A stretch of DNA of 64,000 bases from a virus. The stretch is from the IMG/VR virus record IMGVR_UViG_3300029319_009305, positions 43,886 through 107,885 of that record; one strand, given 5' to 3'. The notes beneath the pieces are model-generated. The model was given only the letters and a program-made list of their open reading frames with translations, was not told the DNA's origin and did no database searches. Numbering within the stretch: position 1 is the stretch's first letter; every line of letters begins with the position of its first letter. The position numbers and the translations under genes are program-made. Of the stretch, positions 1 through 64,000 are shown in pieces.

Positions 1-4
1 AGCT

Positions 5-211
5 ATGCCTGATCAATATTCGGAAGGTTTTTTGATTGTCTTCAGCGCCGGGATAGGTATACTTGTTAGTAAGTGGGGTTTGAAATACCTTTCTCCCACG
101 GGTTTGGTTGTGACATGGGCTACACATAAAAATACCCTTATTGACGTTTTTAAGAAAAAAGGGCCCGAAGCTACTATGAACTTATATGTAGAATTATTTA
201 AAAATTTATAA
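5..211 (+). CDS. Small membrane protein, unknown function
   Basis: 68-residue protein beginning four bases into the window, so the ribosome binding site and any longer N-terminus cannot be judged. Residues about 9-25 form one hydrophobic segment rich in Gly, Ile and Val, which suggests a single membrane span; the remainder is basic and mixed. No family is recognised. It lies 53 bp upstream of the first gene with the MKLxRRQLRRLI leader. Confidence 0.45.
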   Translation: MPDQYSEGFLIVFSAGIGILVSKWGLKYLSPTGLVVTWATHKNTLIDVFKKKGPEATMNLYVELFKNL

Positions 212-213
212 TA

Positions 214-244
214 TTGATGGAATGTAGTGTTACAGATTTATAAT
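214..244 (+). promoter_or_regulatory. Possible sigma-70-type promoter
   Basis: TTGATG at 214-219 and TATAAT at 239-244, spaced 19 bases apart, lie 20 bp before the start of the gene at 265. The -10 box is perfect, but the spacing is one or two bases longer than optimal and the -35 box is partial, so this is tentative. Confidence 0.35.
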
Positions 245-264
245 TATGCATAAGGAGAATATTA

Positions 265-1308
265 ATGAAGATTACAAGAAAACAATTGCGACGACTAGTT
301 GAGGCTGAAGATTTAGGCGCCGAGGTGACGTCTCATCATCAGGGTACTAGAACTGTCCTTAAAAATGTTTACAATATGTTATCTAGTGAAATTAAAGCTA
401 GTACTAAAGAGGTAAAAAGTAGTAATGAAGAGCTTAAAGCCTTGATTAATTCTTTATTATCTAAAGAAAAATCTAGAAAAGTTCGAAAAGGTAATGTCAG
501 TGAATCCATGGACAATAGAATGAAATTATCAAGCAGCCAATTAAGGCAATTAATTAGAGAGACAATCCACAAAACAATAGGAGACAAAATGAAACTCAAT
601 AGAAGACAAATCAGACGCCTGATTGAATCGACTTTAAACGAGGCGTTGCCATCAGGATTCAATGTAGGACAAGGACAAAGAAATATTGCTGCTGACTTAC
701 TCAGGCAGCTAGCTGATATATACGACAACATCGATGGTTATAGCAGTTTTGAAGAGGATTTCAACAAAGCACATGATGAAGCTAAACGCACCGGTGACGG
801 CTATGTCCGACTCACTCAGATTATTGGAATTAATTCGTATTTTTTGACAGTGTCTAGTGATTCCGAACTGAGTGATTTGCAGAGTCTAGACGTGGACAGC
901 ATTGCTGCGAATTCTCGTCGGCCTACAGGAAATCGAGATTATGATGAGCAAGTTCCTTTCTTTCGTGATCACGCAACTGACCCTGGGAAGTACACACTTG
1001 TCCGATTCATTGACGACTGTAATAGAGCAGATCTAATGACCCGATTCGGAATTCAACAAATCGATAACCCGGTTTTTGATATTAACACGGGAGATCTCGT
1101 GGATGGAGGCCACGGTGAGGCTGAGCTTCAAAAGAGCGGTAATGCTCTGAGCATAATATATCCTGGCGACGGCAGGGCCCGCGGGAAGGTGAACACTGTG
1201 AGGGCTTCTAATCCTGGACTGGGTGTTCAATCAATTAGTAGAGGTGAGAAGTTCAGAAAAATTGCCGCACAAAAATGTCGAGAGCTAGCTGACGCACTGG
1301 AGCGGTAA
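265..1308 (+). CDS. Protein with three copies of a capsid-targeting-like leader motif
   Basis: 347 residues, preceded by AAGGAG at a good distance. The motif MKxxxxQLRxLIxE occurs three times: residues 1-15 (MKITRKQLRRLVEAE), 86-100 (MKLSSSQLRQLIRET) and 109-122 (MKLNRRQIRRLIES). Each copy contains an L/I-x-E site like that cut by T4 prohead protease gp21. The third copy has its own AGGAG at 579-583, five bases before an in-frame ATG at 589, so a shorter product of 239 residues is likely as well. The C-terminal 200 residues are soluble and resemble no family I recognise. The 3' half is clearly richer in G+C (about 45-55% in sampled 60-base lines) than most of the window. Inference: internal head protein or fused cargo proteins. 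Confidence 0.6.
   Translation: MKITRKQLRRLVEAEDLGAEVTSHHQGTRTVLKNVYNMLSSEIKASTKEVKSSNEELKALINSLLSKEKSRKVRKGNVSESMDNRMKLSSSQLRQLIRETIHKTIGDKMKLNRRQIRRLIESTLNEALPSGFNVGQGQRNIAADLLRQLADIYDNIDGYSSFEEDFNKAHDEAKRTGDGYVRLTQIIGINSYFLTVSSDSELSDLQSLDVDSIAANSRRPTGNRDYDEQVPFFRDHATDPGKYTLVRFIDDCNRADLMTRFGIQQIDNPVFDINTGDLVDGGHGEAELQKSGNALSIIYPGDGRARGKVNTVRASNPGLGVQSISRGEKFRKIAAQKCRELADALER
579..591 (+). promoter_or_regulatory. Internal ribosome binding site and start codon
   Basis: AGGAG (579-583), a five-base spacer and ATG (589-591) in frame inside the 265-1308 gene, exactly where the third MKLNRRQIRRLIE motif begins. The signal is as good as the one at the annotated start, so translation from here would give a second protein carrying the leader at its own N-terminus. 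Confidence 0.5.
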
Positions 1309-1313
1309 TTTTG

Positions 1314-1988
1314 ATGAAACTTAACAGAAGACAATTAAGAAGACTTATTCGGGAAGCACTCGATGTAAGAGATCCAGCTGCTATAAAAAGATATCAAGAA
1401 TTCAAGAAAAGCCGGCAGCCACCTGAGCTTGATGATGAATTTTATGACAGCTTTAAAGACGCTGAAGGGCGAATAGACCCTAAGCAATATGACGTTGCTG
1501 ACAAGCACTATGATGCTGCATTAAAGCGTATTGCTGATCGGGAAGCACAGGAAGAAGGTTATGAAGATGCTGATGACAAGTTCAATGATGAGTGGATGAA
1601 AGAAATAGAAGCTGAGAATGCTGCACGTGATGAAAGAAATCGCCGGGCCCGGGAATTTGCCGGCATTGATAACCCAAATTTTGATGTAGAATATTATAGT
1701 AAATTTAACTTACATAAGGGTTACGCTGAAAAAGCTCTGGCAAGTGGAAACGAGAAAGAATTTGAAAGTAACTATGGGAACATGGCTCTGTATGGAAACA
1801 TGATGTATGGTCCTGAATCTAATCGTTGGAAAGAAGAAGAGGGAGTTCCAGAGTTAACGCAAGCTTATGAAAAAGTTGTTGCGGGTAGTACGATAGATCA
1901 ACTTATTGATAGGGGTTTAGACGCAGACTTTTTTAATTATAAAAAATCGCCCACGCTTAAGGCACTTGGTTTATTTGATGATAAGTAG
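1314..1988 (+). CDS. Charged protein with N-terminal capsid-targeting-like leader
   Basis: 224 residues. I chose ATG 1314 over the TTG three bases earlier because GGAGCGG lies upstream at a normal distance and the ATG gives exactly the shared leader MKLNRRQLRRLIREAL. The leader contains I-R-E followed by A, matching the T4 gp21 prohead-protease rule (L/I-x-E before a small residue). The remainder is extremely rich in Asp, Glu, Lys and Arg with predicted long helices and no membrane segment. No family recognised. It follows the 265-1308 gene by five bases, so the two are co-transcribed and probably share a destination in the virion (inference). Confidence 0.6.
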   Translation: MKLNRRQLRRLIREALDVRDPAAIKRYQEFKKSRQPPELDDEFYDSFKDAEGRIDPKQYDVADKHYDAALKRIADREAQEEGYEDADDKFNDEWMKEIEAENAARDERNRRAREFAGIDNPNFDVEYYSKFNLHKGYAEKALASGNEKEFESNYGNMALYGNMMYGPESNRWKEEEGVPELTQAYEKVVAGSTIDQLIDRGLDADFFNYKKSPTLKALGLFDDK

Positions 1989-2006
1989 TTAGAGTTTGTT
2001 TTGGCG

Positions 2007-2066
2007 GAGGAGGACCGTTAGGTCCTACTCAGCAATCGTAGAGTAAAAGTCGCGCCGGCGAGGCCG
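2007..2066. other. Two GC-rich hairpins in an intergenic gap
   Basis: The 151-bp gap holds a stem AGGACC (2011-2016), loop GTTA, stem GGTCCT (2021-2026), extendable by GAG/CTC after one mismatch. A second small hairpin is formed by CGGC (2056-2059), loop GAG, GCCG (2063-2066). Neither is followed at once by a T run, so a simple intrinsic terminator is not obvious. They could be part of a structured RNA, a processing site, or a weak terminator of the upstream pair of genes. Confidence 0.35.
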
Positions 2067-2139
2067 TGATATATTTAAATTTTCTCTCCTTTAATTTTTG
2101 GATTTTACTTTTTAATCGGATAATTATGGGGAGGTTCTT

Positions 2140-2499
2140 ATGCTTGAATTTTTCAATATTAAGATGATATACGCAATTTGTTTTTTCGTGGCAGGTCATT
2201 GTTTAGGTTGGTACGCTCATAATTTACAATTTGTTAATGAATTTTGGAAAGACAAGGTTGTTCTTCCCACTATTATTTTTGGTATACCTTGTTTGCTCGC
2301 TTTTTGGTGGGGAACTAAGTTTGCAATGGAGGCCTCTGGTGAGCTCTGGACAGCTCGTTTTGTTGCAGCCGTGTTTTCATACCTAACGTTTCCAATAATG
2401 ACCTGGTGGTACCTTGGTGAATCCATGTTTACACTTAAGACAATATCTTGTGTGTTTCTTGCATTTTGTATTTTATTGATTCAAATATTTGTTAAATAG
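2140..2499 (+). CDS. Four-helix membrane protein, SMR/DMT-like
   Basis: 119 residues with four hydrophobic segments (about 8-25, 40-57, 70-88 and 97-117), preceded by GGGGAGG at a proper distance. The length, the four spans and the segment around ITWW-Y-LGES resemble small multidrug-resistance/DMT-type transporters, but the essential Glu of EmrE in helix 1 is not evident. Function is therefore open: a small transporter-like or holin-like membrane protein. It stands alone between two GC-rich hairpins and the lipoprotein pair. Confidence 0.5.
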   Translation: MLEFFNIKMIYAICFFVAGHCLGWYAHNLQFVNEFWKDKVVLPTIIFGIPCLLAFWWGTKFAMEASGELWTARFVAAVFSYLTFPIMTWWYLGESMFTLKTISCVFLAFCILLIQIFVK

Positions 2500-2572
2500 T
2501 TTCAAAATTCTTGTAAACATTTATTTAAACGCTGTATTATTTTGCAACCTAATAAAAATAGAGGAGGTAAAT

Positions 2573-2740
2573 ATGCGTTATGCATTGTTAGTTATGCTTC
2601 TTGCATGTAGTGATGAAGTAGAAGATACTGCTGCAGTAGAAGAAGAACAAGAAGCTCAGGTAGAAGATACTTCTGTAGAGGAAGAAGTCGAAGGTGAAGA
2701 AGAAGAATCAGCTGAGGGTGAATCTGAAGGAGAAGAATAA
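2573..2740 (+). CDS. Very small acidic lipoprotein
   Basis: 55 residues starting MRYALLVMLLAC. ATG 2573 follows GAGGAGG and is preferred to the long in-frame extension upstream. A minimal signal peptide ends in a lipobox (LLAC), so Cys-12 would be lipidated after export. The mature part is almost only Glu, Asp, Ser, Val and Ala and should be disordered. The gene is followed one base later by a second lipoprotein of the same design. Possible roles known for phage lipoproteins include spanin partners and superinfection exclusion; nothing here decides between them. Confidence 0.6.
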   Translation: MRYALLVMLLACSDEVEDTAAVEEEQEAQVEDTSVEEEVEGEEEESAEGESEGEE

Positions 2741-2741
2741 G

Positions 2742-2984
2742 ATGTTTTTATTTTTAATGATTCTTGCGTGTGAAAGTGAGACAACAACTGTTGAGACAAC
2801 AGAGACGAGTACTGATAATGTTCAGACGACTACTGAAGTTGACGTTGCTACAAAAAAGGTATCAGCAGAAACTAGTCAAGTTGTTGAATCTCAAAATACC
2901 CCACAAGACAATACGGTAATAACGGTTACTACAACTGAAATTCCCATGGATGAGTATACTGAAGAAGAAAAATCTAGTGATTAA
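2742..2984 (+). CDS. Small Thr-rich lipoprotein
   Basis: 80 residues starting MFLFLMILACES. ATG 2742 follows AAGGAG inside the end of the preceding gene, so translation is coupled. The ten-residue export signal ends in a lipobox (ILAC). The mature part is rich in Thr, Val, Glu and Ser and probably unstructured. It is followed by a strong terminator. Together with the gene before it, it forms a two-gene lipoprotein cassette of unknown function. Confidence 0.6.
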   Translation: MFLFLMILACESETTTVETTETSTDNVQTTTEVDVATKKVSAETSQVVESQNTPQDNTVITVTTTEIPMDEYTEEEKSSD

Positions 2985-3013
2985 CTTACTTTAAACTACA
3001 CATTCAAAAATTT

Positions 3014-3043
3014 AACGCCGGCTAATGCCGGCGTTTTTATTTT
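3014..3043 (+). terminator. Intrinsic terminator
   Basis: Perfect nine-base stem AACGCCGGC (3014-3022), loop TAAT, GCCGGCGTT (3027-3035), followed by a T-rich run. It closes the lipoprotein pair. Confidence 0.85.
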
Positions 3044-3091
3044 AAAAAATTAAAATTACTTGATAATTATAAGATAAAGGTGGAGATAAAC

Positions 3092-3487
3092 ATGAAGCTC
3101 ACAAAAAGACAACTTAAAACTTTGATAGAAGGTATGTTTGATGACATGTCACTTCAAACAACTGGTCATGGTGAAGAACCTGGTTACGGTGACCCAAATC
3201 TTAGTCCGCACTTAGGTTTGTCTCCTGATTTAGAAGAACCTGGCGTGCATCCCTCAAGACAAATTGGTACCGGTCAAATGGATGAAGAGGGTATGAAATA
3301 TTGGGGAAATTACATACTCAAAGAGCTTAATATGGGACCTTTGGATTTGGACAAATTACTTAATAAAGTTGCAGGTGATGATTCAGACGAAAGCATGCGT
3401 GACTCAATTTTGTCTGATCTGATGATTGTGATATCTAAATCAGATCAAATAGAGTTAGGTGAAGATCTTAACATAATAGCAAAGTAG
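3092..3487 (+). CDS. Small protein with capsid-targeting-like leader
   Basis: 131 residues. ATG 3092 lies just after AAAGGTGGAG and yields the shared leader MKLTKRQLKTLIEGMF, which has L-I-E before Gly and so fits the T4 prohead-protease rule. Residues 17-65 are Gly/Pro-rich and look flexible; the C-terminal 60 residues look helical (TLxILSDLMIVIS-like pattern). No family recognised. Terminators on both sides make it a single-gene unit. Inference: a packaged internal head protein. Confidence 0.55.
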   Translation: MKLTKRQLKTLIEGMFDDMSLQTTGHGEEPGYGDPNLSPHLGLSPDLEEPGVHPSRQIGTGQMDEEGMKYWGNYILKELNMGPLDLDKLLNKVAGDDSDESMRDSILSDLMIVISKSDQIELGEDLNIIAK

Positions 3488-3502
3488 TAATAATTTAATA
3501 AA

Positions 3503-3530
3503 AAAGCCTGCGATTGCAGGCTTTCATCAT
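3503..3530. terminator. Intrinsic terminator, possibly bidirectional
   Basis: Perfect nine-base stem AAAGCCTGC (3503-3511), loop GATT, GCAGGCTTT (3516-3524). The A run before and T run after the stem allow use by the plus-strand gene ending at 3487 and by the minus-strand gene ending at 3552. Confidence 0.8.
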
Positions 3531-3551
3531 TTCAATATAGTAATTTATTTA

Positions 3552-3761
3552 CTATTGATTATCTAGATGTTGATTAAGAAAACCTTGTAGGGCACGGGCT
3601 TCTTTAACAGTCATCGTAATTTGAGAACTAGATGTTGAATATTTTGATTCAGGAATTCTAGTTCCAATTGTAAATGTATTTGCACCTGCTTTGTGAGATC
3701 TAGTGTCTCTTCGAATTCCAAAATTAAATCTTTTCGTGTTTTTAGATTTAGAATAGCTCAT
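3552..3761 (-). CDS. Small basic protein, unknown function
   Basis: 69 residues read on the minus strand after a good AAGGAG. The first half is rich in Lys, Arg, Ser and Thr; the second half ends with a helix (VKEARALQGFLNQHL). No family recognised. It faces the plus-strand gene at 3092 and shares a terminator with it. Confidence 0.5.
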   Translation of the reverse strand: MSYSKSKNTKRFNFGIRRDTRSHKAGANTFTIGTRIPESKYSTSSSQITMTVKEARALQGFLNQHLDNQ

Positions 3762-3888
3762 ATGTTTTTACTCCTTTACTTTACTAAAACATAAACATTG
3801 GTTTTGTTACAAAAAATTTATTAATTTTTAATTGAACCAATATTAATATTATAGCTAATTTTTATTACATTTACAAAATTAAATTAAA

Positions 3889-4383
3889 TTAATAGCTGCT
3901 TGTTTTCATTAGTTTGTCAATTATGGGTAGTCTAACGCCCCAATTGGTGTTTTGATTTATTCCCATGTGATGTTCGTGATGCCATGGTAACATTTTTTTA
4001 CCGAATTCAGTTTTTACGTGTGATATCCTGTGCAAGGCATAGTAAGCGCAAACTGACCATACTATCATCGAATAGAAGTAGGGCACAAAAAACAAGAGAG
4101 GAAGGTGAACTATTGCAATGACAAATAAAGCAACAATTTCAAATTTACTACTAATTAATTTAGTGTAGTTTTTATCATACATATTATTTTTTCTAGAAAT
4201 ATTATGATGTCTTTTGAAATGATTTCTGAATATTTTTTTAAATTTCTTTCTATTGTGCAGGATGTAACGATGTGCGATATATTCAAAAATATGACCATAT
4301 AGCCAACCAAAAATGAGCTGCAACATTATAAACACTAAACTAACTAGACCTCCTATATATACTATATACAGTCTGAGTGCCAT
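3889..4383 (-). CDS. Fatty-acid hydroxylase/sterol desaturase-like membrane enzyme
   Basis: 164 residues from ATG 4383; an in-frame ATG at 4401 would add six residues, and neither has a clear ribosome binding site. Hydrophobic segments alternate with histidine boxes typical of the membrane di-iron fatty-acid hydroxylase superfamily: H38-x4-H43, H55-x3-HH60, H118-x3-H122 and HHxHH at 135-139. Known members hydroxylate or desaturate lipids or carotenoids using O2 and an electron donor. The phage substrate is unknown; host membrane lipid modification is the simplest guess. It is short for the family but holds all the His clusters. Read divergently from the gene at 4396. Confidence 0.65.
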   Translation of the reverse strand: MALRLYIVYIGGLVSLVFIMLQLIFGWLYGHIFEYIAHRYILHNRKKFKKIFRNHFKRHHNISRKNNMYDKNYTKLISSKFEIVALFVIAIVHLPLLFFVPYFYSMIVWSVCAYYALHRISHVKTEFGKKMLPWHHEHHMGINQNTNWGVRLPIIDKLMKTSSY

Positions 4384-4395
4384 AATACATAAAAT

Positions 4396-4641
4396 ATGCA
4401 AAAAAATATAAAAATTGGTGATTTAGTTGAATTTATAGAATACTATGTTGCGTCAGGAATTCAAGGAATGAATCTTACAAAAACCACACCTAAGTACAAT
4501 TGTCTTGGTATAGTTTTAAAAACAAAAAATACATCAGTTTCAAGTTCTAAACCTAAGATTAAAACTTTTTGTGTAATGATGCCTGGACGTCATATTGAGT
4601 GGGTTGGTGAGGCAATGATATCAACTATAGCTTCTTTATGA
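4396..4641 (+). CDS. Small protein, unknown function
   Basis: 81 residues; begins GDLVEF in an SH3-like beta pattern and continues with strand-like segments (CLGIVL, KTFCVMM, HIEWVGE). Such short barrels are common among phage accessory proteins, but no specific family is recognised. No clear ribosome binding site; its start overlaps the alternative start of the divergent hydroxylase gene. Confidence 0.45.
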   Translation: MQKNIKIGDLVEFIEYYVASGIQGMNLTKTTPKYNCLGIVLKTKNTSVSSSKPKIKTFCVMMPGRHIEWVGEAMISTIASL

Positions 4642-4692
4642 TTTTTTGATTTAAATTAATTCTTTATTATACGTATTAATAGGGGGTTAATC

Positions 4693-4947
4693 ATGAATTT
4701 ACTTTTAGCATTAAGTATTTTTGTATTTGTGGTTGTTGTTTTTTCAACAATTGTTTTATTGAAAAGTTGGATGAATTTTGTAGATAAACAAAATAAAAGA
4801 AAATTTAAATCAAAAAAGCGTGAAGAATTTGAGATAATAAACTACGTCAGCGATTTTTCAAGGAAAAAAAATCTAAAAGAAACAATTATTGATGTTGAGT
4901 GTGAAATCATTAATGAAAATACTGATATTGTTAGATATTTACAATAA
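4693..4947 (+). CDS. Single-span membrane protein, unknown function
   Basis: 84 residues after AGGGGGT. Residues 2-26 form one strongly hydrophobic helix, followed by a basic stretch and a charged cytoplasmic tail. No recognised family. It lies 15 bp before the 250-residue protein and is probably in the same transcript. Confidence 0.5.
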   Translation: MNLLLALSIFVFVVVVFSTIVLLKSWMNFVDKQNKRKFKSKKREEFEIINYVSDFSRKKNLKETIIDVECEIINENTDIVRYLQ

Positions 4948-4962
4948 AACGGAAATATTTTT

Positions 4963-5715
4963 ATGAGCACTGATGACTTAGAAAGACTTCTAATTAGAAA
5001 TGAAATTAGACAGTTTTTAATAGATATTGAATTCTTAAAAGAAGATATCAGGAGCAATCCAGAATTATATTTGTCTGAAAATGTAAGTTTTTTTGATGCT
5101 TTGGGAGCGATTGGGGGAAATTTTGCAGGTGATATATCTGCAGGTGCTTTTAGTGCGTTAACTGAAACGATTATAGACTTGATATTTGAAGTATTAGGAA
5201 TTACTAGTGACTCACTGCTTGAAGCTTTCTTTATTGAATTATTTAAAGAATTTATAGAGAACGTCTTAATCGCCAAGCCAGGTAATATTGCTTTATATAT
5301 GGATGATAAAAAAGGTTGCTCTACCCTTGCTGATGACATTACAATGGTAATGGGAAAATCAGGAGGAGACATAATGGTAAAAGTTGTAGTTAACTATATT
5401 AAATCAGAAGAATTTGAAAGAAGGACCAAAGAAAACGAAGGTGGTGAAGGTTCAATAGTTGGAGAATTAATGGGCCAATTATCAACAACAGTATTGAAGG
5501 CGTTATCTGACAATATGATTGTTGGAGCAATTGGAAAAATAGTCAAAGAAGCTTTCGAAAAAGATATGGTTGAGCAGCTTCAACCGTTTGTTAGAAGAGC
5601 TGTGTGCCAGTTAAACTTAACTGAAGAAATTCCTAAGATGTTTGGATTTGGTGCGAGTCCAGACTCAGATTCTCCAAAACTACCTCAGCCTGCCATGACA
5701 AACGAAGAGGATTGA
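4963..5715 (+). CDS. Unknown protein with amphipathic helices
   Basis: 250 residues. A charged N-terminal helix is followed by a Gly/Ala-rich stretch (about 45-70) and long amphipathic helices with moderately hydrophobic patches (about 65-110, 160-215), ending in a flexible Ser/Pro tail. The pattern could suit a membrane-inserting or virion-internal protein, but no family is recognised. The stop codon is followed three bases later by the start of the DUF2272-like gene, so the two are coupled. Confidence 0.5.
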   Translation: MSTDDLERLLIRNEIRQFLIDIEFLKEDIRSNPELYLSENVSFFDALGAIGGNFAGDISAGAFSALTETIIDLIFEVLGITSDSLLEAFFIELFKEFIENVLIAKPGNIALYMDDKKGCSTLADDITMVMGKSGGDIMVKVVVNYIKSEEFERRTKENEGGEGSIVGELMGQLSTTVLKALSDNMIVGAIGKIVKEAFEKDMVEQLQPFVRRAVCQLNLTEEIPKMFGFGASPDSDSPKLPQPAMTNEED

Positions 5716-5718
5716 TTG

Positions 5719-6552
5719 ATGTACATTGTTGAAGAAAAAAAGCTTAGAAGTATTATAAGAAAATTATTGGAAAAAAGGCAAAGGACCTTAACTGGATTAA
5801 TGAAGTCTGATGCTGATGCAACTAAATTAGCACCGATTCAATTTGATTTTGATTCAATATCTAACAGTAGTGTTGTTACGATAGCAAAAAGTGAATCAGA
5901 CTTTTGGGAAAATGGTGAACTAAAAGAGACAGACGAAAAAGCTTATGATCGATTGAATTCTTATTGGTCAGAAGGGGCTGGGTGGTCTGAATCACAGTGG
6001 GAACCAGGAAAGACACCGTGGAGTGCAGCATTTATTTCTTATTGTATGAAAAAGTCAGGTGAAAGTTTTTATGATGCTGCGGCACATTATGTTTATGCAA
6101 AAAAAGCTTTGGATAATCGTAAAAAATTAGATGAAGATCCTAATAGCCTTTCGGGGACTGAAGACTATGTTTTATTTCTAAAGGGCGAGGTAGAGCCGGT
6201 TCCGGGCGATGTTTTATTTTATGTGAGAAGCGGTAACATCAAATCTTGGATCGCTGGTGGCGGTGGTGAGATTGCTTCACATTGTGACATATTTATAGGT
6301 GGCGGTTTAGCTATTGGTGGTAACTTAGGTAATTCTTGCAAAGAGACTAAGGCGTTTGGAAAGCATGAGGCAATCATCAAAAAAGTTAAAGTTGGAAAAG
6401 CTACTGAAGGTGAAGAAGGAGATGATAGCATTACAGGATTAGGAACAGCTGGCGATATCGCTCTTGCCACACCTTTGGCCGGAGGTGTCGTTGCTTATAA
6501 AGCCGCCGAAGCTGGCAAAGAATTCTTCACGCCTGATAAAAAGAAGGATTAG
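5719..6552 (+). CDS. DUF2272-like protein (NlpC/P60-related fold)
   Basis: 277 residues. ATG 5719 is preferred to TTG 5716, with AGAGG upstream. Residues about 93-205 carry the pattern PWSAAFISYCMKKSG, then an AAHxxY element, PxPGDVLFY and a SHCDIF segment, as in DUF2272 proteins, which are distant relatives of NlpC/P60 cell-wall peptidases. In the peptidases the equivalent motif is PWCAAF; here Ser replaces the nucleophile Cys, so catalysis by the usual mechanism is doubtful. The N-terminus (MYIVEEKKLRSIIRKLLE) is a weaker version of the leader seen on nearby proteins. A role in the virion or in lysis is inference. Confidence 0.55.
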   Translation: MYIVEEKKLRSIIRKLLEKRQRTLTGLMKSDADATKLAPIQFDFDSISNSSVVTIAKSESDFWENGELKETDEKAYDRLNSYWSEGAGWSESQWEPGKTPWSAAFISYCMKKSGESFYDAAAHYVYAKKALDNRKKLDEDPNSLSGTEDYVLFLKGEVEPVPGDVLFYVRSGNIKSWIAGGGGEIASHCDIFIGGGLAIGGNLGNSCKETKAFGKHEAIIKKVKVGKATEGEEGDDSITGLGTAGDIALATPLAGGVVAYKAAEAGKEFFTPDKKKD

Positions 6553-6567
6553 TTGATCTTAGAATTA

Positions 6568-6990
6568 CTACAGAATTCTAATTTTTCTTAACCTTGTTTC
6601 ATAGATAGCGCTTCTGTCATCTTTGCTTTTAGCAAATCTTTTAATCAATTCTCCTGCTCGGGCATTTGCTTGATCTTCGTGAAATCCACCTGCGTCTTGG
6701 ATGTGACCTTTTAACAGTCCTTGCTCATCCTGCATCATGTGGGTCATTTCATGTGCTATACTTCTGAGTATATCTACTAGTGCTCTATTTTTACCGTATA
6801 CTTTACATATGTTGTTACCCACATGATATGCTGCTGTTGTTTTTATGTCATGATCTGATCTATTTGATATGATATAGATTTCAAAATCACCGATTATGGG
6901 TAATTCTTCTGCGCAGAATAAGCAGAAGTCGCCTATTAGATTAATTTTAAAATTATCTAAATTTAAATTTTTATCAACTAGTAGTTTCAT
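6568..6990 (-). CDS. Zincin-like metalloprotease, short
   Basis: 140 residues. HEMTH at 80-84 is the HExxH zinc and catalytic motif; a downstream HEDQAN segment (104-109) offers a third acidic ligand. No signal peptide is visible, so it probably acts in the host cytoplasm or in the virion. Small zincins of this sort occur in phage genomes, mostly without known targets. It is transcribed with the serine-protease gene, which precedes it by nine bases on the same strand. Confidence 0.6.
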   Translation of the reverse strand: MKLLVDKNLNLDNFKINLIGDFCLFCAEELPIIGDFEIYIISNRSDHDIKTTAAYHVGNNICKVYGKNRALVDILRSIAHEMTHMMQDEQGLLKGHIQDAGGFHEDQANARAGELIKRFAKSKDDRSAIYETRLRKIRIL

Positions 6991-6999
6991 TTAAAGCCT

Positions 7000-7833
7000 T
7001 CAAAGTTTTAATTTTACAAAAGATTTTAGATATTTCAGTCTAGGTCCAAAACTTATATTATTAAAGTCGATTGATGCTTTTGTAATGATACTAATTATCT
7101 CTCCTTTTTCGTTTATTACCGCACTTCCTGAACTGCCAAATGTTGCAGGTATTGTGTAAAAACATTCATATATGTCGCAACCAGAAAATCTACCTTCAAA
7201 ATGATTCCTTACTGACTTAGAATAGTGCCATTCAGGTGAAGAGATTGCATAAACTTTTTCACCGATCAGAGGATTTCTTTTAGCAAACTTAACATTTTTT
7301 GCTTCCCCCGCATGTTCAGAATTAAATGTTATTATACATATGTCATTTTCCATGTCCATGTATATATCTTGAATATCATGTTGATATCCCATAAAAGATG
7401 CAATATTTCTAGTCATAGGTTCATAGTCTAAGTTATGTCTGAATGTTTCTGAGACATTATCTTTATTTAAGTCATGACACCAGTGTCCTGCTGTTAATGC
7501 ATATAGTTTATAGTTTTTCTTATCAACTTTAAAAATGTAACCAGAAGCTGAGGTTAGGGGTGCTATCAAAGTTTCACAGTCCTTGTAGTCTTCTTCTTTC
7601 TGACATATTCTTTCTGTATCATTTGAACCTGCTACAATTCTTGTTAAGTATATAAAATTTTCATTTAAAGCCGGCGTATTACTTGATTGTTTTAGAGTCT
7701 TCTGATAGTTGTTAAATTTTATTTTTTCTTCTAAAATATTTTTATTGTAACTACAGCAACCTAAACTCGTAGTAAAAATTGTAATTAGTGCCGTTAATGC
7801 TATTGTAAAGTATAATAATTTATTTTTATTCAT
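7000..7833 (-). CDS. Exported trypsin-like serine protease
   Basis: 277 residues from ATG 7833, chosen over ATG 7860 because AAGGGGGT precedes it and the upstream ATG overlaps the probable promoter. A hydrophobic signal segment (about 6-24) ends at GCC, which might be lipidated although the lipobox is not canonical. The catalytic triad is visible in order: His in TAGHWC, Asp in MENDICII and Ser in GSSGSAV, the PA-clan (chymotrypsin/V8-like) signature. It would act in the periplasm or outside. The zincin gene follows it on the same strand. A phage use could be processing of surface proteins or of the phage's own envelope proteins. Confidence 0.65.
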   Translation of the reverse strand: MNKNKLLYFTIALTALITIFTTSLGCCSYNKNILEEKIKFNNYQKTLKQSSNTPALNENFIYLTRIVAGSNDTERICQKEEDYKDCETLIAPLTSASGYIFKVDKKNYKLYALTAGHWCHDLNKDNVSETFRHNLDYEPMTRNIASFMGYQHDIQDIYMDMENDICIITFNSEHAGEAKNVKFAKRNPLIGEKVYAISSPEWHYSKSVRNHFEGRFSGCDIYECFYTIPATFGSSGSAVINEKGEIISIITKASIDFNNISFGPRLKYLKSFVKLKL

Positions 7834-7851
7834 GCACACCCCCTTAAAATA

Positions 7852-7880
7852 GATATGCATTAAAAAATATAATTTGTCAA
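7852..7880 (-). promoter_or_regulatory. Possible promoter for the protease pair
   Basis: On the minus strand TTGACA (complement of 7875-7880) is a perfect -35 box; 17 bases on lies a weak -10 CATATC (7857-7852). It sits just before the chosen start of the serine protease. Confidence 0.4.
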
Positions 7881-8085
7881 TGTATTAATTTAAATGTTAC
7901 ATAATCACTCCTGAATTTGAAATAGAATTTGAATATTTAGATATAGTAATAAGATACTAATGAGTCATATTTTTTTTTACAATTTTTGTAAATTATTAGT
8001 GTTTTGTTGAATTATTACTCATATAATATTACTTTATTTAACTTAATAGAATATAGAGTATAATTATAGATATAGAGAGCAACGC
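7881..8085. promoter_or_regulatory. AT-rich divergent control region with -10 box before the PrkA operon
   Basis: About 200 bp of very AT-rich sequence between the divergent protease pair and the DUF444 operon. TATAAT at 8059-8064 lies 22 bases before the ATG at 8086; the matching -35 (TTTAAC-like near 8038) is poor. No gene or hairpin is seen in it. Confidence 0.45.
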
Positions 8086-9255
8086 ATGTCAATATTTAAA
8101 GAACATAAATCTTCAGCTGATAGATCTGCAACTGATAGAAGGAGACATAAAGAAAAAATTGAGAAAGCAATAAAAGAAGGAATTCATGATATCGTAGCAG
8201 AAGAAAGTATAATTGGACAAAACGGTAAAAAAAGAATAAAAATACCAGTTAGGGGAATTAAAGAATACCAATTCATATATGGTAAAAACAATAAAAAAGT
8301 TGGGTCAGCTCAAGGTAAGGACATTTCAAAAGGTCAAAAAATAGGTAAGGGTAAGAAAAAATCTGCTCAAGGACAACCAGACAAACCTGGTAATACGGCT
8401 GGAGAAGAATTTTATGAAGTTGATATAACACTCGATGAATTAGCAAAGTATTTATTTGATGATTTGAATTTACCTGAGTTAGAAAAGAAATCATTTCCCA
8501 ACATATTTTCTGAAACTGTTAAGCGGAAAGGTTATAGAAAGGAAGGAATTAGACCTAGACTTTCAAAAAAAGAAACTTTAAAGAGAAAGATTAGAAGAAA
8601 AAAAGCTGCAATATTAAACGGTACTTATGAAAATGAAAGTGGTGAAAGGTTTCCATTTCACAAAGATGATCTCAAGTATAAACACATAGAAGTGACACAG
8701 AAAAATGTTACAAATGCAACCATATTTTTTATAATGGATACATCTGGATCGATGAGTAAAAGTAAAAAATTCAAAGCTAGATCCTTTTTCTTTCTCCTAT
8801 ATCAGTTTATTAGATATCGTTATGATAAGACTGAAATTGTTTTTATATCTCATACAACCGAAGCTAAAGAAACTAATGAAAAAGAATTTTTTGAAAGAGG
8901 GTCTAGTGGTGGAACTTACTTAAGCTCTGGGTTGAGCAAAGCTTTAGAAATTATTGATAAGCGATATCCATCTAATAGTTGGAACATATACGCTTTCCAT
9001 TGTTCAGATGGAGATAATTGGAGTGAAGATAACGACAAGGCAATTAATTTAACAATTAAATTAAGAGACTTAAGTCAATTGTATAGTTATATAGAGATAA
9101 CTGACGGTAGAAAGGGTTCTGCCGGTTGGGGAGAACCAATGTCCTCGATTTATAAGAATTTGCAAAATAAATTTTTTAAGATTGTTGAGATAGACAATAA
9201 AGAAGATATATGGCCACAATTTAGAAAACTTTTCGGGAATTATAAAAATGAGTGA
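8086..9255 (+). CDS. yeaH: DUF444 protein (YeaH/YhbH family), VWA domain
   Basis: 389 residues, the usual length for this family (B. subtilis YhbH is of similar size). An N-terminal basic region precedes a C-terminal von Willebrand factor A domain starting near residue 210 with the metal-ion site MDTSGSM (217-223). In bacteria the gene neighbours the kinase gene prkA/yeaG and often spoVR/ycgB, and all three belong to stress or stationary-phase regulons; the protein's biochemical role is not settled. Here it opens an operon with the same partners, overlapping the SpoVR gene by eight bases. Only a weak Shine-Dalgarno (GAGAG) is seen. A phage-borne copy is unexpected. Confidence 0.85.
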   Translation: MSIFKEHKSSADRSATDRRRHKEKIEKAIKEGIHDIVAEESIIGQNGKKRIKIPVRGIKEYQFIYGKNNKKVGSAQGKDISKGQKIGKGKKKSAQGQPDKPGNTAGEEFYEVDITLDELAKYLFDDLNLPELEKKSFPNIFSETVKRKGYRKEGIRPRLSKKETLKRKIRRKKAAILNGTYENESGERFPFHKDDLKYKHIEVTQKNVTNATIFFIMDTSGSMSKSKKFKARSFFFLLYQFIRYRYDKTEIVFISHTTEAKETNEKEFFERGSSGGTYLSSGLSKALEIIDKRYPSNSWNIYAFHCSDGDNWSEDNDKAINLTIKLRDLSQLYSYIEITDGRKGSAGWGEPMSSIYKNLQNKFFKIVEIDNKEDIWPQFRKLFGNYKNE

Positions 9256-10594
9256 CGACAACTGGAATTTTGACGATTTAAAACGCTGGGATGATATTAT
9301 TTGTCAAAAAGCAGAATCTTTCGGTTTGGACTGGCATCCAATTAATTATGAAATATGTGATTATTTCGAAATGATTGGACACATGTCGTATCACGGCATG
9401 CCTAGCCATTACAATCACTGGAGTTATGGAAAATCTTTTGAAGTTACTCACCAGAGATATAATGCAGGTATGTCAGGTCTACCTTATGAGTTGATAATTA
9501 ATTCTAATCCTTCAATTGCTTATCTTATGAGGGAGAATCCGTTATATTTGCAAATTTTAATAATGGCACATTGTGTAGGACACAGTGACTTTTTTAAAAA
9601 TAATAGAACTTTTCGAAAAACCGGACCTGAAACAATTGTTTCTAAAATGAGAAATGCAAAAAGACGAATATTTGAATATTCAGAAGATCAAATGATAGGA
9701 AAGGACAAAGTTGAGAATTTTTTAGACGCTTTACATTCTGTAAGATTTCAAACAGAAAGATATGAATTACCTAGACTGACACCTAGAGAAAAGCAAAAGA
9801 ATTTCATAGATAAAATAAATAATTCAAAATTGTTAAAAAATGCTGATCCTGACAAAAGAAAAAGATATGAAAGATTGGTGGGGAAAAAATGGTTAATTGG
9901 AAACGATTATGACTTATTAGGATTCTTTTTAGACTATGGTGATTTTGATGACTGGCAGTTAGATTTGATCAATATAGTTAGGGATGAATCACACTATTTT
10001 ATACCTCAAATAAAAACAAAAATACTAAATGAGGGTTGGGCATCATTTTGGCATTATAAGATTTTACATGAATTAGAATTGCCTCAAAAATATCACATAC
10101 CTTTTTTGAAAATGCACAATGCAGTAGTCAGACCTCACATAGGTGGGGTCAATCCTTATCATTTGGGTTTTTATTTGTTTCAAAAGATAGAAAGGGAAAT
10201 GGGATTAGAAGAATGCTTTTTCATTAGAGAAGTTCATGATGATGCATCAGCATTAAGAGCTTACTTAGACGAAGAAGATATGGTAGAGTTAAACTTTTTC
10301 GAGCACCAAAGAGATCAAAAAACAGGAGATACATTTATAACAGAAGTATCAGATAAGGATGGTTGGAAAAAAGTAAAACAAGAATTAATAAGAAATACAG
10401 GAGTAGCTAGTATTCCGCTAATATATGTGTCTGAAGTTAATAAAAAATTAAATTTGTTAGAATTAAAACACGAACACGATGGAAGAGACTTAGAGCTAAA
10501 CTATGCTGAGGAAGTCGTTAAAAACATTAAACATATATGGGACGGTGAAGTAAAACTATTTACTGTAATTGAAGAAGAAATATGGGAAATTTAA
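9248..10594 (+). CDS. spoVR: SpoVR/YcgB family protein
   Basis: 448 residues. Hallmarks of the family are visible: WHPINYEICDY near the N-terminus, HMSYHGMPSHYNHWSYGKSF around 50-70, an ENP...LIMAHCVGHSDFF stretch and the later NEGWASFWHYKIL segment. SpoVR was named for spore cortex formation in Bacillus, but in Gram-negative bacteria YcgB belongs to the stationary-phase response and usually travels with PrkA and DUF444. It starts inside the end of the DUF444 gene and ends 12 bp before prkA, so the three are one translation-coupled unit. Confidence 0.85.
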   Translation: MSDDNWNFDDLKRWDDIICQKAESFGLDWHPINYEICDYFEMIGHMSYHGMPSHYNHWSYGKSFEVTHQRYNAGMSGLPYELIINSNPSIAYLMRENPLYLQILIMAHCVGHSDFFKNNRTFRKTGPETIVSKMRNAKRRIFEYSEDQMIGKDKVENFLDALHSVRFQTERYELPRLTPREKQKNFIDKINNSKLLKNADPDKRKRYERLVGKKWLIGNDYDLLGFFLDYGDFDDWQLDLINIVRDESHYFIPQIKTKILNEGWASFWHYKILHELELPQKYHIPFLKMHNAVVRPHIGGVNPYHLGFYLFQKIEREMGLEECFFIREVHDDASALRAYLDEEDMVELNFFEHQRDQKTGDTFITEVSDKDGWKKVKQELIRNTGVASIPLIYVSEVNKKLNLLELKHEHDGRDLELNYAEEVVKNIKHIWDGEVKLFTVIEEEIWEI

Positions 10595-10606
10595 AAGGGA
10601 GAACCA

Positions 10607-12541
10607 ATGTCACAAAAAAAATTCCTTGAACTTATATCAAAACAAAGACGTAAGAACAAAAAAGAAAAATTCAAAGGTACGTTTCTTGAATACTTAGAGG
10701 TTGTACAAGATAAACCAACAACAATAAAATTGGCTCATAAGCGATTGTATGATGTAATCAATAATCAAGGTATGAAAACAGTAGATGTTGGTGACGAAGA
10801 TTATAGGCCATATTTTAACGGTGAAAAACTTAGAAAATTTCAATATTTTGAAAAAGAATTTTTTGGGATGGAAACTGTTATTCATAAATTAATGCAGTAT
10901 TTAAAATCAGCTGCTTTAAAAGGTGAGGAAAGTAGACAAGTTTTACTTTTAATGGGCCCAGTAGGCGCAGGTAAGTCTGCACTTATAGAACATGTTAAGC
11001 AGTCATTAGAAATGACTGATCGAATCTATCATTTAGATGGGTGTCCCATAAGAGAAGAACCTCTTCATTTAATACCTAGAAGTTTAAGACCTCAATTTGA
11101 AGAAATGCTAGGTATACACATTGAGGGAGATTTATGTCCTGTTTGCAGGCATAGACTCATGGAAGAGTTTAATGGAGAATATGAAAACTTTCCTGTTACA
11201 CAAAGCAGCTTTTCTCAAAGGGGAAGAAGAGGAATTGCTGTTGTTCCTCCCATGGACGCTAATTCTCAAGATGTTTCTGTTTTAATTGGTACAGAGGATA
11301 TATCTAAGCTTGATCTGTATCCAGAAGATGATCCAAGAGTTTTATCTTTAAATGGTGCTTTTAATGTAGGAAATAGAGGGATTGTAGAATTTGTAGAAGT
11401 TTTTAAGAATGAAATTGAATTTCTTCACACAATGTTAACAGCTACCCAGGAAAAGCGTGTACCTTCACCTGGAAAAAATGATATGCTTTATTTTGACGGT
11501 GTGTTGTTAACACACTGTAACGAATCAGAATGGAACAGATTCAAGGGTGAGCATACAAATGAGGCAATTTTAGATAGGGTTTTGAAAATTAACGTGCCGT
11601 ATGTTTTAGAGTTAGATCAGGAAATGAAAATTTATGAAAAAATGATTAATAGGTCAGACTTTAAATCAGCACATATCGCACCACATACTTTGAAAATTGC
11701 TTCAATGTTTTCTGTTATGAGTAGGTTTATTCCATCCTCAAAATGTGATTTATTGACAAAGATGAAAATCTACAATGGCGAATCAATAATTGAAAAAGGT
11801 AGGGTTAAAAAAATAGATATTAAAGATTTAAGAGCTGAAGCGCGTAACGAGGGAATGGAAGGCATATCCACAAGATTTATTACAAAATCTCTGGATAGGG
11901 CTTTAAGCGATTCAGATAAGAATATGATTACACCAATTAATGCTATCGATAGTTTAGTTAAGCAAGTAAAAGAACAAATAATCGATGACGATGCAAGAGA
12001 ACGCTACTTAGAAATCTTGCAAGATATAATTCGTGAAGAATATTTAAGAATTCTTGAAACAGAAATTGCAAAAGCTTTCATAGCAGCTTACGAGGAACAA
12101 GCACAGAGTTTATTTGATTCATACTTAGACAATGCTGAATGTTATACTACTAGAACAAAAGTTAAGGATAGAATTACAAGAGAAGAAAGAGAACCTGATG
12201 AAAAATTTATGAAGTCAATTGAAGAGATGATTGGTGTTGTAGGTTCTGCTAGGGATGGATTTAGAAACGATGTAACAGCTTATATGTTTGCAAAAATGAG
12301 AAAAGGGGAAAAGGTTGATTATTCAAGCTACGGACCGCTTAAAGAAGCAATCGAGCAATTTTTAATTACATCAGTTAAAGACATATCTAGAATTGTTACG
12401 AAGTCAAAAAGTAGAGATGACAAACAAAAAAGAAAGTATTCGAATATGATTAATACGCTTGTCGAAGATTATGGTTATACACCTGATAGTGCTGAGGAAA
12501 TATTGACTTACGCAGCTAATAATCTTTGGAGAGACAGTTAG
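10607..12541 (+). CDS. prkA: PrkA/YeaG serine protein kinase-like AAA+ protein
   Basis: 644 residues, close to the 630-645 of bacterial PrkA. The AAA+ core has Walker A GPVGAGKS at 117-124 and a CPVC pair (177-180) as in PrkA. The following segments (FSQRGRRGIAVVPP; FVEVFKNEIEFLHTMLTATQE; AILDRVLKINVPY) match the conserved PrkA core, and a C-terminal kinase-like domain follows. Bacterial members are reported as Ser/Thr kinases or AAA+ proteases/unfoldases of the starvation response. GGGAG lies before the ATG. All main motifs appear intact, so activity is plausible. Confidence 0.88.
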   Translation: MSQKKFLELISKQRRKNKKEKFKGTFLEYLEVVQDKPTTIKLAHKRLYDVINNQGMKTVDVGDEDYRPYFNGEKLRKFQYFEKEFFGMETVIHKLMQYLKSAALKGEESRQVLLLMGPVGAGKSALIEHVKQSLEMTDRIYHLDGCPIREEPLHLIPRSLRPQFEEMLGIHIEGDLCPVCRHRLMEEFNGEYENFPVTQSSFSQRGRRGIAVVPPMDANSQDVSVLIGTEDISKLDLYPEDDPRVLSLNGAFNVGNRGIVEFVEVFKNEIEFLHTMLTATQEKRVPSPGKNDMLYFDGVLLTHCNESEWNRFKGEHTNEAILDRVLKINVPYVLELDQEMKIYEKMINRSDFKSAHIAPHTLKIASMFSVMSRFIPSSKCDLLTKMKIYNGESIIEKGRVKKIDIKDLRAEARNEGMEGISTRFITKSLDRALSDSDKNMITPINAIDSLVKQVKEQIIDDDARERYLEILQDIIREEYLRILETEIAKAFIAAYEEQAQSLFDSYLDNAECYTTRTKVKDRITREEREPDEKFMKSIEEMIGVVGSARDGFRNDVTAYMFAKMRKGEKVDYSSYGPLKEAIEQFLITSVKDISRIVTKSKSRDDKQKRKYSNMINTLVEDYGYTPDSAEEILTYAANNLWRDS

Positions 12542-12546
12542 GAAGA

Positions 12547-13839
12547 ATGAAAAATTTTGTTAACATTGTTGATGAAAAAAATTTAAGAATAAAAACTTTT
12601 TCCTCGTTGTCACACTTTAGAAATAAAATAAAAGATAACGATATCATATACACAAATAATTTTAAGACTAAAAAAAATTATCTTAATTTTATTAATCAAT
12701 ATTTTGGAAACTACTTTGATACAACTGTAAAACATTTAATTGTTGGAGAATTATGGTTGATTGAAAGTTTTGCGCCAGGTTTAGGTGATGTGTTTCTTGA
12801 TTATTTGACAGAATATTTTGAAAAACATTCTGATCATGATGCTAAAAAAAGTGAATTAGTTTTAAAAGATTTTTTAAATGAAAAGTTGTCTAATTTTAGT
12901 AGTAAAGTCTATAGACTTAACAAGAAAGACTTGAACGATTATGTGAGTTATATATCAAGTAGTACTATTAAAGACATAGCAAAAACAGTCATACAGAAGT
13001 CAGAAGTTAATGATTCTATTATTGTTGAAGATTCTTTTAGAAGTTATTCGACTGTTAAAAAAACTAATGAACTGTTTTTTAAATTAGAATTTGATAGTGA
13101 ATTTATTTTATCCAACACTTGGAATGCTGAAGATTATCGATATATTATTATCGATGGGTTTATTGACAGCGTAGGTGAAATTCATCATTTACTACAAAAA
13201 GCATCAGAGGATAAAGAACCTTACGTTATTTTTTGCAAAGGTATGAGAGAGGAAGTTAAACATACAATACTCTACAATTTAAAAAGAAACACAATAAATG
13301 TAATGCCTATTTGTTTGAAAACAAATGAAGAAAATGTTAATGCATTAAACGATATAGCATCTTGTCACGATGGTAAGATAATAAGTGCTTTACACGGCGA
13401 TACAATATCTTCTGCTGTAAAAAGAGAATTGATGGTAGGTAGGAAAATTTCTGTAAAAAAGACAGGATTTACGATTCATTGCATGAATGAAAAAACAAAA
13501 AATATTCAAATTGGATTTTTGAAGATGAAATTAAAAAACCTGACAGAGAAAGATCCAAATTATTCCTTTATTCAGAAAAGAATAAAAAATTTAAATTCAA
13601 AAAAAATTATGATCTCTTTGGCTAAAAATATTAGCAAGAATGAAAAAATTGAGTTGGACGGATTTTTAAAGTTTGTGATGAATGCAAAATCAGGAACAGT
13701 TAAAATGTTAAACAAAAATAAATCTGGCACAAAAAGAGGGATTTACAGTATTCGTGAGTTGAATATACTCTTTACGAAGCTAGAAGCAGTTATTAGAACG
13801 ATTGATAGCTTAGGATGCATAGTATATCAGGAGAGATGA
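12547..13839 (+). CDS. Divergent GroEL-like (Cpn60) protein without visible ATP site
   Basis: 430 residues (GroEL is about 548). ATG 12547 comes directly after the prkA stop; a TTG 21 bases upstream is possible. Residues about 125-165 read like the GroEL intermediate domain (YISSSTIKDIAKTVIQKS, then SIIVEDS, compare GTISAN...GVITVEDG). Residues about 190-275 match the apical domain (YIIIDGFIDSVGEIHHLLQK; PYVIFCKGMREEVKHTILYN; the following LNDIASCHDGKIIS corresponds to QDIATLTGGTVIS). The return strand (GRKISVKKTGFTIH) and a coiled pair of helices ending before KKIMISLAK also align. The N-terminal equatorial motif GDGTTT is not seen, nor the GGG near the C-terminus. Likely a degenerate or specialised chaperonin; the assignment is by eye. 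Confidence 0.6.
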   Translation: MKNFVNIVDEKNLRIKTFSSLSHFRNKIKDNDIIYTNNFKTKKNYLNFINQYFGNYFDTTVKHLIVGELWLIESFAPGLGDVFLDYLTEYFEKHSDHDAKKSELVLKDFLNEKLSNFSSKVYRLNKKDLNDYVSYISSSTIKDIAKTVIQKSEVNDSIIVEDSFRSYSTVKKTNELFFKLEFDSEFILSNTWNAEDYRYIIIDGFIDSVGEIHHLLQKASEDKEPYVIFCKGMREEVKHTILYNLKRNTINVMPICLKTNEENVNALNDIASCHDGKIISALHGDTISSAVKRELMVGRKISVKKTGFTIHCMNEKTKNIQIGFLKMKLKNLTEKDPNYSFIQKRIKNLNSKKIMISLAKNISKNEKIELDGFLKFVMNAKSGTVKMLNKNKSGTKRGIYSIRELNILFTKLEAVIRTIDSLGCIVYQER

Positions 13840-13841
13840 TT

Positions 13842-14063
13842 ATGGCAACGAAAAAAAATTTAGAGAGTAAAGTAACAACATCTGTAAAAGATTTGGTGGA
13901 TTTTATTAAAATGCAGGCTAAAAATAACATTGTTGAGCAAACAAGGGACTTAGGTGTAGAAAAAAACGATTTGCAAAAAATATGCCGAATTGTTGATATG
14001 AGCATAACAGCATCTTTTTTGCAAGGTATTGATAATGTTGTAAAACAAGTTACAAAAGACTGA
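13842..14063 (+). CDS. Small helical protein, unknown function
   Basis: 73 residues from ATG 13842, with CAGGAG upstream at a good distance. It begins MATKKNLESKV and is predicted all-helical. No family recognised. The start is two bases after the GroEL-like gene, and the stop overlaps the next ATG, so it belongs to the same operon. Confidence 0.5.
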   Translation: MATKKNLESKVTTSVKDLVDFIKMQAKNNIVEQTRDLGVEKNDLQKICRIVDMSITASFLQGIDNVVKQVTKD

Positions 14064-14557
14064 TGAACCGTGAAAATTGGGATAAAATTGGAATAAAGCA
14101 TTTGATAGAGTGTCATTGTACTTTAAAAATATACAAAGGTAGCGAAAATCATTTGTATCATAAATTCCCAGTTTATTCAAAATTTGACAATCAAACAAAT
14201 AAACTGATTGAAAAAATAGTCCCATGTAATAATTGTCAAACTTTACACAAAGTTTATGATGTTTGTAAATCCGATATTGTTAAAAGTGGAAAGGATGAAA
14301 ATAAGGCAGCAGTAAGCATTGAAGATATCTCTTTACAACTCCCCTATAAGATAAATAATGTTCTAGTAAAATATCAAAGTGATATATCTACTTGGGAACA
14401 AGTCTTAGATATTGTTGAGTGTGAGGCTTGGTCTTACAAAGTTGTCTTATCTCGAGAGTTAATAGAAGGTAAATACCACGTCAAAACTTTAGAAATATTA
14501 AGTGAAGATAAGATAAAAATAGAATCAAAAATAATTGAAGATGAAATAAAATTTTAG
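14063..14557 (+). CDS. Unknown protein with Cys pairs (possible zinc ribbon)
   Basis: 164 residues; ATG overlaps the preceding stop codon. An N-terminal ECHC pair and a PCNNC pair about 37 residues later could bind one zinc. Between them is HKFPVYSKFD, and the second half is a mixed alpha/beta region (STWEQVLDIVECEAW). Similar short proteins with CHC...CxxC occur in marine T4-like phages in my recollection, without a function. Part of the PrkA operon. Confidence 0.5.
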   Translation: MNRENWDKIGIKHLIECHCTLKIYKGSENHLYHKFPVYSKFDNQTNKLIEKIVPCNNCQTLHKVYDVCKSDIVKSGKDENKAAVSIEDISLQLPYKINNVLVKYQSDISTWEQVLDIVECEAWSYKVVLSRELIEGKYHVKTLEILSEDKIKIESKIIEDEIKF

Positions 14558-14567
14558 GAGGAGCGTA

Positions 14568-14849
14568 ATGCCAGAAAAAATTGGAGAAACAGAAGCTGAA
14601 TTAGAAGCATCACAATTAGTAGAGTGCAGACAAATAGTTAGAAACGTAATTAATTTTGGTGTCACAGAAAAACAAAAAATTCATTTAATTTATCTTCTAT
14701 CCTTAGAATTAGAATCTAGAGATGCAATGAATATTATTGTAGATTCTGTTAAAAAAATAAAAAATCTTGACGAAGATATTAAATTTAGTTTAACACAGCA
14801 AGAAAATGATTATAATAATAATCAAAAGCCAAAGCTTTTGGAAATATAA
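14568..14849 (+). CDS. Small helical protein, unknown function
   Basis: 93 residues after a strong AGGAGGAG. Rich in Glu, Ile, Lys and Leu, predicted helical throughout, with a charged Asn-rich tail. No family recognised. It sits between the Cys-pair protein and the Hc1-like gene in the same operon. Confidence 0.5.
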   Translation: MPEKIGETEAELEASQLVECRQIVRNVINFGVTEKQKIHLIYLLSLELESRDAMNIIVDSVKKIKNLDEDIKFSLTQQENDYNNNQKPKLLEI

Positions 14850-14870
14850 AAATAACTTAATGGAGGAAGC

Positions 14871-15068
14871 ATGTCCAGTCGACAAACAGATTTATTAACA
14901 AAATGGGAAGAACTTAAAGTTCTAATTGAGTCTCTTGAACAAGATATTCATAAAAACGTTAGCGGTAATAAGTCAGCAGGTGTTAGAGCTAGAAAAGGTC
15001 TTAGACTAGTGAAGACAAACGCCAGTGAAATTGTTAAAGTTTCGCTAGCTGCAGACAAAGAAAGCTAA
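14871..15068 (+). CDS. Histone H1-like (Hc1-type) small DNA-binding protein
   Basis: 65 residues, GGAGG upstream. The core (WEELKVLIESLEQDIHK, then GNKSAGVRARKGLRLVKTNA) has the pattern of the N-terminal domain of Hc1-like histones known from Chlamydia and Bacteroidetes: ExLxxLIxxLExD, then GNKxAGxRxRKxLxxLK. The Lys/Ala-rich tail of chlamydial Hc1 is missing, as in the short bacterial versions. Probable role is DNA binding or nucleoid compaction, of host or phage DNA. It is the last gene of the PrkA operon. Confidence 0.6.
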   Translation: MSSRQTDLLTKWEELKVLIESLEQDIHKNVSGNKSAGVRARKGLRLVKTNASEIVKVSLAADKES

Positions 15069-15089
15069 AAAATTATTTTTATTTATTTT

Positions 15090-15323
15090 TTAAGAGAGTA
15101 CATTTTGTACTCTTTTTTTTATCTTTTTTATGATGTTCTTTTCTATTTGACAAACTCTCATTCGTGTTATGCTGTATAACTCCCCTATGTCTTGTAAAGT
15201 TTTAGGTCCATTATTAGCACAATTAATAACACAATTTTGATTATCTTTAATTTTTAACCAATATCTGCATGATTTTTTGTTACATAATTTATCATTATTG
15301 GCATAGTATTCGTAGCACTTCAT
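15090..15323 (-). CDS. Stand-alone sigma-70 region-4 protein with N-terminal Cys cluster
   Basis: 77 residues from ATG 15323, preceded by GGAG; an ATG 18 bases upstream lacks such a site. The C-terminal half (GPKTLQDIGELYSITRMRVC, then QIEKNIIKKIKK) is the helix-turn-helix of sigma-70 region 4.2, which reads the -35 box (compare LEEIGxxxxVTRERVRQIExxALxKL). The N-terminal half has Cys at 3, 14, 19, 30 and 34, possibly a metal site. There is no region 2, so it cannot act alone as a sigma factor; it could pair with the gp55-like factor at 47846 or redirect host RNA polymerase. Divergent from PIN-PhoH. Confidence 0.65.
   Translation of the reverse strand: MKCYEYYANNDKLCNKKSCRYWLKIKDNQNCVINCANNGPKTLQDIGELYSITRMRVCQIEKNIIKKIKKRVQNVLS
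15095..15120. terminator. Intrinsic terminator
   Basis: Stem AGAGTACA (15095-15102), short T loop, TGTACTCT (15106-15113), followed by seven more T. It ends the PrkA operon. The same hairpin falls in the last codons of the opposing minus-strand gene. Confidence 0.8.
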
Positions 15324-15399
15324 AATTATTAACGTCTCCATTTCAACTAATTAATGTTTATTATAACGAGACAATCTAAAATTAACAATTGGAGTTAAA

Positions 15400-16713
15400 G
15401 TGAGAAAATTATTTATTGTTGACACGTCTGTTCTTTTGTACGATAAGAGCTCAATACATTCATTCCCAGAAATTGATATTGTAGTGCCATTAGTTGCCTT
15501 AGATGAACTTGATAGGTTTAAAGAAAAAAAAGGTGTGACAGGAGAATCTGCACGATATGTCAATAGATTTTTAGATGAATTAAGAAAACTTGGTAGTTTA
15601 CATGAAGGGGTAGAATTAGAAAACGGTCAAACAATCAGAGTTGCTTTAGAAGGTTACAATAGTGTTCCTGAAGGCTTAAATGGTGATGATGCAGATAACA
15701 AAATGATATCGTTAGCTTTGGTGCTATCTAAAAGCCAAGAACAACCAATTACCTTGATCACAAAAGATATTAACTTCAGAGTTAAGTGTGATGCTTTAGG
15801 GATTAATTCTGAAGACTACTACAAGGACAAAGTAATTGATTTTGAAGATGAATCGTACAAAGGCTTTGTTGAGTTAAAAATAGATCCTGAACATGATCAC
15901 TTGATTGATTCTTTCTACGACGACGAGGATATTCTAGAAGATTTTGAAGATTTACTTGGGCGCAAACTTTTTCCTAATGAGTTCTTGACTGTAAAGTCTG
16001 GTAAAAGTAGATCTATGATTGCTTGTAAGAGAAATAATAGATTAAGCAAGGTCAAAGAGACTGGTCAACTTGAAGATTTTATGGGCATTAAACCTAGAAA
16101 TAGAGAGCAGCTATTTGCTTTAGACTTGCTTACAAATGATGATGTACCTTTAATATCATTGACAGGAATAGCAGGATCAGGAAAGACTTTTCTTACACTT
16201 ATGGCAGGTTTAGATGGTTTAAATAAGAAAAGGTATAAAAGAATTGTAATAACTAGAAATATTCAACCTGTTGGTAGAGATATTGGGTTTTTACCAGGAG
16301 ATGCAAATGAAAAAATGCTACCTTGGATTGCACCAATTATGGATAATTTCAGGCAAGGCACTAAAGACGAAGACATGTCTTATTTTGAAATTATGAGAAA
16401 AACAGGAAAGATCGAAATAGCACCGCTAGCTTTTATGCGAGGAAGAACATTCTCAGACACATTTCTAATAATTGATGAGTCACAGAATAGCACTATTCAT
16501 GAGTTAAAGACAGTTATAACAAGAATTGGTGAGAATTCAAAAATTGTTCTATTAGGAGATACAGATCAAATTGATACTCCCTATATAGACTCGCTGTCGA
16601 ATGGTTTAACAATAGTAGGAGAGAAATTTAAAAATCAAGAAATGGCTGGGCACATACAGCTTCAAAAAGGTGAAAGATCACCTCTATCTTTTTTGGCTTC
16701 TAAAATTTTATAA
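15400..16713 (+). CDS. phoH: PIN domain-PhoH ATPase fusion (PhoH2 type)
   Basis: 437 residues from GTG, with GGAG upstream. Residues 1-140 form a PIN nuclease domain with its acidic residues (FIVDTSVLL, ALDELDRF, GDDADNKM, TKDINF). Residues about 235-430 form the PhoH P-loop domain with GIAGSGKT (about 255-262) and Walker B LIIDESQN. PhoH2-type proteins join RNA cleavage and RNA unwinding; phoH is also a common marine phage marker gene. It follows a divergent region and precedes the glycan locus. Confidence 0.85.
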   Translation: MRKLFIVDTSVLLYDKSSIHSFPEIDIVVPLVALDELDRFKEKKGVTGESARYVNRFLDELRKLGSLHEGVELENGQTIRVALEGYNSVPEGLNGDDADNKMISLALVLSKSQEQPITLITKDINFRVKCDALGINSEDYYKDKVIDFEDESYKGFVELKIDPEHDHLIDSFYDDEDILEDFEDLLGRKLFPNEFLTVKSGKSRSMIACKRNNRLSKVKETGQLEDFMGIKPRNREQLFALDLLTNDDVPLISLTGIAGSGKTFLTLMAGLDGLNKKRYKRIVITRNIQPVGRDIGFLPGDANEKMLPWIAPIMDNFRQGTKDEDMSYFEIMRKTGKIEIAPLAFMRGRTFSDTFLIIDESQNSTIHELKTVITRIGENSKIVLLGDTDQIDTPYIDSLSNGLTIVGEKFKNQEMAGHIQLQKGERSPLSFLASKIL

Positions 16714-16722
16714 TTAATTTAG

Positions 16723-16751
16723 TTTTATATAACACCTTTATTGGGTATAAT
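16723..16751 (+). promoter_or_regulatory. Promoter-like site opening the glycan locus
   Basis: TATAAT at 16746-16751 lies 17 bases after TTTTAT (16723-16728), 18 bp before the first glycosyltransferase gene. The -10 is perfect and the -35 weak. Confidence 0.5.
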
Positions 16752-16769
16752 CACTCAAGAGAGGTATTT

Positions 16770-18716
16770 ATGTTTGGTCAAGATATATTTGGAACTAATT
16801 TAATCAATGAGAGAAATCTAAAAGAAGAAATAAAAGATTGTGATGTCGTATTTGTTTCTGACTTGTACATTGATGATTATGTAGGTGGTGCAGAATTAAC
16901 CACAGAAGTTTTGTATCAATATTCAAATCACACTTTTGTGAATAAAAAAGTTTGCAAGATAAAATCAGATCAAGTCAACAAAGAATTGATTGAGGCTGGA
17001 TTACTAAAGAAGTGGGTTTTCTTTAATTATGCTGCCATGAGTATGAATTTAATCCCTATTATTGTTGCAAATCTGAATTATTCAATAGTTGAATATGATT
17101 ACAAATTTTGCAAGTATCGATCAACCGAAAAACATCTTTCTATTGAGTCAAAAGAATGTGATTGCCATAATCAGCAACAAGGAAAGATTGTGTCTGCTTT
17201 CATGTATGGTGCAGAATTTTTATTTTGGATGTCTGAAGAACAAAAGAATTTCTATTTTAAACTTTTTCCTTTTTTGAGTAGCAAGGACAATACTGTTGTA
17301 ACCTCTGCATTTACAAGGGCTACATTAGTACAACTTAAAGAATTAAGGTCTAATTCAAAAGAGCGAAAACAAAAAGCTATAATCATAGGTTCTAATTCAT
17401 GGATTAAAGGTGTTGAAGACTCTGTAGAATACTGTAAAAAAGAATTATCAGTTGATTATGATATTGTTTCTAACTTAAGACATTCTGATTTATTGAAAAA
17501 ATTAAGTGAATATGAACATTTTGTTTTCATGCCGAAAGGAAAGGACACATGCCCGAGAATAGTAATTGAAGCTAAACTCGCAGGTTGCAAAATCCACATT
17601 AACGATAACGTACAACATAAGGAAGAAGATTGGTGGAACAAAGATTTAGATTCTATTGATAAATTCTTAAGAAATGGTCCACAAGAAAAATTTTGGGGAA
17701 AATTAAATGGTTATTTTGTCAGATCAGAAAAAGTTAGTGGTTATACAACAACCCGTGATTGTATTGATCAAAAATACCCATTCAGACAGTGCATAGAATC
17801 AATGCTTGGATTTTGTGATCAAGTAGTCGTTGTAGATGGAGGATCCACAGATGGAACATGGGAGGCTTTGAAAGAAATTGCTCAAAAAGATGATAGGGTT
17901 TTAGTTGAGCAAAGAATCAGAGATTGGGATCATCCAAGATTTGCTGTGTTTGATGGTTTACAAAAAGCATATGCAAGAAGCTTGTGTACGGGTAAGTGGT
18001 GTTGGCAGATGGATAGTGACGAAATAGTTCACGAAAAGGATTACACAAAAGTTAAAAACCTTTTGAGAGATATTCCAAAGTCAATTCACTTATTAGCTTT
18101 ACCTGTTGTTGAATATTGGGGTGGTCCTGAGAAAGTAAGGGTTGATGTAAATCCCTGGAAGTGGCGCCTTAGTAGAAATTTAAAGCATATAACACACGGT
18201 ATTCCTGCTCAATTAAGAAAAAATGATGATGAAGGAAACCTCTATTCTTTACCAGGATCAGATGGGTGCGATTATATTGATAAAGACTCGTACCAGACAA
18301 TTCCATGTATGCATTTTTATGATCAAAATATTCATGATATAAGAATATCAGCATTAAAGGGAGATCAAAAAGCAGTTGAAGCTTATGAAAACTGGTTCAA
18401 TAACTTAATAGAAAATTTACCAGGAGTACATCATTATAGTTGGTTTGATCTGGAAAGAAAAATACACACTTATAAGAACTATTGGTCAAAGCACTGGCAG
18501 AGCCTTTATAATGTTGAGCAAGAAGATACACCAGAAAATAATATGTTTTTTGATAAGTCTTGGAAAGATGTAACAGACGATGAAATTAAAGATTTATCAA
18601 AGAAACTAAAAGAAGAAATGGGTGGATGGATATTCCATAATAAGGTTGACTTTAATCAAGGAACGCCTTATATCCTTATTGAAAGAGGCGAGCCTGAAAA
18701 TATGAGAGATAAATGA
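16770..18716 (+). CDS. Two-domain glycosyltransferase (GT-B-like plus GT2)
   Basis: 648 residues. Residues 1-300 have a GT4-like Rossmann pattern with a terminal HFVFMPKGKDTCPRIVIEAK segment typical of the donor-binding half. Residues about 310-600 are a GT2 domain, with VVVVDGGSTDGT and the metal motif MDSDE. Such fusions add two successive sugars or are bifunctional. First gene of the locus; it overlaps the next by four bases. Sugar specificity cannot be told. Confidence 0.75.
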   Translation: MFGQDIFGTNLINERNLKEEIKDCDVVFVSDLYIDDYVGGAELTTEVLYQYSNHTFVNKKVCKIKSDQVNKELIEAGLLKKWVFFNYAAMSMNLIPIIVANLNYSIVEYDYKFCKYRSTEKHLSIESKECDCHNQQQGKIVSAFMYGAEFLFWMSEEQKNFYFKLFPFLSSKDNTVVTSAFTRATLVQLKELRSNSKERKQKAIIIGSNSWIKGVEDSVEYCKKELSVDYDIVSNLRHSDLLKKLSEYEHFVFMPKGKDTCPRIVIEAKLAGCKIHINDNVQHKEEDWWNKDLDSIDKFLRNGPQEKFWGKLNGYFVRSEKVSGYTTTRDCIDQKYPFRQCIESMLGFCDQVVVVDGGSTDGTWEALKEIAQKDDRVLVEQRIRDWDHPRFAVFDGLQKAYARSLCTGKWCWQMDSDEIVHEKDYTKVKNLLRDIPKSIHLLALPVVEYWGGPEKVRVDVNPWKWRLSRNLKHITHGIPAQLRKNDDEGNLYSLPGSDGCDYIDKDSYQTIPCMHFYDQNIHDIRISALKGDQKAVEAYENWFNNLIENLPGVHHYSWFDLERKIHTYKNYWSKHWQSLYNVEQEDTPENNMFFDKSWKDVTDDEIKDLSKKLKEEMGGWIFHNKVDFNQGTPYILIERGEPENMRDK

Positions 18717-19456
18717 AAGAAACTAAATTTGTATTTCTAACGCCTGCTTATAATTGTGAAAATACAATTAGCCAAACTTTATTTTCTATGTTCGCACAAT
18801 CATATTGTAACTGGAGAGCAATTATAATCGATGATGTTTCGGATGATGGCACTAGTAAACAAATTCAAAGAATCATAGATAATTACCAGTTTTCAGATAA
18901 GATCAAGTTGAAAAGAAGGGAAGAGAAGTTTGGTGAAGTTAGAAATACTGTAGAAGAGGTATTCAACCATATAGACGATGATGAAGTTGTAGTTCGACTA
19001 GATGCAGGTGACTGGTTAACAGAAAATGATTGTCTTTATATGTTGAATGAGATTTATAAAAATCACAATCCTGCTGTTTGTTGGACCGGGCAACGTTGGG
19101 CTTATACAAACTATGGAATATCAAAAAAAATGAATCTACAGCCAAATCAGAGCGTTTATGAACATCCCTGGGTTTCTAGTCACCTTAAAACTTTTAGGGC
19201 TAAAGCTTTAAAAAAGGTAAGTAAGGGTAATTTCTTTGATGATGATGGAAACTGGATAATGATTGCTTGTGACCAGGCAGTTTTCTTACCAATGATGCAT
19301 TTAGCTGTAAAAGAAAAATTACCGCTTGTATTTTTCCCGCATGTGTGTTATCATTACAACATAGACTTAGAAAAACCAGATCTATTTACAGAAGATCGAT
19401 CAATACGCCAAAAATATTCAGCTGAATGGATTAGGAGTAGAGGATATGTTGAGTGA
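18713..19456 (+). CDS. Family 2 glycosyltransferase
   Basis: 247 residues: GT-A fold starting FVFLTPAYNCENTI, with IIIDDVSDDGT and the DxD-like VRLDAGDW. It ends with a GQRWAY...acceptor region. It overlaps neighbours by four bases on each side. Probably adds one residue to a growing surface glycan on the cytoplasmic face. Confidence 0.8.
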   Translation: MKETKFVFLTPAYNCENTISQTLFSMFAQSYCNWRAIIIDDVSDDGTSKQIQRIIDNYQFSDKIKLKRREEKFGEVRNTVEEVFNHIDDDEVVVRLDAGDWLTENDCLYMLNEIYKNHNPAVCWTGQRWAYTNYGISKKMNLQPNQSVYEHPWVSSHLKTFRAKALKKVSKGNFFDDDGNWIMIACDQAVFLPMMHLAVKEKLPLVFFPHVCYHYNIDLEKPDLFTEDRSIRQKYSAEWIRSRGYVE

Positions 19457-20364
19457 AAGTATACACCCACAATTTTAACCCAGCTTCAAATAGCGGTCCA
19501 AATAAATTTACCAGAACTTTATTCAATCAATTAATCAAAGATGAGAAAGTAACTTTATGTAGCCAAGAATTGGCCGACGTTGAATTCTGTTTAATTCAAC
19601 AACAGGTACATAAGGTTAAACCTATGGTTTTGCGTTTAGATGGTATATGGTTTAATTCTGATCAAGATTACAACAAACAGAATGAACCAATTAAATTTTC
19701 TTATGAAAATGCTGATGCTGTTATTTTTCAGTCAGAATTTAATAAAAAATTAACTGAAAAATGGTTTGGGAAACATCATAATTCTCACGTAATACATAAT
19801 GCTGCTGATTTAGAATTAATAAGATCAGCAAATGCAAGATTTTGGGATACTAAGTTTGGAAAAAATACAGAAGTTTGGTCGTGTGCGTCATCTTGGAGAC
19901 CACATAAAAGATTGAATGATAATATTAGATACTTTTTAGAATTTGCGCCTAAAGATGCTATTTTTGCAATTGCTGGTGCACTTGGCATGGATGATGCTAA
20001 AAAAATACCTAATGATAAGCGAATAGTTTTAATGGGTGACTTAGACTATATGAGTTTACTTTCACTGTATAAACGATCATCAACATTTGTACACTTAGCA
20101 TATCTTGATCATTGTCCGAACGTAGTTGTTGATGCACAAGCAGCAGGTTGCAAGATAATTTGTAGCATGTCAGGCGGTACGAATGAAGTGGTTAGCGATG
20201 GAATTGTAATTTACGAGAAAACTTGGGATTTTAGCCCCACAAGATTATATTATCCTCCTCCAATGGAATGGATTAAAATAGAAAAGAAAATAAATTATGA
20301 AGAAAAGTCGACAATTGTAAATTGCGCAGAGAAATATTTTAATGTGATGAAGGAGATAGCTTGA
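19453..20364 (+). CDS. Family 4-like glycosyltransferase
   Basis: 303 residues from GTG. The N-terminal half begins VYTHNFNPASNSGPNKFTRT, a GT4-type acceptor domain, and the C-terminal half contains WSCASSWRPHKRL and HLAYLDHCPNVVVDAQAAGC, the donor-phosphate-binding segment. It lies in a run of overlapping transferase genes. Confidence 0.75.
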   Translation: MKVYTHNFNPASNSGPNKFTRTLFNQLIKDEKVTLCSQELADVEFCLIQQQVHKVKPMVLRLDGIWFNSDQDYNKQNEPIKFSYENADAVIFQSEFNKKLTEKWFGKHHNSHVIHNAADLELIRSANARFWDTKFGKNTEVWSCASSWRPHKRLNDNIRYFLEFAPKDAIFAIAGALGMDDAKKIPNDKRIVLMGDLDYMSLLSLYKRSSTFVHLAYLDHCPNVVVDAQAAGCKIICSMSGGTNEVVSDGIVIYEKTWDFSPTRLYYPPPMEWIKIEKKINYEEKSTIVNCAEKYFNVMKEIA

Positions 20365-21281
20365 AAGTTTTTGTTTTAGCTCCCCAAGAGGACTGGATAT
20401 GTGACAGACTTGTGGGAGAATGGTACGAATATTTTCCTGAATATTCAACAAGAAATGCTTACGAAGCTGACATCATCTGGTTGCTAGCAGGATGGTGTTG
20501 GAACCATATTCCGGTTGAGTTACTCAGAAATAAAAAAATAATAGTGACAGAACATCATATAGTACCGGAAAAATTTGACAATCAAAAATATGAAAATTTT
20601 AAAATGAGAGATCAATTTGTTGATTGCTATCACGTGCCTAATGAAAAAACAAAAAGTTTGTTACAACAAATAACAGACAAAAGAATAGAAGTTATATCTT
20701 ATTGGTATAATGAAAAATTATGGCAACCTACAGATTCAAAAAAAGCAAAAAGTTATTTAGGTTTATCTGAAGAAAAATATTACGTAGGATCTTTTCAACG
20801 AGATACAGAAGGCTCAGATTTAAAGACACCAAAATTAGAAAAAGGGCCCGATATTTTTTGTGATTATCTAATTAGGAATAGAAATAAATTAAATAATCTT
20901 CATGTCCTATTGGGCGGCTGGCGTAGACAATATGTTGAAAATAGATTAAAAGAAGCAGGAATAGAATACACGCTTTTTGAAAAAACTAATATTGAAAAAA
21001 TTAAAATGTTATATTCGGCGTGTGATTTATATATTGTTAGCTCTAGGTATGAGGGAGGTCCTCAAGCAATCATTGAAGCTGCAGCAATGAAAGTGCCTAT
21101 AATATCTACAGATGTAGGAATAGCAAATACAGTCCTTAATAAGAATTGTATTGTTGATATAAGTAAAGATTTTTATACACCTAATGAAAAGGATGTAGAA
21201 TTTGCTTACGAAAAAGTTTTAAAATTAAACTTAAAAGAGCATGGAAAAAAATTCATTAAATTTTTCATGGAGGTAAAATGA
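20361..21281 (+). CDS. Family 4 glycosyltransferase
   Basis: 306 residues from TTG with AAGGAG upstream. The C-terminal donor domain has the signature SRYEGGPQAIIEAAAMKVPI and then STDVGIA, where the Glu residues contact the nucleotide sugar. Overlaps both neighbours. Confidence 0.8.
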   Translation: MKVFVLAPQEDWICDRLVGEWYEYFPEYSTRNAYEADIIWLLAGWCWNHIPVELLRNKKIIVTEHHIVPEKFDNQKYENFKMRDQFVDCYHVPNEKTKSLLQQITDKRIEVISYWYNEKLWQPTDSKKAKSYLGLSEEKYYVGSFQRDTEGSDLKTPKLEKGPDIFCDYLIRNRNKLNNLHVLLGGWRRQYVENRLKEAGIEYTLFEKTNIEKIKMLYSACDLYIVSSRYEGGPQAIIEAAAMKVPIISTDVGIANTVLNKNCIVDISKDFYTPNEKDVEFAYEKVLKLNLKEHGKKFIKFFMEVK

Positions 21282-22249
21282 AAACAAGAAAACGTGCGCT
21301 AATTACTGGAATTAATGGAATGGACGGTTCACACTTAGCTGATTTTTTGCTTGAAAAGGACTATGAAGTGTTTGGCGTTGAAAGAAGATCTTCTGTTAAA
21401 AACAGAAAAAATACAAAACACCTTGAGGGTAAAATAACTTTTCTAACAGGCGACTTAACAGATCAAAATTCATTGTTTAGATGCTTAAAAAATAGCAACC
21501 CCCACGAAGTATATAATTTAGCTGCCCAATCTTTTGTAGGAGAAAGTTGGAATACTCCTGAACAAACATCAGACGTGACAGGATTAGGTGCACTAAGAAT
21601 GCTTGAAGCAATTAGAGAATACGGTAGAAGATTAAAGTTTTATCAAGCAAGCACTTCAGAACTTTACGGAAGAATGGTTGAAAACCCTGCAAAGGAAACG
21701 ACTCCATTTTACCCTAGAAGTCCGTATGGAGTCGCTAAACTATATGCACACTGGATAACCAAAAATTATAGAGAATCATATGACATGTTTAACGTATCAG
21801 GTATACTTTTTAATCATGAATCAGAAAGAAGAGGTCTTGAATTTGTTACTAGAAAAATTAGTAATGGAGTTGCCAAAATAAGTCTAGGGTTGAGCGATCA
21901 TATTTCATTAGGTAATTTAGATTCTAAGCGGGACTGGGGATATGCACCTGATTATGTAGAAGCTATGTGGTTGATGATGCAACAGGATGAACCAGATGAT
22001 TTCGTAATAGCAACAGGTGAAGCTTATTCAATTAGAGACTTTTTAGATGTTGCTTTCGATTGTGTAGGTATTAATAATTGGAATGAATACGTTCGTCAAG
22101 ATCCACGTTACATGAGACCAGCTGAGGTTGATGTTTTAAGGGGTGATTACTCTAAAGCTAAGAAAAAGTTAGGTTGGGAGCCTAGAACTGATTTCAAAAC
22201 ATTAGTCAGTAACATGGTAAAAAGTGATATAAATTTTTTAAAGGAGTAA
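21278..22249 (+). CDS. gmd: GDP-mannose 4,6-dehydratase
   Basis: 323 residues. The NAD(P)-binding TGINGMDGSHLADFLLEK, AAQSFVGESW, the catalytic Ser-Thr-Glu segment (ASTSELYGR) and YxxxK (YGVAKLYAHW) are all present, as are the GMD-specific HESERRG and RDWGYAPDYVEAMW. It turns GDP-mannose into GDP-4-keto-6-deoxymannose, precursor of GDP-rhamnose, fucose, colitose or perosamine. The epimerase-type gene at 26899 is a candidate for the next step. Confidence 0.88.
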   Translation: MKTRKRALITGINGMDGSHLADFLLEKDYEVFGVERRSSVKNRKNTKHLEGKITFLTGDLTDQNSLFRCLKNSNPHEVYNLAAQSFVGESWNTPEQTSDVTGLGALRMLEAIREYGRRLKFYQASTSELYGRMVENPAKETTPFYPRSPYGVAKLYAHWITKNYRESYDMFNVSGILFNHESERRGLEFVTRKISNGVAKISLGLSDHISLGNLDSKRDWGYAPDYVEAMWLMMQQDEPDDFVIATGEAYSIRDFLDVAFDCVGINNWNEYVRQDPRYMRPAEVDVLRGDYSKAKKKLGWEPRTDFKTLVSNMVKSDINFLKE

Positions 22250-22251
22250 TT

Positions 22252-23109
22252 ATGAGTAATTTATATAAGTTTGAATGGCACACGCATCTGTGTGAATATT
22301 ACGGGGTAACTCCTGAGGATGCTTTAAAACTAGGAACGAGAAAGACTGGCAGGCGCCCTAGCTTACCTGGTTCGGAAACATGTCAACCTGTTGAAGGTAA
22401 AAATCTCGAAGAAATATGGGAAATGAAAGAACGAACAGACCTAAAAGATGTTTTTGATTTCTACAAAGATCAAGGAGCTTGGAGTTCATTTAGACAATGT
22501 GTTAGACACAAGGATTTAGAACAGTATCACTTAAACATGTTAGGGGTTTTAAGACAGTTAAAAGTTTTGAAAGAAGGAACTCATATTTGTGAGTATGGTT
22601 GCGGTGTTGCTCCTTATGTTACTTCTCTTTTGAAATATTTAGATCCATCAACAGAGGTGAAATTAAAACTAACAATGGCAGACGTTGATTGTGATCATTT
22701 TAATTTTGCAAAATTTAGACTCAATGACATCAAAGAAAAAAGAGGTTTTACAAATGTTGATATGAACTTTGAAACAATAACACCAGAAAAATTACCTAGT
22801 TTCAACAATGAAAATCTAGATGTCGTTATTTGTTTTGAAGTTTTAGAGCATACACCCAGCCCCGTGGATGTTATTAATAATATCAAAGATAATATGGCAC
22901 CAGGAGGTGTATACATAGAAAACTTCATAAAGCATCCACCTCCACCAGAAGATGATACTGGTGGCCCGGATTTAGAATCTGCTAGACTAGAAAGAACTGC
23001 ATATTACGAAATACTTGAAGAATACTTTAATTTAGTTTCTTCTAGGGGGATAGCAGATCCTCACAATCATCCTAACGAAACAAGAGTTTGGCAGAGAAAC
23101 TCTCTCTAA
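22252..23109 (+). CDS. SAM-dependent methyltransferase
   Basis: 285 residues, GGAG upstream. The Rossmann-like class I core is visible: HICEYGCGVAPYV (motif I), LTMADVD and then LDVVICFEVLEHTPSPVDVI, followed by APGGVYIEN. It probably methylates a sugar or lipid intermediate of the locus; the substrate is not predictable. Confidence 0.7.
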   Translation: MSNLYKFEWHTHLCEYYGVTPEDALKLGTRKTGRRPSLPGSETCQPVEGKNLEEIWEMKERTDLKDVFDFYKDQGAWSSFRQCVRHKDLEQYHLNMLGVLRQLKVLKEGTHICEYGCGVAPYVTSLLKYLDPSTEVKLKLTMADVDCDHFNFAKFRLNDIKEKRGFTNVDMNFETITPEKLPSFNNENLDVVICFEVLEHTPSPVDVINNIKDNMAPGGVYIENFIKHPPPPEDDTGGPDLESARLERTAYYEILEEYFNLVSSRGIADPHNHPNETRVWQRNSL

Positions 23110-23122
23110 GGCAGGTAGATCA

Positions 23123-23827
23123 ATGAGAAAAATATTTATTAAAGAAAAATTGAAAGAAATGAACGTCCAATTGGAAGACATTGTAATGGGAGATTTTGAT
23201 GTCATTGGTGAATATACGGCAAAAAAGCCTAGATCACCTGATTCTGACTATTACAAAAAGTACGGATGCTTTTTTAGGCCCAACTATGAAAGAGGAATAT
23301 TGATGTATTACCTTATCAGGAAAAATGAGGTAAATTCTGTTTTAGAGATTGGTTTCGGAAGAGGGTATTCTGCGTTTTGCATGGCAAAAGCAATGTGCGA
23401 TCATGGGATAGATGGTAAGATTACAACTGTTGACCCTAGTTTAGATAAAAATTTTCTGGAACAGCTTACGAGAGTTTTTCCTAAAATATGGTTTGACAAA
23501 ATTGAATTTATGGGTTGCACATCTGATACGTATTTTGAAAAAAATCCGGATAAAAAATTTGATTTAATATACATAGACGGAGATCATACTTACAACGCAG
23601 TCAAAAAAGATTGGGAAAACTCTAGAGAAAGGTACAATAAATTTCTACTATTTGACGATTATCATTTACCTACAAAGCAACAACCAGAAATAGAATGCTC
23701 TAAAGTAATTGATAAGATTGATGATAAAAGCAAAGAACTTATAATCTTAGATAGAAGAATGTTCTATGATGATCTTTTAAGAAAAGACGAAGATATTGAT
23801 TATGGTCAGGTTTTGTTAACGAAATAG
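23123..23827 (+). CDS. Class I methyltransferase, CmcI/Methyltransf_24-like
   Basis: 234 residues. VLEIGFGRGYSAFCMAKAM is motif I, ITTVDPS the acidic loop, and IYIDGDHTYNAVKKDWE with LLFDDYH the metal-binding signature of the Methyltransf_24 family. Members act on sugar hydroxyls and antibiotic sugars. Same operon as the gene before it. Confidence 0.7.
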   Translation: MRKIFIKEKLKEMNVQLEDIVMGDFDVIGEYTAKKPRSPDSDYYKKYGCFFRPNYERGILMYYLIRKNEVNSVLEIGFGRGYSAFCMAKAMCDHGIDGKITTVDPSLDKNFLEQLTRVFPKIWFDKIEFMGCTSDTYFEKNPDKKFDLIYIDGDHTYNAVKKDWENSRERYNKFLLFDDYHLPTKQQPEIECSKVIDKIDDKSKELIILDRRMFYDDLLRKDEDIDYGQVLLTK

Positions 23828-23841
23828 ATGAGGGTTGCGAA

Positions 23842-24771
23842 GTGAAATTGTATATAAACAGATCAGTTATGAATAAACCATGGGGTGGTGGTGGACATTT
23901 TGTAACTAATTTTACTAACTATATGAAAAGAAGGGGTCACGATGTTGTATTTAATTTTGTAAAAGATATTGATGTTATGTTACTTATAGACCCGAGACCT
24001 AGTGAATTAGGTTCGTCAATCAATGACGTCTTGCAGTATAAACATTATTTCCCTAAAACCAAAATAGTTCATAGGATTAATGAGTGTGATAAGAGAAAAA
24101 ACACAAACTTTATTGACGACTTAATAGTAAGATCAAATGAATATGCTGATGAGACAATATTTATAAGTCAATGGTTGAAAGACTATTTTTATGCTAAAGG
24201 TATCAATCGAGATAGTCATGTCATATACAACGGATGTAATACAGAACATTTTAAGCCTAGTGATAAATTATTTGATAATAAAAATGTAAAATTAGTGACT
24301 CATCATTGGTCTGACAATTGGCTGAAAGGTTTTGATATATATACAAAAATAGATGAGTACATAACAAACAATAATTGTAATTTTGAATTTACTTATGTCG
24401 GGCGCTACAACAAGAATTACAGTCCTAAATCAACAAGCATAGTAGAGCCACTTTATGGTGAAAGCTTAGGAGAGGAATTAAGAAATCATGACATATATGT
24501 AACAGCTTCTAGATTTGAACCCTGCGGTATGCATCATATTGAAGGGGCTGCTTCTGGACTTCCTGTATTGTATCATATTGATGGCGGGGGAATAAATGGA
24601 TTATGCTCTTATCATGGAGAATCCTTCAGTAATTTTGATGAATTTCTAGAAAAATTAAAACTATTGATAGACAATTATCAGAAGTTCAAGGACAAGATTG
24701 ATTATAAGCGTCTGTGTGCAGAAAAATGTAGCGAAATGTATTGTAAAGTATTAGAAGAAATTATATTATAG
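23842..24771 (+). CDS. Family 4 glycosyltransferase
   Basis: 309 residues from GTG. The N-terminus includes MNKPWGGGGHFVTNF; the C-terminal donor domain has TASRFEPCGMHHIEGAASGL. It is followed by the nucleotidyltransferase/heptose kinase pair. Confidence 0.78.
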   Translation: MKLYINRSVMNKPWGGGGHFVTNFTNYMKRRGHDVVFNFVKDIDVMLLIDPRPSELGSSINDVLQYKHYFPKTKIVHRINECDKRKNTNFIDDLIVRSNEYADETIFISQWLKDYFYAKGINRDSHVIYNGCNTEHFKPSDKLFDNKNVKLVTHHWSDNWLKGFDIYTKIDEYITNNNCNFEFTYVGRYNKNYSPKSTSIVEPLYGESLGEELRNHDIYVTASRFEPCGMHHIEGAASGLPVLYHIDGGGINGLCSYHGESFSNFDEFLEKLKLLIDNYQKFKDKIDYKRLCAEKCSEMYCKVLEEIIL

Positions 24772-24786
24772 TGAAAAAAGGTTTTT

Positions 24787-25185
24787 ATGAGTGAAAAATT
24801 AATCTTTACTAATGGATGTTTCGACATCATCCACCCAGGGCATATAAGTTTGTTAAAGTATGCAAAAAGTTTAGGTGGAAAATTGATAGTAGGTCTAAAT
24901 AGTGATAATAGTATTAGACTAAACAAGGGTCCAAATAGACCTATTAATTGTGTGGATTATAGAAAGAATATTTTATTGGCAATTAGATATGTTGATGAAG
25001 TGGTGATATTTCATGAAAAAACGCCTTTCAACCTTATAAAAAAAATAAAACCAGATATAATTGTTAAAGGCGGTGACTACACCCCAGAAGAAGTTGTAGG
25101 AAAAGACATCGCAGAAATTAGGATATTTAAATATGTTGACGGGTACTCTACTACAAAAACAATTAAAAGTATTACTAATCGGTGA
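24787..25185 (+). CDS. RfaE2/HldE C-domain-like nucleotidyltransferase
   Basis: 132 residues. FTNGCFDIIHPGHISLL contains the nucleotidyltransferase HxGH motif, and VKGGDYTPEEVVG with a GYSTTK ending matches the ADP-heptose synthase (HldE C-terminal) family, which joins a nucleotide to D-glycero-manno-heptose-1-phosphate. In most bacteria this domain is fused behind the kinase; here it is a separate protein and comes first. It overlaps the kinase gene by 53 bases. Confidence 0.8.
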   Translation: MSEKLIFTNGCFDIIHPGHISLLKYAKSLGGKLIVGLNSDNSIRLNKGPNRPINCVDYRKNILLAIRYVDEVVIFHEKTPFNLIKKIKPDIIVKGGDYTPEEVVGKDIAEIRIFKYVDGYSTTKTIKSITNR

Positions 25186-25945
25186 GACGTGTATAGACTA
25201 TTATGTTTATGGTAACGTAAAAAAGAATTACATTGAATCAAAACTATGTAGTGATTCAGCCCCTGTTTTTAATGTCATCAAATCAGAAAAGAAAATGGGA
25301 ATGGCTTCTAATGTTTTTGAGAGCATCAAATCTTTAAAATGTGATATAACTTTTCTAACAAACAAAGTCCCCATTGTTAAAAAAAGGTTTATAGAAAATA
25401 CTTCTGAAAAACATTATTTAAGAGCTGACTTTGATGATAAATGTCAACCGCTTAGTTTGAAAAAATTAAAAAAAATAAACTTAAAAAGCTTTGATTATAT
25501 TGTTTTTTCTGATTATAACAAGGGATTAGTGACTCAAGAGGTTATAACTTACGTGGTCAAAAATTTTAAAGGCCTTATTTTTGTTGATTCAAAAAAAATT
25601 AATTTAAAAAGCTATGATAACTGTGTAATTAAAATAAACAACCACGAATTCAATAAGGTTGAAATATTCCCAGATAATTTTAAACTAATAGTAACAAGAG
25701 GCAAAGAAGGCGCGACATATGAAGGAGTAGTCTTTCCAATTTATGATGTCGATAATGTTATAGACATATGTGGAGCTGGTGATAATTTCTTAGCAGGATT
25801 ATCTTATCTTTTTTATCATACAAAAGATATGGATACTTCAATTAATTTTGCTAATTATTGTGCAGCAACTTGTCTAGATACAGTAGGCGTTAAGCCTTTT
25901 TCATCTGATGATATTGATTACTACTTTAAAAATTTTTTAATTTAG
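25133..25945 (+). CDS. PfkB-type kinase, RfaE1/HldE N-domain-like
   Basis: 270 residues from ATG 25133, which lies inside the nucleotidyltransferase gene in another frame. LLIGETCIDYYVYG at the start, FSDYNKGL, and the C-terminal ATP site VIDICGAGDNFLAG (catalytic Asp in GAGD) match the heptose-7-phosphate kinase branch of the ribokinase family. It is shorter than HldE-N (about 315). It probably makes heptose-1,7-bisphosphate for the partner enzyme. No GmhA- or GmhB-type gene is recognised in the window. Confidence 0.75.
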   Translation: MLTGTLLQKQLKVLLIGETCIDYYVYGNVKKNYIESKLCSDSAPVFNVIKSEKKMGMASNVFESIKSLKCDITFLTNKVPIVKKRFIENTSEKHYLRADFDDKCQPLSLKKLKKINLKSFDYIVFSDYNKGLVTQEVITYVVKNFKGLIFVDSKKINLKSYDNCVIKINNHEFNKVEIFPDNFKLIVTRGKEGATYEGVVFPIYDVDNVIDICGAGDNFLAGLSYLFYHTKDMDTSINFANYCAATCLDTVGVKPFSSDDIDYYFKNFLI

Positions 25946-25975
25946 TTGTAATAGTTTTTTTATTTTTGTTATAAT
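25946..25975 (+). promoter_or_regulatory. Sigma-70-type promoter inside the glycan locus
   Basis: TTGTAA (25946-25951), 18-base spacer, TATAAT (25970-25975), then AGGAG and ATG 25995. It opens the second sub-operon. Confidence 0.65.
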
Positions 25976-25994
25976 CTAATTTAGGAGAAATAAA

Positions 25995-26891
25995 ATGAAA
26001 GACTTAGTATCGATATGTCTACACACAGGAAAAATAGAAAATATTTTAATGTTTCAAAATGCAATTAAATCTTTTGTTGCTAACAATACTTATCCTGCTG
26101 TTGAACTGGTCTTAATAGAATCAAGTCAAAATAAAAAAGTTAGATCATGGATAGATAATCTAGATTTAAATAATTTTGTAAATTTTGATGGCACTAGTTC
26201 GTTAGTCAAACCTAGTCCCGATGTTAACATACAACTTTTAAAAATTTATAGTGATTTTGAAGATTTTTATGACCAGAAAACAGGTGATAAAATGTGGTGG
26301 GTTCCCTTTATCAAATCTTTAGATAAAGCTCTAGATCAGTCTAACGGAAAGTATTTTACCTATCTTGCTGAGGATATACAATTCGTCGTAAAGGGAGATG
26401 TAATATCAGATTACATTCAGATACTAAAAAAAGAAGGTGAAGAAAACTCAATGATTCACTTTGTTACCCAACATATGTACAAATATCTTAAAAATAATAA
26501 CAGATATGAAGGTCCTTATTTTATTAATGATGTAAAATATTACAAGCCTGTTGAGGTTAAATGGGATTTGAATGTTTTCTGCAATAAGAATCTCATATAC
26601 GAAAAATTAGGTCCTATTGTTGATTGGAACATTATGCACGGTATGAATGAAAACTATACAAAAATCTCTAGAGAGATTGGTTTGAAAAGATATTACCCAG
26701 AAATATTTCCTGCTATGTGGTTTCACAATAATCATAAAAGTGAGTTATTGAAGATATTATCAGAAAATAATAAAAAAAATTCTGATTACTTGCTTTTTGA
26801 ATCACACAGTCATGAATCAATAAAAGAAGCATGTAAGAGTGCTACCCGCCCACTAAGCACGGAAGATTTCCAAAAAGTTAATTTAAAATGA
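25995..26891 (+). CDS. GT-A-like glycosyltransferase (putative)
   Basis: 298 residues with TTAGGAG upstream. It starts LVSICLHTGKIENILMFQNA, a GT2-like first strand, with LVLIESSQNKKVRSWID and FTYLAEDIQFV, where AED could serve as the metal motif. The rest does not match a specific family. Probable sugar transferase. Confidence 0.55.
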   Translation: MKDLVSICLHTGKIENILMFQNAIKSFVANNTYPAVELVLIESSQNKKVRSWIDNLDLNNFVNFDGTSSLVKPSPDVNIQLLKIYSDFEDFYDQKTGDKMWWVPFIKSLDKALDQSNGKYFTYLAEDIQFVVKGDVISDYIQILKKEGEENSMIHFVTQHMYKYLKNNNRYEGPYFINDVKYYKPVEVKWDLNVFCNKNLIYEKLGPIVDWNIMHGMNENYTKISREIGLKRYYPEIFPAMWFHNNHKSELLKILSENNKKNSDYLLFESHSHESIKEACKSATRPLSTEDFQKVNLK

Positions 26892-26898
26892 GTAGAGA

Positions 26899-27903
26899 AT
26901 GACAAAAGCTTTGATAACAGGTATAACGGGAATGGTTGGTTCCCACCTAGCTGATTTTTTGATTGAAAATACTGATTGGGAAGTCCATGGGCTTATGCGA
27001 TGGAATGAAGATACAAAAAATATTCATCACTTATCAAAATTAATTAATGAGAAAAATAGAGTTTTTTTACATAATGGTGACTTAAATGACTTGGCTAGTT
27101 TAAATCATATAGTATCAAAAATACAGCCAGAGTATGTTTTTCATCTTGCAGCCCAAAGCTACCCAAAGACTAGTTTTGATTCTCCAATTGAAACTTTAGA
27201 AACTAATATAGTTGGAACCTGTAAACTGCTCGAGTCTTTAAGAAGCTTTAAAAAAGACGCAATTATTCACGTTTGTGCAAGTTCAGAAATATTTGGAAGA
27301 GTATCTAAAGAAAATTTACCGATAACAGAGGATGTTACTTTCCACCCGGCTTCGCCTTATGCAATATCAAAAGTTGGAACTGATTTACTAGGAAGATTCT
27401 ATGCTGAAGCTTACGGTATGTGTGTTATGACCACAAGAATGTTTACTCATACTGGGCCCAGACGTGGAGATGTTTTTGCTGAATCAACTTTTGCAAAGCA
27501 AATAGCAATGATTGAAGAGGGCTTAATTCCACCAGTAGTTAAAGTTGGTAATTTAGAATCTTTAAGAACTTGGGCCGATGTAAGAGACGCTGTTCGTGCT
27601 TATTACATGCTCGTCACAGAAAATCCAGTTCCTGGGCAGTATTATAATATTGGAGGAACTTATTCTTGCACAATTAAAAGCATGTTGGAATTTTTAATAA
27701 GCCAGTCAAAAGTTGATATCACCGTTGAAATAGAAAAGGATAGACTAAGACCCATTGATGCTGATTTGCAAGTACCTGATACAACAAAATTTGAAAATCA
27801 TACTGGGTGGAAACCTAAGATAAGTTTTGAAAAGACTATGATTGATTTATTAAATTACTGGAGATCTAGGGTCAAGAGTAATAGAGAATTTTTAGTAAGA
27901 TAA
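26899..27903 (+). CDS. NAD(P)-dependent sugar epimerase/reductase, GMD/RMD-like
   Basis: 334 residues of the extended short-chain dehydrogenase family: TGITGMVGSHLADFL, HLAAQSYPKTSF, CASSEIFGR, YAISKVGTDLLGRFYAE (Tyr-Lys pair), TRMFTHTGPRRGD. It is closest to GDP-6-deoxymannose reductases or dehydratases. With the gmd gene at 21278 it could give GDP-D-rhamnose; which of the two steps it performs is inference. Confidence 0.75.
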   Translation: MTKALITGITGMVGSHLADFLIENTDWEVHGLMRWNEDTKNIHHLSKLINEKNRVFLHNGDLNDLASLNHIVSKIQPEYVFHLAAQSYPKTSFDSPIETLETNIVGTCKLLESLRSFKKDAIIHVCASSEIFGRVSKENLPITEDVTFHPASPYAISKVGTDLLGRFYAEAYGMCVMTTRMFTHTGPRRGDVFAESTFAKQIAMIEEGLIPPVVKVGNLESLRTWADVRDAVRAYYMLVTENPVPGQYYNIGGTYSCTIKSMLEFLISQSKVDITVEIEKDRLRPIDADLQVPDTTKFENHTGWKPKISFEKTMIDLLNYWRSRVKSNREFLVR

Positions 27904-27915
27904 TAGGAGGTAAAT

Positions 27916-29451
27916 TTGGATGTTTTATTTATAAATCCTGGCAATGCCAGCGGAATATATCAAGATCTATCTGAGGTCTATTCGGCAATTGAGACGCCTA
28001 CGTGGTCCTTACTTTTAGCCCAATCTTGTAGATCTGTCGGATATAAGGTTGGGATATTTGATGTTAACGCAGAAAGAATTAGTACAGAATTAGCAGTTGA
28101 AAGGGTAAAATCAATCAATCCTAAGCTAGTTTGTTTTGCTGTATACGGACAAAATCCTAATGCAGGTACAGTTAATATGGCTGGTACAGTTATGCTCGCT
28201 TCTGCTCTTAAAAAAGCCGGATTTGAAAACCCAATATCAGTTGTTGGTTCTCACGTACAAGCGCTTCCTTATGAAACTCTGGTTAGAGAAAAAGATGTTA
28301 TAGATATTATTTTTACAAATGAAGGTGTGTATTCTCTTTGGAATATATTGACTTTGAAAGATTTAAAAGACAAAGAAAGGCTTAAGGAAATAAAGGGTAT
28401 TGGGTTTATGTACAATGGTAAGCCCCACTTGACACCCGTTGAAAAACTAGTCCCCCAGGATAAGATGGATGATCACTTACCCGGGTATGCTTGGGATTTA
28501 CTTCCCTACAAAGAAAAGCCTTTAGACATGTATAGGGCACATTTTTGGCATGCTGAATATGATCATGAAAAAAGAACACCCTTTGCTACACTATACACGT
28601 CCCTGGGATGTCCTTTTAAGTGTAATTTCTGCATGATTAATATTTTAAATAGAAACGATCATGATCCAATTGGTGATGCGGCCAACTATTCCAAGATGAG
28701 ACATTGGAGTCCAAAGTTTATTATAACAGAGTTTGATAAGCTGGTTGGTATGGGTGTAAAAACGCTTAGAATCGCTGATGAAATGTTTTTGCTTAAAAAG
28801 AAGTATTACGTAGAATTATGTAATCTTTTAAAAGAAAGAGGTCACGGAGATATTCTTAAGATGTGGGCTTACTCTAGAGTTGATACTATTGCAAATCCCA
28901 AAAATTTAAAACTTCTGAAAGAGGCTGGAATTCATTGGTTGGGTATTGGCATTGAAAGCGCAGATAAAGATGTGAGATTAGAAGTAACAAAAGGTAAGTT
29001 TGAAAACGTCAACATTAAAGAAATAGTGAAAAGAGTTCAAGATGCAGGATTGGGAATTATAGCAAACTATCTTTTTGGTCTTACAGGGGATTCAATGGAA
29101 ACCATGCAAAAAACTTTAGATTTAAGTTTGGAGTTGAATACTATAGCGGCAAACATGTACACAGTAATGGCTTTGCCAGGAAGTAGAGTTTATAAAGATG
29201 CTGTTTTAGAGGGTAATGAGATTCCTGAAGATTATCAAGGTTATTCTTTTCATTCTTATGAAACAAAACCCCAACCAACAAGACATCTAACGTCAGAACA
29301 GATACTGCGATTTAGAGATGAAGCTTGGCATGCTTACCATACAAACCCAGCATTCTTAGAAAAGATTGAAAATTTACATGGTAAGCATATAAGAAAAAAC
29401 ATAGAAGATCAAGCAAAAATAAAACTAAAGAGAAAAATCTTAGGAGACTGA
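27916..29451 (+). CDS. B12-binding radical SAM protein
   Basis: 511 residues from TTG with AGGAGGT upstream. The N-terminal 180 residues look like a cobalamin-binding domain (LFINPGNASG...; VVGSHVQALPYE). The radical SAM motif CPFKCNFC is at 232-239, followed by a TIM-barrel (HWLGIGIESADKDVR). Class-B-type enzymes do methylations and other radical rearrangements; in a sugar locus, C-methylation, epimerisation or dehydration are plausible. Confidence 0.78.
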   Translation: MDVLFINPGNASGIYQDLSEVYSAIETPTWSLLLAQSCRSVGYKVGIFDVNAERISTELAVERVKSINPKLVCFAVYGQNPNAGTVNMAGTVMLASALKKAGFENPISVVGSHVQALPYETLVREKDVIDIIFTNEGVYSLWNILTLKDLKDKERLKEIKGIGFMYNGKPHLTPVEKLVPQDKMDDHLPGYAWDLLPYKEKPLDMYRAHFWHAEYDHEKRTPFATLYTSLGCPFKCNFCMINILNRNDHDPIGDAANYSKMRHWSPKFIITEFDKLVGMGVKTLRIADEMFLLKKKYYVELCNLLKERGHGDILKMWAYSRVDTIANPKNLKLLKEAGIHWLGIGIESADKDVRLEVTKGKFENVNIKEIVKRVQDAGLGIIANYLFGLTGDSMETMQKTLDLSLELNTIAANMYTVMALPGSRVYKDAVLEGNEIPEDYQGYSFHSYETKPQPTRHLTSEQILRFRDEAWHAYHTNPAFLEKIENLHGKHIRKNIEDQAKIKLKRKILGD

Positions 29452-29452
29452 G

Positions 29453-30289
29453 TTGAATAAAATTAAATTATTAGAGCAGAAAGCAGGTCAGCTTAGAAAG
29501 GATCTTTTTGAAATGTGTGTTAATGCTGGACATGGTCATTTATCATCTGGATTATCTTGCACTGATATTCTTACTTCCTTATTTTACGGGAATCATTTAG
29601 TGCATAATCCATCGAATCCTAATTGGAAAGATAGAGATAGATTTTTTTTAAGTAAAGGTCACGCGGCAATTATTCTATACGTTGTTTTAGCTGATCGAGG
29701 CTATTTTCCCAAGGAAGATCTTCAGAATTTCTCACAAAGAGATGGAAAATTCAGCATACATTTGCAAAAAGACGTCCCTGGAGCCGAAATATCGGCAGGT
29801 TCACTGGGCCATGGATTTGGTATCGCTGTAGGGTCTGCATTAGCAGCTAAACTGGATAGAAAACTTCATCTCAATTATGCCCTGCTAGGTGACGGTGAAA
29901 CTTATGAAGGATCAGTTTGGGAAGGTGCTATGTTTGCCGCACATCATAAGTTAAATAATCTTGTTGCAATAATTGATAGAAATTATCAGTGCACTCTTGA
30001 TTTTACTGAAAATTTATTAAGACTGGAGCCGCTTGAAGATAAATGGAGATCTTTTGGCTGGCGTGTTAAGAGGATTAATGGTCACTGCATGAAAGAGTTA
30101 GATAAAGCATTTTTGGACATTAGAAGAAGACCTGATGATAAACCAACTGTTATTATTGCTGACACTATCAAAGGAAAAGGTATAGAACACCTTTCACATA
30201 AGCCCTTAAGTCACGGAAGAACACCTAAATCTGACAAGGAAATAACAATGTGTAGAAGTCAATTAGAAGAAGGTTTGAAAAATGAGTAA
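29453..30289 (+). CDS. Transketolase-like, N-terminal (ThDP-binding) subunit
   Basis: 278 residues from TTG with AGGAG upstream. GHGHLSSGLSCTDIL, SKGHAA, GSLGHGFGIAVG and the diphosphate motif LLGDGETYEGSVWEGAMFA followed by IIDRN mark the ThDP domain. The C-terminal half is the next gene, overlapping by eight bases. Two-subunit transketolases are typical of archaea and of some polysaccharide loci; they transfer a two-carbon ketol unit. Use here for heptose precursor or branched-sugar formation is inference. Confidence 0.85.
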   Translation: MNKIKLLEQKAGQLRKDLFEMCVNAGHGHLSSGLSCTDILTSLFYGNHLVHNPSNPNWKDRDRFFLSKGHAAIILYVVLADRGYFPKEDLQNFSQRDGKFSIHLQKDVPGAEISAGSLGHGFGIAVGSALAAKLDRKLHLNYALLGDGETYEGSVWEGAMFAAHHKLNNLVAIIDRNYQCTLDFTENLLRLEPLEDKWRSFGWRVKRINGHCMKELDKAFLDIRRRPDDKPTVIIADTIKGKGIEHLSHKPLSHGRTPKSDKEITMCRSQLEEGLKNE

Positions 30290-31244
30290 AGAAAGAAACT
30301 TTATTGTAGCAAATCAGCACATGAGCCAGCGTGATGTTTTTTGGTCTAGAATTGGTGAAATGATGAAGGACGACAATGATATTGTAATCGTCACTGCTGA
30401 TATGGGTACACCTGCTTTTGATAATATAAGAACTAGATTTCCCAAAAGATTCATAAATGTAGGAATTGCTGAACAAAATTGCATATCAGTTGCTGCTGGT
30501 TTAGCAAGGGAAGGCAAAAAACCTTACATCTTTAATATTGCAACTTTTGCAATTTTAAGAGGATTAGAACAAATTAAAGTAGGGGTTTCTATCATGGATT
30601 TGCCTGTTACCATTGTAGGGACAGGAACAGGTTTTAGTTACGACGATGCTGGACCAACTCATCACCTTTTTGAAGATATTGCTATAGTCAGATCAATGCC
30701 ACATATTAAAATAAATAGTGTAAGTGATAACGTAATGGCAAAAAAAATAGCCGAGTCATCTCGTCACATGAAAAAGGCAAACTATGTTAGGCTGGAAAGG
30801 CATATTAACCCAAATATTTACGGAGAAGAAACTGATTTTAGTAAAGGTTACCAAATAGTGAAACCGGGTAAAAAAGTCTGTGTTATTTCTAATGGTTTTA
30901 TGCTTTGGAAGTGTTTTAAACTTAAGGAAGACTTAAAAGAAAGTGGAATAGATTTATGCGTGATTGATCTTCATAATTATCCTTGTGAAGAGGACAAGTT
31001 AACAGAAGAATTGTCACTTTTTGATTCGATCATAACAGTAGAAGAAAATTTCTTACCAGGCGGTATGGGTAGTTATGTAATGGAAATTCTTTGTGACAGA
31101 CAAATTCATAAGAAAATAAAAAGATTTGGTCTTAAACAAGAATGGATATATCGATACGGTGGAAGAGAACATAATCACGAATATCACGAAATAGACTACG
31201 TAACAATACTGAAAGAAACAAAAAACTTTCTAGGGGTAAATTAA
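30282..31244 (+). CDS. Transketolase-like, C-terminal (Pyr) subunit
   Basis: 320 residues. IVTADMGTPAFD, FINVGIAEQNCISVAAGLA (the Glu that activates ThDP) and the C-terminal domain (CVISNG...VTVEENFLPGGMGS) match the second half of transketolase/DXS-like enzymes. It forms the partner of the preceding subunit, with which it overlaps. Confidence 0.85.
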   Translation: MSKERNFIVANQHMSQRDVFWSRIGEMMKDDNDIVIVTADMGTPAFDNIRTRFPKRFINVGIAEQNCISVAAGLAREGKKPYIFNIATFAILRGLEQIKVGVSIMDLPVTIVGTGTGFSYDDAGPTHHLFEDIAIVRSMPHIKINSVSDNVMAKKIAESSRHMKKANYVRLERHINPNIYGEETDFSKGYQIVKPGKKVCVISNGFMLWKCFKLKEDLKESGIDLCVIDLHNYPCEEDKLTEELSLFDSIITVEENFLPGGMGSYVMEILCDRQIHKKIKRFGLKQEWIYRYGGREHNHEYHEIDYVTILKETKNFLGVN

Positions 31245-31771
31245 TGAGGTTTGATATAGCTGTAAAAAATTCGGAAATATTGCCAGAGATTAAATTGTTT
31301 AAACCATCAGTAGGGGGAGACTCTAGAGGTGAAATATGGACAATATGGGAAAAAGAAAATGTGTTACCTCGTCATTTAAGTTTTAACTTGTGTAAATTTA
31401 CCAAGTCGACAAAAGGTGTGCTTAGAGGTCTTCATGGATGTTATAATACTTGGAAGTATATGAGCGTTCCCCAGGGAGAAGTATTCTTTGCTGTGGTTGA
31501 CATTAGAAAAAACTCACCTAATTACTTAAAATATCAAACATACATTTTAAACGAAGAAAATCACAATGGAGTACTTGTTCCACCCGGGTTTGCAAATGGA
31601 CACCTTTGTTTAAGTGAGTCTTGTCTCTATCATTATATGATGTCATATGAGGGTGACTATATAGAACCACATGAACAAGTAGTTATAACTTGGAATGATA
31701 AAAGATTAAATATCCCATGGCCGACAGAAAACCCAACACTTTCTAAAAGAGATATGGAGAGTAACATATAA
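31244..31771 (+). CDS. RmlC-like dTDP-sugar 3,5-epimerase
   Basis: 175 residues. SRGEIWTIWE, CKFTKSTKGVLRGLHGCYN, VFFAVVDIRKNSPNY and VPPGFANGHLCLSE follow the RmlC fold; the active-site His of RGLH and a Tyr near the C-terminal part are kept. It epimerises 4-keto sugars at C3/C5. No rmlA or rmlB homologue is obvious, so the substrate could be the GDP-4-keto-6-deoxy sugar made by gmd or a host-made dTDP-sugar. Confidence 0.75.
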   Translation: MRFDIAVKNSEILPEIKLFKPSVGGDSRGEIWTIWEKENVLPRHLSFNLCKFTKSTKGVLRGLHGCYNTWKYMSVPQGEVFFAVVDIRKNSPNYLKYQTYILNEENHNGVLVPPGFANGHLCLSESCLYHYMMSYEGDYIEPHEQVVITWNDKRLNIPWPTENPTLSKRDMESNI

Positions 31772-32151
31772 TGAAACATGCAGTAAGATATGAACCTAGA
31801 GTTTTTGTAGATACACTTAGCGATGGACGTGGAGGTATATTTAACTGGGTGCCAGAATTCAACATCAAAGAATTTAATTTTTTATTTTGGAATAAAGGTG
31901 CAGATAGAGGTGATCATTATCATCCACACTTTCACGAGTACATGCTCTTAACATCAGGTGAGGGAGTCTCAATATCGGGTGAAGAAGAAAACAAAAAAAC
32001 AATATATCTTTCAAAGGGACATTGCTTGTATGTTCCAAAAGGTGTTGTACATGTATTTCATGCGATAACAGATTGCACCGCTGTAAGCTTTTTAAGCGAG
32101 GAATGGGACTTATCAAATCCACCTATAATATATCAAAGGGTTGAAAAATGA
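31771..32151 (+). CDS. Cupin sugar isomerase-like
   Basis: 126 residues; starts on the preceding stop (ATGA type). Single cupin barrel with metal-type residues (RGDHYHPHFHEYMLL) and a second strand pair (LYVPKGVVHVFHAI). Similar small cupins (WbbJ/FdtA-type neighbourhood) act as keto-isomerases on nucleotide sugars. Assignment beyond cupin is uncertain. Confidence 0.6.
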   Translation: MKHAVRYEPRVFVDTLSDGRGGIFNWVPEFNIKEFNFLFWNKGADRGDHYHPHFHEYMLLTSGEGVSISGEEENKKTIYLSKGHCLYVPKGVVHVFHAITDCTAVSFLSEEWDLSNPPIIYQRVEK

Positions 32152-32840
32152 AAAAAATAGCAATAATTGGAGCAAGCGGATTTGTAGGTTCAGCATTGTG
32201 CAGACAAGGAAAAGATAAATTTGAAATAACAAGTGTCACAAGAAAAAATTTTTTAGAATGTAAAAATAAAAAATACGATATAGTAATCAATTCAGCTATG
32301 CCTTCTAGAAGATTTTGGGCTCTAAATAATCCAGTTTCAGACGTGATGGAATCTGTGGTTAAAACAGCAGAAATATTTTACGAATGGAAATATGATAAAT
32401 TCATTCAAATAAGTTCAATTTCTGCACAAATACAAACAGACATTCCATATGGCGCGCACAAGAAGGCCGCTGAGGCGATTGTTGAACAAAATAAAGATGC
32501 AATGATTGTACGTCTAGGAGCTCTTTATGGAGAGGGTCTAGCAAAAAGCGCTTTGTTTGATTTAGTAAATCATAATCATATCTATGTTGATATAAGAAGT
32601 GAATACAACTATATAGACGTGGATTACGCAGCAAATTGGATTTTCAATAATTTGGAAAAAAATGGAATAAGGGAGGTCGGTGCTTATGACACGGTATCAC
32701 TTTTAGAATTATCATCAGGAATTTGGGATAACCCTACATATGAAGGAAGATTTGAAAAAATACACACAGATAATGTAGAATATGGTATGCCTAGTGCAAA
32801 AAAAGTCTTAAATTATATAAACTTATTAAAAAGGGAGTGA
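32148..32840 (+). CDS. Short NAD(P)-dependent sugar dehydratase/reductase
   Basis: 230 residues. IAIIGASGFVGSALCRQ is the dinucleotide site; SSISAQ and YGAHKKAAE give the Ser and Tyr-x3-Lys. Shorter than standard epimerases (about 310), with a truncated substrate domain, as in RmlD-like reductases. Overlaps neighbours by four bases. Confidence 0.68.
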   Translation: MKKIAIIGASGFVGSALCRQGKDKFEITSVTRKNFLECKNKKYDIVINSAMPSRRFWALNNPVSDVMESVVKTAEIFYEWKYDKFIQISSISAQIQTDIPYGAHKKAAEAIVEQNKDAMIVRLGALYGEGLAKSALFDLVNHNHIYVDIRSEYNYIDVDYAANWIFNNLEKNGIREVGAYDTVSLLELSSGIWDNPTYEGRFEKIHTDNVEYGMPSAKKVLNYINLLKRE

Positions 32841-32842
32841 AG

Positions 32843-33250
32843 ATGGAAAGAAAGTATTTACCAACGCTATCAGAATTAATAGATAGACTTTCGATAGCGC
32901 AACTCAAGGAAGTGTTTATTACTAATCACAAAGAGGAGTATGCAAAAGAAATAGATGACATATGCCATGATATTAACATTATTCTTAGTCAAACGAAAAC
33001 TATTGATGCAAAAACTATTAGAGCCATTGTTGTGCTTTCCCAGATGAATTTGCACATTTGGCATAATGAATCAAATTATAGAAAGGGAATTAAGGAAGGC
33101 AATAATCTTGAACTAACCCATGGTTTAAATGGAATACGAAATACTGCTAAAAATAAAATACAAGAAATTATTGGAGGTAGAAAAGATTATAAGATTGATT
33201 GCTTGGCAGCAGAATTTAAAGATTGGGAAGTGAGTTGGAAAAATGAATAA
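32843..33250 (+). CDS. Polysaccharide-locus protein of unknown function
   Basis: 135 residues from ATG 32843, with AAGGGAG upstream; a GTG six bases earlier overlaps the Shine-Dalgarno. All-helical, with TLSELIDRLSIAQLKEVF and NLHIWHNESNYRK. The second motif faintly resembles DUF4254 proteins found beside glycosyltransferases, but I do not assign it. It sits between a sugar reductase and a methyltransferase. Confidence 0.5.
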   Translation: MERKYLPTLSELIDRLSIAQLKEVFITNHKEEYAKEIDDICHDINIILSQTKTIDAKTIRAIVVLSQMNLHIWHNESNYRKGIKEGNNLELTHGLNGIRNTAKNKIQEIIGGRKDYKIDCLAAEFKDWEVSWKNE

Positions 33251-34058
33251 CAAAGATTTATATGAAGTAATTAAAAATCACAAAGACGAAACAAGAGAAG
33301 CTTATAGTGATGGAACAATAAAAGATTTGCAAGATTTAAATTCTTCTAAATACGAGAGAATCGAAATAAATTTTCCATGGGGTGTTAGAAGGTGTTTACA
33401 GAAAAAAAGTCAAAAAGATTACCTGCTAATTCAGAAAGCTAGAGGGGGAAGTGTAACTTTAGAAGAAGAAGTTTCAATTGAAGAAGATTTAGCGATGGCA
33501 AAAGAAAGTTTAGATAAAATAAAAGAAATAGATAGAATTAGAATAGAAGAATTAGATTTTCTTGTTGAATCAAATATTTTAAATCTACCTAAAGATGCAA
33601 TTTTTGCTGAATTAGGATTTAGAAGCGGAAAACTCTTAAAATATTATATTGAAAACTATAATATGGAAGCTTACGGTTACGATGTAATTGATTCTAATGT
33701 TGCTGTTGCAAAATGTTTGGGTTTCAATGCATTGCTATATGACTTCAATGATTGTTCAAAAGAATTAGATTTAAAAAATGCAGACTTAGTTGTCTCTTAC
33801 CACATGTTAGAACATGTCACAAATCCTTTTGATTCTGTTAAGAAAATATATGAAAGCATGAAAAATAAATCATACTTTCACGTTGAAATACCTTTAGAAC
33901 CAAATGGCCCGAATATACGTTATTGCCACATGTACCCCTTTCATCAAGGTGACATGCTACAGATGCTGCAACAGTCAGGTTTCACAGTTCTAACATATAA
34001 CAATAAAGTACAGGTAGGAGGACCTCAAGTTGAAAGATACCTTGCAATTAAAAACTAA
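33243..34058 (+). CDS. SAM-dependent methyltransferase
   Basis: 271 residues. A helical N-terminal extension of about 110 residues precedes the class I core: IFAELGFRSGKLLKYY, AYGYDVID, ADLVVSYHMLEHVTNPFDSV and a late FHVEIPLEPNG strand. Likely a sugar or glycan methylase. The HAD gene starts inside its 3' end. Confidence 0.7.
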   Translation: MNNKDLYEVIKNHKDETREAYSDGTIKDLQDLNSSKYERIEINFPWGVRRCLQKKSQKDYLLIQKARGGSVTLEEEVSIEEDLAMAKESLDKIKEIDRIRIEELDFLVESNILNLPKDAIFAELGFRSGKLLKYYIENYNMEAYGYDVIDSNVAVAKCLGFNALLYDFNDCSKELDLKNADLVVSYHMLEHVTNPFDSVKKIYESMKNKSYFHVEIPLEPNGPNIRYCHMYPFHQGDMLQMLQQSGFTVLTYNNKVQVGGPQVERYLAIKN

Positions 34059-34395
34059 AAAAGTAAAAACGTATGTCTTTGATATAGATGGCACTGTTTG
34101 TACGACAGTTGATGATGGTGACTACTTAAAAGCAAAACCGTATAAACATAGGATTGAACAAATCAATGGCCTCTATGAACAAGGTGCAACAATTATTTTA
34201 AATACAGCAAGAGGTATGGGTAGGTATGGGAATGCTTCTGGACAAGCTCATGCTGCTTTTTATGATTTGACAGTTAATCAACTTAAAGGTTGGGGTGTAA
34301 AGTATCACAGGCTATTCATGGGAAAACCATCGGGCGACATTTATGTTGATGATAAGGGAATAAATGATGAAGACTTCTTCAACTCAAGAAATTAA
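34030..34395 (+). CDS. Small HAD-family phosphatase
   Basis: 121 residues from TTG with AGGAGG upstream. YVFDIDGTVC is the nucleophile motif, TARGMGR the Thr motif, and DIYVDDKGIND the acidic motif; the Lys is in MGKPSG. Similar capless HAD proteins occur in capsule loci, where they may clean up sugar phosphates. Possible role as the missing GmhB-like phosphatase cannot be excluded but is not supported by motif detail. Confidence 0.65.
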   Translation: MKDTLQLKTKKVKTYVFDIDGTVCTTVDDGDYLKAKPYKHRIEQINGLYEQGATIILNTARGMGRYGNASGQAHAAFYDLTVNQLKGWGVKYHRLFMGKPSGDIYVDDKGINDEDFFNSRN

Positions 34396-34732
34396 ATTTG
34401 TACCGAAAGGATGGGGTTTTGAAAAATGGATCCACAATTCTAATCTTTACTGCGGTAAATTGCTTTACTTTGTGAAGGGTAAAAAGTGTTCTTGGCATTA
34501 CCACAAATTAAAAGATGAAGTTTTTTATGTTCAGTCTGGAAAAATACTTGTTTATTACTCTGATCAAGATGATATCGACAAGGCAAATGTGACTATATTA
34601 GAACCAGGAGATAATTTTCATGTCTATACGGGACTAAGACATCGGATGGAAGCATTAGAGGATACAGAATTGTTTGAATTCTCAACACAACATTTTGATA
34701 GCGATAGTCATAGAATTGAAAAAGGTGACTAG
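34364..34732 (+). CDS. Cupin, mannose-6-phosphate isomerase-like
   Basis: 122 residues, starting within the HAD gene after AAGGGA. WGFEKWIHN, CSWHYHKLKDEVFYVQSG and GLRHRMEALED place the metal ligands of a single cupin barrel like the C-domain of ManC or a fucose/mannose isomerase-like protein. Probably a sugar-phosphate isomerase or sugar-binding regulator. Confidence 0.6.
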   Translation: MMKTSSTQEIKFVPKGWGFEKWIHNSNLYCGKLLYFVKGKKCSWHYHKLKDEVFYVQSGKILVYYSDQDDIDKANVTILEPGDNFHVYTGLRHRMEALEDTELFEFSTQHFDSDSHRIEKGD

Positions 34733-34738
34733 ACTTTT

Positions 34739-34767
34739 TTGAAAATATTAATATTTTATTGTATAAT
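34739..34767 (+). promoter_or_regulatory. Strong sigma-70-type promoter
   Basis: TTGAAA (34739-34744), exactly 17 bases, TATAAT (34762-34767), 32 bp before ATG 34800. The best promoter match I saw in the window; it opens the third sub-operon. Confidence 0.75.
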
Positions 34768-34799
34768 AAATTTAAGTGTAAATTGAAGTAGGTGTTTTT

Positions 34800-35897
34800 A
34801 TGAAAAAGGTTAATTTCTTTTTAAATCAAATGGCTTTTTGTAAGACTTATGTACCATTGATTGATGAGTGCGTCAAAAGAGGTATAGCAGTCGATGTTTT
34901 TGTTGAACCTTCTGGTAAGTACAATTGCCCTATGCATGAAAACAATTTAAAGCAATTGGTTGGCCTATCTAAAATGTATAATTTTAACTTAAGGGATTTC
35001 AAAAATGAAGGTAAAGATGCAAAAGGTTTGATGTTTGTCTCTGGAAGGTATCTTGTCAAGGATCCTGTTAATAAAAGGTGGAATGGTGAAGAAGCTTGGA
35101 AAAATGAAGAAGTTGTATGGAAGTATCACGATTACTTAGACATGAATAATTTACATGTAGTTGTCATAACAAATTGTGTTGATTTTGAAAATACAAACTT
35201 TGGTCATGTTAGATATAAAAAAATTGTTGATAATATAATTTTTATAAGTAAAAAATACGCTGAAGAATATAAGACTTTTTCTGATAAAAATCTTTATTTT
35301 GGAAGTCCTAAATATGATTTTCATTTAACAAGATCACAAGTTGTAGAAAAGTACAAAAGCGTATTTGATCATAGCGAAAAGTACTGTCTTTTAGTCTTAC
35401 CAAAGCTTAGAGATTTGAGGGGATCATATGATCATTTATCAAAAGCAGTTTCAAATATGAGAAAGTTAGGTTATAAGATTATTGGTAAGTCTAGAGCAAA
35501 AGATTCTTATCGGGGTCTTCCTGCTTTACCTAGTCTTTGTGATGTGTATTTTGAAGACGTTACATGGTTTACACACCCAACTATGGACTTTATAGTCCTT
35601 AGCGACATTGTTATTAATTGTAATTCAACGGCGATTGAAGAGGCTGTCATGCTTAAAACGCCTGTTATAAATTTTGTAGTTAAACAAGGAAATACATATT
35701 TAAATTTTCTATATGACAATGCTTATTGCAAACAATATGATATCAAAGATGATTTTAGTGATGAAAGTTTTGTTGAAAGCTTTAAATATTTAACTTCTAA
35801 AGATTTATCAATTGAGTTTGATAGAGTCATTGAAAAAATGATGTTTAAAGGAAACTCAAGTAAAAAAATATTAGATTACTTCAAAGATAAAATTTAA
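34800..35897 (+). CDS. GT-B-like transferase (UDP-GlcNAc epimerase/glycerophosphotransferase-like)
   Basis: 365 residues. The second half shows a GT-B donor fold (KYCLLVLPKLRD; VLSDIVINCNSTAIEEAVM, then TPVINFVV) like that in CDP-glycerol phosphotransferases and UDP-GlcNAc 2-epimerases. N-terminal half starts KVNFFLNQMAFCKTY. Which of these activities it has is unclear. Confidence 0.55.
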   Translation: MKKVNFFLNQMAFCKTYVPLIDECVKRGIAVDVFVEPSGKYNCPMHENNLKQLVGLSKMYNFNLRDFKNEGKDAKGLMFVSGRYLVKDPVNKRWNGEEAWKNEEVVWKYHDYLDMNNLHVVVITNCVDFENTNFGHVRYKKIVDNIIFISKKYAEEYKTFSDKNLYFGSPKYDFHLTRSQVVEKYKSVFDHSEKYCLLVLPKLRDLRGSYDHLSKAVSNMRKLGYKIIGKSRAKDSYRGLPALPSLCDVYFEDVTWFTHPTMDFIVLSDIVINCNSTAIEEAVMLKTPVINFVVKQGNTYLNFLYDNAYCKQYDIKDDFSDESFVESFKYLTSKDLSIEFDRVIEKMMFKGNSSKKILDYFKDKI

Positions 35898-35918
35898 ACC
35901 CTGTAAGGAAATAATAAA

Positions 35919-37229
35919 ATGACCGCTGATAGAAAAGGGGAAGAAATTTATAGTTTGTGCAAACAATTGTTCCCGATTTGCAGGAGTTTGTCAGGTGATG
36001 GAAACAGAAAAAGTTTAAAGATAATTCAAGATCACATACCTATAAAATTGTGTGAAATTAATTCAGGTGAAAAAATATTTGACTGGATAGTACCACCCGA
36101 ATGGAACATTGACGATGGTTATGTTTTGGATCAAGAAGGTAATAAAATCATAGACTTTAAAAAAAATAACTTGCACGTTATGGGATATTCTAAGCCTGTT
36201 GATAAGTTTGTGGATAGAGAGACACTTGAGAAACATTTATATTCAATACCCGATAAAACTGAAGCAATTCCCTATGTAACATCATATTACAAGAAAAGAT
36301 GGGGATTCTGCATATCTCAAAATAAACGTGATAAAATTAAAGGAGATAAGTTCAGGGTGGTAATTAATAGCAAATTTAAAGAAGAGGGTTCTTTGAGTTA
36401 CGCTGAACTTTTGATTCCAGGAAAATCACAAAGAGAAGTATTTTTGTCTTCTTACATATGTCATCCCTCTATGGCAAATAACGAGTGTTCAGGACCTGCT
36501 GTGTTGACATATATTGCAAAATATATTTTAGGTCTGAAAAATAGAAAGTATTCCTATAGAATAGTTTTAGCTCCCGAATCGATAGGGCCTATTATTTATT
36601 TGAGTAAAAATATTGACATGCTTAAAAAAAATACAATTGCAGCTTTTAATTTTACATGTTTAGGAGATAATCTAACTTATTCTTTTTTACCTTCAAGAAA
36701 AGGTAATACGTTAACTGATAGAGTTGCATTAAATGTTTTAAATAGTGAAGTTGCAAACTATGATTTTTATCCTTTTACCGAAAAAGGATCAGACGAAAGA
36801 CAATATTGTCATCCAGCTGTTGACTTACCCATGGTTTCAATAATGAGATCTAAATACGGGACTTATCCTGAATATCATACTTCATTAGACAATTTAGATT
36901 TTATATCTCCTGAAGGATTGCAGGGAAGTTATAATTTGTTTAAAAAGTGCATTAATGTAATTGAGCACAATAATTTTTACAAATATGCTTTTCCTTGTGA
37001 ACCCATGCTTATGAAGAGAAATCTTGTTCCTAAAAACTGGCATAAAAGAAGGGCAGGAAAAGAAAATAAAAAGTCCATGAATTTTTTAAAAAATATGATG
37101 AATATTATATGTTACTGTGACGGAGAACATGATTTAATTGATATATCTAATATTTTAAAAGTAGATTTTGAGACTTGTGATGAAATAATAAAGATTTTAT
37201 TAAAAGAAAAAATAATACTGAGGGTTTAA
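35919..37229 (+). CDS. DUF4910-type aminopeptidase-like protein
   Basis: 436 residues. EEIYSLCKQLFPICRSLSGD at the start, YICHPSMANNECSGPAV (metal ligands His, Glu), the APESIGPI segment and a late ERQYCHPAVDLPMVSIMRS match DUF4910 zinc aminopeptidase-like proteins (including the DUF2172 insert). These often sit in O-antigen loci; one idea is deacylation of amino sugars. A C-terminal winged-helix-like tail is also as in the family. Confidence 0.75.
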   Translation: MTADRKGEEIYSLCKQLFPICRSLSGDGNRKSLKIIQDHIPIKLCEINSGEKIFDWIVPPEWNIDDGYVLDQEGNKIIDFKKNNLHVMGYSKPVDKFVDRETLEKHLYSIPDKTEAIPYVTSYYKKRWGFCISQNKRDKIKGDKFRVVINSKFKEEGSLSYAELLIPGKSQREVFLSSYICHPSMANNECSGPAVLTYIAKYILGLKNRKYSYRIVLAPESIGPIIYLSKNIDMLKKNTIAAFNFTCLGDNLTYSFLPSRKGNTLTDRVALNVLNSEVANYDFYPFTEKGSDERQYCHPAVDLPMVSIMRSKYGTYPEYHTSLDNLDFISPEGLQGSYNLFKKCINVIEHNNFYKYAFPCEPMLMKRNLVPKNWHKRRAGKENKKSMNFLKNMMNIICYCDGEHDLIDISNILKVDFETCDEIIKILLKEKIILRV

Positions 37230-37231
37230 TT

Positions 37232-37813
37232 TTGAAAAGGATAATTGCAATAATCCCTGCCAGGGGTGGGTCAAAAAGACTCAAGAGAAAAAATATACAT
37301 CCAGTTTGTGGAAAACCAATGATTTATTGGGCTATGAATGCTTGCAAAGAATCAAAGTATGAAATAGATGTTTGGGTAAGTACAGAAGATGACGAAATAG
37401 CAGAAGTTGCTCTCTTTTACGGAGGAAAAGTGCACAATCGCCCAAAACATCTATCTGGCGATAAGATTTATAAGCAAGAAGCAATTAGAAGTGCTGCCCA
37501 ACACATTTTTGATTATGAGGATAGATTAACAGGGAAACATCCTGATATAATAATTTCTCTACAGGCTAATTCTCCAACAATTAAGTCTAAAGATATAGAT
37601 GGGGCAATTGATCTCTTAATTAAATATAACAGAGATGAGATTATAAGCGTAGATAACAATTTAATGCAGAACGCTGCGTTTAGAATTTTTAAAGGCAACT
37701 ATGTTTTTCAAAAAGATTTAAGCACAAACTGTGGGGTTTATGTCGCTGACATTCATGATGTGCACACAATTGATGACATTAAGATTGTCGAAGGTGTTAT
37801 GAATGACAACTAA
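37232..37813 (+). CDS. neuA: CMP-nonulosonate synthetase-like (NeuA family), short
   Basis: 193 residues from TTG. IAIIPARGGSKRLKRKNI is the CTP-binding signature of acylneuraminate/KDO cytidylyltransferases; STEDDEIAEVA and QANSPTIKSKDID follow. About 30-40 residues shorter than usual NeuA; the end is compact (CGVYVADIHDV). It would activate the acid made by the NeuB homologue at 38818. The radical SAM gene begins in its last codons. Confidence 0.75.
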   Translation: MKRIIAIIPARGGSKRLKRKNIHPVCGKPMIYWAMNACKESKYEIDVWVSTEDDEIAEVALFYGGKVHNRPKHLSGDKIYKQEAIRSAAQHIFDYEDRLTGKHPDIIISLQANSPTIKSKDIDGAIDLLIKYNRDEIISVDNNLMQNAAFRIFKGNYVFQKDLSTNCGVYVADIHDVHTIDDIKIVEGVMNDN

Positions 37814-38759
37814 TTGGAGAGAAGCGTATTTATACCCGCCCGATAGAATGATTGTTCAATTAACAAACATATGTAATGCTAATTGCACTTTTTGTGCATA
37901 TCAGTATCTAGAAGATCCGAAATCTTTTATGAAGGACGAACATTTTTACACAGTTGTTGATCAGTACCATTCAATAGGCGGCGAGTTTTTAGATATGACT
38001 CCACTCGTTGGAGACTTGCTAATTGATCCTAAAGTTTTTGAAAGACTAAATTATGTAACTAGTGGTAATAAATTTAAAAAAGTTAGATTTTTTACAAATG
38101 GAATACTTTTAAATAGAAAAGGTTACGTAGAGAAATTAATAGATGCAAAACCAACGCATGTAACCTTCAGCGTCCCAGGGTTTGAAAAGAATTTATATGA
38201 ACGGGTTTATAGGAGTAAAGCTTATAACGCAATGCTGAAAGGGGTCAGTAAGTTTCTAAAAATAAATTATGAATTAGGGCACCCTATTGATGCATCATTT
38301 GCTTTAAAACCTGACATGTCTGACGAAGAAGCGGTGTACACGGAAGATTTTAAAAAATACATTCAACCCTACATAGGAGAAGACAGTCTACATTTCGTAA
38401 GGGATTTAGATAACTGGGGAGGTTCAATCAAACAAAAAGACCTGACAGGTAACATGAGATTGATTGAACCAATTCCGCCTAGTAAAAAAAGATACCCGTG
38501 TTATTTTACTTTTTTCCTAGCAATAATGGTTGATGGTTCAGTTAGATTGTGTGGTTGTAGGTTTAATAACGGAACTGAGTACGATGAATTGGTTGTAGGT
38601 CACATTAATGATCAAAGTCTTCTAGAAATATGGCAAAGTGAAAAAGTCAGTAAAATAAGAGAAGATTTTCTGAAAGAAAAATTAATTTCAGTTTGTCAGA
38701 CTTGTACTCATTATGCTCCCTATTCTGGTAAAGAAAGGGCTATTAATAAAATTATTTAA
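37803..38759 (+). CDS. Radical SAM/SPASM-like protein
   Basis: 318 residues. CNANCTFC at 24-31 is the cluster motif; the C-terminal part has CYFTF, CGCRF and CQTCTHY, Cys groups of a SPASM-like auxiliary cluster. LVGDLLIDPKVFE and VTFSVPGF fit the radical SAM barrel. Such enzymes in sugar clusters perform dehydrogenation or epimerisation. It lies between neuA and neuB homologues. Confidence 0.75.
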   Translation: MTTNWREAYLYPPDRMIVQLTNICNANCTFCAYQYLEDPKSFMKDEHFYTVVDQYHSIGGEFLDMTPLVGDLLIDPKVFERLNYVTSGNKFKKVRFFTNGILLNRKGYVEKLIDAKPTHVTFSVPGFEKNLYERVYRSKAYNAMLKGVSKFLKINYELGHPIDASFALKPDMSDEEAVYTEDFKKYIQPYIGEDSLHFVRDLDNWGGSIKQKDLTGNMRLIEPIPPSKKRYPCYFTFFLAIMVDGSVRLCGCRFNNGTEYDELVVGHINDQSLLEIWQSEKVSKIREDFLKEKLISVCQTCTHYAPYSGKERAINKII

Positions 38760-38764
38760 TTTTG

Positions 38765-38794
38765 TTGTATTGTAATAAAATTTTTTGGTATAAT
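38765..38794 (+). promoter_or_regulatory. Sigma-70-type promoter
   Basis: TTGTAT (38765-38770), 18 bases, TATAAT (38789-38794), then AGGAG and ATG 38818. It opens the fourth sub-operon. Confidence 0.65.
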
Positions 38795-38817
38795 ACAATA
38801 AAATAGGAGAAGTTAAA

Positions 38818-39534
38818 ATGGTATACATTATTAGTGAACTGTGCGGACAATGGGGAGGCTCTATAAGGCGAGCTGAACAAATGATTTTACAGTCTAAACT
38901 AGCAGGTGCAGATGCTGTTAAAGTGCAGCTGTACGATACATACAGAATGCCTGGAGAAAATAGAGCCAGATGGGAATATCTGAATATTGATGAAGATACT
39001 TTTCTAAGATTAAGAGACTTCAGCTGGAATTTAAATCTAGATTTTTTTGCATCAGCATTTCACGAAGACATGTATCAACGACTAAAAATTGCTGATCTTA
39101 ACATTAATAAGGTTGCTAGTATAGGGCTTACTGATCAATTCAAAGATCTATCTGATCAAATGATAAAAGACAAACAGTTTACTAGGAACTACATCTCTTT
39201 GGGTCAGTGGAAAGAAAATGATTTACCGTATAGCCACGAAGGTGATAGAAACGTTTATTTTCATTGTGTACCAGAATATCCACACAGTTATGATAGAGCA
39301 ATTGAATTAATGCCTGATAATTTTTCCAAAGACTATATTCATGGGTATAGTGATCATTCTATAGGGGTTGATGCATGTAAAGAGGCAATTAGGCGAGGAG
39401 CAATGTATATAGAAAAGCATTACACCATAAGCCAAACTTTACAATCAAAGACAGAAGCTGCCCACCTTTGCTCGATGGATATGAAACAATTGGAAGATCT
39501 TCGCAATTTTTGTGAGGTGTATCAAAGTGCTTAG
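38818..39534 (+). CDS. neuB: NeuB-like nonulosonic acid synthase
   Basis: 238 residues (NeuB is about 340; the antifreeze-like C-terminal domain is missing). ISELCGQWGGSIRRAEQMI, ADAVKVQLYD, FASAFHEDMYQRL, VASIGLTD, YIHGYSDHSIGVDACKEAIRRGAMYIEKHYT are the TIM-barrel signature segments (long motif at about 181-213). It condenses PEP with a hexosamine-derived substrate. Gene pair with neuA at 37232, split by a radical SAM gene and a promoter. Confidence 0.78.
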   Translation: MVYIISELCGQWGGSIRRAEQMILQSKLAGADAVKVQLYDTYRMPGENRARWEYLNIDEDTFLRLRDFSWNLNLDFFASAFHEDMYQRLKIADLNINKVASIGLTDQFKDLSDQMIKDKQFTRNYISLGQWKENDLPYSHEGDRNVYFHCVPEYPHSYDRAIELMPDNFSKDYIHGYSDHSIGVDACKEAIRRGAMYIEKHYTISQTLQSKTEAAHLCSMDMKQLEDLRNFCEVYQSA

Positions 39535-40327
39535 AAAGACGCCCACAATTGTTATTACAGTCAAGAATAGACTGGAACATTTTTTAAAAACTTTTCCATT
39601 TAATGTAACGCAAGTAGGGATTGACTATAGGCTTGTTTACGTTGATTACGACTCAGAAGATAACTTTAGCGAACATCTAATTAAAGAGATCGAAAATAAA
39701 AAGGATATATTTTCTAGAAACTTATTAGAAATACGCTTGGTGAAATTAAATAAAAAAGCAAGATATGACATTAGAAGAGCAAAAAATTTAGGAGCATACT
39801 ATGCTTCACGTTATTCTTCAATTCTTTTAATAAGCGATGCTGATACAATGCTTGGGATGGACTACACTAAAAAGTGGTGTAGCTACATCACTCCTGGAGA
39901 AACTTTTGTCACAAATAGAATTCAAGAATCAATGGCTCAATTACCAAGGCGTATAAAACAAGAAGTTAATTATGGAAATATTATTGTCGCAACTCAAGAT
40001 TTTGATTCTGTTTTAGGGTACGACGAAACTAATGTTGGGTGGGGTGGAGATGATGATGATTTATTTCACAGATTAAAACTAGCGGGACTAAGAGAGATTA
40101 ACCCATACAGCTTTGATGATGCTAGCCAATATTCAATAATGCATAGTGATGAATTGCGATTTAAAGACACAGAGAATCCGAACATGGAAAGACCAGATAG
40201 TGCCGAAACAGCTAAGGCATTTAAAAAGATATATAGCAACAAAAGTAATATATTAAGTCTTAAATACGATTATTTTAGTCCTATAGTTCAAAATTTTTCA
40301 AAAGAGAGGGTGTTGTATGAAAATTAG
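39527..40327 (+). CDS. Family 2-like glycosyltransferase
   Basis: 266 residues from GTG 39527, preceded by GAGGTG; a GTG 15 bases earlier is the alternative. IVITVKNRLEHFLKTF begins the GT-A fold, ISDADTMLG is the metal motif, and VGWGGDDDDLFHRLKLAG is the C-terminal galactosyltransferase-like (GT7-C) signature also found in chondroitin polymerases. Confidence 0.75.
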   Translation: MLRKTPTIVITVKNRLEHFLKTFPFNVTQVGIDYRLVYVDYDSEDNFSEHLIKEIENKKDIFSRNLLEIRLVKLNKKARYDIRRAKNLGAYYASRYSSILLISDADTMLGMDYTKKWCSYITPGETFVTNRIQESMAQLPRRIKQEVNYGNIIVATQDFDSVLGYDETNVGWGGDDDDLFHRLKLAGLREINPYSFDDASQYSIMHSDELRFKDTENPNMERPDSAETAKAFKKIYSNKSNILSLKYDYFSPIVQNFSKERVLYEN

Positions 40328-40940
40328 TCCTGATGTTTCAATTATTATTACAAATTACAATTATGGCAAATACATTCAAAGATGCTTGCGTAGCTGCATT
40401 AATCAAAAAAATGTAAATCATGAAATTATTTTAGTTGATGATTGTTCAACTGATGATTCTATTGAAATGATAAAGCCTTTTAAGAATGATATTACATTCA
40501 TTCAGACAGAAAAAAATTCTGGTGTTGCAGTTGCATCAAATCTAGGAATAAAAAACGCTAGAGGACAATTTGTAATTAGAGTTGATGCTGACGATTATGT
40601 AAGCTCAGATATGTGTTATTTTATGCAGACATACTTAGAGACAAATCATGATGCTTTTTGTGTGAGTTGTGACTACGTTTTGGTTGATAATTATGAAAAT
40701 ATTATTGAAAGAAAATATGCGAGTAAAGAAAACATATCTTGCGCTATCATGTACAGAAAAGACTTGTTGTTAGAGCTTGGAGCTTATAACGAGAATTTTA
40801 GGCATAGAGAAGAAGAAGAGTTGAGAAAGCGTCTAGGTGATTATTATACGATTCATCATTTAAACATTCCTTTTTATCGTTATAGAATGCATAATACAAA
40901 TAAAACAAAATCAAAAGAGTATAAAGAATTAAAGGTTTAA
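40317..40940 (+). CDS. Family 2 glycosyltransferase
   Basis: 207 residues. VSIIITNYNYGKYIQRCLRS, ILVDDCSTDDS and VIRVDADDYVSSDM are the canonical GT2 motifs. Overlaps the previous gene by 11 bases. Confidence 0.82.
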   Translation: MKISPDVSIIITNYNYGKYIQRCLRSCINQKNVNHEIILVDDCSTDDSIEMIKPFKNDITFIQTEKNSGVAVASNLGIKNARGQFVIRVDADDYVSSDMCYFMQTYLETNHDAFCVSCDYVLVDNYENIIERKYASKENISCAIMYRKDLLLELGAYNENFRHREEEELRKRLGDYYTIHHLNIPFYRYRMHNTNKTKSKEYKELKV

Positions 40941-40941
40941 T

Positions 40942-41661
40942 GTGGATACTAGATTAATTAAGAATAAAAACTATTATGATTTAAATAGTCGTGAAGATTA
41001 TCAAAGATATCAAGTCAAACAAAAGGAAATGTGGAAGACTAAATGGTATAAAACTCGAGCTCCTTTTGAGTATCTTCTTATAACGCAAATGGTCAAAATA
41101 AAAGTTGATAAAAGTAGACAGTTAGAAATGATATGTTTGGGAGCGAGAAATAATTTCGAGAGAGATGCTTTCAAATCATTTTTTACTACAATAGGTCATA
41201 ATATTAATGTTTATTCCCTAGATATAGCAGATGATGCTGATGTCGACTATTATTATGATTTTGAAAAACTACCTGAACATTGGGAGGATAGGTTTGATAT
41301 TATATACACAAATGCTGCTGATCATTCTTTTGACTTTCATAAATGTTTAAAAGAATGGAGTAGGATATTAAAAGATGATGGATTGCTTATTTTAGGGATA
41401 GCTGATCAAGATATGCTCGATGATGAAATTGAAGGAGAACAGCTAGAAGTGACTGGAGTTACGGATCCTGGCCCTCATGGCTGCACTATTTTTGACAAAA
41501 AATCAGTTGACTTAATGTGCTCTGAGTATTTCAATTCTGTCAACTTTGTTAAAAGTAAAAAGCATATCATAGAAATGGGTGGTGAGATTCACGAATATCA
41601 TTTACAATACAATTACTGGTTTTGTGTTAAGAAAAAAAATAAAATCAGGAGTAAAAAATGA
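40942..41661 (+). CDS. SAM-dependent methyltransferase-like
   Basis: 239 residues from GTG. LEMICLGARNNFERDAFKSF stands in place of a normal motif I, followed by VYSLDIADDADVDYYYDFEK and FDIIYTNAADHSFDFHKCL, and then LKDDGLLILGI. The acidic and late motifs fit class I methyltransferases, though the glycine-rich loop is unusual. Confidence 0.6.
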   Translation: MDTRLIKNKNYYDLNSREDYQRYQVKQKEMWKTKWYKTRAPFEYLLITQMVKIKVDKSRQLEMICLGARNNFERDAFKSFFTTIGHNINVYSLDIADDADVDYYYDFEKLPEHWEDRFDIIYTNAADHSFDFHKCLKEWSRILKDDGLLILGIADQDMLDDEIEGEQLEVTGVTDPGPHGCTIFDKKSVDLMCSEYFNSVNFVKSKKHIIEMGGEIHEYHLQYNYWFCVKKKNKIRSKK

Positions 41662-42512
41662 ATATAGGAATTATAGGAAACGGTTTTGTAGGGTCAGCAA
41701 TTATGCATGGTTTTGTCCTACATGCAAACGATATTATGATTTATGACAAAGATCCAAAAAGATCTACACACTCAATGGAAATTTTGGTAAATAAGTCAGA
41801 TGTAATTTTTGTGTGTGTTCCAACACCAATGTTCGAGTCAGGAGAATGCGATCTCTCAATTGTTAAAGATGTTGTAAATGAACTGGCGCAGTATGAATGC
41901 ATGAAAAGCAAAGTAATTGTTATTAAATCAACTGTAGTTCCAGGCACTACTGAAAATTTAGCAGCTAACTATCCTGAATTAAATTTTGTTTTTAATCCAG
42001 AGTTCTTGACAGAAAGAAAAGCAAGGTTGGACTTTATTAACACTTCAAGAATTGTATTGGGAAGCAACAATCCATTAGCAAGTGATATTGTTGAAAAGCT
42101 TTATCGATTAAGGTTTCCATTCACAAAAATAATTAAGACAGACTTTGGCACAGCCCAGCTTATAAAATATATGGCAAATTGTTTTTTTGCAACAAAGGTG
42201 TCATTTATGAACGAAATGTATCAAGTTTGTGAAGCAATTAATGGAGACTGGGAAAAAGCGTTGGAAGGTTTTATAACAGATGGGCGCATTGGTAATTCTC
42301 ATATTGATGTACCAGGCCATGATGGTGACTTTGGATTTGGAGGCAAGTGTTTTCCAAAAGACTTAAATGCGATGATCAAGCGCGCAGAAGCACTAGGTGT
42401 CTCACCTGACGTTATGAAAGGCGCTTGGGAAAAGAACAAGGAAGTTAGAAGTGACCTAGACTGGTACGATATCCCTGGAGCAATAAGTGTCAGAAAACCA
42501 GTTAAAAAATAA
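41658..42512 (+). CDS. UDP-glucose/GDP-mannose dehydrogenase-like, short form
   Basis: 284 residues, well below the usual 390-450. IGIIGNGFVGSAIMHGF is the NAD site, VCVPTPM and KSTVVPGTT are family motifs, and FGFGGKCFPKDLNAM carries the catalytic Cys. The C-terminal nucleotide-sugar-binding domain is missing. Either a natural short form or an incomplete enzyme. Overlaps the epimerase gene by 26 bases. Confidence 0.75.
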   Translation: MNIGIIGNGFVGSAIMHGFVLHANDIMIYDKDPKRSTHSMEILVNKSDVIFVCVPTPMFESGECDLSIVKDVVNELAQYECMKSKVIVIKSTVVPGTTENLAANYPELNFVFNPEFLTERKARLDFINTSRIVLGSNNPLASDIVEKLYRLRFPFTKIIKTDFGTAQLIKYMANCFFATKVSFMNEMYQVCEAINGDWEKALEGFITDGRIGNSHIDVPGHDGDFGFGGKCFPKDLNAMIKRAEALGVSPDVMKGAWEKNKEVRSDLDWYDIPGAISVRKPVKK

Positions 42513-43404
42513 AAAAATAAAATCTATAGTAACAGGGGGTTGCGGCTTTATCGGTAGTCATATAGTTGACAAACTAATAGAACTAGGACACGAAGTTAGG
42601 GTTATCGACGATCTGTCAGCACAAGAAAACGAGGAGTTTTATTACAATGAAGATGCGATATATAGCAAAAAAGATATATCTAAAGATGATTGCAGTAATA
42701 TTTTTAATAGCGTTGACTATGTTTTTCACCTTGCTGCCCGCAGTCGGATTCAGCCTACTATTGGGTCTCCTAACGAATGCTTTGAGGTTAATGTTGTAGG
42801 TACACAGAGGGTTCTGGAGTGGTCTAGAATGCACTCTGTTAAAAAAGTCATATATTCAGGTACGTCTTCTCTTTACGGCCGCCAGAATCCAATTCCGTTT
42901 CAACCAAACATGCCCACACACTGTTTGAACCCATATTCGATGTCAAAATGGATGGGGGAGCAAATTTGTAAGTTATATTTTCAGTTATATAATTTGGATA
43001 GCATTATTTTAAGATATTTTAACGTATATGGACCTAGAGAGCCTATCAAGGGAAATTATGCTCCGGTTGTCGGTCTTTTTAAAAGATGTGTGGCAGAAGG
43101 AAAACGTATGCCCGTAGTAGGCGACGGTTTACAGCGAAGAGACTTTACATATATTGATGATGTTGTTGACGCAAATATTTGTGCAATGAACTCAAAAATT
43201 CAACACAACATTTACAATGTAGGGACAGGTAAAAACTATGCAATTATAGAAATTGCAGACATGATTAAAAATAGTTACGGGATTGAACACATAGATGAAA
43301 GACCCGCAGAAGTTAAGGAGACTTTAGCAGATATAAGTAAGACTATTGAAGATTTGCACTGGCAACCAAAACACAAACTAGAGGATAAAATTAATGCATA
43401 CTAA
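42487..43404 (+). CDS. NAD-dependent nucleotide-sugar epimerase
   Basis: 305 residues from GTG. IVTGGCGFIGSHIVDKLIEL, HLAARSRIQPTIGSP, SGTSSLYGR, YSMSKWMGEQ (Tyr-x3-Lys) and RYFNVYGPREP are typical of UDP-glucose 4-epimerase-like enzymes. It would invert a sugar at C4, perhaps on the product of the preceding dehydrogenase. Confidence 0.82.
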   Translation: MSENQLKNKKIKSIVTGGCGFIGSHIVDKLIELGHEVRVIDDLSAQENEEFYYNEDAIYSKKDISKDDCSNIFNSVDYVFHLAARSRIQPTIGSPNECFEVNVVGTQRVLEWSRMHSVKKVIYSGTSSLYGRQNPIPFQPNMPTHCLNPYSMSKWMGEQICKLYFQLYNLDSIILRYFNVYGPREPIKGNYAPVVGLFKRCVAEGKRMPVVGDGLQRRDFTYIDDVVDANICAMNSKIQHNIYNVGTGKNYAIIEIADMIKNSYGIEHIDERPAEVKETLADISKTIEDLHWQPKHKLEDKINAY

Positions 43405-43858
43405 GGATGAGTGGCCATTAAGAAAAATGTTAAAAATTGGTTTAGTCGCAGGTAATTTTGACGTAATCCATCCCGGGTATGTAAAAATGTTTCAAGATGC
43501 AAAAGAAAATGCGTGCAATTACTTGATTGTAGCTCTTCAAAGTGATCCAACCATCGATAGACCAGAAAAAAGCAAACCAGTCCAGACAATAGCTGAAAGA
43601 GAATATATTCTTTCATCAATAAGATACGTTGATGAAATACTTCACTATGATACAGAAATTGAATTACTTAATATTTTAAAGAACCATGATTACGACATAA
43701 GAATATTAGGATCTGATTACGATATTCCTGGAAAGAAATATACCGGTTCTGATCTTAACAAGCCTATTTATTTTCATAAAAGAGATCATGATTATTCAGC
43801 AACTGATCTCAAAACAAGAATAGCATTGCAAGTAATGAAGGAAAGAGATGGCAGATAG
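43394..43858 (+). CDS. Cytidylyltransferase-like protein (TagD/RfaE2 fold) with altered HxGH motif
   Basis: 154 residues. GLVAGNFDVIHPGYVKMFQDA aligns with the nucleotidyltransferase start, but the second His of HxGH is Tyr (HPGY). SSIRYVDEIL, RILGSDYDIPGKKYTG and DYSATDLKTRI match glycerol-3-phosphate or RfaE2-like enzymes, with a GYSTT-like ending. The substitution may reduce or change activity. Overlaps both neighbours. Confidence 0.7.
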   Translation: MHTKDEWPLRKMLKIGLVAGNFDVIHPGYVKMFQDAKENACNYLIVALQSDPTIDRPEKSKPVQTIAEREYILSSIRYVDEILHYDTEIELLNILKNHDYDIRILGSDYDIPGKKYTGSDLNKPIYFHKRDHDYSATDLKTRIALQVMKERDGR

Positions 43859-44108
43859 AAATGATATGTATCCAGATAATGTGGGTGGTGTCGTCACAAT
43901 AAAAGGAAAAAAATATTCATTTTATGTTGACAGAGAATGCATTCTCTGTTCAGTGTGTACTGACGCTGCACCCAATAATTTTTGTATCAGTGATGATGAA
44001 GATCATGATATATGCTATAAACAGCCAGAAAATGAAAATGAGTTAGAAGAATGCTTGGAGGCAATGGAGAATTGCCCTGTAGAAGCAATTGGCGATGATG
44101 GCTTATAA
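43848..44108 (+). CDS. Ferredoxin, single 4Fe-4S type
   Basis: 86 residues. CILCSVC (Cys 31, 34, 37) plus Cys-76 in NCPVEAI is the binding set of one [4Fe-4S] cluster; extra Cys at 46 and nearby may be structural. An electron carrier for host or phage enzymes. Candidates in the window are the radical SAM proteins and the di-iron membrane enzyme at 3889. It starts inside the end of the cytidylyltransferase gene, at the end of the glycan locus. Confidence 0.82.
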   Translation: MADRNDMYPDNVGGVVTIKGKKYSFYVDRECILCSVCTDAAPNNFCISDDEDHDICYKQPENENELEECLEAMENCPVEAIGDDGL

Positions 44109-44121
44109 TATCTAATATTAT

Positions 44122-44168
44122 TATAATTGCTTATAATAGAGATAAAATTATTATTCTTTGAATATAAT
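44122..44168 (+). promoter_or_regulatory. Three -10-like boxes before the nuclease gene
   Basis: TATAAT occurs at 44122-44127, 44132-44137 and 44163-44168, the last 18 bp upstream of ATG 44186. None has a convincing -35 box at the normal distance. Confidence 0.3.
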
Positions 44169-44185
44169 GATTACGAGGAGATATA

Positions 44186-45031
44186 ATGGAGCAAAAACTA
44201 TTACCAACTGGAAAACCACACGTATCATTTTCAGAAGTTAGAATATGGAAAGAGTGCGGTTGGAAACATAAATTAACATACATTGACAAGCTAGCGCCTT
44301 TTGAAACATCAGTGCATCTTGAGTACGGGACTATTATTCATGACGCACTTGAACACTTTTTAAAAACTAGGGAATTAAAAATTGAAGAAACAAAGGAGAA
44401 AATAAAGGCTGCATGGGAAGAACACCAATTTGATGTAGAAGATAACATTAGTAAGCTGACGTTGTTGGCAGAGACACAAGGGTGGAAATATAGGCATAAT
44501 TACCTTAGCGACTGGTTAACATGGTCAGAAAATACTCTGGGCGACATAACAGAATTTATGGAAACAAACTATCCTGACTGGGAGTTTGTTTCTGCAGAAG
44601 AAAAGTTATATGAAGAAATTAAAGATTCTACTTATTTCAAGGGTTTTATCGACGGAATTATTAAATATAAAAAAGGTAGAAAAGACAAGTATGTCATTAT
44701 TGATTGGAAAACAGCAGGGCCTAGAGGGTGGATGCGTGATAAGAAGCAAGACATTAAGACCACAGCACAGTTAACCCTTTACAAATATTATTGGGGAGCA
44801 AAAAATAACATAAGTTACAGAGATATTGCGTGTCACTTTGTACTTCTTAAAAGACAATCTAAGCCTGGAAAAATTTGTCAAATTGTTGAAGTAAGTGCAG
44901 GAGACAAAAGCATGGTAAAAGCTAATAAGATGGTTAACAATATGTTGTCTTCCGTTCGCAAAGGAATGTTCCTCAAAAATAGAAATAGCTGTAAATTTTG
45001 TCCTTTTTTGAACACAGAGCTGTGTAAGTAA
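44186..45031 (+). CDS. Cas4/RecB-like PD-(D/E)XK nuclease with Fe-S cysteines
   Basis: 281 residues after CGAGGAG. FSEVRIWKECGWKHKLTYID with GTIIHDALEHF at the N-terminus, GFIDGIIKY and VIIDWKTAG (catalytic Asp and Lys), then a Gln in TTAQLTLYKYYW: the order seen in Cas4/AddB-type nucleases. Cys in KECGW and C-terminal CKFCPFLNTELC could hold a 4Fe-4S cluster. Likely in DNA end processing or recombination. Stand-alone; no CRISPR array near it. Confidence 0.78.
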   Translation: MEQKLLPTGKPHVSFSEVRIWKECGWKHKLTYIDKLAPFETSVHLEYGTIIHDALEHFLKTRELKIEETKEKIKAAWEEHQFDVEDNISKLTLLAETQGWKYRHNYLSDWLTWSENTLGDITEFMETNYPDWEFVSAEEKLYEEIKDSTYFKGFIDGIIKYKKGRKDKYVIIDWKTAGPRGWMRDKKQDIKTTAQLTLYKYYWGAKNNISYRDIACHFVLLKRQSKPGKICQIVEVSAGDKSMVKANKMVNNMLSSVRKGMFLKNRNSCKFCPFLNTELCK

Positions 45032-45041
45032 TTTACTTTTT

Positions 45042-45071
45042 TTGCATTTAATAGTAGAATAAATTTATTCT
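45042..45071 (+). promoter_or_regulatory. Possible promoter with 16-base palindrome
   Basis: TTGCAT (45042-45047), 18 bases, TATTCT (45066-45071). The -10 is part of a perfect palindrome AGAATAAATTTATTCT (45056-45071), which could be an operator or chance AT sequence. It is 14 bp before ATG 45086. Confidence 0.35.
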
Positions 45072-45085
45072 GCTGAGGTTTGCAA

Positions 45086-46342
45086 ATGAAAGAAGAAAAA
45101 AAGAAACTGAAGGTTTTGATATTATCTGATCACGCTCTATCTACAAGTGGAGTAGGAACACAAACTAGACACCTAGTGACAGGATTGTTAGAAAAAGATA
45201 CATGGACGTTTAGGCAGTTTGGAGCTGCTCTGAAACACACAGATTATAGAACAGTTGTTGTCAATGATGATTTTATTATTAAGCCTATTGATGGATTTGG
45301 TAATCCTGACTTAATAAGGGTGACTTTAGCCACAGAAAAACCCGACGTTCTGTTTATTTTTACAGATCCTAGATTTTTCATATGGCTTTTTGAAATGGAA
45401 GATGAAATACATCAAATTTGTCCAATTGTTTGGTGGCATGTTTGGGATAATTATCCATACCCACAATTTAATGATGTCCTATATCAGTCAACCGATTTAA
45501 TAAATTGCCATTCTCATTTAACTTATACAATGCTGAAGGAGCGATATCCAGATAAAACAAATTTTATTCCTCATGCTTTACCTGCTGAAATGTTTAAAAC
45601 TTTACCAAAGAAAGACTTGATTGAAAGTAAAAAGCAACTATTAGGTGAAAGCAGGCTTGATCATTTTGTAGGAGTATGGGTCAATAGAAATGCAAAAAGA
45701 AAAAGACCGAGTGATGTTCTTCATTCTTGGAAAATATTTTTGGATAATTTAGAAAAAAAGCATGGTCACAGGAAAGCAACCTTGATAATGCACACAGAAC
45801 CTACTGACAAAGAAGGACCTAATCTATATAAGGTTTCGGAAATGCTAGGTATTCAAAACAATGTTTTCTTTTCTCGGGAAAGGTTAGAATTTGAAGCAAT
45901 GAACATTATTTACGGAATATCAGACTTCTGCATTAATATTTCCTATGCAGAAGGCTTTGGTTTAGGAACTTTAGAAGCCATGATGACTGGTACTCCAATT
46001 ATTGCTGCAAAAACAGGCGGGATGACTCGACAAGTTGTTGATCACCGTGATGGGACACAGAACGGAGTTGCACTAGATATTGCGACCAAGTCTCTTGTGG
46101 GCAGTCAGGCTGTACCTTATATCTATGAAGACTATGTTGACGTTGAAGATACTGCTGATGCGATAATGAAAATGTTTGAAATGAATGATTATGAAAGAGA
46201 AATGCTCTCAGATAAAGTCAAGAAGTACGCAACAACACAATTTTCATTGCAAAAAACCGTAGATGACTGGCACGATACAATGCTTGATACAGTAGAAAAT
46301 TGGAAATCAAATTATAAAAAATGGGAGTGTTATGAGCTTTAG
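45086..46342 (+). CDS. Family 4 glycosyltransferase
   Basis: 418 residues from ATG 45086, with GAGG upstream; the in-frame TTG at 45080 is less likely. LILSDHALSTSGVGTQTRHL begins the acceptor domain, and NISYAEGFGLGTLEAMMTGT is the donor signature with the two Glu. It forms a pair with the next gene, separate from the main locus. Confidence 0.82.
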   Translation: MKEEKKKLKVLILSDHALSTSGVGTQTRHLVTGLLEKDTWTFRQFGAALKHTDYRTVVVNDDFIIKPIDGFGNPDLIRVTLATEKPDVLFIFTDPRFFIWLFEMEDEIHQICPIVWWHVWDNYPYPQFNDVLYQSTDLINCHSHLTYTMLKERYPDKTNFIPHALPAEMFKTLPKKDLIESKKQLLGESRLDHFVGVWVNRNAKRKRPSDVLHSWKIFLDNLEKKHGHRKATLIMHTEPTDKEGPNLYKVSEMLGIQNNVFFSRERLEFEAMNIIYGISDFCINISYAEGFGLGTLEAMMTGTPIIAAKTGGMTRQVVDHRDGTQNGVALDIATKSLVGSQAVPYIYEDYVDVEDTADAIMKMFEMNDYEREMLSDKVKKYATTQFSLQKTVDDWHDTMLDTVENWKSNYKKWECYEL

Positions 46343-46357
46343 AATGGAGATTATGAA

Positions 46358-47527
46358 ATGAAAGTAATAATAAGAGCACCACTTTTGTCCTTGAGCGGGT
46401 ACGGTATTCATTCAAGACAGGTTTTTGAATGGTTAGAATCTTTACCGGGAATAGATTTGAATGTAGAGATAGTTCAATGGGGTAGAACTGCTTGGATTTT
46501 GGATCAAGATCAGGATGACGGAATTGTTAAAAGAATAATATCTAAATCAAAACCACAGAAGGAAGGAATTAAATATGATTATTCCTTTCAAGTCCAGCTA
46601 CCTGATGAGTGGGATCCTAGTATTGCGAAACACAACATAGGCATATCAGCATTTGTTGAGACCGATCGATGTAACCCAAAATGGATTGAAAAGTGTAATG
46701 AAATGGATGCAATTATTGTTCCTTCGACTTTTACAAAAAATGTTGCAAAAAGATCTGGAGTTCTGAGAAAGCCTATTTACGTAGTGCCGGAATGGTTTAA
46801 TGAAAAAATTGAATTAGAAAGTATTGAACCGCTTGATCTTAAGTTGCGGACAAAGTTTAATTTTTTAATGATTGGAACGATAACTGCACAGACTGCTGAT
46901 GAAGATAGAAAAAATATTTTCTACGCAATAAAGTGGTTTTGTGAAAAGTTCAAAGATGATAAAAGAGTTGGTCTTGTGCTAAAAACTAGTTATGGTAAGG
47001 GCACTAAAATAGATAGACAGCTGACAAAAACTGCCATTCGACAAGTTTTAGGTGAAGTAAGAGAGGGAAAATTTCCCAAGGTTCACCTGATTCATGGTAA
47101 CCTAAATCAAGAAGAGGTTGCATCTTTATATAGACACCCAAAGATAAAAGGTGTGATATCAGCTACAAAAGGAGAGGGTTATGGACTTCCTCTTGTTGAA
47201 GGAGCTGCTTCTGGTTTACCTATTGTCGCGACAGGCTGGTCTGGGCACACTGAATTTCTAGAAAAAGGAAAGTATTTAGATGTTGATTACACTTTGAAAG
47301 AAATTACCAAAACAAGAATAGATGGTAGGGTTTTTGTTGAAGGTACAAGATGGGCTGATGTTAATGAGCGAGATTTTAAAAGAAAAATTAAGGATTTGAA
47401 AGATAGATATAGTTTACATAGTAAGAATGCAAAAAAAATGCAAAAATCCATTCATGAAAACTTTAGCAAAAAAGCAGTTATGAAAAAATATGATCAATTT
47501 TTTGATGAATTTAAAAGAAATATTTAG
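46358..47527 (+). CDS. Family 4 glycosyltransferase
   Basis: 389 residues. VIIRAPLLSLSGYGIHSRQV and later SATKGEGYGLPLVEGAASGL are the acceptor and donor signatures of GT4. Sixteen bases after the previous transferase. Position next to virion genes could point to glycosylation of virion proteins, or of host glycans; not decidable here. Confidence 0.8.
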   Translation: MKVIIRAPLLSLSGYGIHSRQVFEWLESLPGIDLNVEIVQWGRTAWILDQDQDDGIVKRIISKSKPQKEGIKYDYSFQVQLPDEWDPSIAKHNIGISAFVETDRCNPKWIEKCNEMDAIIVPSTFTKNVAKRSGVLRKPIYVVPEWFNEKIELESIEPLDLKLRTKFNFLMIGTITAQTADEDRKNIFYAIKWFCEKFKDDKRVGLVLKTSYGKGTKIDRQLTKTAIRQVLGEVREGKFPKVHLIHGNLNQEEVASLYRHPKIKGVISATKGEGYGLPLVEGAASGLPIVATGWSGHTEFLEKGKYLDVDYTLKEITKTRIDGRVFVEGTRWADVNERDFKRKIKDLKDRYSLHSKNAKKMQKSIHENFSKKAVMKKYDQFFDEFKRNI

Positions 47528-47538
47528 CAGGGTTTTTT

Positions 47539-47862
47539 ATGGACATAATGATCGCTATAATCATTGTTTTGGTATTATTTTGCACATTTAGTACTTACTA
47601 TGCTGTAAAGTTTGGGTTGTTGTTGTTGCGTTTACAAGACGACATAGAAATGTCGTTGGATGAGATTGAAGAAAGTTATGAAGTTATGACAAAGATTTTA
47701 CAGAAACCTATCTTTTTTGATTCCCTTGAAGTTCGACAATGTGTTGATGAAATAAAAAAATGTAGGAATATTGTTGTCAAAGTAGGTAACCGATTAACTT
47801 CTTTTGGAAAAAATGAAAATGAAACAACAGGAGAGTTATCATACGATGAAGGCGAAAGGTAA
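47539..47862 (+). CDS. Single-span membrane protein with coiled helix
   Basis: 107 residues. Residues 3-30 form a membrane helix; the rest is a charged helix rich in Glu and Leu with RLQDDIEMSLDEIEESY. No family recognised. Its end overlaps the start of the late sigma factor by 17 bases. Confidence 0.5.
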   Translation: MDIMIAIIIVLVLFCTFSTYYAVKFGLLLLRLQDDIEMSLDEIEESYEVMTKILQKPIFFDSLEVRQCVDEIKKCRNIVVKVGNRLTSFGKNENETTGELSYDEGER

Positions 47863-48613
47863 AAAAAGAACAGTTAAGACAACTAGAAGGTCAAAAAATA
47901 AAAAATCAAATAGAAAATTATATTTTGGACCGACCACAGACCAGGCAATTTGCGAATTTCAAAAATCCAATTCACAAGAAGAAAAAACAGAAATATACAA
48001 GACGATTATTCAACCAAGTTTTGCAAAATTAGCAGAAAATTTGATATTTATTCATGGGTTTGCTAAGCATCACCATAATTACGAAGCTTTAAAAGGTGAT
48101 TGTGTATCGTTTCTGTATGAAACATTACAAAAGTTTGATCCCGATAGGGGTTCGAAAGCTTTTTCTTATTTTAATGTCGTTGCAAAAAATTGGTTAATCA
48201 TACAGAGCAAAAAAAGACTTAAGAACATTACTAGACACGTTAGTCTTACTAATTTTAATGATATGAAGGCAACAGATAAAGAAGCGATTGAAATGTACAA
48301 TTACATGCCATCGCAGGACTATCGAGTCATCGCAATTGAAAATAAGCAAATTTTATTTGAAATACTAAGAAAAATTAGAAAAAAAATAAGTACTCAAAAT
48401 GAAATAGCATGTATGAACGCGATAGAGACACTCTTTAATAAAATAGAAGAATTGGATTTCTTAAACAAAAGAGCAGTCTTTATTTACATGCGAGAAATAT
48501 CGGGATTGACGCCAAAACAATTATCAGTTGCAATGTCTAATATTAGAAAACATTACAAAGAAATAAAAGGAACAGACACAGAGTATTTTTCTTTATTTTT
48601 TGTGCAGGAGTAA
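47846..48613 (+). CDS. T4 gp55-like late sigma factor
   Basis: 255 residues from ATG 47846 (AGGAG lies 12 bases upstream, a bit far; further in-frame starts lie upstream). Residues about 75-140 hold a sigma region-2 pattern: CVSFLYETLQKFDPDRGSKA, then FSYFNVVAKNWLIIQSKKR, which corresponds to the T4 gp55 core and the -10-binding helix. There is no full region 4. T4 gp55 (185 residues) directs host polymerase to late promoters together with the sliding clamp. Its place just before baseplate genes fits. The region-4 protein at 15090 could complement it. Confidence 0.7.
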   Translation: MKAKGKKRTVKTTRRSKNKKSNRKLYFGPTTDQAICEFQKSNSQEEKTEIYKTIIQPSFAKLAENLIFIHGFAKHHHNYEALKGDCVSFLYETLQKFDPDRGSKAFSYFNVVAKNWLIIQSKKRLKNITRHVSLTNFNDMKATDKEAIEMYNYMPSQDYRVIAIENKQILFEILRKIRKKISTQNEIACMNAIETLFNKIEELDFLNKRAVFIYMREISGLTPKQLSVAMSNIRKHYKEIKGTDTEYFSLFFVQE

Positions 48614-48615
48614 TA

Positions 48616-48981
48616 ATGTCAAAAACAATTGAAAAAGAAATTAAAAAAGCAAAGTCAAAAGAATCAAAGATAGAAAAGTTTAGTGATTTATTGGATAGTT
48701 TATCAGGTACAGAAGATAAAAAAAAGATGCTCTGGAAAGAAGCATACGAGAATGCTTTGTACGACAGAGAAAATGCTAATATACTTTTGACAGATCTGTT
48801 ATTACAAGTAAAAGGGAGTGTTCCTTTACATACGTCATTAGGTTCCATAATGACAAAGTATTTGGAAAGGATGTCAAAATCAAATGATCAAATACTTAGA
48901 CTCGCAGAATTAATAGCAAAAGAAGAGGAGGTTGATCAGATTTCTTCTGACGACATATTTAAACAAATACAGGGTAATTAA
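48616..48981 (+). CDS. Small helical protein next to late sigma factor
   Basis: 121 residues. Charged all-helical protein with WKEAYENALYDRENA and SLGSIMTKYLERMSKSNDQI, then LRLAELIAKEE. Its position suggests a transcription partner such as T4 gp33 or a small terminase-type protein, but the sequence does not resemble T4 gp33 as I recall it. Function unassigned. Confidence 0.5.
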   Translation: MSKTIEKEIKKAKSKESKIEKFSDLLDSLSGTEDKKKMLWKEAYENALYDRENANILLTDLLLQVKGSVPLHTSLGSIMTKYLERMSKSNDQILRLAELIAKEEEVDQISSDDIFKQIQGN

Positions 48982-48982
48982 T

Positions 48983-50482
48983 ATGAAGTTAAGAGATCAT
49001 AGAATCTTCAATAGAGGTCGTCAGACAAGGCAATCATTAAGAAGCGCAGAAGAATCAGCTGAAATGTCAGCGCAAATGATTCAGGAAACAAACCATTTTG
49101 AGACAGCAATTGTAACAGAATTTATTAGTCATCCCGAATCATTCCTCAGAACTTCTGTTACTGTTGATGAACAAAGTACAAATAATTCACTTAGAAGTAA
49201 AACTAAGAATACCTTAGCAACATCAACGGGAATAGGTCTGAAAGGATCAACAATGCTTGAAGAGTTGACAACTGGAACAAAGAAGGTAAAAAATCCTTAC
49301 TTGGTGCAATTAATGCCCAGAAATAGTATTATTGGGATTAACATTACTGGTGGGAAGGCACACTCAGAGAAAGATGCTGAAGTGTTTTTTCCATTTTTCC
49401 CTGCACATTTAGGAATGCCTGTTAAACCTGGAGAGCAAGTATGGGTTTTTTACGAAAATATCGGAAAAAAAAGAGTAGGTTACTGGTTGTTTAGAAAAAC
49501 AGGAACAGTTCACATTGACGATCTGAACTATACATTCTTAGATCGACAAGAGTCTATAGCAGATTTAATGGCTATGAAAAACGATCCTAATGTTAGTTTG
49601 AATAAATCTAAGTTTAATACGCTAGTTGAAAATTTGGCTTACAGCTTTCCCGATCCAAGAGCCGCCGGCGATGGTTCAGGTAATTCAAGTATTAATCCTG
49701 ATAGTTTAGTAAAGGATTCTTTGAGTTATGATCGTGAGTTTATAGGCGAGCCCGTTCCAAGGTACAGGAAAAAATGTGGTGATTTAGTGTTGCAAGGTTC
49801 TAACAACACATTAATAACAATGACAGAAGAATCCGACATCACCACCGGCAAAATATGCTTAGTTGTCGGACGATCAGCAGATCCTACGAATGGTTTTGAT
49901 GATTTTGTTTCAAACAAAAGAGGGGATTCATCAAAGTCTTTAGAATATAGAGAAATAAATAAGACAAGGATAATTACAGACCCGAATAGTGTAACAGACG
50001 CTGAAGGGGATATCGTAGGCACTGGCGGGGAAAGCGCAAAGCTAGAGTTAAGGATGGCAGATGGAGGTGTTATTGATATGAGAACAACAAACAGCAGTAT
50101 TATTCATATTGATAATTCTCAAATTGTTTTAGCAAAGTCCGACACGTTCGATTATAGTAAGGGCCAAATTACTATTTTGGATGAATCATTAGGTATAGAA
50201 GCACCAGAAATGGTGAGTATTAAATCAAATGACATAACACTTCAGTCTAGTATTGAAGGGGGCATTAAAGCAACTAGCCTCGATGGTGAAGGTGGTGCAC
50301 TTTTATCACTTCAACCAATACAAGAATTTCTTGAGACATATAATTCAGCTACACCGGATGCAAAAGCACAGCTGCTTTTACCTCTTGGCACAGCAGCCCC
50401 AATAGTAGCTGCTATATTAGAATCAGGACTAGTAGAAACGGCATTAGAGCAGCTAGCTACAAAATACTTTTTCGCTGAGTAG
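48983..50482 (+). CDS. Baseplate hub/spike protein, gp5-like OB-fold without lysozyme
   Basis: 499 residues from ATG 48983; an in-frame upstream ATG at 48932 lies inside the previous gene and is less likely. Residues about 105-172 (VQLMPRNSIIGINITGGK; GMPVKPGEQVWVFYEN; KKRVGYWLFRKTG) look like the OB-fold of gp5/gpV spike proteins. A central part and a Ser/Ile-rich beta C-terminus (AKSDTFDYSKGQITILDES, IKSNDITLQSSIEGG) resemble a beta-helical needle. The lysozyme domain of T4 gp5 is absent. Located before gp25 as expected for a baseplate module. Confidence 0.65.
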   Translation: MKLRDHRIFNRGRQTRQSLRSAEESAEMSAQMIQETNHFETAIVTEFISHPESFLRTSVTVDEQSTNNSLRSKTKNTLATSTGIGLKGSTMLEELTTGTKKVKNPYLVQLMPRNSIIGINITGGKAHSEKDAEVFFPFFPAHLGMPVKPGEQVWVFYENIGKKRVGYWLFRKTGTVHIDDLNYTFLDRQESIADLMAMKNDPNVSLNKSKFNTLVENLAYSFPDPRAAGDGSGNSSINPDSLVKDSLSYDREFIGEPVPRYRKKCGDLVLQGSNNTLITMTEESDITTGKICLVVGRSADPTNGFDDFVSNKRGDSSKSLEYREINKTRIITDPNSVTDAEGDIVGTGGESAKLELRMADGGVIDMRTTNSSIIHIDNSQIVLAKSDTFDYSKGQITILDESLGIEAPEMVSIKSNDITLQSSIEGGIKATSLDGEGGALLSLQPIQEFLETYNSATPDAKAQLLLPLGTAAPIVAAILESGLVETALEQLATKYFFAE

Positions 50483-50560
50483 CATCAATGTCAATATACA
50501 CGGTTCTTAAAAAAAAGAGATTAAAAATTTGAGTACGGATTAATTATAACAGAGGTAAAA

Positions 50561-51049
50561 ATGCCAACTTATTCTTTTAAAAGCTCTGGATTTTTAAATA
50601 GAAATACTGACGAGCGTGTCAACGCTGTTACTTTAAAGCCAATTGGGATCAAAACACCACTTGAATTTTCTAGAAAAAACCAAGATAGTTTATTCTCAAT
50701 GCATTATAAAGTTATAGATCAGATTCATGACAATCTTAGAAATCTCTTGCTAACAAACCCAGGCGAAAGATTAGGGCGACATGATTACGGCGCTGGATTA
50801 AGAGAAATGACGATGGAAATGATATCAAGTGAAAATTACGAGCACGCTGTGATGATGCGAATAAAAAACACAGTTGATATATACATGCCTTTCATTGATT
50901 TAGATAGTTTTGGAATTGACGATATTGTTTCGACTCCGTACGAATTGCAGGGTGGTATGAGTAAAGTTACAGTGACTATTGCTTACAATGTACCTAAACT
51001 ATCAATTGTTAACAAAAGATTACAATTAATTTTATATGTCGCAGGATAA
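50561..51049 (+). CDS. Baseplate wedge protein gp25-like (GPW/gp25)
   Basis: 162 residues, GAGG upstream. NLLLTNPGERLGRHDYGAGL and LREMTMEMISSENYEHAV followed by RIKNTVDIYMP is the conserved gp25/W core that nucleates sheath assembly. Three bases before the gp6-like gene. Confidence 0.82.
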   Translation: MPTYSFKSSGFLNRNTDERVNAVTLKPIGIKTPLEFSRKNQDSLFSMHYKVIDQIHDNLRNLLLTNPGERLGRHDYGAGLREMTMEMISSENYEHAVMMRIKNTVDIYMPFIDLDSFGIDDIVSTPYELQGGMSKVTVTIAYNVPKLSIVNKRLQLILYVAG

Positions 51050-51052
51050 ATT

Positions 51053-52906
51053 ATGCCTAAAAATATTAAGAAAGAAGCAAAATTAATTAGAGACACAAGT
51101 TACTTAAATAAAGACTTCGGAGGTTTCAGAAAAGACCTTTTAAATTATGCAAAAACACACTTTTCCGAACAGATCCGCGATTTTTCAGAGGTGTCAGTAG
51201 GGGGTATGCTTGTTGATATGGCTGCTTATGTAGGTGATGTTATGTCCTTCTACCTCGATCATCAGTATTCAGAATTAAATCTTGAAACAGCAATTGAGGA
51301 ACCAAACGTCCAGAGGTTGATTAGGCAGTCAGGTATCACAATAACAGGAGCTAGTCCTGCAATAGTTTCTGCAACTATTTATATTAGAGTTGATTCCGCC
51401 TTTGATATTAAGACGCAGTCATACATACCCAATCATCGGCAGCTACCTATTTTAAAAGCAGGTACAAAAGTAGCTTCAGTCGACGGAACTGTTTTTGAGT
51501 TAACCCAAGACTATGATTTTGCAGAGAAAAATTTAACTAATGAATTGATAAGTTCAGTTTCCACAGGTAATACTGATAATAATGGGACAGTTTTAGATTA
51601 TATAGTTTATAGAGACTGTATTTTTACTAGTGCAATTTCTAAAACAGAAACATTTAATATTTCTAATGAATTTATTCCTTTTAGAACAATTGATTTAGCA
51701 GAATCTGATATTAGCGAAATTGTATCTGTTTATGATAGTGAAAACAATCATTATTATGAAGTAAAGTCTCTAACACATGACGTTGTTTATAGAAGGTTCA
51801 ATAATGTTAAAAGTGATAGTGACTTAGTTCATGATAAATTAGGGATTATTCCTGCTCCTAGAAGATTCACAAAAGAATTTTCTTTGCTAGATGGAAAGAC
51901 AACAATTAGGTTTGGTTCAGGAAGAGCAGATACCTATGAGGATGATATAGTACCAGATCCATCAGATCATGCTTTGCCCTTGTACGGAAATAAAAGAACT
52001 TTCAGTAGATTTTCCATAGATCCTAACAAGATGTTAGAAACTAGAACATTAGGCGTATCGCCTATCAATACAACACTAACAGTAACTTATAGACACGGAG
52101 GCGGTTTTGGGCACAACGCTTCTCCCGGGCAAATTATTAATATTGTAAGCTTAATCACAAAATTTAATTCAGCGATAAGTGCGACAAAAGTAAGAAACAT
52201 AAGAAATAGTATAGAAGTTTATAACGAAAGTAGAGCTTCTGGTGGAACTGATAGACCTACTCTCAATGAAATGAGAGCAGTAGCATTAAATTACCAAGGA
52301 TCGCAAGACAGAATTGTTACAAAGCAAGACTTGCTTACTAGAGTTTACACTATGCCTTCAAATTTTGGACGGGTTTACAGAGTCGCAGTTAGAAAAAATA
52401 ATTTTTCACAAAATACTGCACTGGTATCTATATTGACTAAGAACGAATTAGGTTATTTAGATTATGCAACTGATACTTTAAAAAAGAACATTGCCAAATA
52501 TATTAATGAATACAGACTTATTGGGGATTCAATTGATATACTTGATGGAACAATATTGAATTATGGTATACGATTTTCAATAACAGTTGATAATAGGTAT
52601 AATGATAGCAATGTGTTAGTAAAAGTGATAAATAAAATTAAAAAATTTACTAGAACAGAAAATTTTCAAATTGACCAACCTATTAATTTAACTGACATAT
52701 CGCTATTAATTGTATCAACTGATGGAGTCAATACATTGAATAGTTTAGAAGTAATAGAAAGAAAAGGGAGCGTCAATGATAGGCTTTATTCATCTAATTC
52801 ATTTAACATCAAGGAATCAATAGTCAAAGGTATTCTATATCCAGTTCCTGGTGGCATGTTTGAATTAAAATATCCTAATGATGATATTCAAGGAAGGGCA
52901 ATATAA
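51053..52906 (+). CDS. Baseplate wedge protein gp6-like (baseplate J family)
   Basis: 617 residues (T4 gp6 is 660). SEVSVGGMLVDMAAYVGDVM, then SFYLDHQYSELNLETAIEEPNVQRL and RQSGI are conserved in gp6/J proteins. The C-terminal part has the typical ATDTLKKNIAKYINEYRLIGD and DNRYN-type segments. It forms the wedge ring around the hub with gp25. Confidence 0.82.
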   Translation: MPKNIKKEAKLIRDTSYLNKDFGGFRKDLLNYAKTHFSEQIRDFSEVSVGGMLVDMAAYVGDVMSFYLDHQYSELNLETAIEEPNVQRLIRQSGITITGASPAIVSATIYIRVDSAFDIKTQSYIPNHRQLPILKAGTKVASVDGTVFELTQDYDFAEKNLTNELISSVSTGNTDNNGTVLDYIVYRDCIFTSAISKTETFNISNEFIPFRTIDLAESDISEIVSVYDSENNHYYEVKSLTHDVVYRRFNNVKSDSDLVHDKLGIIPAPRRFTKEFSLLDGKTTIRFGSGRADTYEDDIVPDPSDHALPLYGNKRTFSRFSIDPNKMLETRTLGVSPINTTLTVTYRHGGGFGHNASPGQIINIVSLITKFNSAISATKVRNIRNSIEVYNESRASGGTDRPTLNEMRAVALNYQGSQDRIVTKQDLLTRVYTMPSNFGRVYRVAVRKNNFSQNTALVSILTKNELGYLDYATDTLKKNIAKYINEYRLIGDSIDILDGTILNYGIRFSITVDNRYNDSNVLVKVINKIKKFTRTENFQIDQPINLTDISLLIVSTDGVNTLNSLEVIERKGSVNDRLYSSNSFNIKESIVKGILYPVPGGMFELKYPNDDIQGRAI

Positions 52907-54462
52907 TGTATAGGGTTCTAAGCGCTAGTCAAGACACATATATAACGAATAAAATAATTAGAAATAGTTTTAGAGCAACTGACGCCAACACAGGACAAGC
53001 AGGAACTCTAGACTTATTTAAACTATATGGTGAATCCGTATCAGGTAGTGCTGACAACCCTGTTGAAATTTCTCGTGCATTAGTAAAATTTGATTTGACA
53101 CCTTTGAGCACAATGTTAACAAACGGTGACATTGACATTAACAACTCTTCTTTTTCTGCGACATTAGTTTTAAGAGACGTATACGGGGGGCAGACAACAC
53201 CTAATAATTTTAAAATGATAGCTCTACCCTTAGCCCAACAATTTCAAGAGGGTATTGGTAGAGATGTTGTAACTTTTCAAGATTTAGGATCTTCTAATTT
53301 TATCACTGCTTCTTACGAAAATGGAACTTACAATTCTTGGAATACACAAGGTGCTATGAAGTCAGGGAGTTTAGGTGATGGAAGCATTGACGTCATCGTT
53401 AGCGGATCTTTAGAGGGGCCCTCTGGGACACAAACCTTGAATTTATCTTCAGAGCAATATTTTAGTACAGGCAAGGAAGATTTTTCTGTTGATGTGACAA
53501 ATGCAATATCAGGCACAGTTTCAGGACAAATATCTAATCATGGGTTTTTAATAGCATATTCTGGTAGCTATGAAAACGATACTAAAACTTATTTTGTAAA
53601 AAGATTTGCATCTAGAAATTCGTCACGGGAAGACTTAAGGCCAAAAATTATTATTAAGTACAATGACGCAATAATAGATAATCACGAAAATTTTATATTT
53701 GACGTAACAGGATCTATATTCTTAAACAATTATCACAGGGGTACACTAAGTAATATTTTATCAGGGGCAGGATCTCAAAGTACGCAAATTACAGGGCACA
53801 ATTGCTTGAAAGTTAGACTTGAGTCAGGATCATTTACTAAAACAGTAACAGCATCGCAGTATTCTATTGGAGACAATTTTCAAGCAGGAATATACTCGGC
53901 ATCTTTTGTAGTATCACGATATGATGCTAGCTTAATTGAGCATTTAAAAAGTTCAACGTCTGCTTCATTTGATGCAATCTGGTCATCAGGGACTGATTTG
54001 TTTCCTGATTATAATAGCTCAGTTGCTTATCATTCTGGATCTTTAGTAATAAAAACACCTTCAAGAACAGCATTTAATGGAGGACAAAAACGGCTTCTCT
54101 TAACCATGGAAAATTTAAGACCTAATTATAGAAAAGATGACTTGGTAAAACTTAGAGTTTTTATTGAAGATCGTGATAGACAAATCAATTTTAAGAAAAA
54201 ACCTTTTGCGACAAAATCACAAGTTTACGAAAGCATGTTTTATCAAGTTAAAGATGCACAAACAGACAGAATAATTATTCCTTTCGATAGCACAGGAAAT
54301 AGCACAAAATTATCATCAGATTCTGAAGGGATGTATTTTAATTTTTACTTAGATAGCTTACCTGCAGGAAAAACTTATAAATTTGAATTCTTAATAAAGG
54401 ATTTCAATAGCGACTATTTTATTAAAGATGTATCAGCAAAGTTTAGTGTTGACCTAGATTAA
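52906..54462 (+). CDS. Baseplate-associated protein with DNRLRE/CBM96-like domain
   Basis: 518 residues; ATG overlaps the preceding stop. Residues about 5-250 read like a DNRLRE-type beta sandwich (QDTYITNKIIR..., EISRALVKFDLTPL; DVTNAISGTVSGQISNHGF; FASRNSSREDLRPKIIIKY), a fold found in carbohydrate-binding modules. The C-terminal half has more beta segments with phage baseplate-type composition. Position between gp6 and the gp7-like gene suggests a wedge or peripheral baseplate protein. Confidence 0.65.
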   Translation: MYRVLSASQDTYITNKIIRNSFRATDANTGQAGTLDLFKLYGESVSGSADNPVEISRALVKFDLTPLSTMLTNGDIDINNSSFSATLVLRDVYGGQTTPNNFKMIALPLAQQFQEGIGRDVVTFQDLGSSNFITASYENGTYNSWNTQGAMKSGSLGDGSIDVIVSGSLEGPSGTQTLNLSSEQYFSTGKEDFSVDVTNAISGTVSGQISNHGFLIAYSGSYENDTKTYFVKRFASRNSSREDLRPKIIIKYNDAIIDNHENFIFDVTGSIFLNNYHRGTLSNILSGAGSQSTQITGHNCLKVRLESGSFTKTVTASQYSIGDNFQAGIYSASFVVSRYDASLIEHLKSSTSASFDAIWSSGTDLFPDYNSSVAYHSGSLVIKTPSRTAFNGGQKRLLLTMENLRPNYRKDDLVKLRVFIEDRDRQINFKKKPFATKSQVYESMFYQVKDAQTDRIIIPFDSTGNSTKLSSDSEGMYFNFYLDSLPAGKTYKFEFLIKDFNSDYFIKDVSAKFSVDLD

Positions 54463-54483
54463 GCAACAAGGATTAAATGAACT

Positions 54484-57400
54484 ATGACAAAAAAATCTAT
54501 TTTATCAAATCAGAATCCTGGAACTGCTTTATTCGATAACAATTTTAAACACTATAAAACAATTGGATTTGATAACGATACAGCAGGGAATTTTAAAAAA
54601 TTTAAGTCCATGAGAGATTTATCTGAACTGTCAAAGGAAGAAACTTTTTTTGAAGATGACTATAGATTTGACGGTCCTGACTCTGGCGTAAGATCAACAC
54701 AGCAAATAAATTTAGATTACGAAGTGTTTGAAAATCACGTATTTTTTGATTCTGCTGTATCTAAAATTAATATTGCATTTGATAAGATTGTGAATGAGTT
54801 TCCCTTTGAAAAAACTGAAGCTGAACTTAATGAATATCTGCAAAGCTTAACTGGTTATGAGCGTTACATATTGAATTTGTTTGGTAAATCTTTAGGGTAT
54901 TTAACGTTGTCTGGCTCTGCTGTGGGTGAAAATTCAGGAGGTCAATATATTGAGATTAAAGATTCTGCTGGATCTTTATACCCGACGTTTTCTACAAGGA
55001 ATGATACTAAACCTGTATTAAGCCCTAAAAACAGCCCGTTTACGATTGAAGCATATATTAGTCTACCAACAGTTGTTAATGACAACCAGGTAATATTCCA
55101 GTATAAAAAAACTGAAAAATTTGGAATCATGCTCTCGTTAAGCGCTTCTGACGACACTTCTAAATGCAATATAGTTTTCGATGTGACGTCAGGGTCAAAT
55201 CATAGTTATGTATCATCTAGTTTTGATAAGGGTAAATTTTATCATGTTGGGGCCGCTTATTCTGTATCCAATAACCCGGGAAAATCTTTGCTTTACATAG
55301 ACTCTGTGTTGAAAGCAACGTCATCAATGACCTTAGAACTTACAAATTTTGATTTAAGTGCACAAGACTCAAAAGCTTACATAGGCTCTGGAAGTATTTT
55401 AAATACAGCAAATGCAGACCCAGACATATCGACAGGAGTTTTTACTCCCCAGCAGACTTTTTCCGGATCAATTGACGAATTTAGATTTTACCATCTAGAG
55501 AAAAATGAAAAAACAATTAAAGACACAATGAAAGTTAATATTTTTGGCGGGAGCGAATCTAAGTTAGCATTGTATTTTAAGTTTAATGAACCATCTGGGA
55601 GTTATCGACTTCCATCTGTGTGTTTAGATTCATCAGGTAATAGTCTTCATTCAAATATTACTAATTTCTCACATGAAATAAGAAATACGGGCAGCATATC
55701 GACACCCGTCACAGAAGAAATATTAAATAATAATCCAATATTATACCCTGATTTTCCAAAAAATACAGACTTGCACAACAGACTCATTAATTCGGCTAGC
55801 TTGTATGATGAGAAAAATCCAAATTTAATAACGAATTTAATACCTGTCCATTATCTTTTAGAAGGTAACGATTTTGAAGGCTTTCAAAACATGACTGGAT
55901 CTTACGGGAATGTTTATAAATCGCAAAGCATACCAGGATCGGGTCAGGTAGGTTCAGGGCAGCTCTTGATGTCATTCTTATTTTTATGGGCAAAGTATTT
56001 TGACGAGTTAAAAATATATATAGACACGTTATCGAGAGTGTTAAGTTACGGATACGATACAAACGAAGTAGGAATTGATAAATTTTTACCTTTTGTAGGT
56101 AAATACTACGGCATAGATCTACCCGGTATTTTCACTTCAGCAATGCAACGTCAATACAACAAAAATGTAGGAATTAATGATTTAGGCACTGTATCAACTT
56201 TATCTTTGCGAAAAGTTCAAAATCAAATTTGGAGAAGGATACTAACTAATTTAAATGCATTGAGACAATCTAAGGGAACAATATCTTCTGTAAAGGGCAT
56301 GATAAGAACCCTAGGTGTAGAGCCTGATACAATTTTCGATATTAGGGAATATGGAGGTCCTAAAGCTTTTTTCTTAGATGGTAGAAGAAAAAATATTAAA
56401 AAATCTTATAAGATGATAGATTTTTCTGGAAGCCTTGCTGACATATCAGATATTGCAACTGTTGATTCTAATACGGGTTTCAACACAAGGACACCCAGAA
56501 TAATTAGTCCATTCTTGTCAGGATCTAGAATTGAAGTAGGTTTTCCTGAAATAAAAACGGGCACTGCAACAGGTACCGTCACTATTGGTAATAGTGCTAC
56601 AGCCACAAATTTAGACGGTAAGATTATTGAAATAACAGATACAGCTGGATTAGAGAAAGTTTACATATTTGATGATGATAATGATGGTGCAACAGGAACT
56701 TTAGACGGCAGCAACAGAGTTAGAATTCAAATAAACGGCATGATGAGTTCCACAGCAGGAAGAATATTGATGGCAGCACAAGTTAAGGCTGCAATAGAAC
56801 ACGCTAATGGCCATGCAGGCTCTATAACAGTTTCAACAACTGACCAGATTGTAGGCTTGACTCAAGGTTCGTTTAATGCGAATGACGGTAATAACGCAAT
56901 AAAAACTTCTGTGACTGATGCGACTCATTTGGCAGTGTCTGGTTTCTCCGGAGGTTTTGGATATTTAAACCAGCCAAATCATAATTTTGTTCACGGAATA
57001 TCAAACAATCCTAATGATGGCTTGTTTACATCTGGATCTTTCGGGTACGATGCTGTATACAAGTTTGAAACTAATTTAAGATTCCCTTTGACACAGAGTT
57101 TGGTTAGGCTTCACATGACTGGATCTAGCGTTTCAAATTCAGCACGTTTAGTTACGAATTGTGTTTTAGTTTCTGGTTCAAGTCCTGAATTGAAGCTATT
57201 TGTTGATGCCGCCACCGCCGGCGCTAGCGCTTCAGACACAGCAAGATTACAAACTTTAGCAATAAATAGCGCCAGCTTTTTTAATGGGAACCCTTGGTAC
57301 GTAAGTTTTGGTCTAATAAGAAATGATGACAATATTATACAGGATGAGCAGTACGCTTCGTCTTCATTGTTTTTAAGAGCAATATCAGATGATGAAATTT

Positions 57401-58440
57401 ACTACGTGACTAGTTCACTTGATATGAATTATTACAATAGTACAGAAAATTATTTTCAAAACATAGATGCAGCAAAAAATGCCAGTGGTTCTTTTTTAAT
57501 AATCGGATCTCAAAGTATAAAACTTGACGGATCATCGTCACCTGTAGGATTGAGTGCAACTGGATACAACAGGATTGTTAGGGCAACAGATTTTGCTGGT
57601 AAGATTAATTTTATTAGGTTTTGGTCGAGGGGAATATCACTAGAAGAGTCACTAGAGCGGGCTAAAAACTTTAGATCTCTAGGTGTAAAAGATCCTACTT
57701 TCCAATATAATCACAACACTTTGCATACTGGGTCTTTCAACAGGTTAAGGATTGATGCAAAAACCTCAATACAGATTGCAACAGCTTCAGACAGTTCTGG
57801 TCAGATAAGATTAGATGACTTTAGTCAAAACAATTTACATTTTGTAGGGAACGGTTTTGAGCCCGAACAAGTAATTCTTAAAAATGAAATGTTTCTTCAT
57901 TCTATGCTCAGTCCTAAATTTGATATTAGGGCTTCTGATATGAAAGTTCGAGTTAGAAGCTTTTTGGAAAAAGAAAATCTGGAGAATGATGATTTTGCAA
58001 AAGCGACTCCTGTTTTTAATTTAGATGATGAATTTTCACCTGAAGATGACAATAGGTTTTCTATAGACCTGAGTGTTGTCAAAGCATTAGACGAAGACAT
58101 CATGAAAATGTTTGCCAGCATGCAATCTTTTGATAATGCTTTAGGTGATACAAGAGACCTTTTTGAAGATAGTTATATTGAATTAGAAAATTTAAGAAAA
58201 ATATACTTTAAAGACTTAATTCAAAAATTAAATTTAAGTAGTTATAGCGAATTTTTTACTTGGTTTGATGAAGCATTTACTTCACTGTTGTCAGGTTTTA
58301 TTCCTTTGAGGGCAAATTTTTTAGGTGTCAATTACGTCATCGAATCGCACGTTTTAGAGCGACACAAAATGAAATATTTTTATGATGAGCAGTATTTGCT
58401 TACAAGAACAGAAACAAGAGATAGGTTTGGTAACGTATGA
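54484..58440 (+). CDS. Large gp7-like baseplate protein with LamG-type domains
   Basis: 1318 residues. Order: N-terminal region (1-180); a concanavalin/LamG-like domain (about 183-350: SPFTIEAYISLP...LLYIDSVLKA...GSIDEFRFYHL); a central baseplate region (about 420-630) ending WRRILTNLNALRQSKGTISS and IREYGG, a signature of wedge proteins; a short module (about 692-825) with VYIFDDDNDGATGTLDGSNR; a second LamG-like domain (about 860-1070); and a C-terminal helical region (about 1130-1318). Likely the main wedge scaffold, comparable to gp7 (1032 in T4), enlarged by sugar-binding-type domains. Confidence 0.68.
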   Translation: MTKKSILSNQNPGTALFDNNFKHYKTIGFDNDTAGNFKKFKSMRDLSELSKEETFFEDDYRFDGPDSGVRSTQQINLDYEVFENHVFFDSAVSKINIAFDKIVNEFPFEKTEAELNEYLQSLTGYERYILNLFGKSLGYLTLSGSAVGENSGGQYIEIKDSAGSLYPTFSTRNDTKPVLSPKNSPFTIEAYISLPTVVNDNQVIFQYKKTEKFGIMLSLSASDDTSKCNIVFDVTSGSNHSYVSSSFDKGKFYHVGAAYSVSNNPGKSLLYIDSVLKATSSMTLELTNFDLSAQDSKAYIGSGSILNTANADPDISTGVFTPQQTFSGSIDEFRFYHLEKNEKTIKDTMKVNIFGGSESKLALYFKFNEPSGSYRLPSVCLDSSGNSLHSNITNFSHEIRNTGSISTPVTEEILNNNPILYPDFPKNTDLHNRLINSASLYDEKNPNLITNLIPVHYLLEGNDFEGFQNMTGSYGNVYKSQSIPGSGQVGSGQLLMSFLFLWAKYFDELKIYIDTLSRVLSYGYDTNEVGIDKFLPFVGKYYGIDLPGIFTSAMQRQYNKNVGINDLGTVSTLSLRKVQNQIWRRILTNLNALRQSKGTISSVKGMIRTLGVEPDTIFDIREYGGPKAFFLDGRRKNIKKSYKMIDFSGSLADISDIATVDSNTGFNTRTPRIISPFLSGSRIEVGFPEIKTGTATGTVTIGNSATATNLDGKIIEITDTAGLEKVYIFDDDNDGATGTLDGSNRVRIQINGMMSSTAGRILMAAQVKAAIEHANGHAGSITVSTTDQIVGLTQGSFNANDGNNAIKTSVTDATHLAVSGFSGGFGYLNQPNHNFVHGISNNPNDGLFTSGSFGYDAVYKFETNLRFPLTQSLVRLHMTGSSVSNSARLVTNCVLVSGSSPELKLFVDAATAGASASDTARLQTLAINSASFFNGNPWYVSFGLIRNDDNIIQDEQYASSSLFLRAISDDEIYYVTSSLDMNYYNSTENYFQNIDAAKNASGSFLIIGSQSIKLDGSSSPVGLSATGYNRIVRATDFAGKINFIRFWSRGISLEESLERAKNFRSLGVKDPTFQYNHNTLHTGSFNRLRIDAKTSIQIATASDSSGQIRLDDFSQNNLHFVGNGFEPEQVILKNEMFLHSMLSPKFDIRASDMKVRVRSFLEKENLENDDFAKATPVFNLDDEFSPEDDNRFSIDLSVVKALDEDIMKMFASMQSFDNALGDTRDLFEDSYIELENLRKIYFKDLIQKLNLSSYSEFFTWFDEAFTSLLSGFIPLRANFLGVNYVIESHVLERHKMKYFYDEQYLLTRTETRDRFGNV

Positions 58441-59603
58441 CAAGCATAGTAATAAAATCAAAAAAAGAAATAACAGATATATTTAACGAAGATTCAACGA
58501 TAGGAAAATATAGGATTGGAAGAACGTTATCTATTGATAAGCCTGTAAAAAAAGAATCATCTTTTGATCCACTAGCTGTTCCTACCGAAGCTGCATTTCT
58601 TCAGAGAGCGGATGTTATTGGTTACCAGTCTGCCACCGGATCATTTACAGGAGTTAAATCTACTTTGTGGGAGTCAGAAAGTCCTACACAGTTATCAGCA
58701 TCTGGCAGTTATTACCAAAATTCAAAAATTCGACAAGGGGTCTCCATAAGATCTACTTTTGACCTGGAAGCTGACGCTTTGCCTTACGTTTACATTCAAG
58801 GCGGATCTTCACCTTACCCTAATCATATTTTTGAAAATTTTTTACCGTCTTTTGACGAGGACTTTTTTGGTGTCAAAGAAAAGTTAAATAGAAGAAATTA
58901 TGTACCCTTTGAAGATATAATAGATCTACATCCGCAAAGATTGTCTGCTAGCGTGTATTTAGAAATGGAGGATCCGTACGCCGCCGGTATTTACCCTAAG
59001 TATTCGGGATCTCATTTTAGAAATAAATTTGACATGAATGGTATCATAGAACCTTTCGAATTAACAAGAAGGCGCCATGACATACAACAGGTCGATACAA
59101 CTTCGATATATTCAGCGAGAAAGTTCTTTTCAGGAATAAGCGCAACTGTAATGGGTAGTGAGAGGGAGTTTAGAGGATCAGGAAGAGGAGATAACCCACG
59201 AAAAGGATCAACACAAATCGTTCAGTATTACGATGTGAGGGATTCACACAATCCTGACGTTGATTTTTTTGACGATTCTCGTGAAATAGTTATACTCAAC
59301 ACAGATAAAATGAAAAAAATAAGTGCACTTGAAAATAGTCAGCAACATATTCTTAGATTTTTTGATGATACATTAGACTATGATTTAAGCAGTTATGCTT
59401 TTGCTTTAGAAACTTCACCTGATAGTATTCCTGATTTACTGTACGGGCTAAATGTTCAGCCACCGTACAATGAGAGGAGTGAGATTGGTACCAGGTTTGT
59501 TTCGGCAAAAGCAGGATTTGTTTACGAAACTACAACTGTAGGTAATACTACTTTAGGGACAGATTCAATTGCGTTTGGCGGATTGGGGAAGATAAATGCC
59601 TAG
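58437..59603 (+). CDS. Tail/baseplate structural protein, unknown family
   Basis: 388 residues; starts four bases before the end of the gp7-like gene. Soluble, beta-rich and rich in Ser, Phe, Asp and Arg with FENFLPSFDEDFFGVKEKLN and LSASVYLEMEDPYAAGIYP. Ends in a Gly/Thr-rich tail. No family recognised. Context makes it a baseplate or fibre-attachment protein. It overlaps the next gene by eight bases. Confidence 0.55.
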   Translation: MTSIVIKSKKEITDIFNEDSTIGKYRIGRTLSIDKPVKKESSFDPLAVPTEAAFLQRADVIGYQSATGSFTGVKSTLWESESPTQLSASGSYYQNSKIRQGVSIRSTFDLEADALPYVYIQGGSSPYPNHIFENFLPSFDEDFFGVKEKLNRRNYVPFEDIIDLHPQRLSASVYLEMEDPYAAGIYPKYSGSHFRNKFDMNGIIEPFELTRRRHDIQQVDTTSIYSARKFFSGISATVMGSEREFRGSGRGDNPRKGSTQIVQYYDVRDSHNPDVDFFDDSREIVILNTDKMKKISALENSQQHILRFFDDTLDYDLSSYAFALETSPDSIPDLLYGLNVQPPYNERSEIGTRFVSAKAGFVYETTTVGNTTLGTDSIAFGGLGKINA

Positions 59604-62600
59604 AAAAAGAAAAGATAGATACGATCTCGGTGCACCTTTCAAAGCGCCTAATGGAAAAAGTTATACTGCAAAATCAGTGGAAAGCTTAGTTCTTTGGCTT
59701 GATTTTGCATCAACATTGATTGACAGGACGAGCAACCCCAATGTTGAAACGCCAACCCTTGAATATCAAGGATCAGTGCCTACGAGAAATGAAAAAATAG
59801 AAGATAGTATAAATTTTTATAACATTGCAAGGTTTGATAATAGCGAAAATTTAAATGCGCTAGCAACATACGATGCTGTAACAAATCCGATTAATTTCGG
59901 AGACGGAACAACTGACAAGCCTTTTTCTGTAAGTCTGTGGTATAGAAGAAGTGGAACTTTGGCAGACACAACGACTGAAAACTTGTTCTACAAGGGAGAC
60001 ACATCTTCAAAGACAGAGTATCAAGCATATATAACCATGGTCGCAATACTAGCATTTCAAGTACTTGACGAATCAACAGGAGCTCACCGGAGAGCTTTTA
60101 TAGACTTTGGTGACTTAGCAGATATTGACAATATTTGGATGCATCTTGTTTTTACATATGATGGGTCAGGAACTTCAGCAGGCCTAAAAATATATAGGGA
60201 TGGAGTTTTGTTAGCAACGTCAACAAACGATAGCGGTACATATACTGCCATGGAACAACAATCAACAAAGCTTTTTATAGGCGCTAGTCATGACGGTTCA
60301 TCTGAAGCTGACGGAGATTTTGCAGAATTTGCTATTTGGTCTCGAGAGTTGCCAGCTGATGAAATATCAGCAATATACAATGCGACAACATCGCTTACAC
60401 TGGAGTCATCTGGAATTGTTAATTCTCCCATTAGATCACGAATACGTGAAATGGATAGTAGGATTGGCATGTATCCAACAATAGGGCGAACAGGTGATAG
60501 AGATAGGAAAGGCTTCGGGTCAGTATTAGCTTTTGATGATCGAAATACCCAATTATTTGGTGCACCTGTTTTAGATGACAAATATTACCCAGTATCGCTT
60601 ACTCAAAATTTCTCTTCTGAACGAAACTATCAGTATGGCTATTCAAGCGCAGCATCTTTAATTGAATGGTTTCACATTGGAAAGTTTGCTGCTGATGGAG
60701 TAACTCCTTCTGTTGCGGTAAGAAAAGCAACAGGGGTTCAGACTGTTCAACTGGTCAGTGACCCAATTAAGTCTTCAATAACAATAGGAAATTACACATA
60801 TGATTCTATAACTTTTGACGATACTGATAATTCATATGTTCGTCTTAATTTTGCATCAACAGATAATACTCTGACTTTCGGAGATGGATCAGATGACACT
60901 CCGTTTACTTTTAGCTGGATTATGGAATTGACGCCTGCTGGTTTAGGTAAGCTATCGAACTCTATATCAAATGAATTATTTGCAAAGAGCGATGGAACTT
61001 CGAAGCAAGAATATTACGCATCAGTTCTGTCAAATGGTCAATTAAGCATAGTCTTGATGGATGAATCATCCGGAGGTTTTATCCAGGGTAAATCATCTGA
61101 ACCAGCTGACAAAGTAGATTTTTGGTCTAGACCACGCCACGTCGTTGTTACATACGATGGTTCAACTAACAACTCAGGAATAAAGTGGTACGTTGATGGT
61201 GTTTTAGACACAGGAACACCCGGAGGCGGAGGATCTTATACTGCATTGGAACAGAATTCAGATCATTTTTACTTTGCTACAAACGAATTCAATCTAGGCA
61301 CTAAAATTGGTGATCTTAAAATGGCTGAATTAGCTGTTTGGGGTGTGGAGCTAACGCCACAGGAAGTGCAGACTGTTTATAATTTTATAACTAAACCCAT
61401 ATTTAAAGATCCGGGTTACATTTTAGACTCAGGTACTTGCTTGTTATCAGGTGGTTTCATTGCAAACCAACACAAGCATTTTTCAACTCCAAATCAACCA
61501 GGGTCCCGTTTTGTTGTGACAGGAAATATGTTGGCAGGGGTTGCAGATAATTTTGATTCAACAGATTACAAATATTTAGCTGCAGTTGACAAGAACAATG
61601 AATCAATAACAGCGTTTAATGAAGCAAAAGTTATATTAAAAGATAATGAATTTTACTTAACTGGCACAAGCGAAACAACTTTTCCAGGATTTTCTGGTCG
61701 TTTGCATGACAAGACACAAATACAGATTGACCTTAGCACTAATGAGCCTACAAAATTTGGTTACACGGAAAAATCAACTTTCAAGAGAGACGGAGCAGCC
61801 CATGTTTCTATTGGCGGTACATCAGGACATTCAACGCTTACACTCGACGGATCAAATGTTCGCACGCAGTTAATGGTTTACTGGAATAACACTTTGAAGC
61901 GTTGGGAAAAAATTGCGAAAGGTGTTGGCGCAAATACACAACAGCATACAAGAAATGATTCTAATATTAGTATGTATAAAGAATTAGGTGAGATGATAGA
62001 TACAGCTGCTATTGGTTTTGGTAATTGTTCCGGTATTATTGCAACATCATCTGTCCGGACAGAGGAATCTGGTGAAGAGCAACAAACTTACGATTTACAA
62101 CCAGAGTCTGTTATTAAAATGATGGGCAAGCCAACGTCTGTATACGGTTTTCCTTCGCATGGTAAGTTTCATGCAACGGGAAGTCAAACAATTAAAATGA
62201 GTGACTATATTGATCGACCAGTTGTTTTAGAAAAATGTAATTTACAATTTTCTGCAAAGTTACAATTTGCTAATGATGGAGGGGCAGATCATCGGATGTT
62301 TGTATCAATGGTTGGTAGTTCATCCGCAGGAATTCCTTCAACTTACGCTTACGAAGATGATTTCATAAATATGATGCCAACATTTTTTATGCTTAGACAA
62401 TTTAAGCAAGGCAATGAAGTAACTTACAAAAGAGACTTTTCTTTAAATTATAATATCGCAGATTCTCCTGGGACAGGTTATGGTAATCTATATGGTACAT
62501 ACAAAAAAGGTGTTGCGTTACTTTCACTTAGACTTTCGCAAACAGGTAGTAGTCTGCATGATATGGATTTTACGCTACCTGGATTTTTTCAATTAGCTTC

Positions 62601-64000
62601 TGGGTCAGATACAACAACTTATGTTGATACAAACAGAGACTTAGTAACTTTTGGTCAAATCAATTTCTTCGCGAAAGGACAACCTGCACACACTAGATTT
62701 AACGCGACAGATCTTATTGATAAAATGGCAGGGGACGCAAAGGTTAACTTACTTAATAAGTTTGGATCAGCTTCGGAAGGTGTTCTTTGGCAAGGAAACG
62801 TTGTCGGAGCTGGTACAACTTTACCTGATTATACAGGTAGTTATCAAATGGACTTCCCGTGTAGAACTGTTCCTGTGTTACCTCCGCGGTTTGGAAGTGC
62901 TGTACAATTTGCTACGTCATCAGGCGGAACAACGTATTATTATGGAATACTAGGTAATGAGTTTGATGGAGGTCGTACACTAGCTTTGAACAATACAGTA
63001 CCTTCTGTTGGTCCTGAGTCATTACCAGAAAGAGTTAATCCAGCAAATATGAGCATAACAGGGAGAAGTTTAACTAGAGAAATTGCTGCTTATGATCCGG
63101 GCGTTGTTGCACCACTAAAGTTGTCAGATACTTCGACAGATGCGCTGGTAGATGTTTCGTTGCCTAGCATTGAAACACTAGACGTTGATTCTCCTTACAT
63201 TTTATTTCCTGAGGATGAAATTGTTTTAGGGTGGCAGTATCCAATGCCCTCAACTTACGGATTAGCAAATCATTTGCCTAACTCAATTTTCTCGACAGGG
63301 TCAAATCACATGGTTTTGGATGGACCGTCAACACTTACGCTTTTCTGTTCACAAATAAAAAATAACGTTGAGTATCATGACACCTTAAATCAACCTTTAA
63401 CTTCTGAGGTAATTCACGAATCCATACATTACGACAATCCTGTGATAGATCAATGGCAAGTATCTTTGAGAGGGGAGTATACGGGTAGTTACTTAGACGA
63501 TTATTCTAACAGTTCAGGTATTGGCACGATTGTAGATACTTACCTAAATAGTGGCAATCAACTGGCAGGTTCCTTTCAAAGGTTTGTGCGTTGTAGTGGT
63601 AAAGACGATATCCTTTATGACTCGATGTTACCTGATCCTTTAGCTTTGTGGACACATCAAACAGGTATATCAACTTACCTGTCTTCAAGCGGCGAAAGAT
63701 TTGTAAGTTTTGGTTTGTCTGGCAGCGCTGTTGATGATGAATTGGTTGACGCTGTAGGTAATTCAAACCCTGATTGGTTTAGATCTTTTGTATACAACAA
63801 CGATCTTAAGCGTGTTCCTGTTAAATCACAGGTTGCAAATTTAGCAAACACAGTTTTGTTATTTAGTGATGGAAAATCATCAGCAACTGCTTTTGGAAAT
63901 ACAGCAGATCAAAAAATCAGCTTATTTAAAGGATTTAATTTTAACGGTACTTCAGAGGTTAGTGCAAAAGTTATAATTGGAAATGCAGATCAAAGAGAGA
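59596..64000 (+). CDS. Giant LamG-repeat tail or fibre protein, 3' end outside window
   Basis: Frame starts ATG CCT AGA at 59596, inside the end of the preceding gene, and stays open to base 64000 (1468 codons), so it is a partial gene. Two related concanavalin/LamG-like domains are visible: about residues 102-263 (FGDGTTDKPFSVSLWYRR..., LVFTYDGSG..., FAEFAIWSREL) and about 428-597 (FGDGSDDTPFTFSW..., VVVTYDGST..., MAELAVWGVEL), a clear internal duplication. The rest is beta-rich with DTDR-like polar repeats. Likely a long fibre or baseplate appendage that meets host glycans. Confidence 0.7.
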   Translation, partial: MPRKRKDRYDLGAPFKAPNGKSYTAKSVESLVLWLDFASTLIDRTSNPNVETPTLEYQGSVPTRNEKIEDSINFYNIARFDNSENLNALATYDAVTNPINFGDGTTDKPFSVSLWYRRSGTLADTTTENLFYKGDTSSKTEYQAYITMVAILAFQVLDESTGAHRRAFIDFGDLADIDNIWMHLVFTYDGSGTSAGLKIYRDGVLLATSTNDSGTYTAMEQQSTKLFIGASHDGSSEADGDFAEFAIWSRELPADEISAIYNATTSLTLESSGIVNSPIRSRIREMDSRIGMYPTIGRTGDRDRKGFGSVLAFDDRNTQLFGAPVLDDKYYPVSLTQNFSSERNYQYGYSSAASLIEWFHIGKFAADGVTPSVAVRKATGVQTVQLVSDPIKSSITIGNYTYDSITFDDTDNSYVRLNFASTDNTLTFGDGSDDTPFTFSWIMELTPAGLGKLSNSISNELFAKSDGTSKQEYYASVLSNGQLSIVLMDESSGGFIQGKSSEPADKVDFWSRPRHVVVTYDGSTNNSGIKWYVDGVLDTGTPGGGGSYTALEQNSDHFYFATNEFNLGTKIGDLKMAELAVWGVELTPQEVQTVYNFITKPIFKDPGYILDSGTCLLSGGFIANQHKHFSTPNQPGSRFVVTGNMLAGVADNFDSTDYKYLAAVDKNNESITAFNEAKVILKDNEFYLTGTSETTFPGFSGRLHDKTQIQIDLSTNEPTKFGYTEKSTFKRDGAAHVSIGGTSGHSTLTLDGSNVRTQLMVYWNNTLKRWEKIAKGVGANTQQHTRNDSNISMYKELGEMIDTAAIGFGNCSGIIATSSVRTEESGEEQQTYDLQPESVIKMMGKPTSVYGFPSHGKFHATGSQTIKMSDYIDRPVVLEKCNLQFSAKLQFANDGGADHRMFVSMVGSSSAGIPSTYAYEDDFINMMPTFFMLRQFKQGNEVTYKRDFSLNYNIADSPGTGYGNLYGTYKKGVALLSLRLSQTGSSLHDMDFTLPGFFQLASGSDTTTYVDTNRDLVTFGQINFFAKGQPAHTRFNATDLIDKMAGDAKVNLLNKFGSASEGVLWQGNVVGAGTTLPDYTGSYQMDFPCRTVPVLPPRFGSAVQFATSSGGTTYYYGILGNEFDGGRTLALNNTVPSVGPESLPERVNPANMSITGRSLTREIAAYDPGVVAPLKLSDTSTDALVDVSLPSIETLDVDSPYILFPEDEIVLGWQYPMPSTYGLANHLPNSIFSTGSNHMVLDGPSTLTLFCSQIKNNVEYHDTLNQPLTSEVIHESIHYDNPVIDQWQVSLRGEYTGSYLDDYSNSSGIGTIVDTYLNSGNQLAGSFQRFVRCSGKDDILYDSMLPDPLALWTHQTGISTYLSSSGERFVSFGLSGSAVDDELVDAVGNSNPDWFRSFVYNNDLKRVPVKSQVANLANTVLLFSDGKSSATAFGNTADQKISLFKGFNFNGTSEVSAKVIIGNADQRE

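Follow-up and report, generated by a model that had tools for sequence, protein, structure and literature searches.

A Basic N-Terminal Leader on Unrelated Proteins of Uncultured T4-Type Phages Is a Probable Cleavable Capsid-Targeting Propeptide

At least nine reading frames of a 108-kb virus record begin with the same basic, amphipathic N-terminal leader, which has the consensus M-K-[IL]-T-[KR]-R-Q-L-R-R-[IL]-I-x-E followed by A, S, or E, ends at L/I-x-E, and carries a net charge of about +4. Hundreds more leaders occur in IMG/VR contigs of the same phage group, with 1 to 30 copies per record. The leader is very probably a cleavable capsid-targeting propeptide of the T4 kind; packaging, cleavage, and delivery of the proteins that bear it are inferred. 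Its sequence, its short and long forms, its scale, and the presence of several copies per protein would be new with respect to the T4 propeptide.

The window is the whole 64,000-nucleotide stretch of DNA that was analyzed; the record extends 43.9 kb upstream of it, and that part is not visible in the window. Five strong leader copies lie at positions 265, 520, 589, 1314, and 3092, exactly where the first-pass annotation had placed them, and its statement that L/I-x-E falls at leader residue 13 or 14 and is followed by A, S, G, or T is true of all five. Three copies, at residues 1, 86, and 109, are found in a single 347-aa open reading frame at 265-1308 (plus strand, as are all features of the window given here). 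The first, MKITRKQLRRLVE followed by A (265-309; 26.5 bits), has its predicted cut after the Glu at 301-303; the second, MKLSSSQLRQLIRE followed by T (520-564; 28.0 bits), after the Glu at 559-561; and the third, MKLNRRQIRRLIE followed by S (589-633; 16.0 bits), after the Glu at 625-627. An AGGAG five bases 5′ of the ATG at 589 makes an internal start there possible, unlike at 520, where no AGGAG precedes the start. A 224-aa protein at 1314-1988 carries MKLNRRQLRRLIRE followed by A at 1314-1358 (35.7 bits; predicted cut after the Glu at 1353-1355), and no relative of its body was found in IMG/VR. A 131-aa protein at 3092-3487 begins with MKLTKRQLKTLIE followed by G (19.7 bits; predicted cut after the Glu at 3128-3130). 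The protein at 5719-6552, which contains a DUF2272 domain (PF10030, 3.6e-09), had been listed as bearing a weak relative of the leader; its start, MYIVEEKKLRSIIRKLLEK, scores no more than 0 bits against a matrix derived from leaders of the relatives, and this assignment is doubtful and unsupported.

The remaining record was searched for the leader, as had been suggested earlier, and further copies were found upstream of the window at record coordinates 100, 6112, 7276, and 8285, and also at 10340, 42994, and 43668, with weaker copies at about 7887, 10044, and 16223. The C-terminal part of a leader protein begun upstream (MKIKITKIQLRNIIRESI...; record coordinates 43668-44096, read across the left edge of the window) occupies positions 1-211. 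The leader matrix identified nine starts above 9 bits in the real record, whereas no start exceeded 0 bits in any of 20 Markov resamples of it, and the reversed leader pattern, used as a control, had 0 matches in 26 records. An internal hairpin upstream of 265 was not significant. The baseplate and tail genes at 50561-59603 (gp25-like, gp6-like wedge, and others) place the record among the T4-type myoviruses. No gp21, gp23, or core genes are present in the window's own record (G000), because the record is a fragment; its link to the head therefore rests on kinship. Of its 165 ORFs, 42 have matches in the leader-bearing relative G004 and 39 in G001.

Among 362 N-terminal cases, residue 14 is Glu in 95% and residue 12 is Ile, Val, or Leu in about 98%, counts for which the cases were chosen by fixing residues 1 to 9 only. 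The conserved basic, amphipathic stretch comprises leader residues 2 to 12, conservation stops at residue 15, and the predicted cut motif in the relatives is I/L-[KR]-E followed by A, S, or E. In 16 sampled exceptions with a displaced Glu, L/I-x-E was kept in 10/10 with the Glu at residue 13 and in 6/6 with a later Glu. Of 234 strict leader hits, 165 begin at the first residue of the protein and another 56 lie within the first 31 residues. The short form of the leader has 14 residues, with E14 followed by Ala, Ser, or Thr, and the long form has about 22, with EE at 14-15 and L-x-E at about 20-22. An L-x-E at 20-22 was present in 90/159 leaders with Glu at residue 15, compared to 4/167 with a small residue there (Fisher, 8e-31). 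This value treats leader copies as independent, which they are not, since leaders descend from one another, and the correlation is thus inflated. A longer amphipathic helix could contribute to the correlation between residues 15 and 22. The residue after E14 is Glu in 44% of the N-terminal cases, whereas T4 sites have a small residue at this position. About half of the leaders have a small residue after the leader Glu and most others have a second L-x-E; 25 of 410 leader proteins have Glu after E14 and no clear second site. When short and long versions of homologous cargo were compared, the predicted cuts had zero offset in 6 of 45 pairs (e.g., IIKE/SVTD and FLRE/TVAD, the slash marking the predicted cut). 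The majority of the pairs were out of register at the cuts, chiefly because they are multi-module proteins.

A gp21-type prohead protease and a gp23-type major capsid protein occur together in 18 of 30 leader-bearing records, including 16/16 of those longer than 108 kb; the 12 records without gp21 and gp23 are all 108 kb or shorter. The first-pass annotation had proposed comparing the cut sites of the protease and capsid with the leader. Both genes were found in relatives, where the capsid rule is the leader rule: L-[RK]-E followed by A, S, or Q is present in 21/21 capsid proteins at the position homologous to E65-A66 of T4 gp23, as judged by alignment and not by proteomics. The N-termini encoded by two small head-core genes adjacent to gp21 match the leader design, with a MAKITKRMLKGIVKECLVEILSEG-like start in 18/18 gp21 cassettes and a KLTPxLLKKLVLQE-like start in 17/18. 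The ranking of the core proteins is only supportive, since the leader matrix, serving as its own null, is contaminated by further leader variants. The protease, capsid site, and core N-termini of the relatives support the initial reading of the leader as a variant of the T4 signal cut after L/I-x-E, although packaging, cleavage, and delivery remain inferred. One alternative is that the leader attaches to the core or portal of the prohead, carries proteins into the head, and stays uncut, with the Glu serving as a salt bridge or helix cap, and a binding helix alone would also account for the conserved residues 2 to 12. We consider this very unlikely, as conservation ends right after L/I-x-E, the Glu moves only where that motif is retained, the capsid cut site of the clade has the same local motif, R/K at P2 included, and the short and long versions of some cargo are in register at the predicted cuts.

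In total, 410 leader proteins were collected, which form about 250 unrelated sequence clusters once the leader is removed. Pfam matches among 120 representatives were limited to 6 families (lysozyme, HNH, M78, and DUF5824 among them), compared to 55 families, mostly enzymes, for 94 size-matched neighbor proteins, and a library of defense proteins gave one marginal match to 120 cargo proteins. One leader protein matched a PHROGs set for tail lysozyme, transglycosylase, and baseplate hub. Follow-up scans did not single it out, and it is taken as lysozyme-domain cargo; a leader on a tail protein would count against packaging. The bodies are acidic (median pI of 4.7), unlike the T4 internal proteins, which are basic. 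The T4-style late promoter TATAAATA was found upstream of 0/50 leader genes and 3/749 others; it is nearly absent ahead of all genes, and these phages therefore do not use it, so that the promoter says nothing about whether leader genes are expressed late with the head genes. The carriers are a large set of uncultured bacteriophages that are probably marine. The leader letters had no match in a literature search, and a tblastn search of annotated phages with the 20- to 22-residue leader, a short query subject to the low-complexity filter, returned no match, a negative that carries no weight for these reasons. A signal unrelated to the head, such as docking to the host membrane or nucleoid or a helix that binds a host protein in the infected cell, would be compatible with the charge and amphipathicity of the leader and with the unknown function of most cargo. 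It is nevertheless highly improbable: the same N-terminal design is found on head-core proteins, leader genes directly follow the capsid gene in three genomes (G004, G006, and G022), almost no housekeeping or replication enzyme bears the leader, and a search of 257 Gb of bacterial genomes gave only a few matches to the strict pattern, phage-like contigs among them.

Common ancestry alone, in which a single gene family expanded and its bodies diverged until no longer recognizable, would explain the homologous clusters among some bodies but is barely credible when 189/410 bodies match no other, bodies carry lysozyme, HNH, peptidase, and Zn-ribbon domains, both leader types are found on one body family, copies without Met occur inside proteins, and near-identity across 14 residues with none after them indicates a module rather than drift. 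Ordinary paralogy was rejected because the bodies are diverse, leaders are swapped, and copies occur internally.

As a cleavable propeptide, the leader would bind the prohead core late in infection, the small proteins of the core bearing matching N-termini, and this binding would enclose the cargo in the prohead. A gp21-type protease would then cut after the Glu and remove the leader. Proteins with several leaders, such as the 265-1308 product and at least 19 comparable proteins in relatives, would be split by this protease into separate pieces, and the mature cargo would remain with the packaged DNA and enter the next host cell. The absence of proteomic or experimental data, which leaves sequence evidence only, counts against the propeptide reading, as do the acidic bodies, the leader genes without TATAAATA, and the Glu after E14. 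We give an even chance to a broader proposal: that in a group of uncultured T4-type phages, many with jumbo genomes, one exchangeable tag loads up to 30 or so fast-changing virion cargo proteins per phage, that short and long forms can yield the same mature end, that cleavage of multi-leader polyproteins inside the head releases several delivered proteins, and that the tag derives from or coevolves with the N termini of the head-core proteins that it binds. The function of most proteins of large uncultured phages is unknown. Should the leader mark head cargo, hundreds of proteins that enter the cell as infection begins could be predicted from a 14-residue pattern. The exact ends of their mature forms would be predicted as well, which permits a direct test by virome proteomics. 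The T4 internal-protein principle would then apply to an open-ended cargo system rather than to a few proteins. The cargo would be a rich source of proteins for host takeover and counterdefense, and the leader would suggest a targeting tag for studies of protein delivery.

The closest known counterpart is the capsid-targeting sequence (CTS) of the T4 internal proteins, with its L/I-X-E cleavage rule (PMC9026906). Like the leader, the CTS of IPI to IPIII is N-terminal, short, and amphipathic, starts with MK, ends at L/I-x-E before A, and is found on proteins with unrelated mature parts alongside a gp21-type protease (PMC9026906). IPII and IPIII start with MKTYQEFIAEA, and comparison of the leader MKITKRQLRRIIKE with the CTS MKTYQEFIAE leaves only the MK start and the I/L-x-E end in common. 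The leader has 14 or about 22 residues rather than 10, is strongly basic, is repeated within single proteins, and reaches 30 copies per record, compared to three internal proteins in T4; a loose leader pattern had no match in T4 and the six other T4-related phages tested. The DarB protein of phage P1 likewise has a short N-terminal head-targeting signal, of <30 residues, that takes this defense-countering protein, and also a reporter, into the head (PMC9024508). The authors of that study found no consensus shared by the Dar proteins (PMC9024508), whereas one leader consensus serves hundreds of proteins. In PhiKZ and SPN3US, proteins packaged with the DNA carry N-terminal propeptides cut after x-x-E by a gp21-related protease (PMC10052503; PMC9026906), an arrangement similar to that of the leader; however, the motif is S/A-X-E or A-X-E, the propeptides are mostly long (111 to 254 residues in SPN3US), and there is no common short leader. 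The prohead core proteins of T4-like phages have a similar start, with I/L/F-x-E-A near the N termini of T4 gp22, gp67, and gp68 and leader-like core proteins in the relatives, but they are scaffold parts, whereas the leader proteins are variable cargo. Because core proteins and cargo have the same design, the leader can also be used to study the recognition of the prohead core by targeting peptides.

The first-pass annotation reported five strong copies of a basic amphipathic leader in the window, and all five were found at their reported positions when the window and the 43.9 kb upstream of it were read. The window covers bases 43,886 to 107,885 of an IMG/VR virus record, and the entire record (107,885 bases) was scored with a position matrix made from the leaders of relatives, and nine starts exceeded 9 bits: window positions 265, 520, 589, 1314, and 3092, of which 520 and 589 are internal to the protein starting at 265, and record positions 100, 6112, 7276, and 8285. 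Extending the search to the rest of the record, as had been proposed, recovered several further copies upstream of the window. With the same matrix, no start scored above 0 bits in any of 20 Markov resamples of the record. A weak copy had also been claimed at 5719, but its matrix score was not above zero; the protein contains a DUF2272 domain. Several ORFs that adjoin leader genes (window 2489 to 2984; record 1287 to 2816 and 23194 to 24456) have acidic bodies and begin like lipoproteins (LLLACG, MLLACSD, or LTACSD); they are possibly exclusion lipoproteins.

As judged from sequence alone, the leaders form a family that ends in L/I-x-E and occurs in two forms. The consensus of 234 strict matches is M-K-I-T-[KR]-R-Q-L-R-R-I-I-x-E, with 165/234 lying at residue 1 of their protein and conservation ceasing at residue 15. 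In a second tally, only residues 1 to 9 were fixed so that the site residues were not forced; among 362 N-terminal cases, residue 14 was E in 95%, residue 12 was I, V, or L in about 98%, residue 13 varied (mostly K or R), and residue 15 was mostly E, A, or S. The Glu was displaced in 16 exceptions (to residue 13 in 10 and later in 6), all of which, by reading, kept an L/I-x-E ending at the Glu. An L-x-E at residues 20 to 22 was present in only 4 of the 167 cases with a small residue 15 and in 90 of the 159 with Glu there (Fisher p = 8e-31, inflated by the shared descent of leaders). In the Glu-15 leaders, conservation falls just past residue 22, a position often followed by G, S, or A. In the T4-type sites examined, the Glu is followed by a small residue. 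The most economical interpretation is therefore that leaders in which Glu at residue 15 spoils the first site have a second, putative one farther along. Some homologous cargo with short and long leaders could be aligned at the predicted cuts, marked here by a slash (IIKE/SVTDT, FLRE/TVADM, and LLRE/SMTDM in one set; RLIRE/SCGDA, YKMRE/GCGDA, and LIKE/ACGDV in another). The offset was exactly zero in 6/45 short/long pairs, and most other pairs were multi-module or differed near their ends. Other proteins of these phages (ORFs of records G001, G004, and G022) carry a further leader variant, MKNLRQYIRRIISEA.

A strict back-translated pattern matched 82 stretches in IMG/VR, many on contigs of 100 to 293 kb with several copies. 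The same kind of pattern matched 8 stretches in bacterial and archaeal genomes totaling 257 billion bases, on a few MAG contigs, and a large gp23-type capsid ORF was present in two of those leader-bearing MAGs. A looser pattern gave 1 to 30 copies per leader-bearing record (e.g., 30 in G011, 23 in G016, 19 in G007, 18 in G017, and 17 each in G001 and G004), 0 in T4, 0 in four other named T4-related phages, and 0 in two huge uncultured phages; the reversed-pattern control had 0 matches in every record. Leader clusters lie on NHDW01000006.1 and PBIO01000025.1 (stretches L198 to L205), from a Methylococcaceae MAG and a Halobacteriovorax MAG. Since these MAGs hold gp23-type capsid genes and PBIO01000025.1, at 101,404 bases, is equal in length to an IMG/VR record, the two contigs probably represent phage genomes that were assigned to bacterial bins.

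The families of the T4-type prohead protease gp21 (PF03420) and major capsid protein gp23 (PF07068) co-occur in the same 18/30 leader-bearing records, and every record above 108 kb (16/16) is among these. They were not found in the remaining 12, all of 108 kb or less, among them the window's own record, which ends before the head genes. By these family assignments, the leader is confined to phages in which gp21 and gp23 are both present in every record of sufficient length. Upon alignment with T4 gp23, the position of the known T4 cut (E65/A66) was L-[RK]-E/[ASQ] in 21/21 capsid proteins, a site predicted without proteomics. The leader motif, I/L-[KR]-E/[A/S/E], agrees with it at P3, P2, and P1, so the comparison with protease and capsid cut sites suggested in the first-pass annotation came out in favor of a common rule. 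The T4 gp21 rule is L/I-X-E, and the ten N-terminal residues of IPIII are enough for targeting and are then removed (PMC9026906). The N terminus of T4 IPII and IPIII is MKTYQEFIAEA. By sequence, the leader does not belong to the T4 capsid targeting sequences; rather, it is a new variant of the same principle, with packaging and cutting inferred. Capsid-protein genes occur as a tandem pair in some relatives (L123, L125, and L128, in G001, G017, and G014).

Besides agreeing with the predicted capsid cut rule, the leader resembles head-core proteins. The interval from gp21 to the scaffold encodes a protein whose N terminus resembles MAKITKRMLKGIVKECLVEILSEG in 18/18 relatives and a second, resembling KLTPALLKKLVLQEKRRIRET, in 17/18. 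Both share the leader spacing of K-I/L-T, L-K, I/L-V/I, and E, and the former also has a second L-x-E/G. Both types scored among the leader-like N termini of their genomes (the median other ORF scored about -22); the null included further leader variants, so this ranking is supportive only. The capsid gene of G004 is followed directly by five leader genes, and leader genes lie just after the capsid gene in G022 and G006. Binding of leader proteins to the prohead core, their packaging, cutting, and delivery are inferred, in the absence of proteomics. In a 484-kb uncultured phage (L195, LR756508.1; 14787 to 19477), five or six proteins directly after a gp23-type capsid gene start with MRLKEILLEN, MRLKNVLLKE, MKLKGILKEA, and similar sequences; in several of them, a YRG stretch that by eye resembles an ADP-ribosyltransferase comes next. 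These starts may be a second targeting leader, independent of the first, carried by toxin-like proteins.

With the leader removed, 410 proteins fell into about 250 sequence clusters, 189 of them single. The leader proteins are small, with a median length of 120 residues, and acidic: their median pI is 4.7, versus 5.5 to 5.6 for the remaining proteins of those genomes. Only 6 Pfam families (SLT transglycosylase, phage lysozyme, two HNH models, M78 peptidase, and DUF5824) were matched by 120 representatives, whereas 94 size-matched leaderless neighbors matched 55, most of them enzymes of metabolism and replication. Thus, proteins with the leader are a distinct group about which little is known, and no housekeeping genes with a leader were found. 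At least 19/410 proteins contain a second in-frame leader (20 were listed by script with more than one leader-like match, one being an overlapping match), with up to four leaders per protein; inner copies usually lack Met, and some inner modules match stand-alone leader proteins from elsewhere. The product of window 265 to 1308 is of this class, with copies at residues 1, 86, and 109. If the targeting model holds, cutting would divide it into separate pieces, and an internal start at 589 is a further possibility for this gene.

The record has 165 ORFs of 60 codons or more, 42 of which match ORFs of G004 and 39 ORFs of G001, and it has a long collinear stretch in common with G001. Upstream leader proteins (e.g., record 7276, 7872, and 8285) have relatives with 62 to 86% identity; the loci holding these had been chosen for carrying leaders. 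Matches to relatives include PrkA (71% identity over 641 of 644 residues), which forms a trio with DUF444 (YeaH-like) and SpoVR at window 8086 to 12541, in an order kept in G001. About 30 kb of sugar genes (window 16770 to 47527), comprising glycosyltransferases and epimerases with a CMP-sugar cytidylyltransferase at 37232 and NeuB at 38818, are partly common to G001. An ATP-type PEP carboxykinase (PF01293, 1.9e-168) is encoded at record 4397 to 5857 (L002), and leader phage G011 has a copy of it with 52% identity. More than 10 small paralogue-like ORFs of about 60 to 90 residues, often in tandem, have the pattern KxGDLV...GIVL...W.DG (e.g., record 5854, 11665, 11858, 12445, 13637, 27965, 28158, 28327, and 28541 and window 4396).

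Follow-up and report, generated by a model that had tools for sequence, protein, structure and literature searches.

What does a phage gain from a complete bacterial starvation module, the genes for PrkA, DUF444 and SpoVR, and how did the set come to be there? The joint role of the three proteins is unsettled even in bacteria, and the reports on PrkA conflict between species. We addressed the question in the window, the whole 64,000-base stretch of DNA analysed here, which comprises bases 43886-107885 of a 107,885-base IMG/VR virus record.

Gene layout, PrkA and DUF444

A preliminary description of this DNA placed three full-length genes at 8086-12541, and both the open reading frames and the Pfam matches agree with it. 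All on the plus strand, they encode a DUF444 or YhbH-type protein of 389 amino acids with a vWA domain and a full MIDAS (8086..9255), a SpoVR protein of 448 amino acids (9248..10594) and an AAA+ ATPase, PrkA, of 644 amino acids with a C-terminal PrkA domain (10607..12541). The DUF444 and SpoVR genes overlap by 8 bases, and the PrkA gene begins 12 bases past SpoVR with GGGAG ahead of its ATG, a tight arrangement that suits coupled translation. A fourth gene, absent from the preliminary description, begins 5 bases past the prkA stop with AGGAAG ahead of its ATG (12547..13839, plus strand; the mechanical listing starts at a TTG at 12526) and encodes a GroEL-like pseudo-chaperonin that lacks the ATP-binding motif. 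The same gene run continues on the plus strand with an 82-residue open reading frame that has relatives in a few loci (13815..14063) and a 164-residue one, ORF164, that most related phage loci also keep downstream (14063..14557). A terminator-like hairpin, recognised by consensus match only, may mark the end of the transcription unit (15092..15116, plus strand), and beyond it lies a flanking gene conserved by synteny, which encodes a PIN-PhoH protein (15400..16713, plus strand; Pfam PhoH 8.1e-53, PIN_4 1e-23). No T4-type late promoter (TATAAATA) was found upstream of the module on the plus strand, the motif being rarer than chance, and sigma-70-like promoter sites occur at chance level only. 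Upstream of the module, a divergent open reading frame on the minus strand (7000-7860) encodes a trypsin-like protease (Pfam E 2.1e-8) that also resembles RT-Protease_XI models weakly. Farther along the window, 16770-43858 holds a long run of reading frames that, judged by eye, resemble glycosyltransferase, sugar-nucleotide and methyltransferase genes.

PrkA is recognised through both of its Pfam domains, AAA_PrkA (PF08298, E 2.1e-140, 468 bits, cut-off 25) and the C-terminal domain (PF06798, E 4e-78, 263 bits, cut-off 25), and it matches the solved relative 9xip at E 3.7e-183. The PrkA-family structure in PDB entries 9xip, 9xiq and 9xir (30 chains in the 3 entries) is deposited as a serine protein kinase. 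The motifs quoted in the preliminary description, GPVGAGKS and CPVC in PrkA and MDTSGSM in DUF444, are all present. GPVGAGKS is the Walker A motif by sequence and alignment (residues 117-124; 10955..10978, plus strand), and conservation extends to the presumed Walker B, sensors 1 and 2 and the arginine finger, as well as to the glutamates of the aligned B-like motif; roles other than that of Walker A were assigned by alignment alone. The loss of PrkA activity that had been raised as a caution finds no sign here, all of the predicted ATPase residues being retained. CPVC, placed by alignment (residues 177-180; 11135..11146, plus strand), is not the key motif it was taken for: it is not family-wide, and since its position reads SPxA in one subclade of these phages and SPWA in a YeaG from enterobacteria, it is no mark of activity.

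The DUF444 protein matches its Pfam family at E 6.9e-111 (371.7 bits, cut-off 27) and NCBIfam YhbH TIGR02877 with 412 bits, under that model's cut-off of 468. Sequence and alignment identify DTSGS (residues 218-222; 8737..8751, plus strand) as the DxSxS motif of the MIDAS, and the DTSGS, GGT and SDG motifs align across phage and bacterial proteins. Weak similarity reaches further, from DUF444 to a vWA-bearing cobaltochelatase subunit (E 2.6e-4) and from the PrkA profile to Lon and RavA, the RavA match (E 6e-4) being all that speaks for MoxR membership of the PrkA AAA+ domain. AAA+ and vWA genes are paired at the locus, as in MoxR-type systems. The PADLOC models of anti-phage defence gave only weak, partial PrkA matches (DolB 1.3e-4, mad8 0.0057), with no known defence system clearly recognised among them.

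Spread and descent of the module

The PrkA protein search alone yielded 33 viral loci at 67-88% identity, and an alignment search found relatives of PrkA encoded in at least 576 IMG/VR stretches, of which the best 80 were kept. Our comparison covered 93 loci: 91 from IMG/VR, the window, and a binned contig, L044. The full triplet stands in one order, DUF444-SpoVR-PrkA, in 87 of them, and the other 6 end within the triplet; ORF164 and PhoH follow downstream in most. The GroEL-like gene lies 3' of prkA in 86 of the 93 and is missing from L026-L030, L032 and L165. A T4 gp23-type major capsid gene is present in nine relatives, the L044 contig among them, and several relatives have genomes larger than 230 kb, from which we conclude that the carriers are large T4-like phages; no gp23-type gene was found in the window's own record, which is a fragment. 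L044 itself, the 305,838-base contig NHDW01000006.1, is filed in a Methylococcaceae MAG; it carries gp23, GroEL and the module and resembles a jumbo phage.

These comparisons bear on the preliminary description. A contig join or bacterial contamination had been named as a threat to its reading; this was checked and rejected on the strength of the 87 same-order triplets, the gp23 genes of nine relatives, base composition that is even across the DUF444, SpoVR and PrkA genes with no jump, and the baseplate wedge genes present on the same virus contig. The claim of a complete, conserved and translation-coupled module in a true phage is upheld by the same synteny and by the gene overlaps. Rarity in phages is not borne out, given the at least 576 IMG/VR stretches with a PrkA relative and the GenBank phages that carry the triplet.

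Did the three genes arrive together? In quick tree searches with long branches flagged, and with the best 80 matches as the bacterial sample, the aquatic phages form one clade in each protein tree (support 100 for PrkA, 100 for SpoVR and 86 for DUF444), and small groups recur among the trees, such as the window with L002, L026 with L029, and L168 with L136. One phage clade per protein and shared subgroups point to a single acquisition and joint descent, so that the aquatic phage lineage probably gained the module in one event and has handed it down whole; the phylogenetic check proposed earlier for the three proteins thus comes out in favour of their having travelled together. Recent transfer from host to phage was rejected because every protein has its own phage clade. 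Relative to L002, dN is 0.133 for DUF444, 0.133 for SpoVR and 0.110 for PrkA with dS saturated, that is, amino acids have been strongly conserved while synonymous sites became saturated. As judged from these sequence comparisons, the phages have long had their own version of the bacterial PrkA-DUF444-SpoVR module, passed on by vertical descent.

In the PrkA tree a set of Clostridia and Negativicutes is sister to the aquatic phages (support 83); the SpoVR and DUF444 trees leave the donor unsettled. Clostridial and deltaproteobacterial prkA-yhbH(DUF444)-spoVR operons hold the same three families with a CPxC-type PrkA, and the closest bacterial group, among the best 80 bacterial matches, shows about 52-60% PrkA identity. 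The bacterial operons are ordered PrkA-DUF444-SpoVR, whereas the phages have DUF444-SpoVR-PrkA, and no GroEL-like gene follows the module in the clostridial and deltaproteobacterial loci seen. The E. coli genes yeaG-yeaH and ycgB belong to the same families as the phage module, and the YeaG K426 position is kept in the phage; ycgB occupies a locus separate from yeaGH. An enterobacterial PrkA of the Enterobacter type, from the record of phage LAU1, is about 33% identical and lacks CPxC. In that record (L037, MN688132.1, Enterobacter phage LAU1), yeaG and yeaH stand at the extreme left end (1-3308) and are possibly host DNA.

Phages appear to have taken up the module several times, as judged from the separate placement of Thermus and huge phages. 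The isolated Thermus phages phiYS40, Lalka27b, phiLo and MN1 carry all three genes, arranged as in the window, but their proteins are only about 22-35% identical to those of the window and are apparently of separate origin, grouping with Sulfobacillus in the PrkA (96) and DUF444 (83) trees; in phiYS40 (L035, 4061-5911) an extra hypothetical gene lies between spoVR and prkA. Two kinds of huge phage sit elsewhere in the trees: LR745206, LR756504 and LR756511 have the complete triplet, like the window phage, but in the bacterial gene order and at separate tree positions, and one of their SpoVR proteins bears an intein-like insertion. SpoVR (ORF28) and PrkA (ORF30) have also been reported in an isolated Ralstonia jumbo phage, RsoM2USA, the former 56% identical to a Vibrio protein and the latter with its best match in Alcanivorax (PMC8504454). 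The triplet in Thermus phages and the SpoVR and PrkA of the Ralstonia jumbo phage are therefore already known. What is new, as far as the tools used here show, is how deeply and coherently the module is established among large aquatic T4-like phages, together with two features considered below, an ATP-motif-less derivative of GroEL and a metallopeptidase-like reading of SpoVR.

SpoVR and the GroEL-like protein

The SpoVR protein matches its Pfam family at E 1.4e-113 (380 bits, cut-off 27), and its C-terminal domain, SpoVR_C, reaches 27.7 bits against a cut-off of 27.6. HExxH and NEG are motifs of gluzincins such as M1. SpoVR has an HxxxH sequence (H108 and H112; 9569..9583, plus strand) and an NEGWA sequence (N261-A265; 10028..10042, plus strand) that resemble the M1-type pair apart from the glutamate of HExxH, which is absent: position 109 is C, V or A, never Glu, in all 37 aligned proteins, drawn from bacteria and three phage groups. 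Invariant across the same 37 are H108, H112, E262, E81, Y304 and D332, and within NEGWA also G263 and A265. H108, H112 and E262 are presumed to be three candidate metal ligands, with E262 as the third, and SpoVR may cut nothing, given the missing glutamate. In the huge phage LR756504.1 (L042), the intein-like insertion in the SpoVR reading frame (14456-16366) falls directly after NEG, at the presumed metal site.

The AlphaFold model of SpoVR (pLDDT 87.9) is largely helical. In the VIA-align ranking an unnamed lipoprotein comes first (Z 11.7, rmsd 3.5 over 180 residues), at a score near the Z of 12 that can come from arrangement alone; the eleven rows that follow are peptidases or zinc-protease folds, with Z from 9.3 to 5.2. 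By peptidase family, these rows include M32 (9.3 and 8.0), M3 (8.9 and 6.6) and M61 (6.7), and further rows among the top twelve are ACE2 (M2), M48-like, M34 and M13. Foldseek gave no significant match to the model (best E 0.21), a sequence search for a solved SpoVR relative found none, and comparison with the small open reading frame at 6568-6990 revealed no relation. The model nevertheless suggests a gluzincin metallopeptidase-like fold, and motif and fold ranking each hint, separately, at one answer. A literature search on SpoVR and zincins, with most subscription papers outside its range, returned no such report. RNA binding in vivo has been reported for B. subtilis SpoVR (PMC12456014); this fits a role other than that of a metalloenzyme, and every model must accommodate it.

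The GroEL-like reading frame (12547-13839) had no Pfam match of note, and its kinship emerged from other comparisons. The window protein matches the NCBIfam GroEL model at E 2.4e-12; a profile of 33 phage relatives, A2, in which no GroEL was included, finds PDB GroELs at E 2.8e-31; and 27 of these 33 match phrog_5725, the PHROG named chaperonin groEL. The AlphaFold model (pLDDT 86.8) matches the GroEL fold with Z about 22 over residues 10-437, and the apical domain superimposes on that of GroEL with an rmsd of 2.6 A over 175 residues. Group I chaperonins, including GroEL and those of phages EL and AR9, share the fold over residues 10-437. The GroEL-like protein has about 430 amino acids compared with about 545 in GroEL, and alignment indicates that GDGTT and neighbouring N-terminal ATP-site motifs have been lost and the C-terminal equatorial part shortened; none of 87 relatives has GDGTT at the expected position. 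We have filed the protein as a GroEL derivative rather than a functional GroEL because this ATP-binding motif is absent.

Each of the six relatives above 230 kb that were searched has a separate full-length GroEL with GDGTT, as does the L044 contig. L026, one of the loci without the GroEL-like gene, has a full GroEL at 861-2498 on the minus strand, about 5 kb from its triplet (7441-11923, plus strand). A canonical GroEL (PF00118) was not found in the window's record, a fragment. It is unusual for phages to carry an ATP-motif-less derivative in addition to a normal GroEL. Compared with its counterpart in L002, the nearest relative, the GroEL-like gene has a dN of 0.49; such fast evolution is expected if partners vary, and relaxed constraint may also account for it. 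A functional tie to PrkA is suggested by the gene order and no more than that, because ORF164 and PhoH are conserved at the locus as well, and the gene could be a mere syntenic neighbour of the module.

Possible roles during infection

AAA+ and vWA proteins pair up elsewhere, as in RavA-ViaA and the metal chelatases. On the basis of such pairs and of the weak matches of PrkA to RavA and of DUF444 to the cobaltochelatase subunit, we propose tentatively, at somewhat less than an even chance, that the module is an ATP-driven protein-remodelling machine with SpoVR as its effector or client. PrkA would form an ATP-driven ring, the MIDAS metal of the DUF444 vWA domain would take hold of an acidic residue on the client, following the pattern of other AAA+/vWA pairs, and the motor could then pull on a target or activate it conformationally. 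SpoVR would be either an effector enzyme fed by the motor or a metalloprotein activated by PrkA and DUF444. The GroEL-like protein, with an apical domain of the substrate-binding type and apparently no ATP cycle, may bind clients or present them, and its fast evolution makes host proteins possible candidates. During infection, the altered state of host proteins would probably slow or redirect host metabolism, much as YeaG-YeaH do in starved E. coli.

Two functions had been offered in the preliminary description. Remodelling of proteins appears to be the one best suited to the anatomy of the module. That the phage keeps a starved host productive is opposed by work in E. coli, where YeaG and YeaH jointly bring metabolism to rest, acting as a "metabolic brake" (PMC10954441); by analogy, a brake on the host is likelier than support of its growth.

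Such a brake could also be the whole explanation: the module would slow host metabolism in the manner of YeaG-YeaH and so stretch resources over a long infection, with the molecular mechanism left open and the GroEL-like gene merely a neighbour. We consider this possible but rather less probable than remodelling. It draws on the joint action of YeaG and YeaH (PMC10954441), on the genomes above 230 kb of several relatives and on the nearby PhoH, but the nearest bacterial modules are of the clostridial/deltaproteobacterial type and not YeaGH. A metal activase, in which PrkA-DUF444 fills the SpoVR metal site or activates it like RavA-ViaA, NorQ-NorD or CobS-CobT, and SpoVR is the actual enzyme or an RNA-binding effector, is a doubtful proposition. 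The weak profile matches to RavA and to the cobaltochelatase subunit, the invariant candidate ligands of SpoVR and the strict co-occurrence of the three genes are in keeping with it, but the links are all weak or indirect, and in E. coli ycgB lies apart from yeaGH. Help in folding or assembling phage particles, with the GroEL-like protein taking part, seems decidedly unlikely: phage chaperonins do exist (PMC7185714, PMC9598537), and a chaperonin-derived gene lies within the run, but the module comes from bacteria, a full GroEL is already present in six large relatives, and the GroEL-like protein has lost its ATP motif. Least probable by our estimate is Ser/Thr kinase signalling, in which PrkA phosphorylates host or phage proteins with the others as accessories: the historical annotation, E. 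coli YeaG phosphoproteomics (PMC8055822) and the retained lysine aligned with YeaG K426 are set against the absence of detectable kinase activity in purified B. anthracis PrkA, attributed to a missing kinase P-loop (PMC13001217), and against the position of this lysine just after the presumed sensor-2 arginine, where several homologues have Asp.

The remodelling machine, to return to it, can be given a more ambitious form, one we regard as improbable when taken in all its parts: PrkA-DUF444-SpoVR would be an unrecognised ATP-driven metalloenzyme machine that couples an AAA+ motor through a vWA adaptor to a gluzincin-type effector whose active site is rearranged, and large T4-like phages would have fixed it as a core takeover tool, with an ATPase-dead chaperonin presenting host proteins to it. 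Purified B. anthracis PrkA is reported to show hardly any kinase or protease activity in vitro (PMC13001217), and B. subtilis PrkA has been reported as a protease (JBC 2022, as related in PMC13001217). The predicted fold of SpoVR, with its invariant candidate ligands, points to a concrete site and may explain why no activity is seen with PrkA by itself. That many large aquatic phages conserve the module so strictly is a sign of its importance for infection.

Follow-up and report, generated by a model that had tools for sequence, protein, structure and literature searches.

Which protein, if any, completes a sigma factor whose -35-reading part is encoded as a separate small gene? The question is raised by a gene, here called r4, on the minus strand (15090..15341) of the window, the 64,000-nucleotide stretch of viral DNA analysed here, which forms the final 64 kb of a 107,885-bp virus contig (G000). 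The r4 protein counts 83 residues from its upstream ATG and 77 from a second ATG at 15323. The original prediction, made on the 77-residue form, saw in it a sigma region 4 lacking region 2 behind a cluster of five cysteines. It suggested that the protein could form a split sigma factor with a gp55-like protein encoded further along the window, or could on its own alter the choice of promoters, the cysteines acting as a metal or redox sensor.

Domain content and conservation of r4

The window protein matches the Pfam Sigma70_r4 model (PF04545) with 35.3 bits (E 8e-9, cut-off 24.1), and this is the sole match to the model in the 107,885-bp record. Residues 38-76 align with profile positions 12-50; in most relatives the match starts at about position 18 and covers 18-50, and all 25 relatives scanned match the model. 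The region 4.1 helix, which occupies the start of the profile, is not covered in the window protein, in which coverage begins at position 12. The Pfam model of region 2 (PF04542) has no match in r4 or anywhere else in the record, and r4 alone lacks by this search the part of a complete sigma70 that reads the -10 element and binds core polymerase. The first part of the original prediction, a region 4 helix-turn-helix without region 2 in a 77-residue protein, is thereby confirmed, and on its profile matches r4 is classified as a sigma70 region 4.2 helix-turn-helix that stands alone, preceded by a cysteine module.

Five cysteines do precede the helix-turn-helix in the window protein, as had been predicted, but the cluster is conserved only in part. 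C3, C14, C19 and C31 (77-residue numbering) are invariant in the family (26 of 26 aligned members), whereas the fifth, C35, varies among relatives. The spacing in the window protein is CX10CX4CX11C, within a pattern C-X10-C-X4-C-R-X-W...NC, and the four invariant residues make a metal site plausible. A sixth cysteine, C58, lies within the recognition helix and is also invariant; the aligned family shares the motif TLQEIG..[IV]TRMR[VI]CQIEK.

At least 154 relatives of r4 are present in IMG/VR, and a chance open reading frame is ruled out because both sequence and gene order are conserved across dozens of contigs. The gene is found in every related contig that spans its location. In relatives showing both genes, r4 stands by itself and is transcribed divergently from a phoH-like gene (15400..16713, plus strand in the window), and the adjacency to phoH is kept in two contigs (G008 and G009) in which the neighbours on the other side have changed. 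A 644-aa protein encoded at 10607-12541 on the plus strand, with about 32-35% identity to serine kinase/YeaG (PrkA-type) genes of Thermus phages, forms with its neighbours a conserved row upstream of the r4-phoH pair in relatives. A putative terminator-like hairpin read from the sequence (GAGTAC-ATTTT-GTACTC plus a T-run, 15096..15121, plus strand) would serve the upstream plus-strand operon and overlaps the 3' end of r4.

The predicted promoter of r4 itself (15360..15388, minus strand) consists of TTGTTA (15383-15388), a 17-bp spacer and TATAAT (15360-15365), a host-like form which is the most frequent one among relatives and falls outside the phage-specific class described below. In six r4-phoH intergenic regions (L014, L016, L018, L022, L026 and L013), the leaders and first codons of the two genes are near-identical and place the r4 promoter between the two arms of an inverted repeat, which vary alike between relatives. 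An invertible promoter was considered and rejected: at least 19 exact shared bases occur in just 4 of 77 distinct intergenic regions, so the identity of the leaders is a subclade trait.

A bacterial origin of r4 was likewise rejected. The full-length matches in bacterial metagenome-assembled genomes, one assigned to Legionellales (L119) and one to Flavobacteriales (L120), are embedded in DNA of phage character that shows the phoH-r4 gene order of this group, and these contigs probably represent phage sequence that was binned with bacterial genomes; the remaining genome matches are ordinary sigma factors. A wider family combining cysteines and helix-turn-helix could not be traced in cultured phages, where the matches were to sigma-factor helix-turn-helices alone, with zero full-length relatives.

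A sigma70 body cut after region 4.1 and a phage promoter class

When related contigs were searched with the Pfam region-4 model, weak matches appeared, most of them to model positions 1-18, in proteins of about 250 aa. These proteins are sigma70 factors with regions 1.2, 2, 3 and 4.1, of which 1.2, 2 and 3 are strongly matched (region 2 with E about 1e-21). The sigma body ends 5-35 aa (once 55) past the motif RLRFGI in all 80 loci of one scan. In a separate scan, the lone full-length sigma among the 41 loci read was a distant homologue on a 427-kb contig (L417), which retains region 4.2. A generic region 4.2 model, sensitive enough to detect r4 with E 5e-13 and L417 with E 2e-10, detects no region 4.2 near the cut sigma genes, whichever frame is read, a result on which we rejected the idea that r4 belongs to a sigma gene broken by a frame shift or interruption.

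The domain contents of the two proteins are complementary, the body carrying regions 1.2, 2, 3 and the start of region 4, and r4 the rest of region 4. Judged from the profile alignments, region 4 is thus divided, with the start of the Pfam model on the body and the remainder on r4. The cut body presumably cannot form a helix-turn-helix, its first helix being missing; the tail of one body (G045) aligns weakly up to profile position 40-42. Past region 4.1 the bodies show a loose NFPITxxELxxL motif, which aligns with the recognition helix of L417 (alignment A4) and may be a worn remnant of that helix or, possibly, a docking peptide for r4.

Among the contigs found with r4, nine exceed 205 kb, and every one of these also carries the cut body (G004, G007, G008, G009, G010, G042 and IMG/VR 3300022935_000005, 3300028384_001500 and 3300011113_000805). 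In G010, for example, the body gene occupies 229725-230507 and r4 122572-122793. However, r4, the body and the promoter box described next all come from one clade, and these co-occurrences are not independent events. Two body-bearing contigs longer than 230 kb have no r4 among the best 80 matches listed per scan. The body is absent from the window's own incomplete 108-kb record, and we infer that it is located in the missing part of this phage's genome.

The promoters of these phages were searched by tabulating all hexamers at all distances upstream of TATAAT, with no motif assumed. The procedure can be relied upon because it recovers the known T4 elements (early GTTTAC and a Mot-box-like element) and gives TTGACT in pelagiphage HTVC008M and cyanophage P-SSM2. 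In the window's record, GTGCAA stands 17 bp before TATAAT 17 times, compared with 0.06 expected. The corresponding hexamers are GTGTAA in G007 (20 against 0.15 expected), GTGCAA in G010 (13 against 0.09) and a variant, CTGTAA at 19 bp, in G009 (11 against 0.07); TTGACA at 16-18 bp occurs 0-1 times in each of these four contigs. The pattern GTGYAAN{16,18}TATAAT has 19-36 matches per contig in six r4-bearing contigs (G000, G004, G005, G007, G010 and G011), compared with 0-1 in T4-like controls without r4 (T4, HTVC008M, P-SSM2, KVP40 and S-PM2). The aligned sites give the consensus cRTGYAAA-N16-TATAATA, and we write the class as cGTGYAAA-N16-TATAAT; its TGYAAA core is retained across genomes of 29-45% GC.

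In the window's record the sites lie mostly before small genes at 10-42 kb, upstream of the window, and one candidate member falls within the window (TGTAAA-N16-TATAAT, 3848..3875, minus strand), before the open reading frame 3552-3761. Several shorter r4-bearing contigs have no GTGYAAA sites, possibly because late genes make up most of their content. Two outgroups, Microcystis phage Mel-JY01 and LR756508 (an uncultured phage of 484 kb, searched over its first 200 kb), possess neither r4 nor the GTGYAAA box, and carry gp55-like genes related to those of the window's group. Six contigs with the promoter class and no r4 (G028, G031, G033, G041, G045 and G047) were considered as counterexamples and set aside: phoH and the PrkA-type gene are absent from all six, which are therefore fragments of the same phage group not covering the r4 stretch. 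In five loci (L388, L391, L393, L394 and L395) the cut sigma gene itself has TG[CT]AAC-N-TATAAT about 60-80 bases upstream, and such a TGYAA-type site may drive the gene's own expression in a positive feedback. A similar TGYAA string in another subclade overlaps the end of the upstream coding sequence and was left out of the evidence.

The recognition helix of r4 is altered at two of the three sigma70 positions that matter for -35 specificity. In E. coli sigma70, E585 and R588 affect the preference at -33, and R584 that at -31 (PMC2613000). The r4 sequence TLQEIGxxxx[IV]TRMR[VI]CQIEK aligns with TLEEVGxxFxVTRERIRQIE of solved structures of housekeeping sigma factors, from which r4 differs by the lack of regions 1-3 and 4.1, by its added Cys4 module and by the recognition helix itself: where sigma70 has TRERIRQ, r4 has TRMR[VI]CQ, with R584 kept, E585 replaced by Met and R588 by Cys in all aligned members. 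Since both E585 and R588 are replaced, a changed -35 box is expected for r4. From its position and its co-occurrence with the gene, we infer that this box is GTGYAAA; the suggestion that the small protein alters promoter choice fits such a phage-specific -35 element.

Alternative partners and roles

The promoter class could also be explained if r4 appropriated the -35 region of host sigma70, in the manner of T4 MotA with AsiA, and redirected the host holoenzyme to GTGYAAA, the cut body acting elsewhere. At T4 middle promoters, too, TATAAT is kept and the host -35 element is replaced by a phage box (PMC2988021), and the presence of r4 in all related contigs covering its place would suit such a role. 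However, the T4 system acts on host sigma70 through a box centred at -30 (PMC2988021), whereas the GTGYAAA box stands at -35 with normal spacing in phages that encode a cut sigma70 of their own, and the missing region 4.2 in all 80 of these loci would be left without explanation. A MotA-type factor was also rejected on homology, as no MotA homologue exceeds noise: a search with PHROG 1345 finds none in the window's record and one weak match in G007 (E 0.0035, 13.8 bits), compared with E 1e-99 for the T4 control. We regard this reading as unlikely.

Alternatively, GTGYAAA could mark immediate-early promoters for unmodified host sigma70, r4 being a small regulator of another kind. T4 early promoters do deviate from TTGACA, as the recovered GTTTAC illustrates, and are nevertheless read by the unmodified host enzyme; the GTGYAAA class, moreover, lies within the presumed early region. 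Yet GTGYAA shares only three of six bases with TTGACA, TGYAAA is kept over 29-45% GC although TTGAC[AT] is the rule in the cyanophage and pelagiphage controls, and the cut sigma is again unaccounted for, which makes this explanation quite improbable.

The pairing favoured by the original prediction, in which r4 and the gp55-like protein form a split late sigma comparable to T4 gp55 with gp33, fares worse. The gp55-like gene (47846..48613, plus strand, the open reading frame extending up to 47804) is present in all 17 related contigs searched, and r4 accompanies it in 14 of the 17. Its identification as a late sigma factor without region 4 is upheld by its relatives: 13 of 21 hit PHROG 234 ('late sigma transcription factor'), the best of them with E 5.6e-6. 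The protein of the window has no such hit, a profile comparison with T4 gp55 alone is weak but colinear, and no PF04545 match is found in the gp55-like protein. Many members, including the window's (48560-48613, plus strand), end in an acidic-hydrophobic tail such as EYFSLFF or FDIFF (alignment A2), a possible counterpart of the sliding-clamp-binding motif of T4 gp55. The place of gp33 could moreover be vacant, since a profile search of the 17 contigs (PHROG 254) gives one weak match (E 0.046), although divergence may hide gp33 where the gp55-like protein itself is barely detected.

T4 gp55-gp33 resembles the present case in that a phage sigma activity is placed on two proteins that use the host core, and in that r4 phages also carry a gp55-like gene. 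However, gp33 binds the beta flap and reads no DNA, and T4-type late promoters have no -35 element and need no -35 reader (PMC2988020). In contrast, r4 has a DNA-reading helix-turn-helix and seems to be partnered by a sigma70 body rather than gp55; it shows no profile similarity to T4 gp33, which dismisses it as a gp33 equivalent, and lacks the acidic, hydrophobic C-terminal end seen in the gp55-like family. The candidate late promoters of these phages point the same way. A strand-biased ATATTTA(T), without a -35 element, stands upstream of open reading frames longer than 200 aa in G009, G010, G041, G045 and G007, with strand counts of 13 versus 0 in G009 and 7 versus 0 in G041; it often precedes very large open reading frames and is a candidate late-promoter element of the group. 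Together, ATATTTA and the gp55-like protein look like a T4-style late system, and because such a system requires no -35 reader we keep the gp55-like protein apart from r4, as probably an independent late-promoter factor. With late-type motifs lacking a -35 box and a better partner at hand in the cut sigma body, a late sigma made of r4 and the gp55-like protein was rejected as very improbable.

Equally improbable is a role of r4 as a local repressor or activator of phoH and itself, since, even though divergent regulators often control their shared intergenic region and the r4-phoH pair is kept where other neighbours change, no shared operator was established in that region and both the complementary cut sigma and the genome-wide promoter class would go unexplained.

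Proposed two-piece sigma70 and its relation to known systems

We consider it likely, on the sequence evidence above, that these phages encode a sigma70 as two polypeptides, with r4 as its detached -35-reading part. The split sigma factor of the original prediction is thus well supported, with the body cut after region 4.1 in relatives as the partner in place of the gp55-like protein. In this proposal, the body would supply region 1.2, region 2 for the reading of TATAAT and the binding of core, region 3 and region 4.1, and r4 would provide region 4.2 in trans, its recognition helix altered for GTGYAAA, a box which at 17 bp from TATAAT would occupy the place read by a normal region 4. The body and r4 would join host core polymerase in a holoenzyme dedicated to early or middle phage promoters. 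The Cys4 module, probably zinc-binding, could form the interface to the body or to the beta flap, and a separate r4 gene under its own host-like promoter would make the GTGYAAA class switchable. Somewhat more tentatively, we lean towards the view that the cut inside domain 4 turns r4 into an exchangeable -35-reading subunit for the phage-only GTGYAAA box, with metal or redox state as a possible switch.

A known case of two proteins sharing a sigma activity is SigO-RsoA (PMC8103513), in which regions 2 and 4 likewise reside on separate cooperating proteins. That system, however, is cut between domain 2 and domain 4, whereas the present cut falls inside domain 4: the body keeps regions 1.2 to 4.1, and the detached region 4.2 is fused to a cysteine module. 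The 'minimal sigma factor' of group 2 jumbo phages, a promoter-binding single helix-turn-helix that may stand beside a fuller RpoD-like sigma, is also similar, and the survey that reports it sees in it what may be a relic of ancient sigma factors (PMC7824862); the passages of that survey devoted to it describe no body lacking region 4.2, no pairing, no cysteine module and no matching promoter class. In the open-access full-text literature we found no sigma70 that is divided between regions 4.1 and 4.2 and has a promoter class to match. Sigma activity on separate proteins is thus known already, and what appears to be new here, as far as genes and promoters tell, is the 4.1/4.2 split together with its promoter class.

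The reading of the -10 and -35 elements is normally locked within one sigma polypeptide. If our proposal is correct, a natural sigma70 split at 4.1/4.2, with promoters to match, would make directly testable both the removability of -35 reading and the way in which a phage uses it to time its genes, and abundant uncultured marine phages would offer a compact orthogonal promoter system. It may also account for the 'minimal HTH sigma factors' of large phages.
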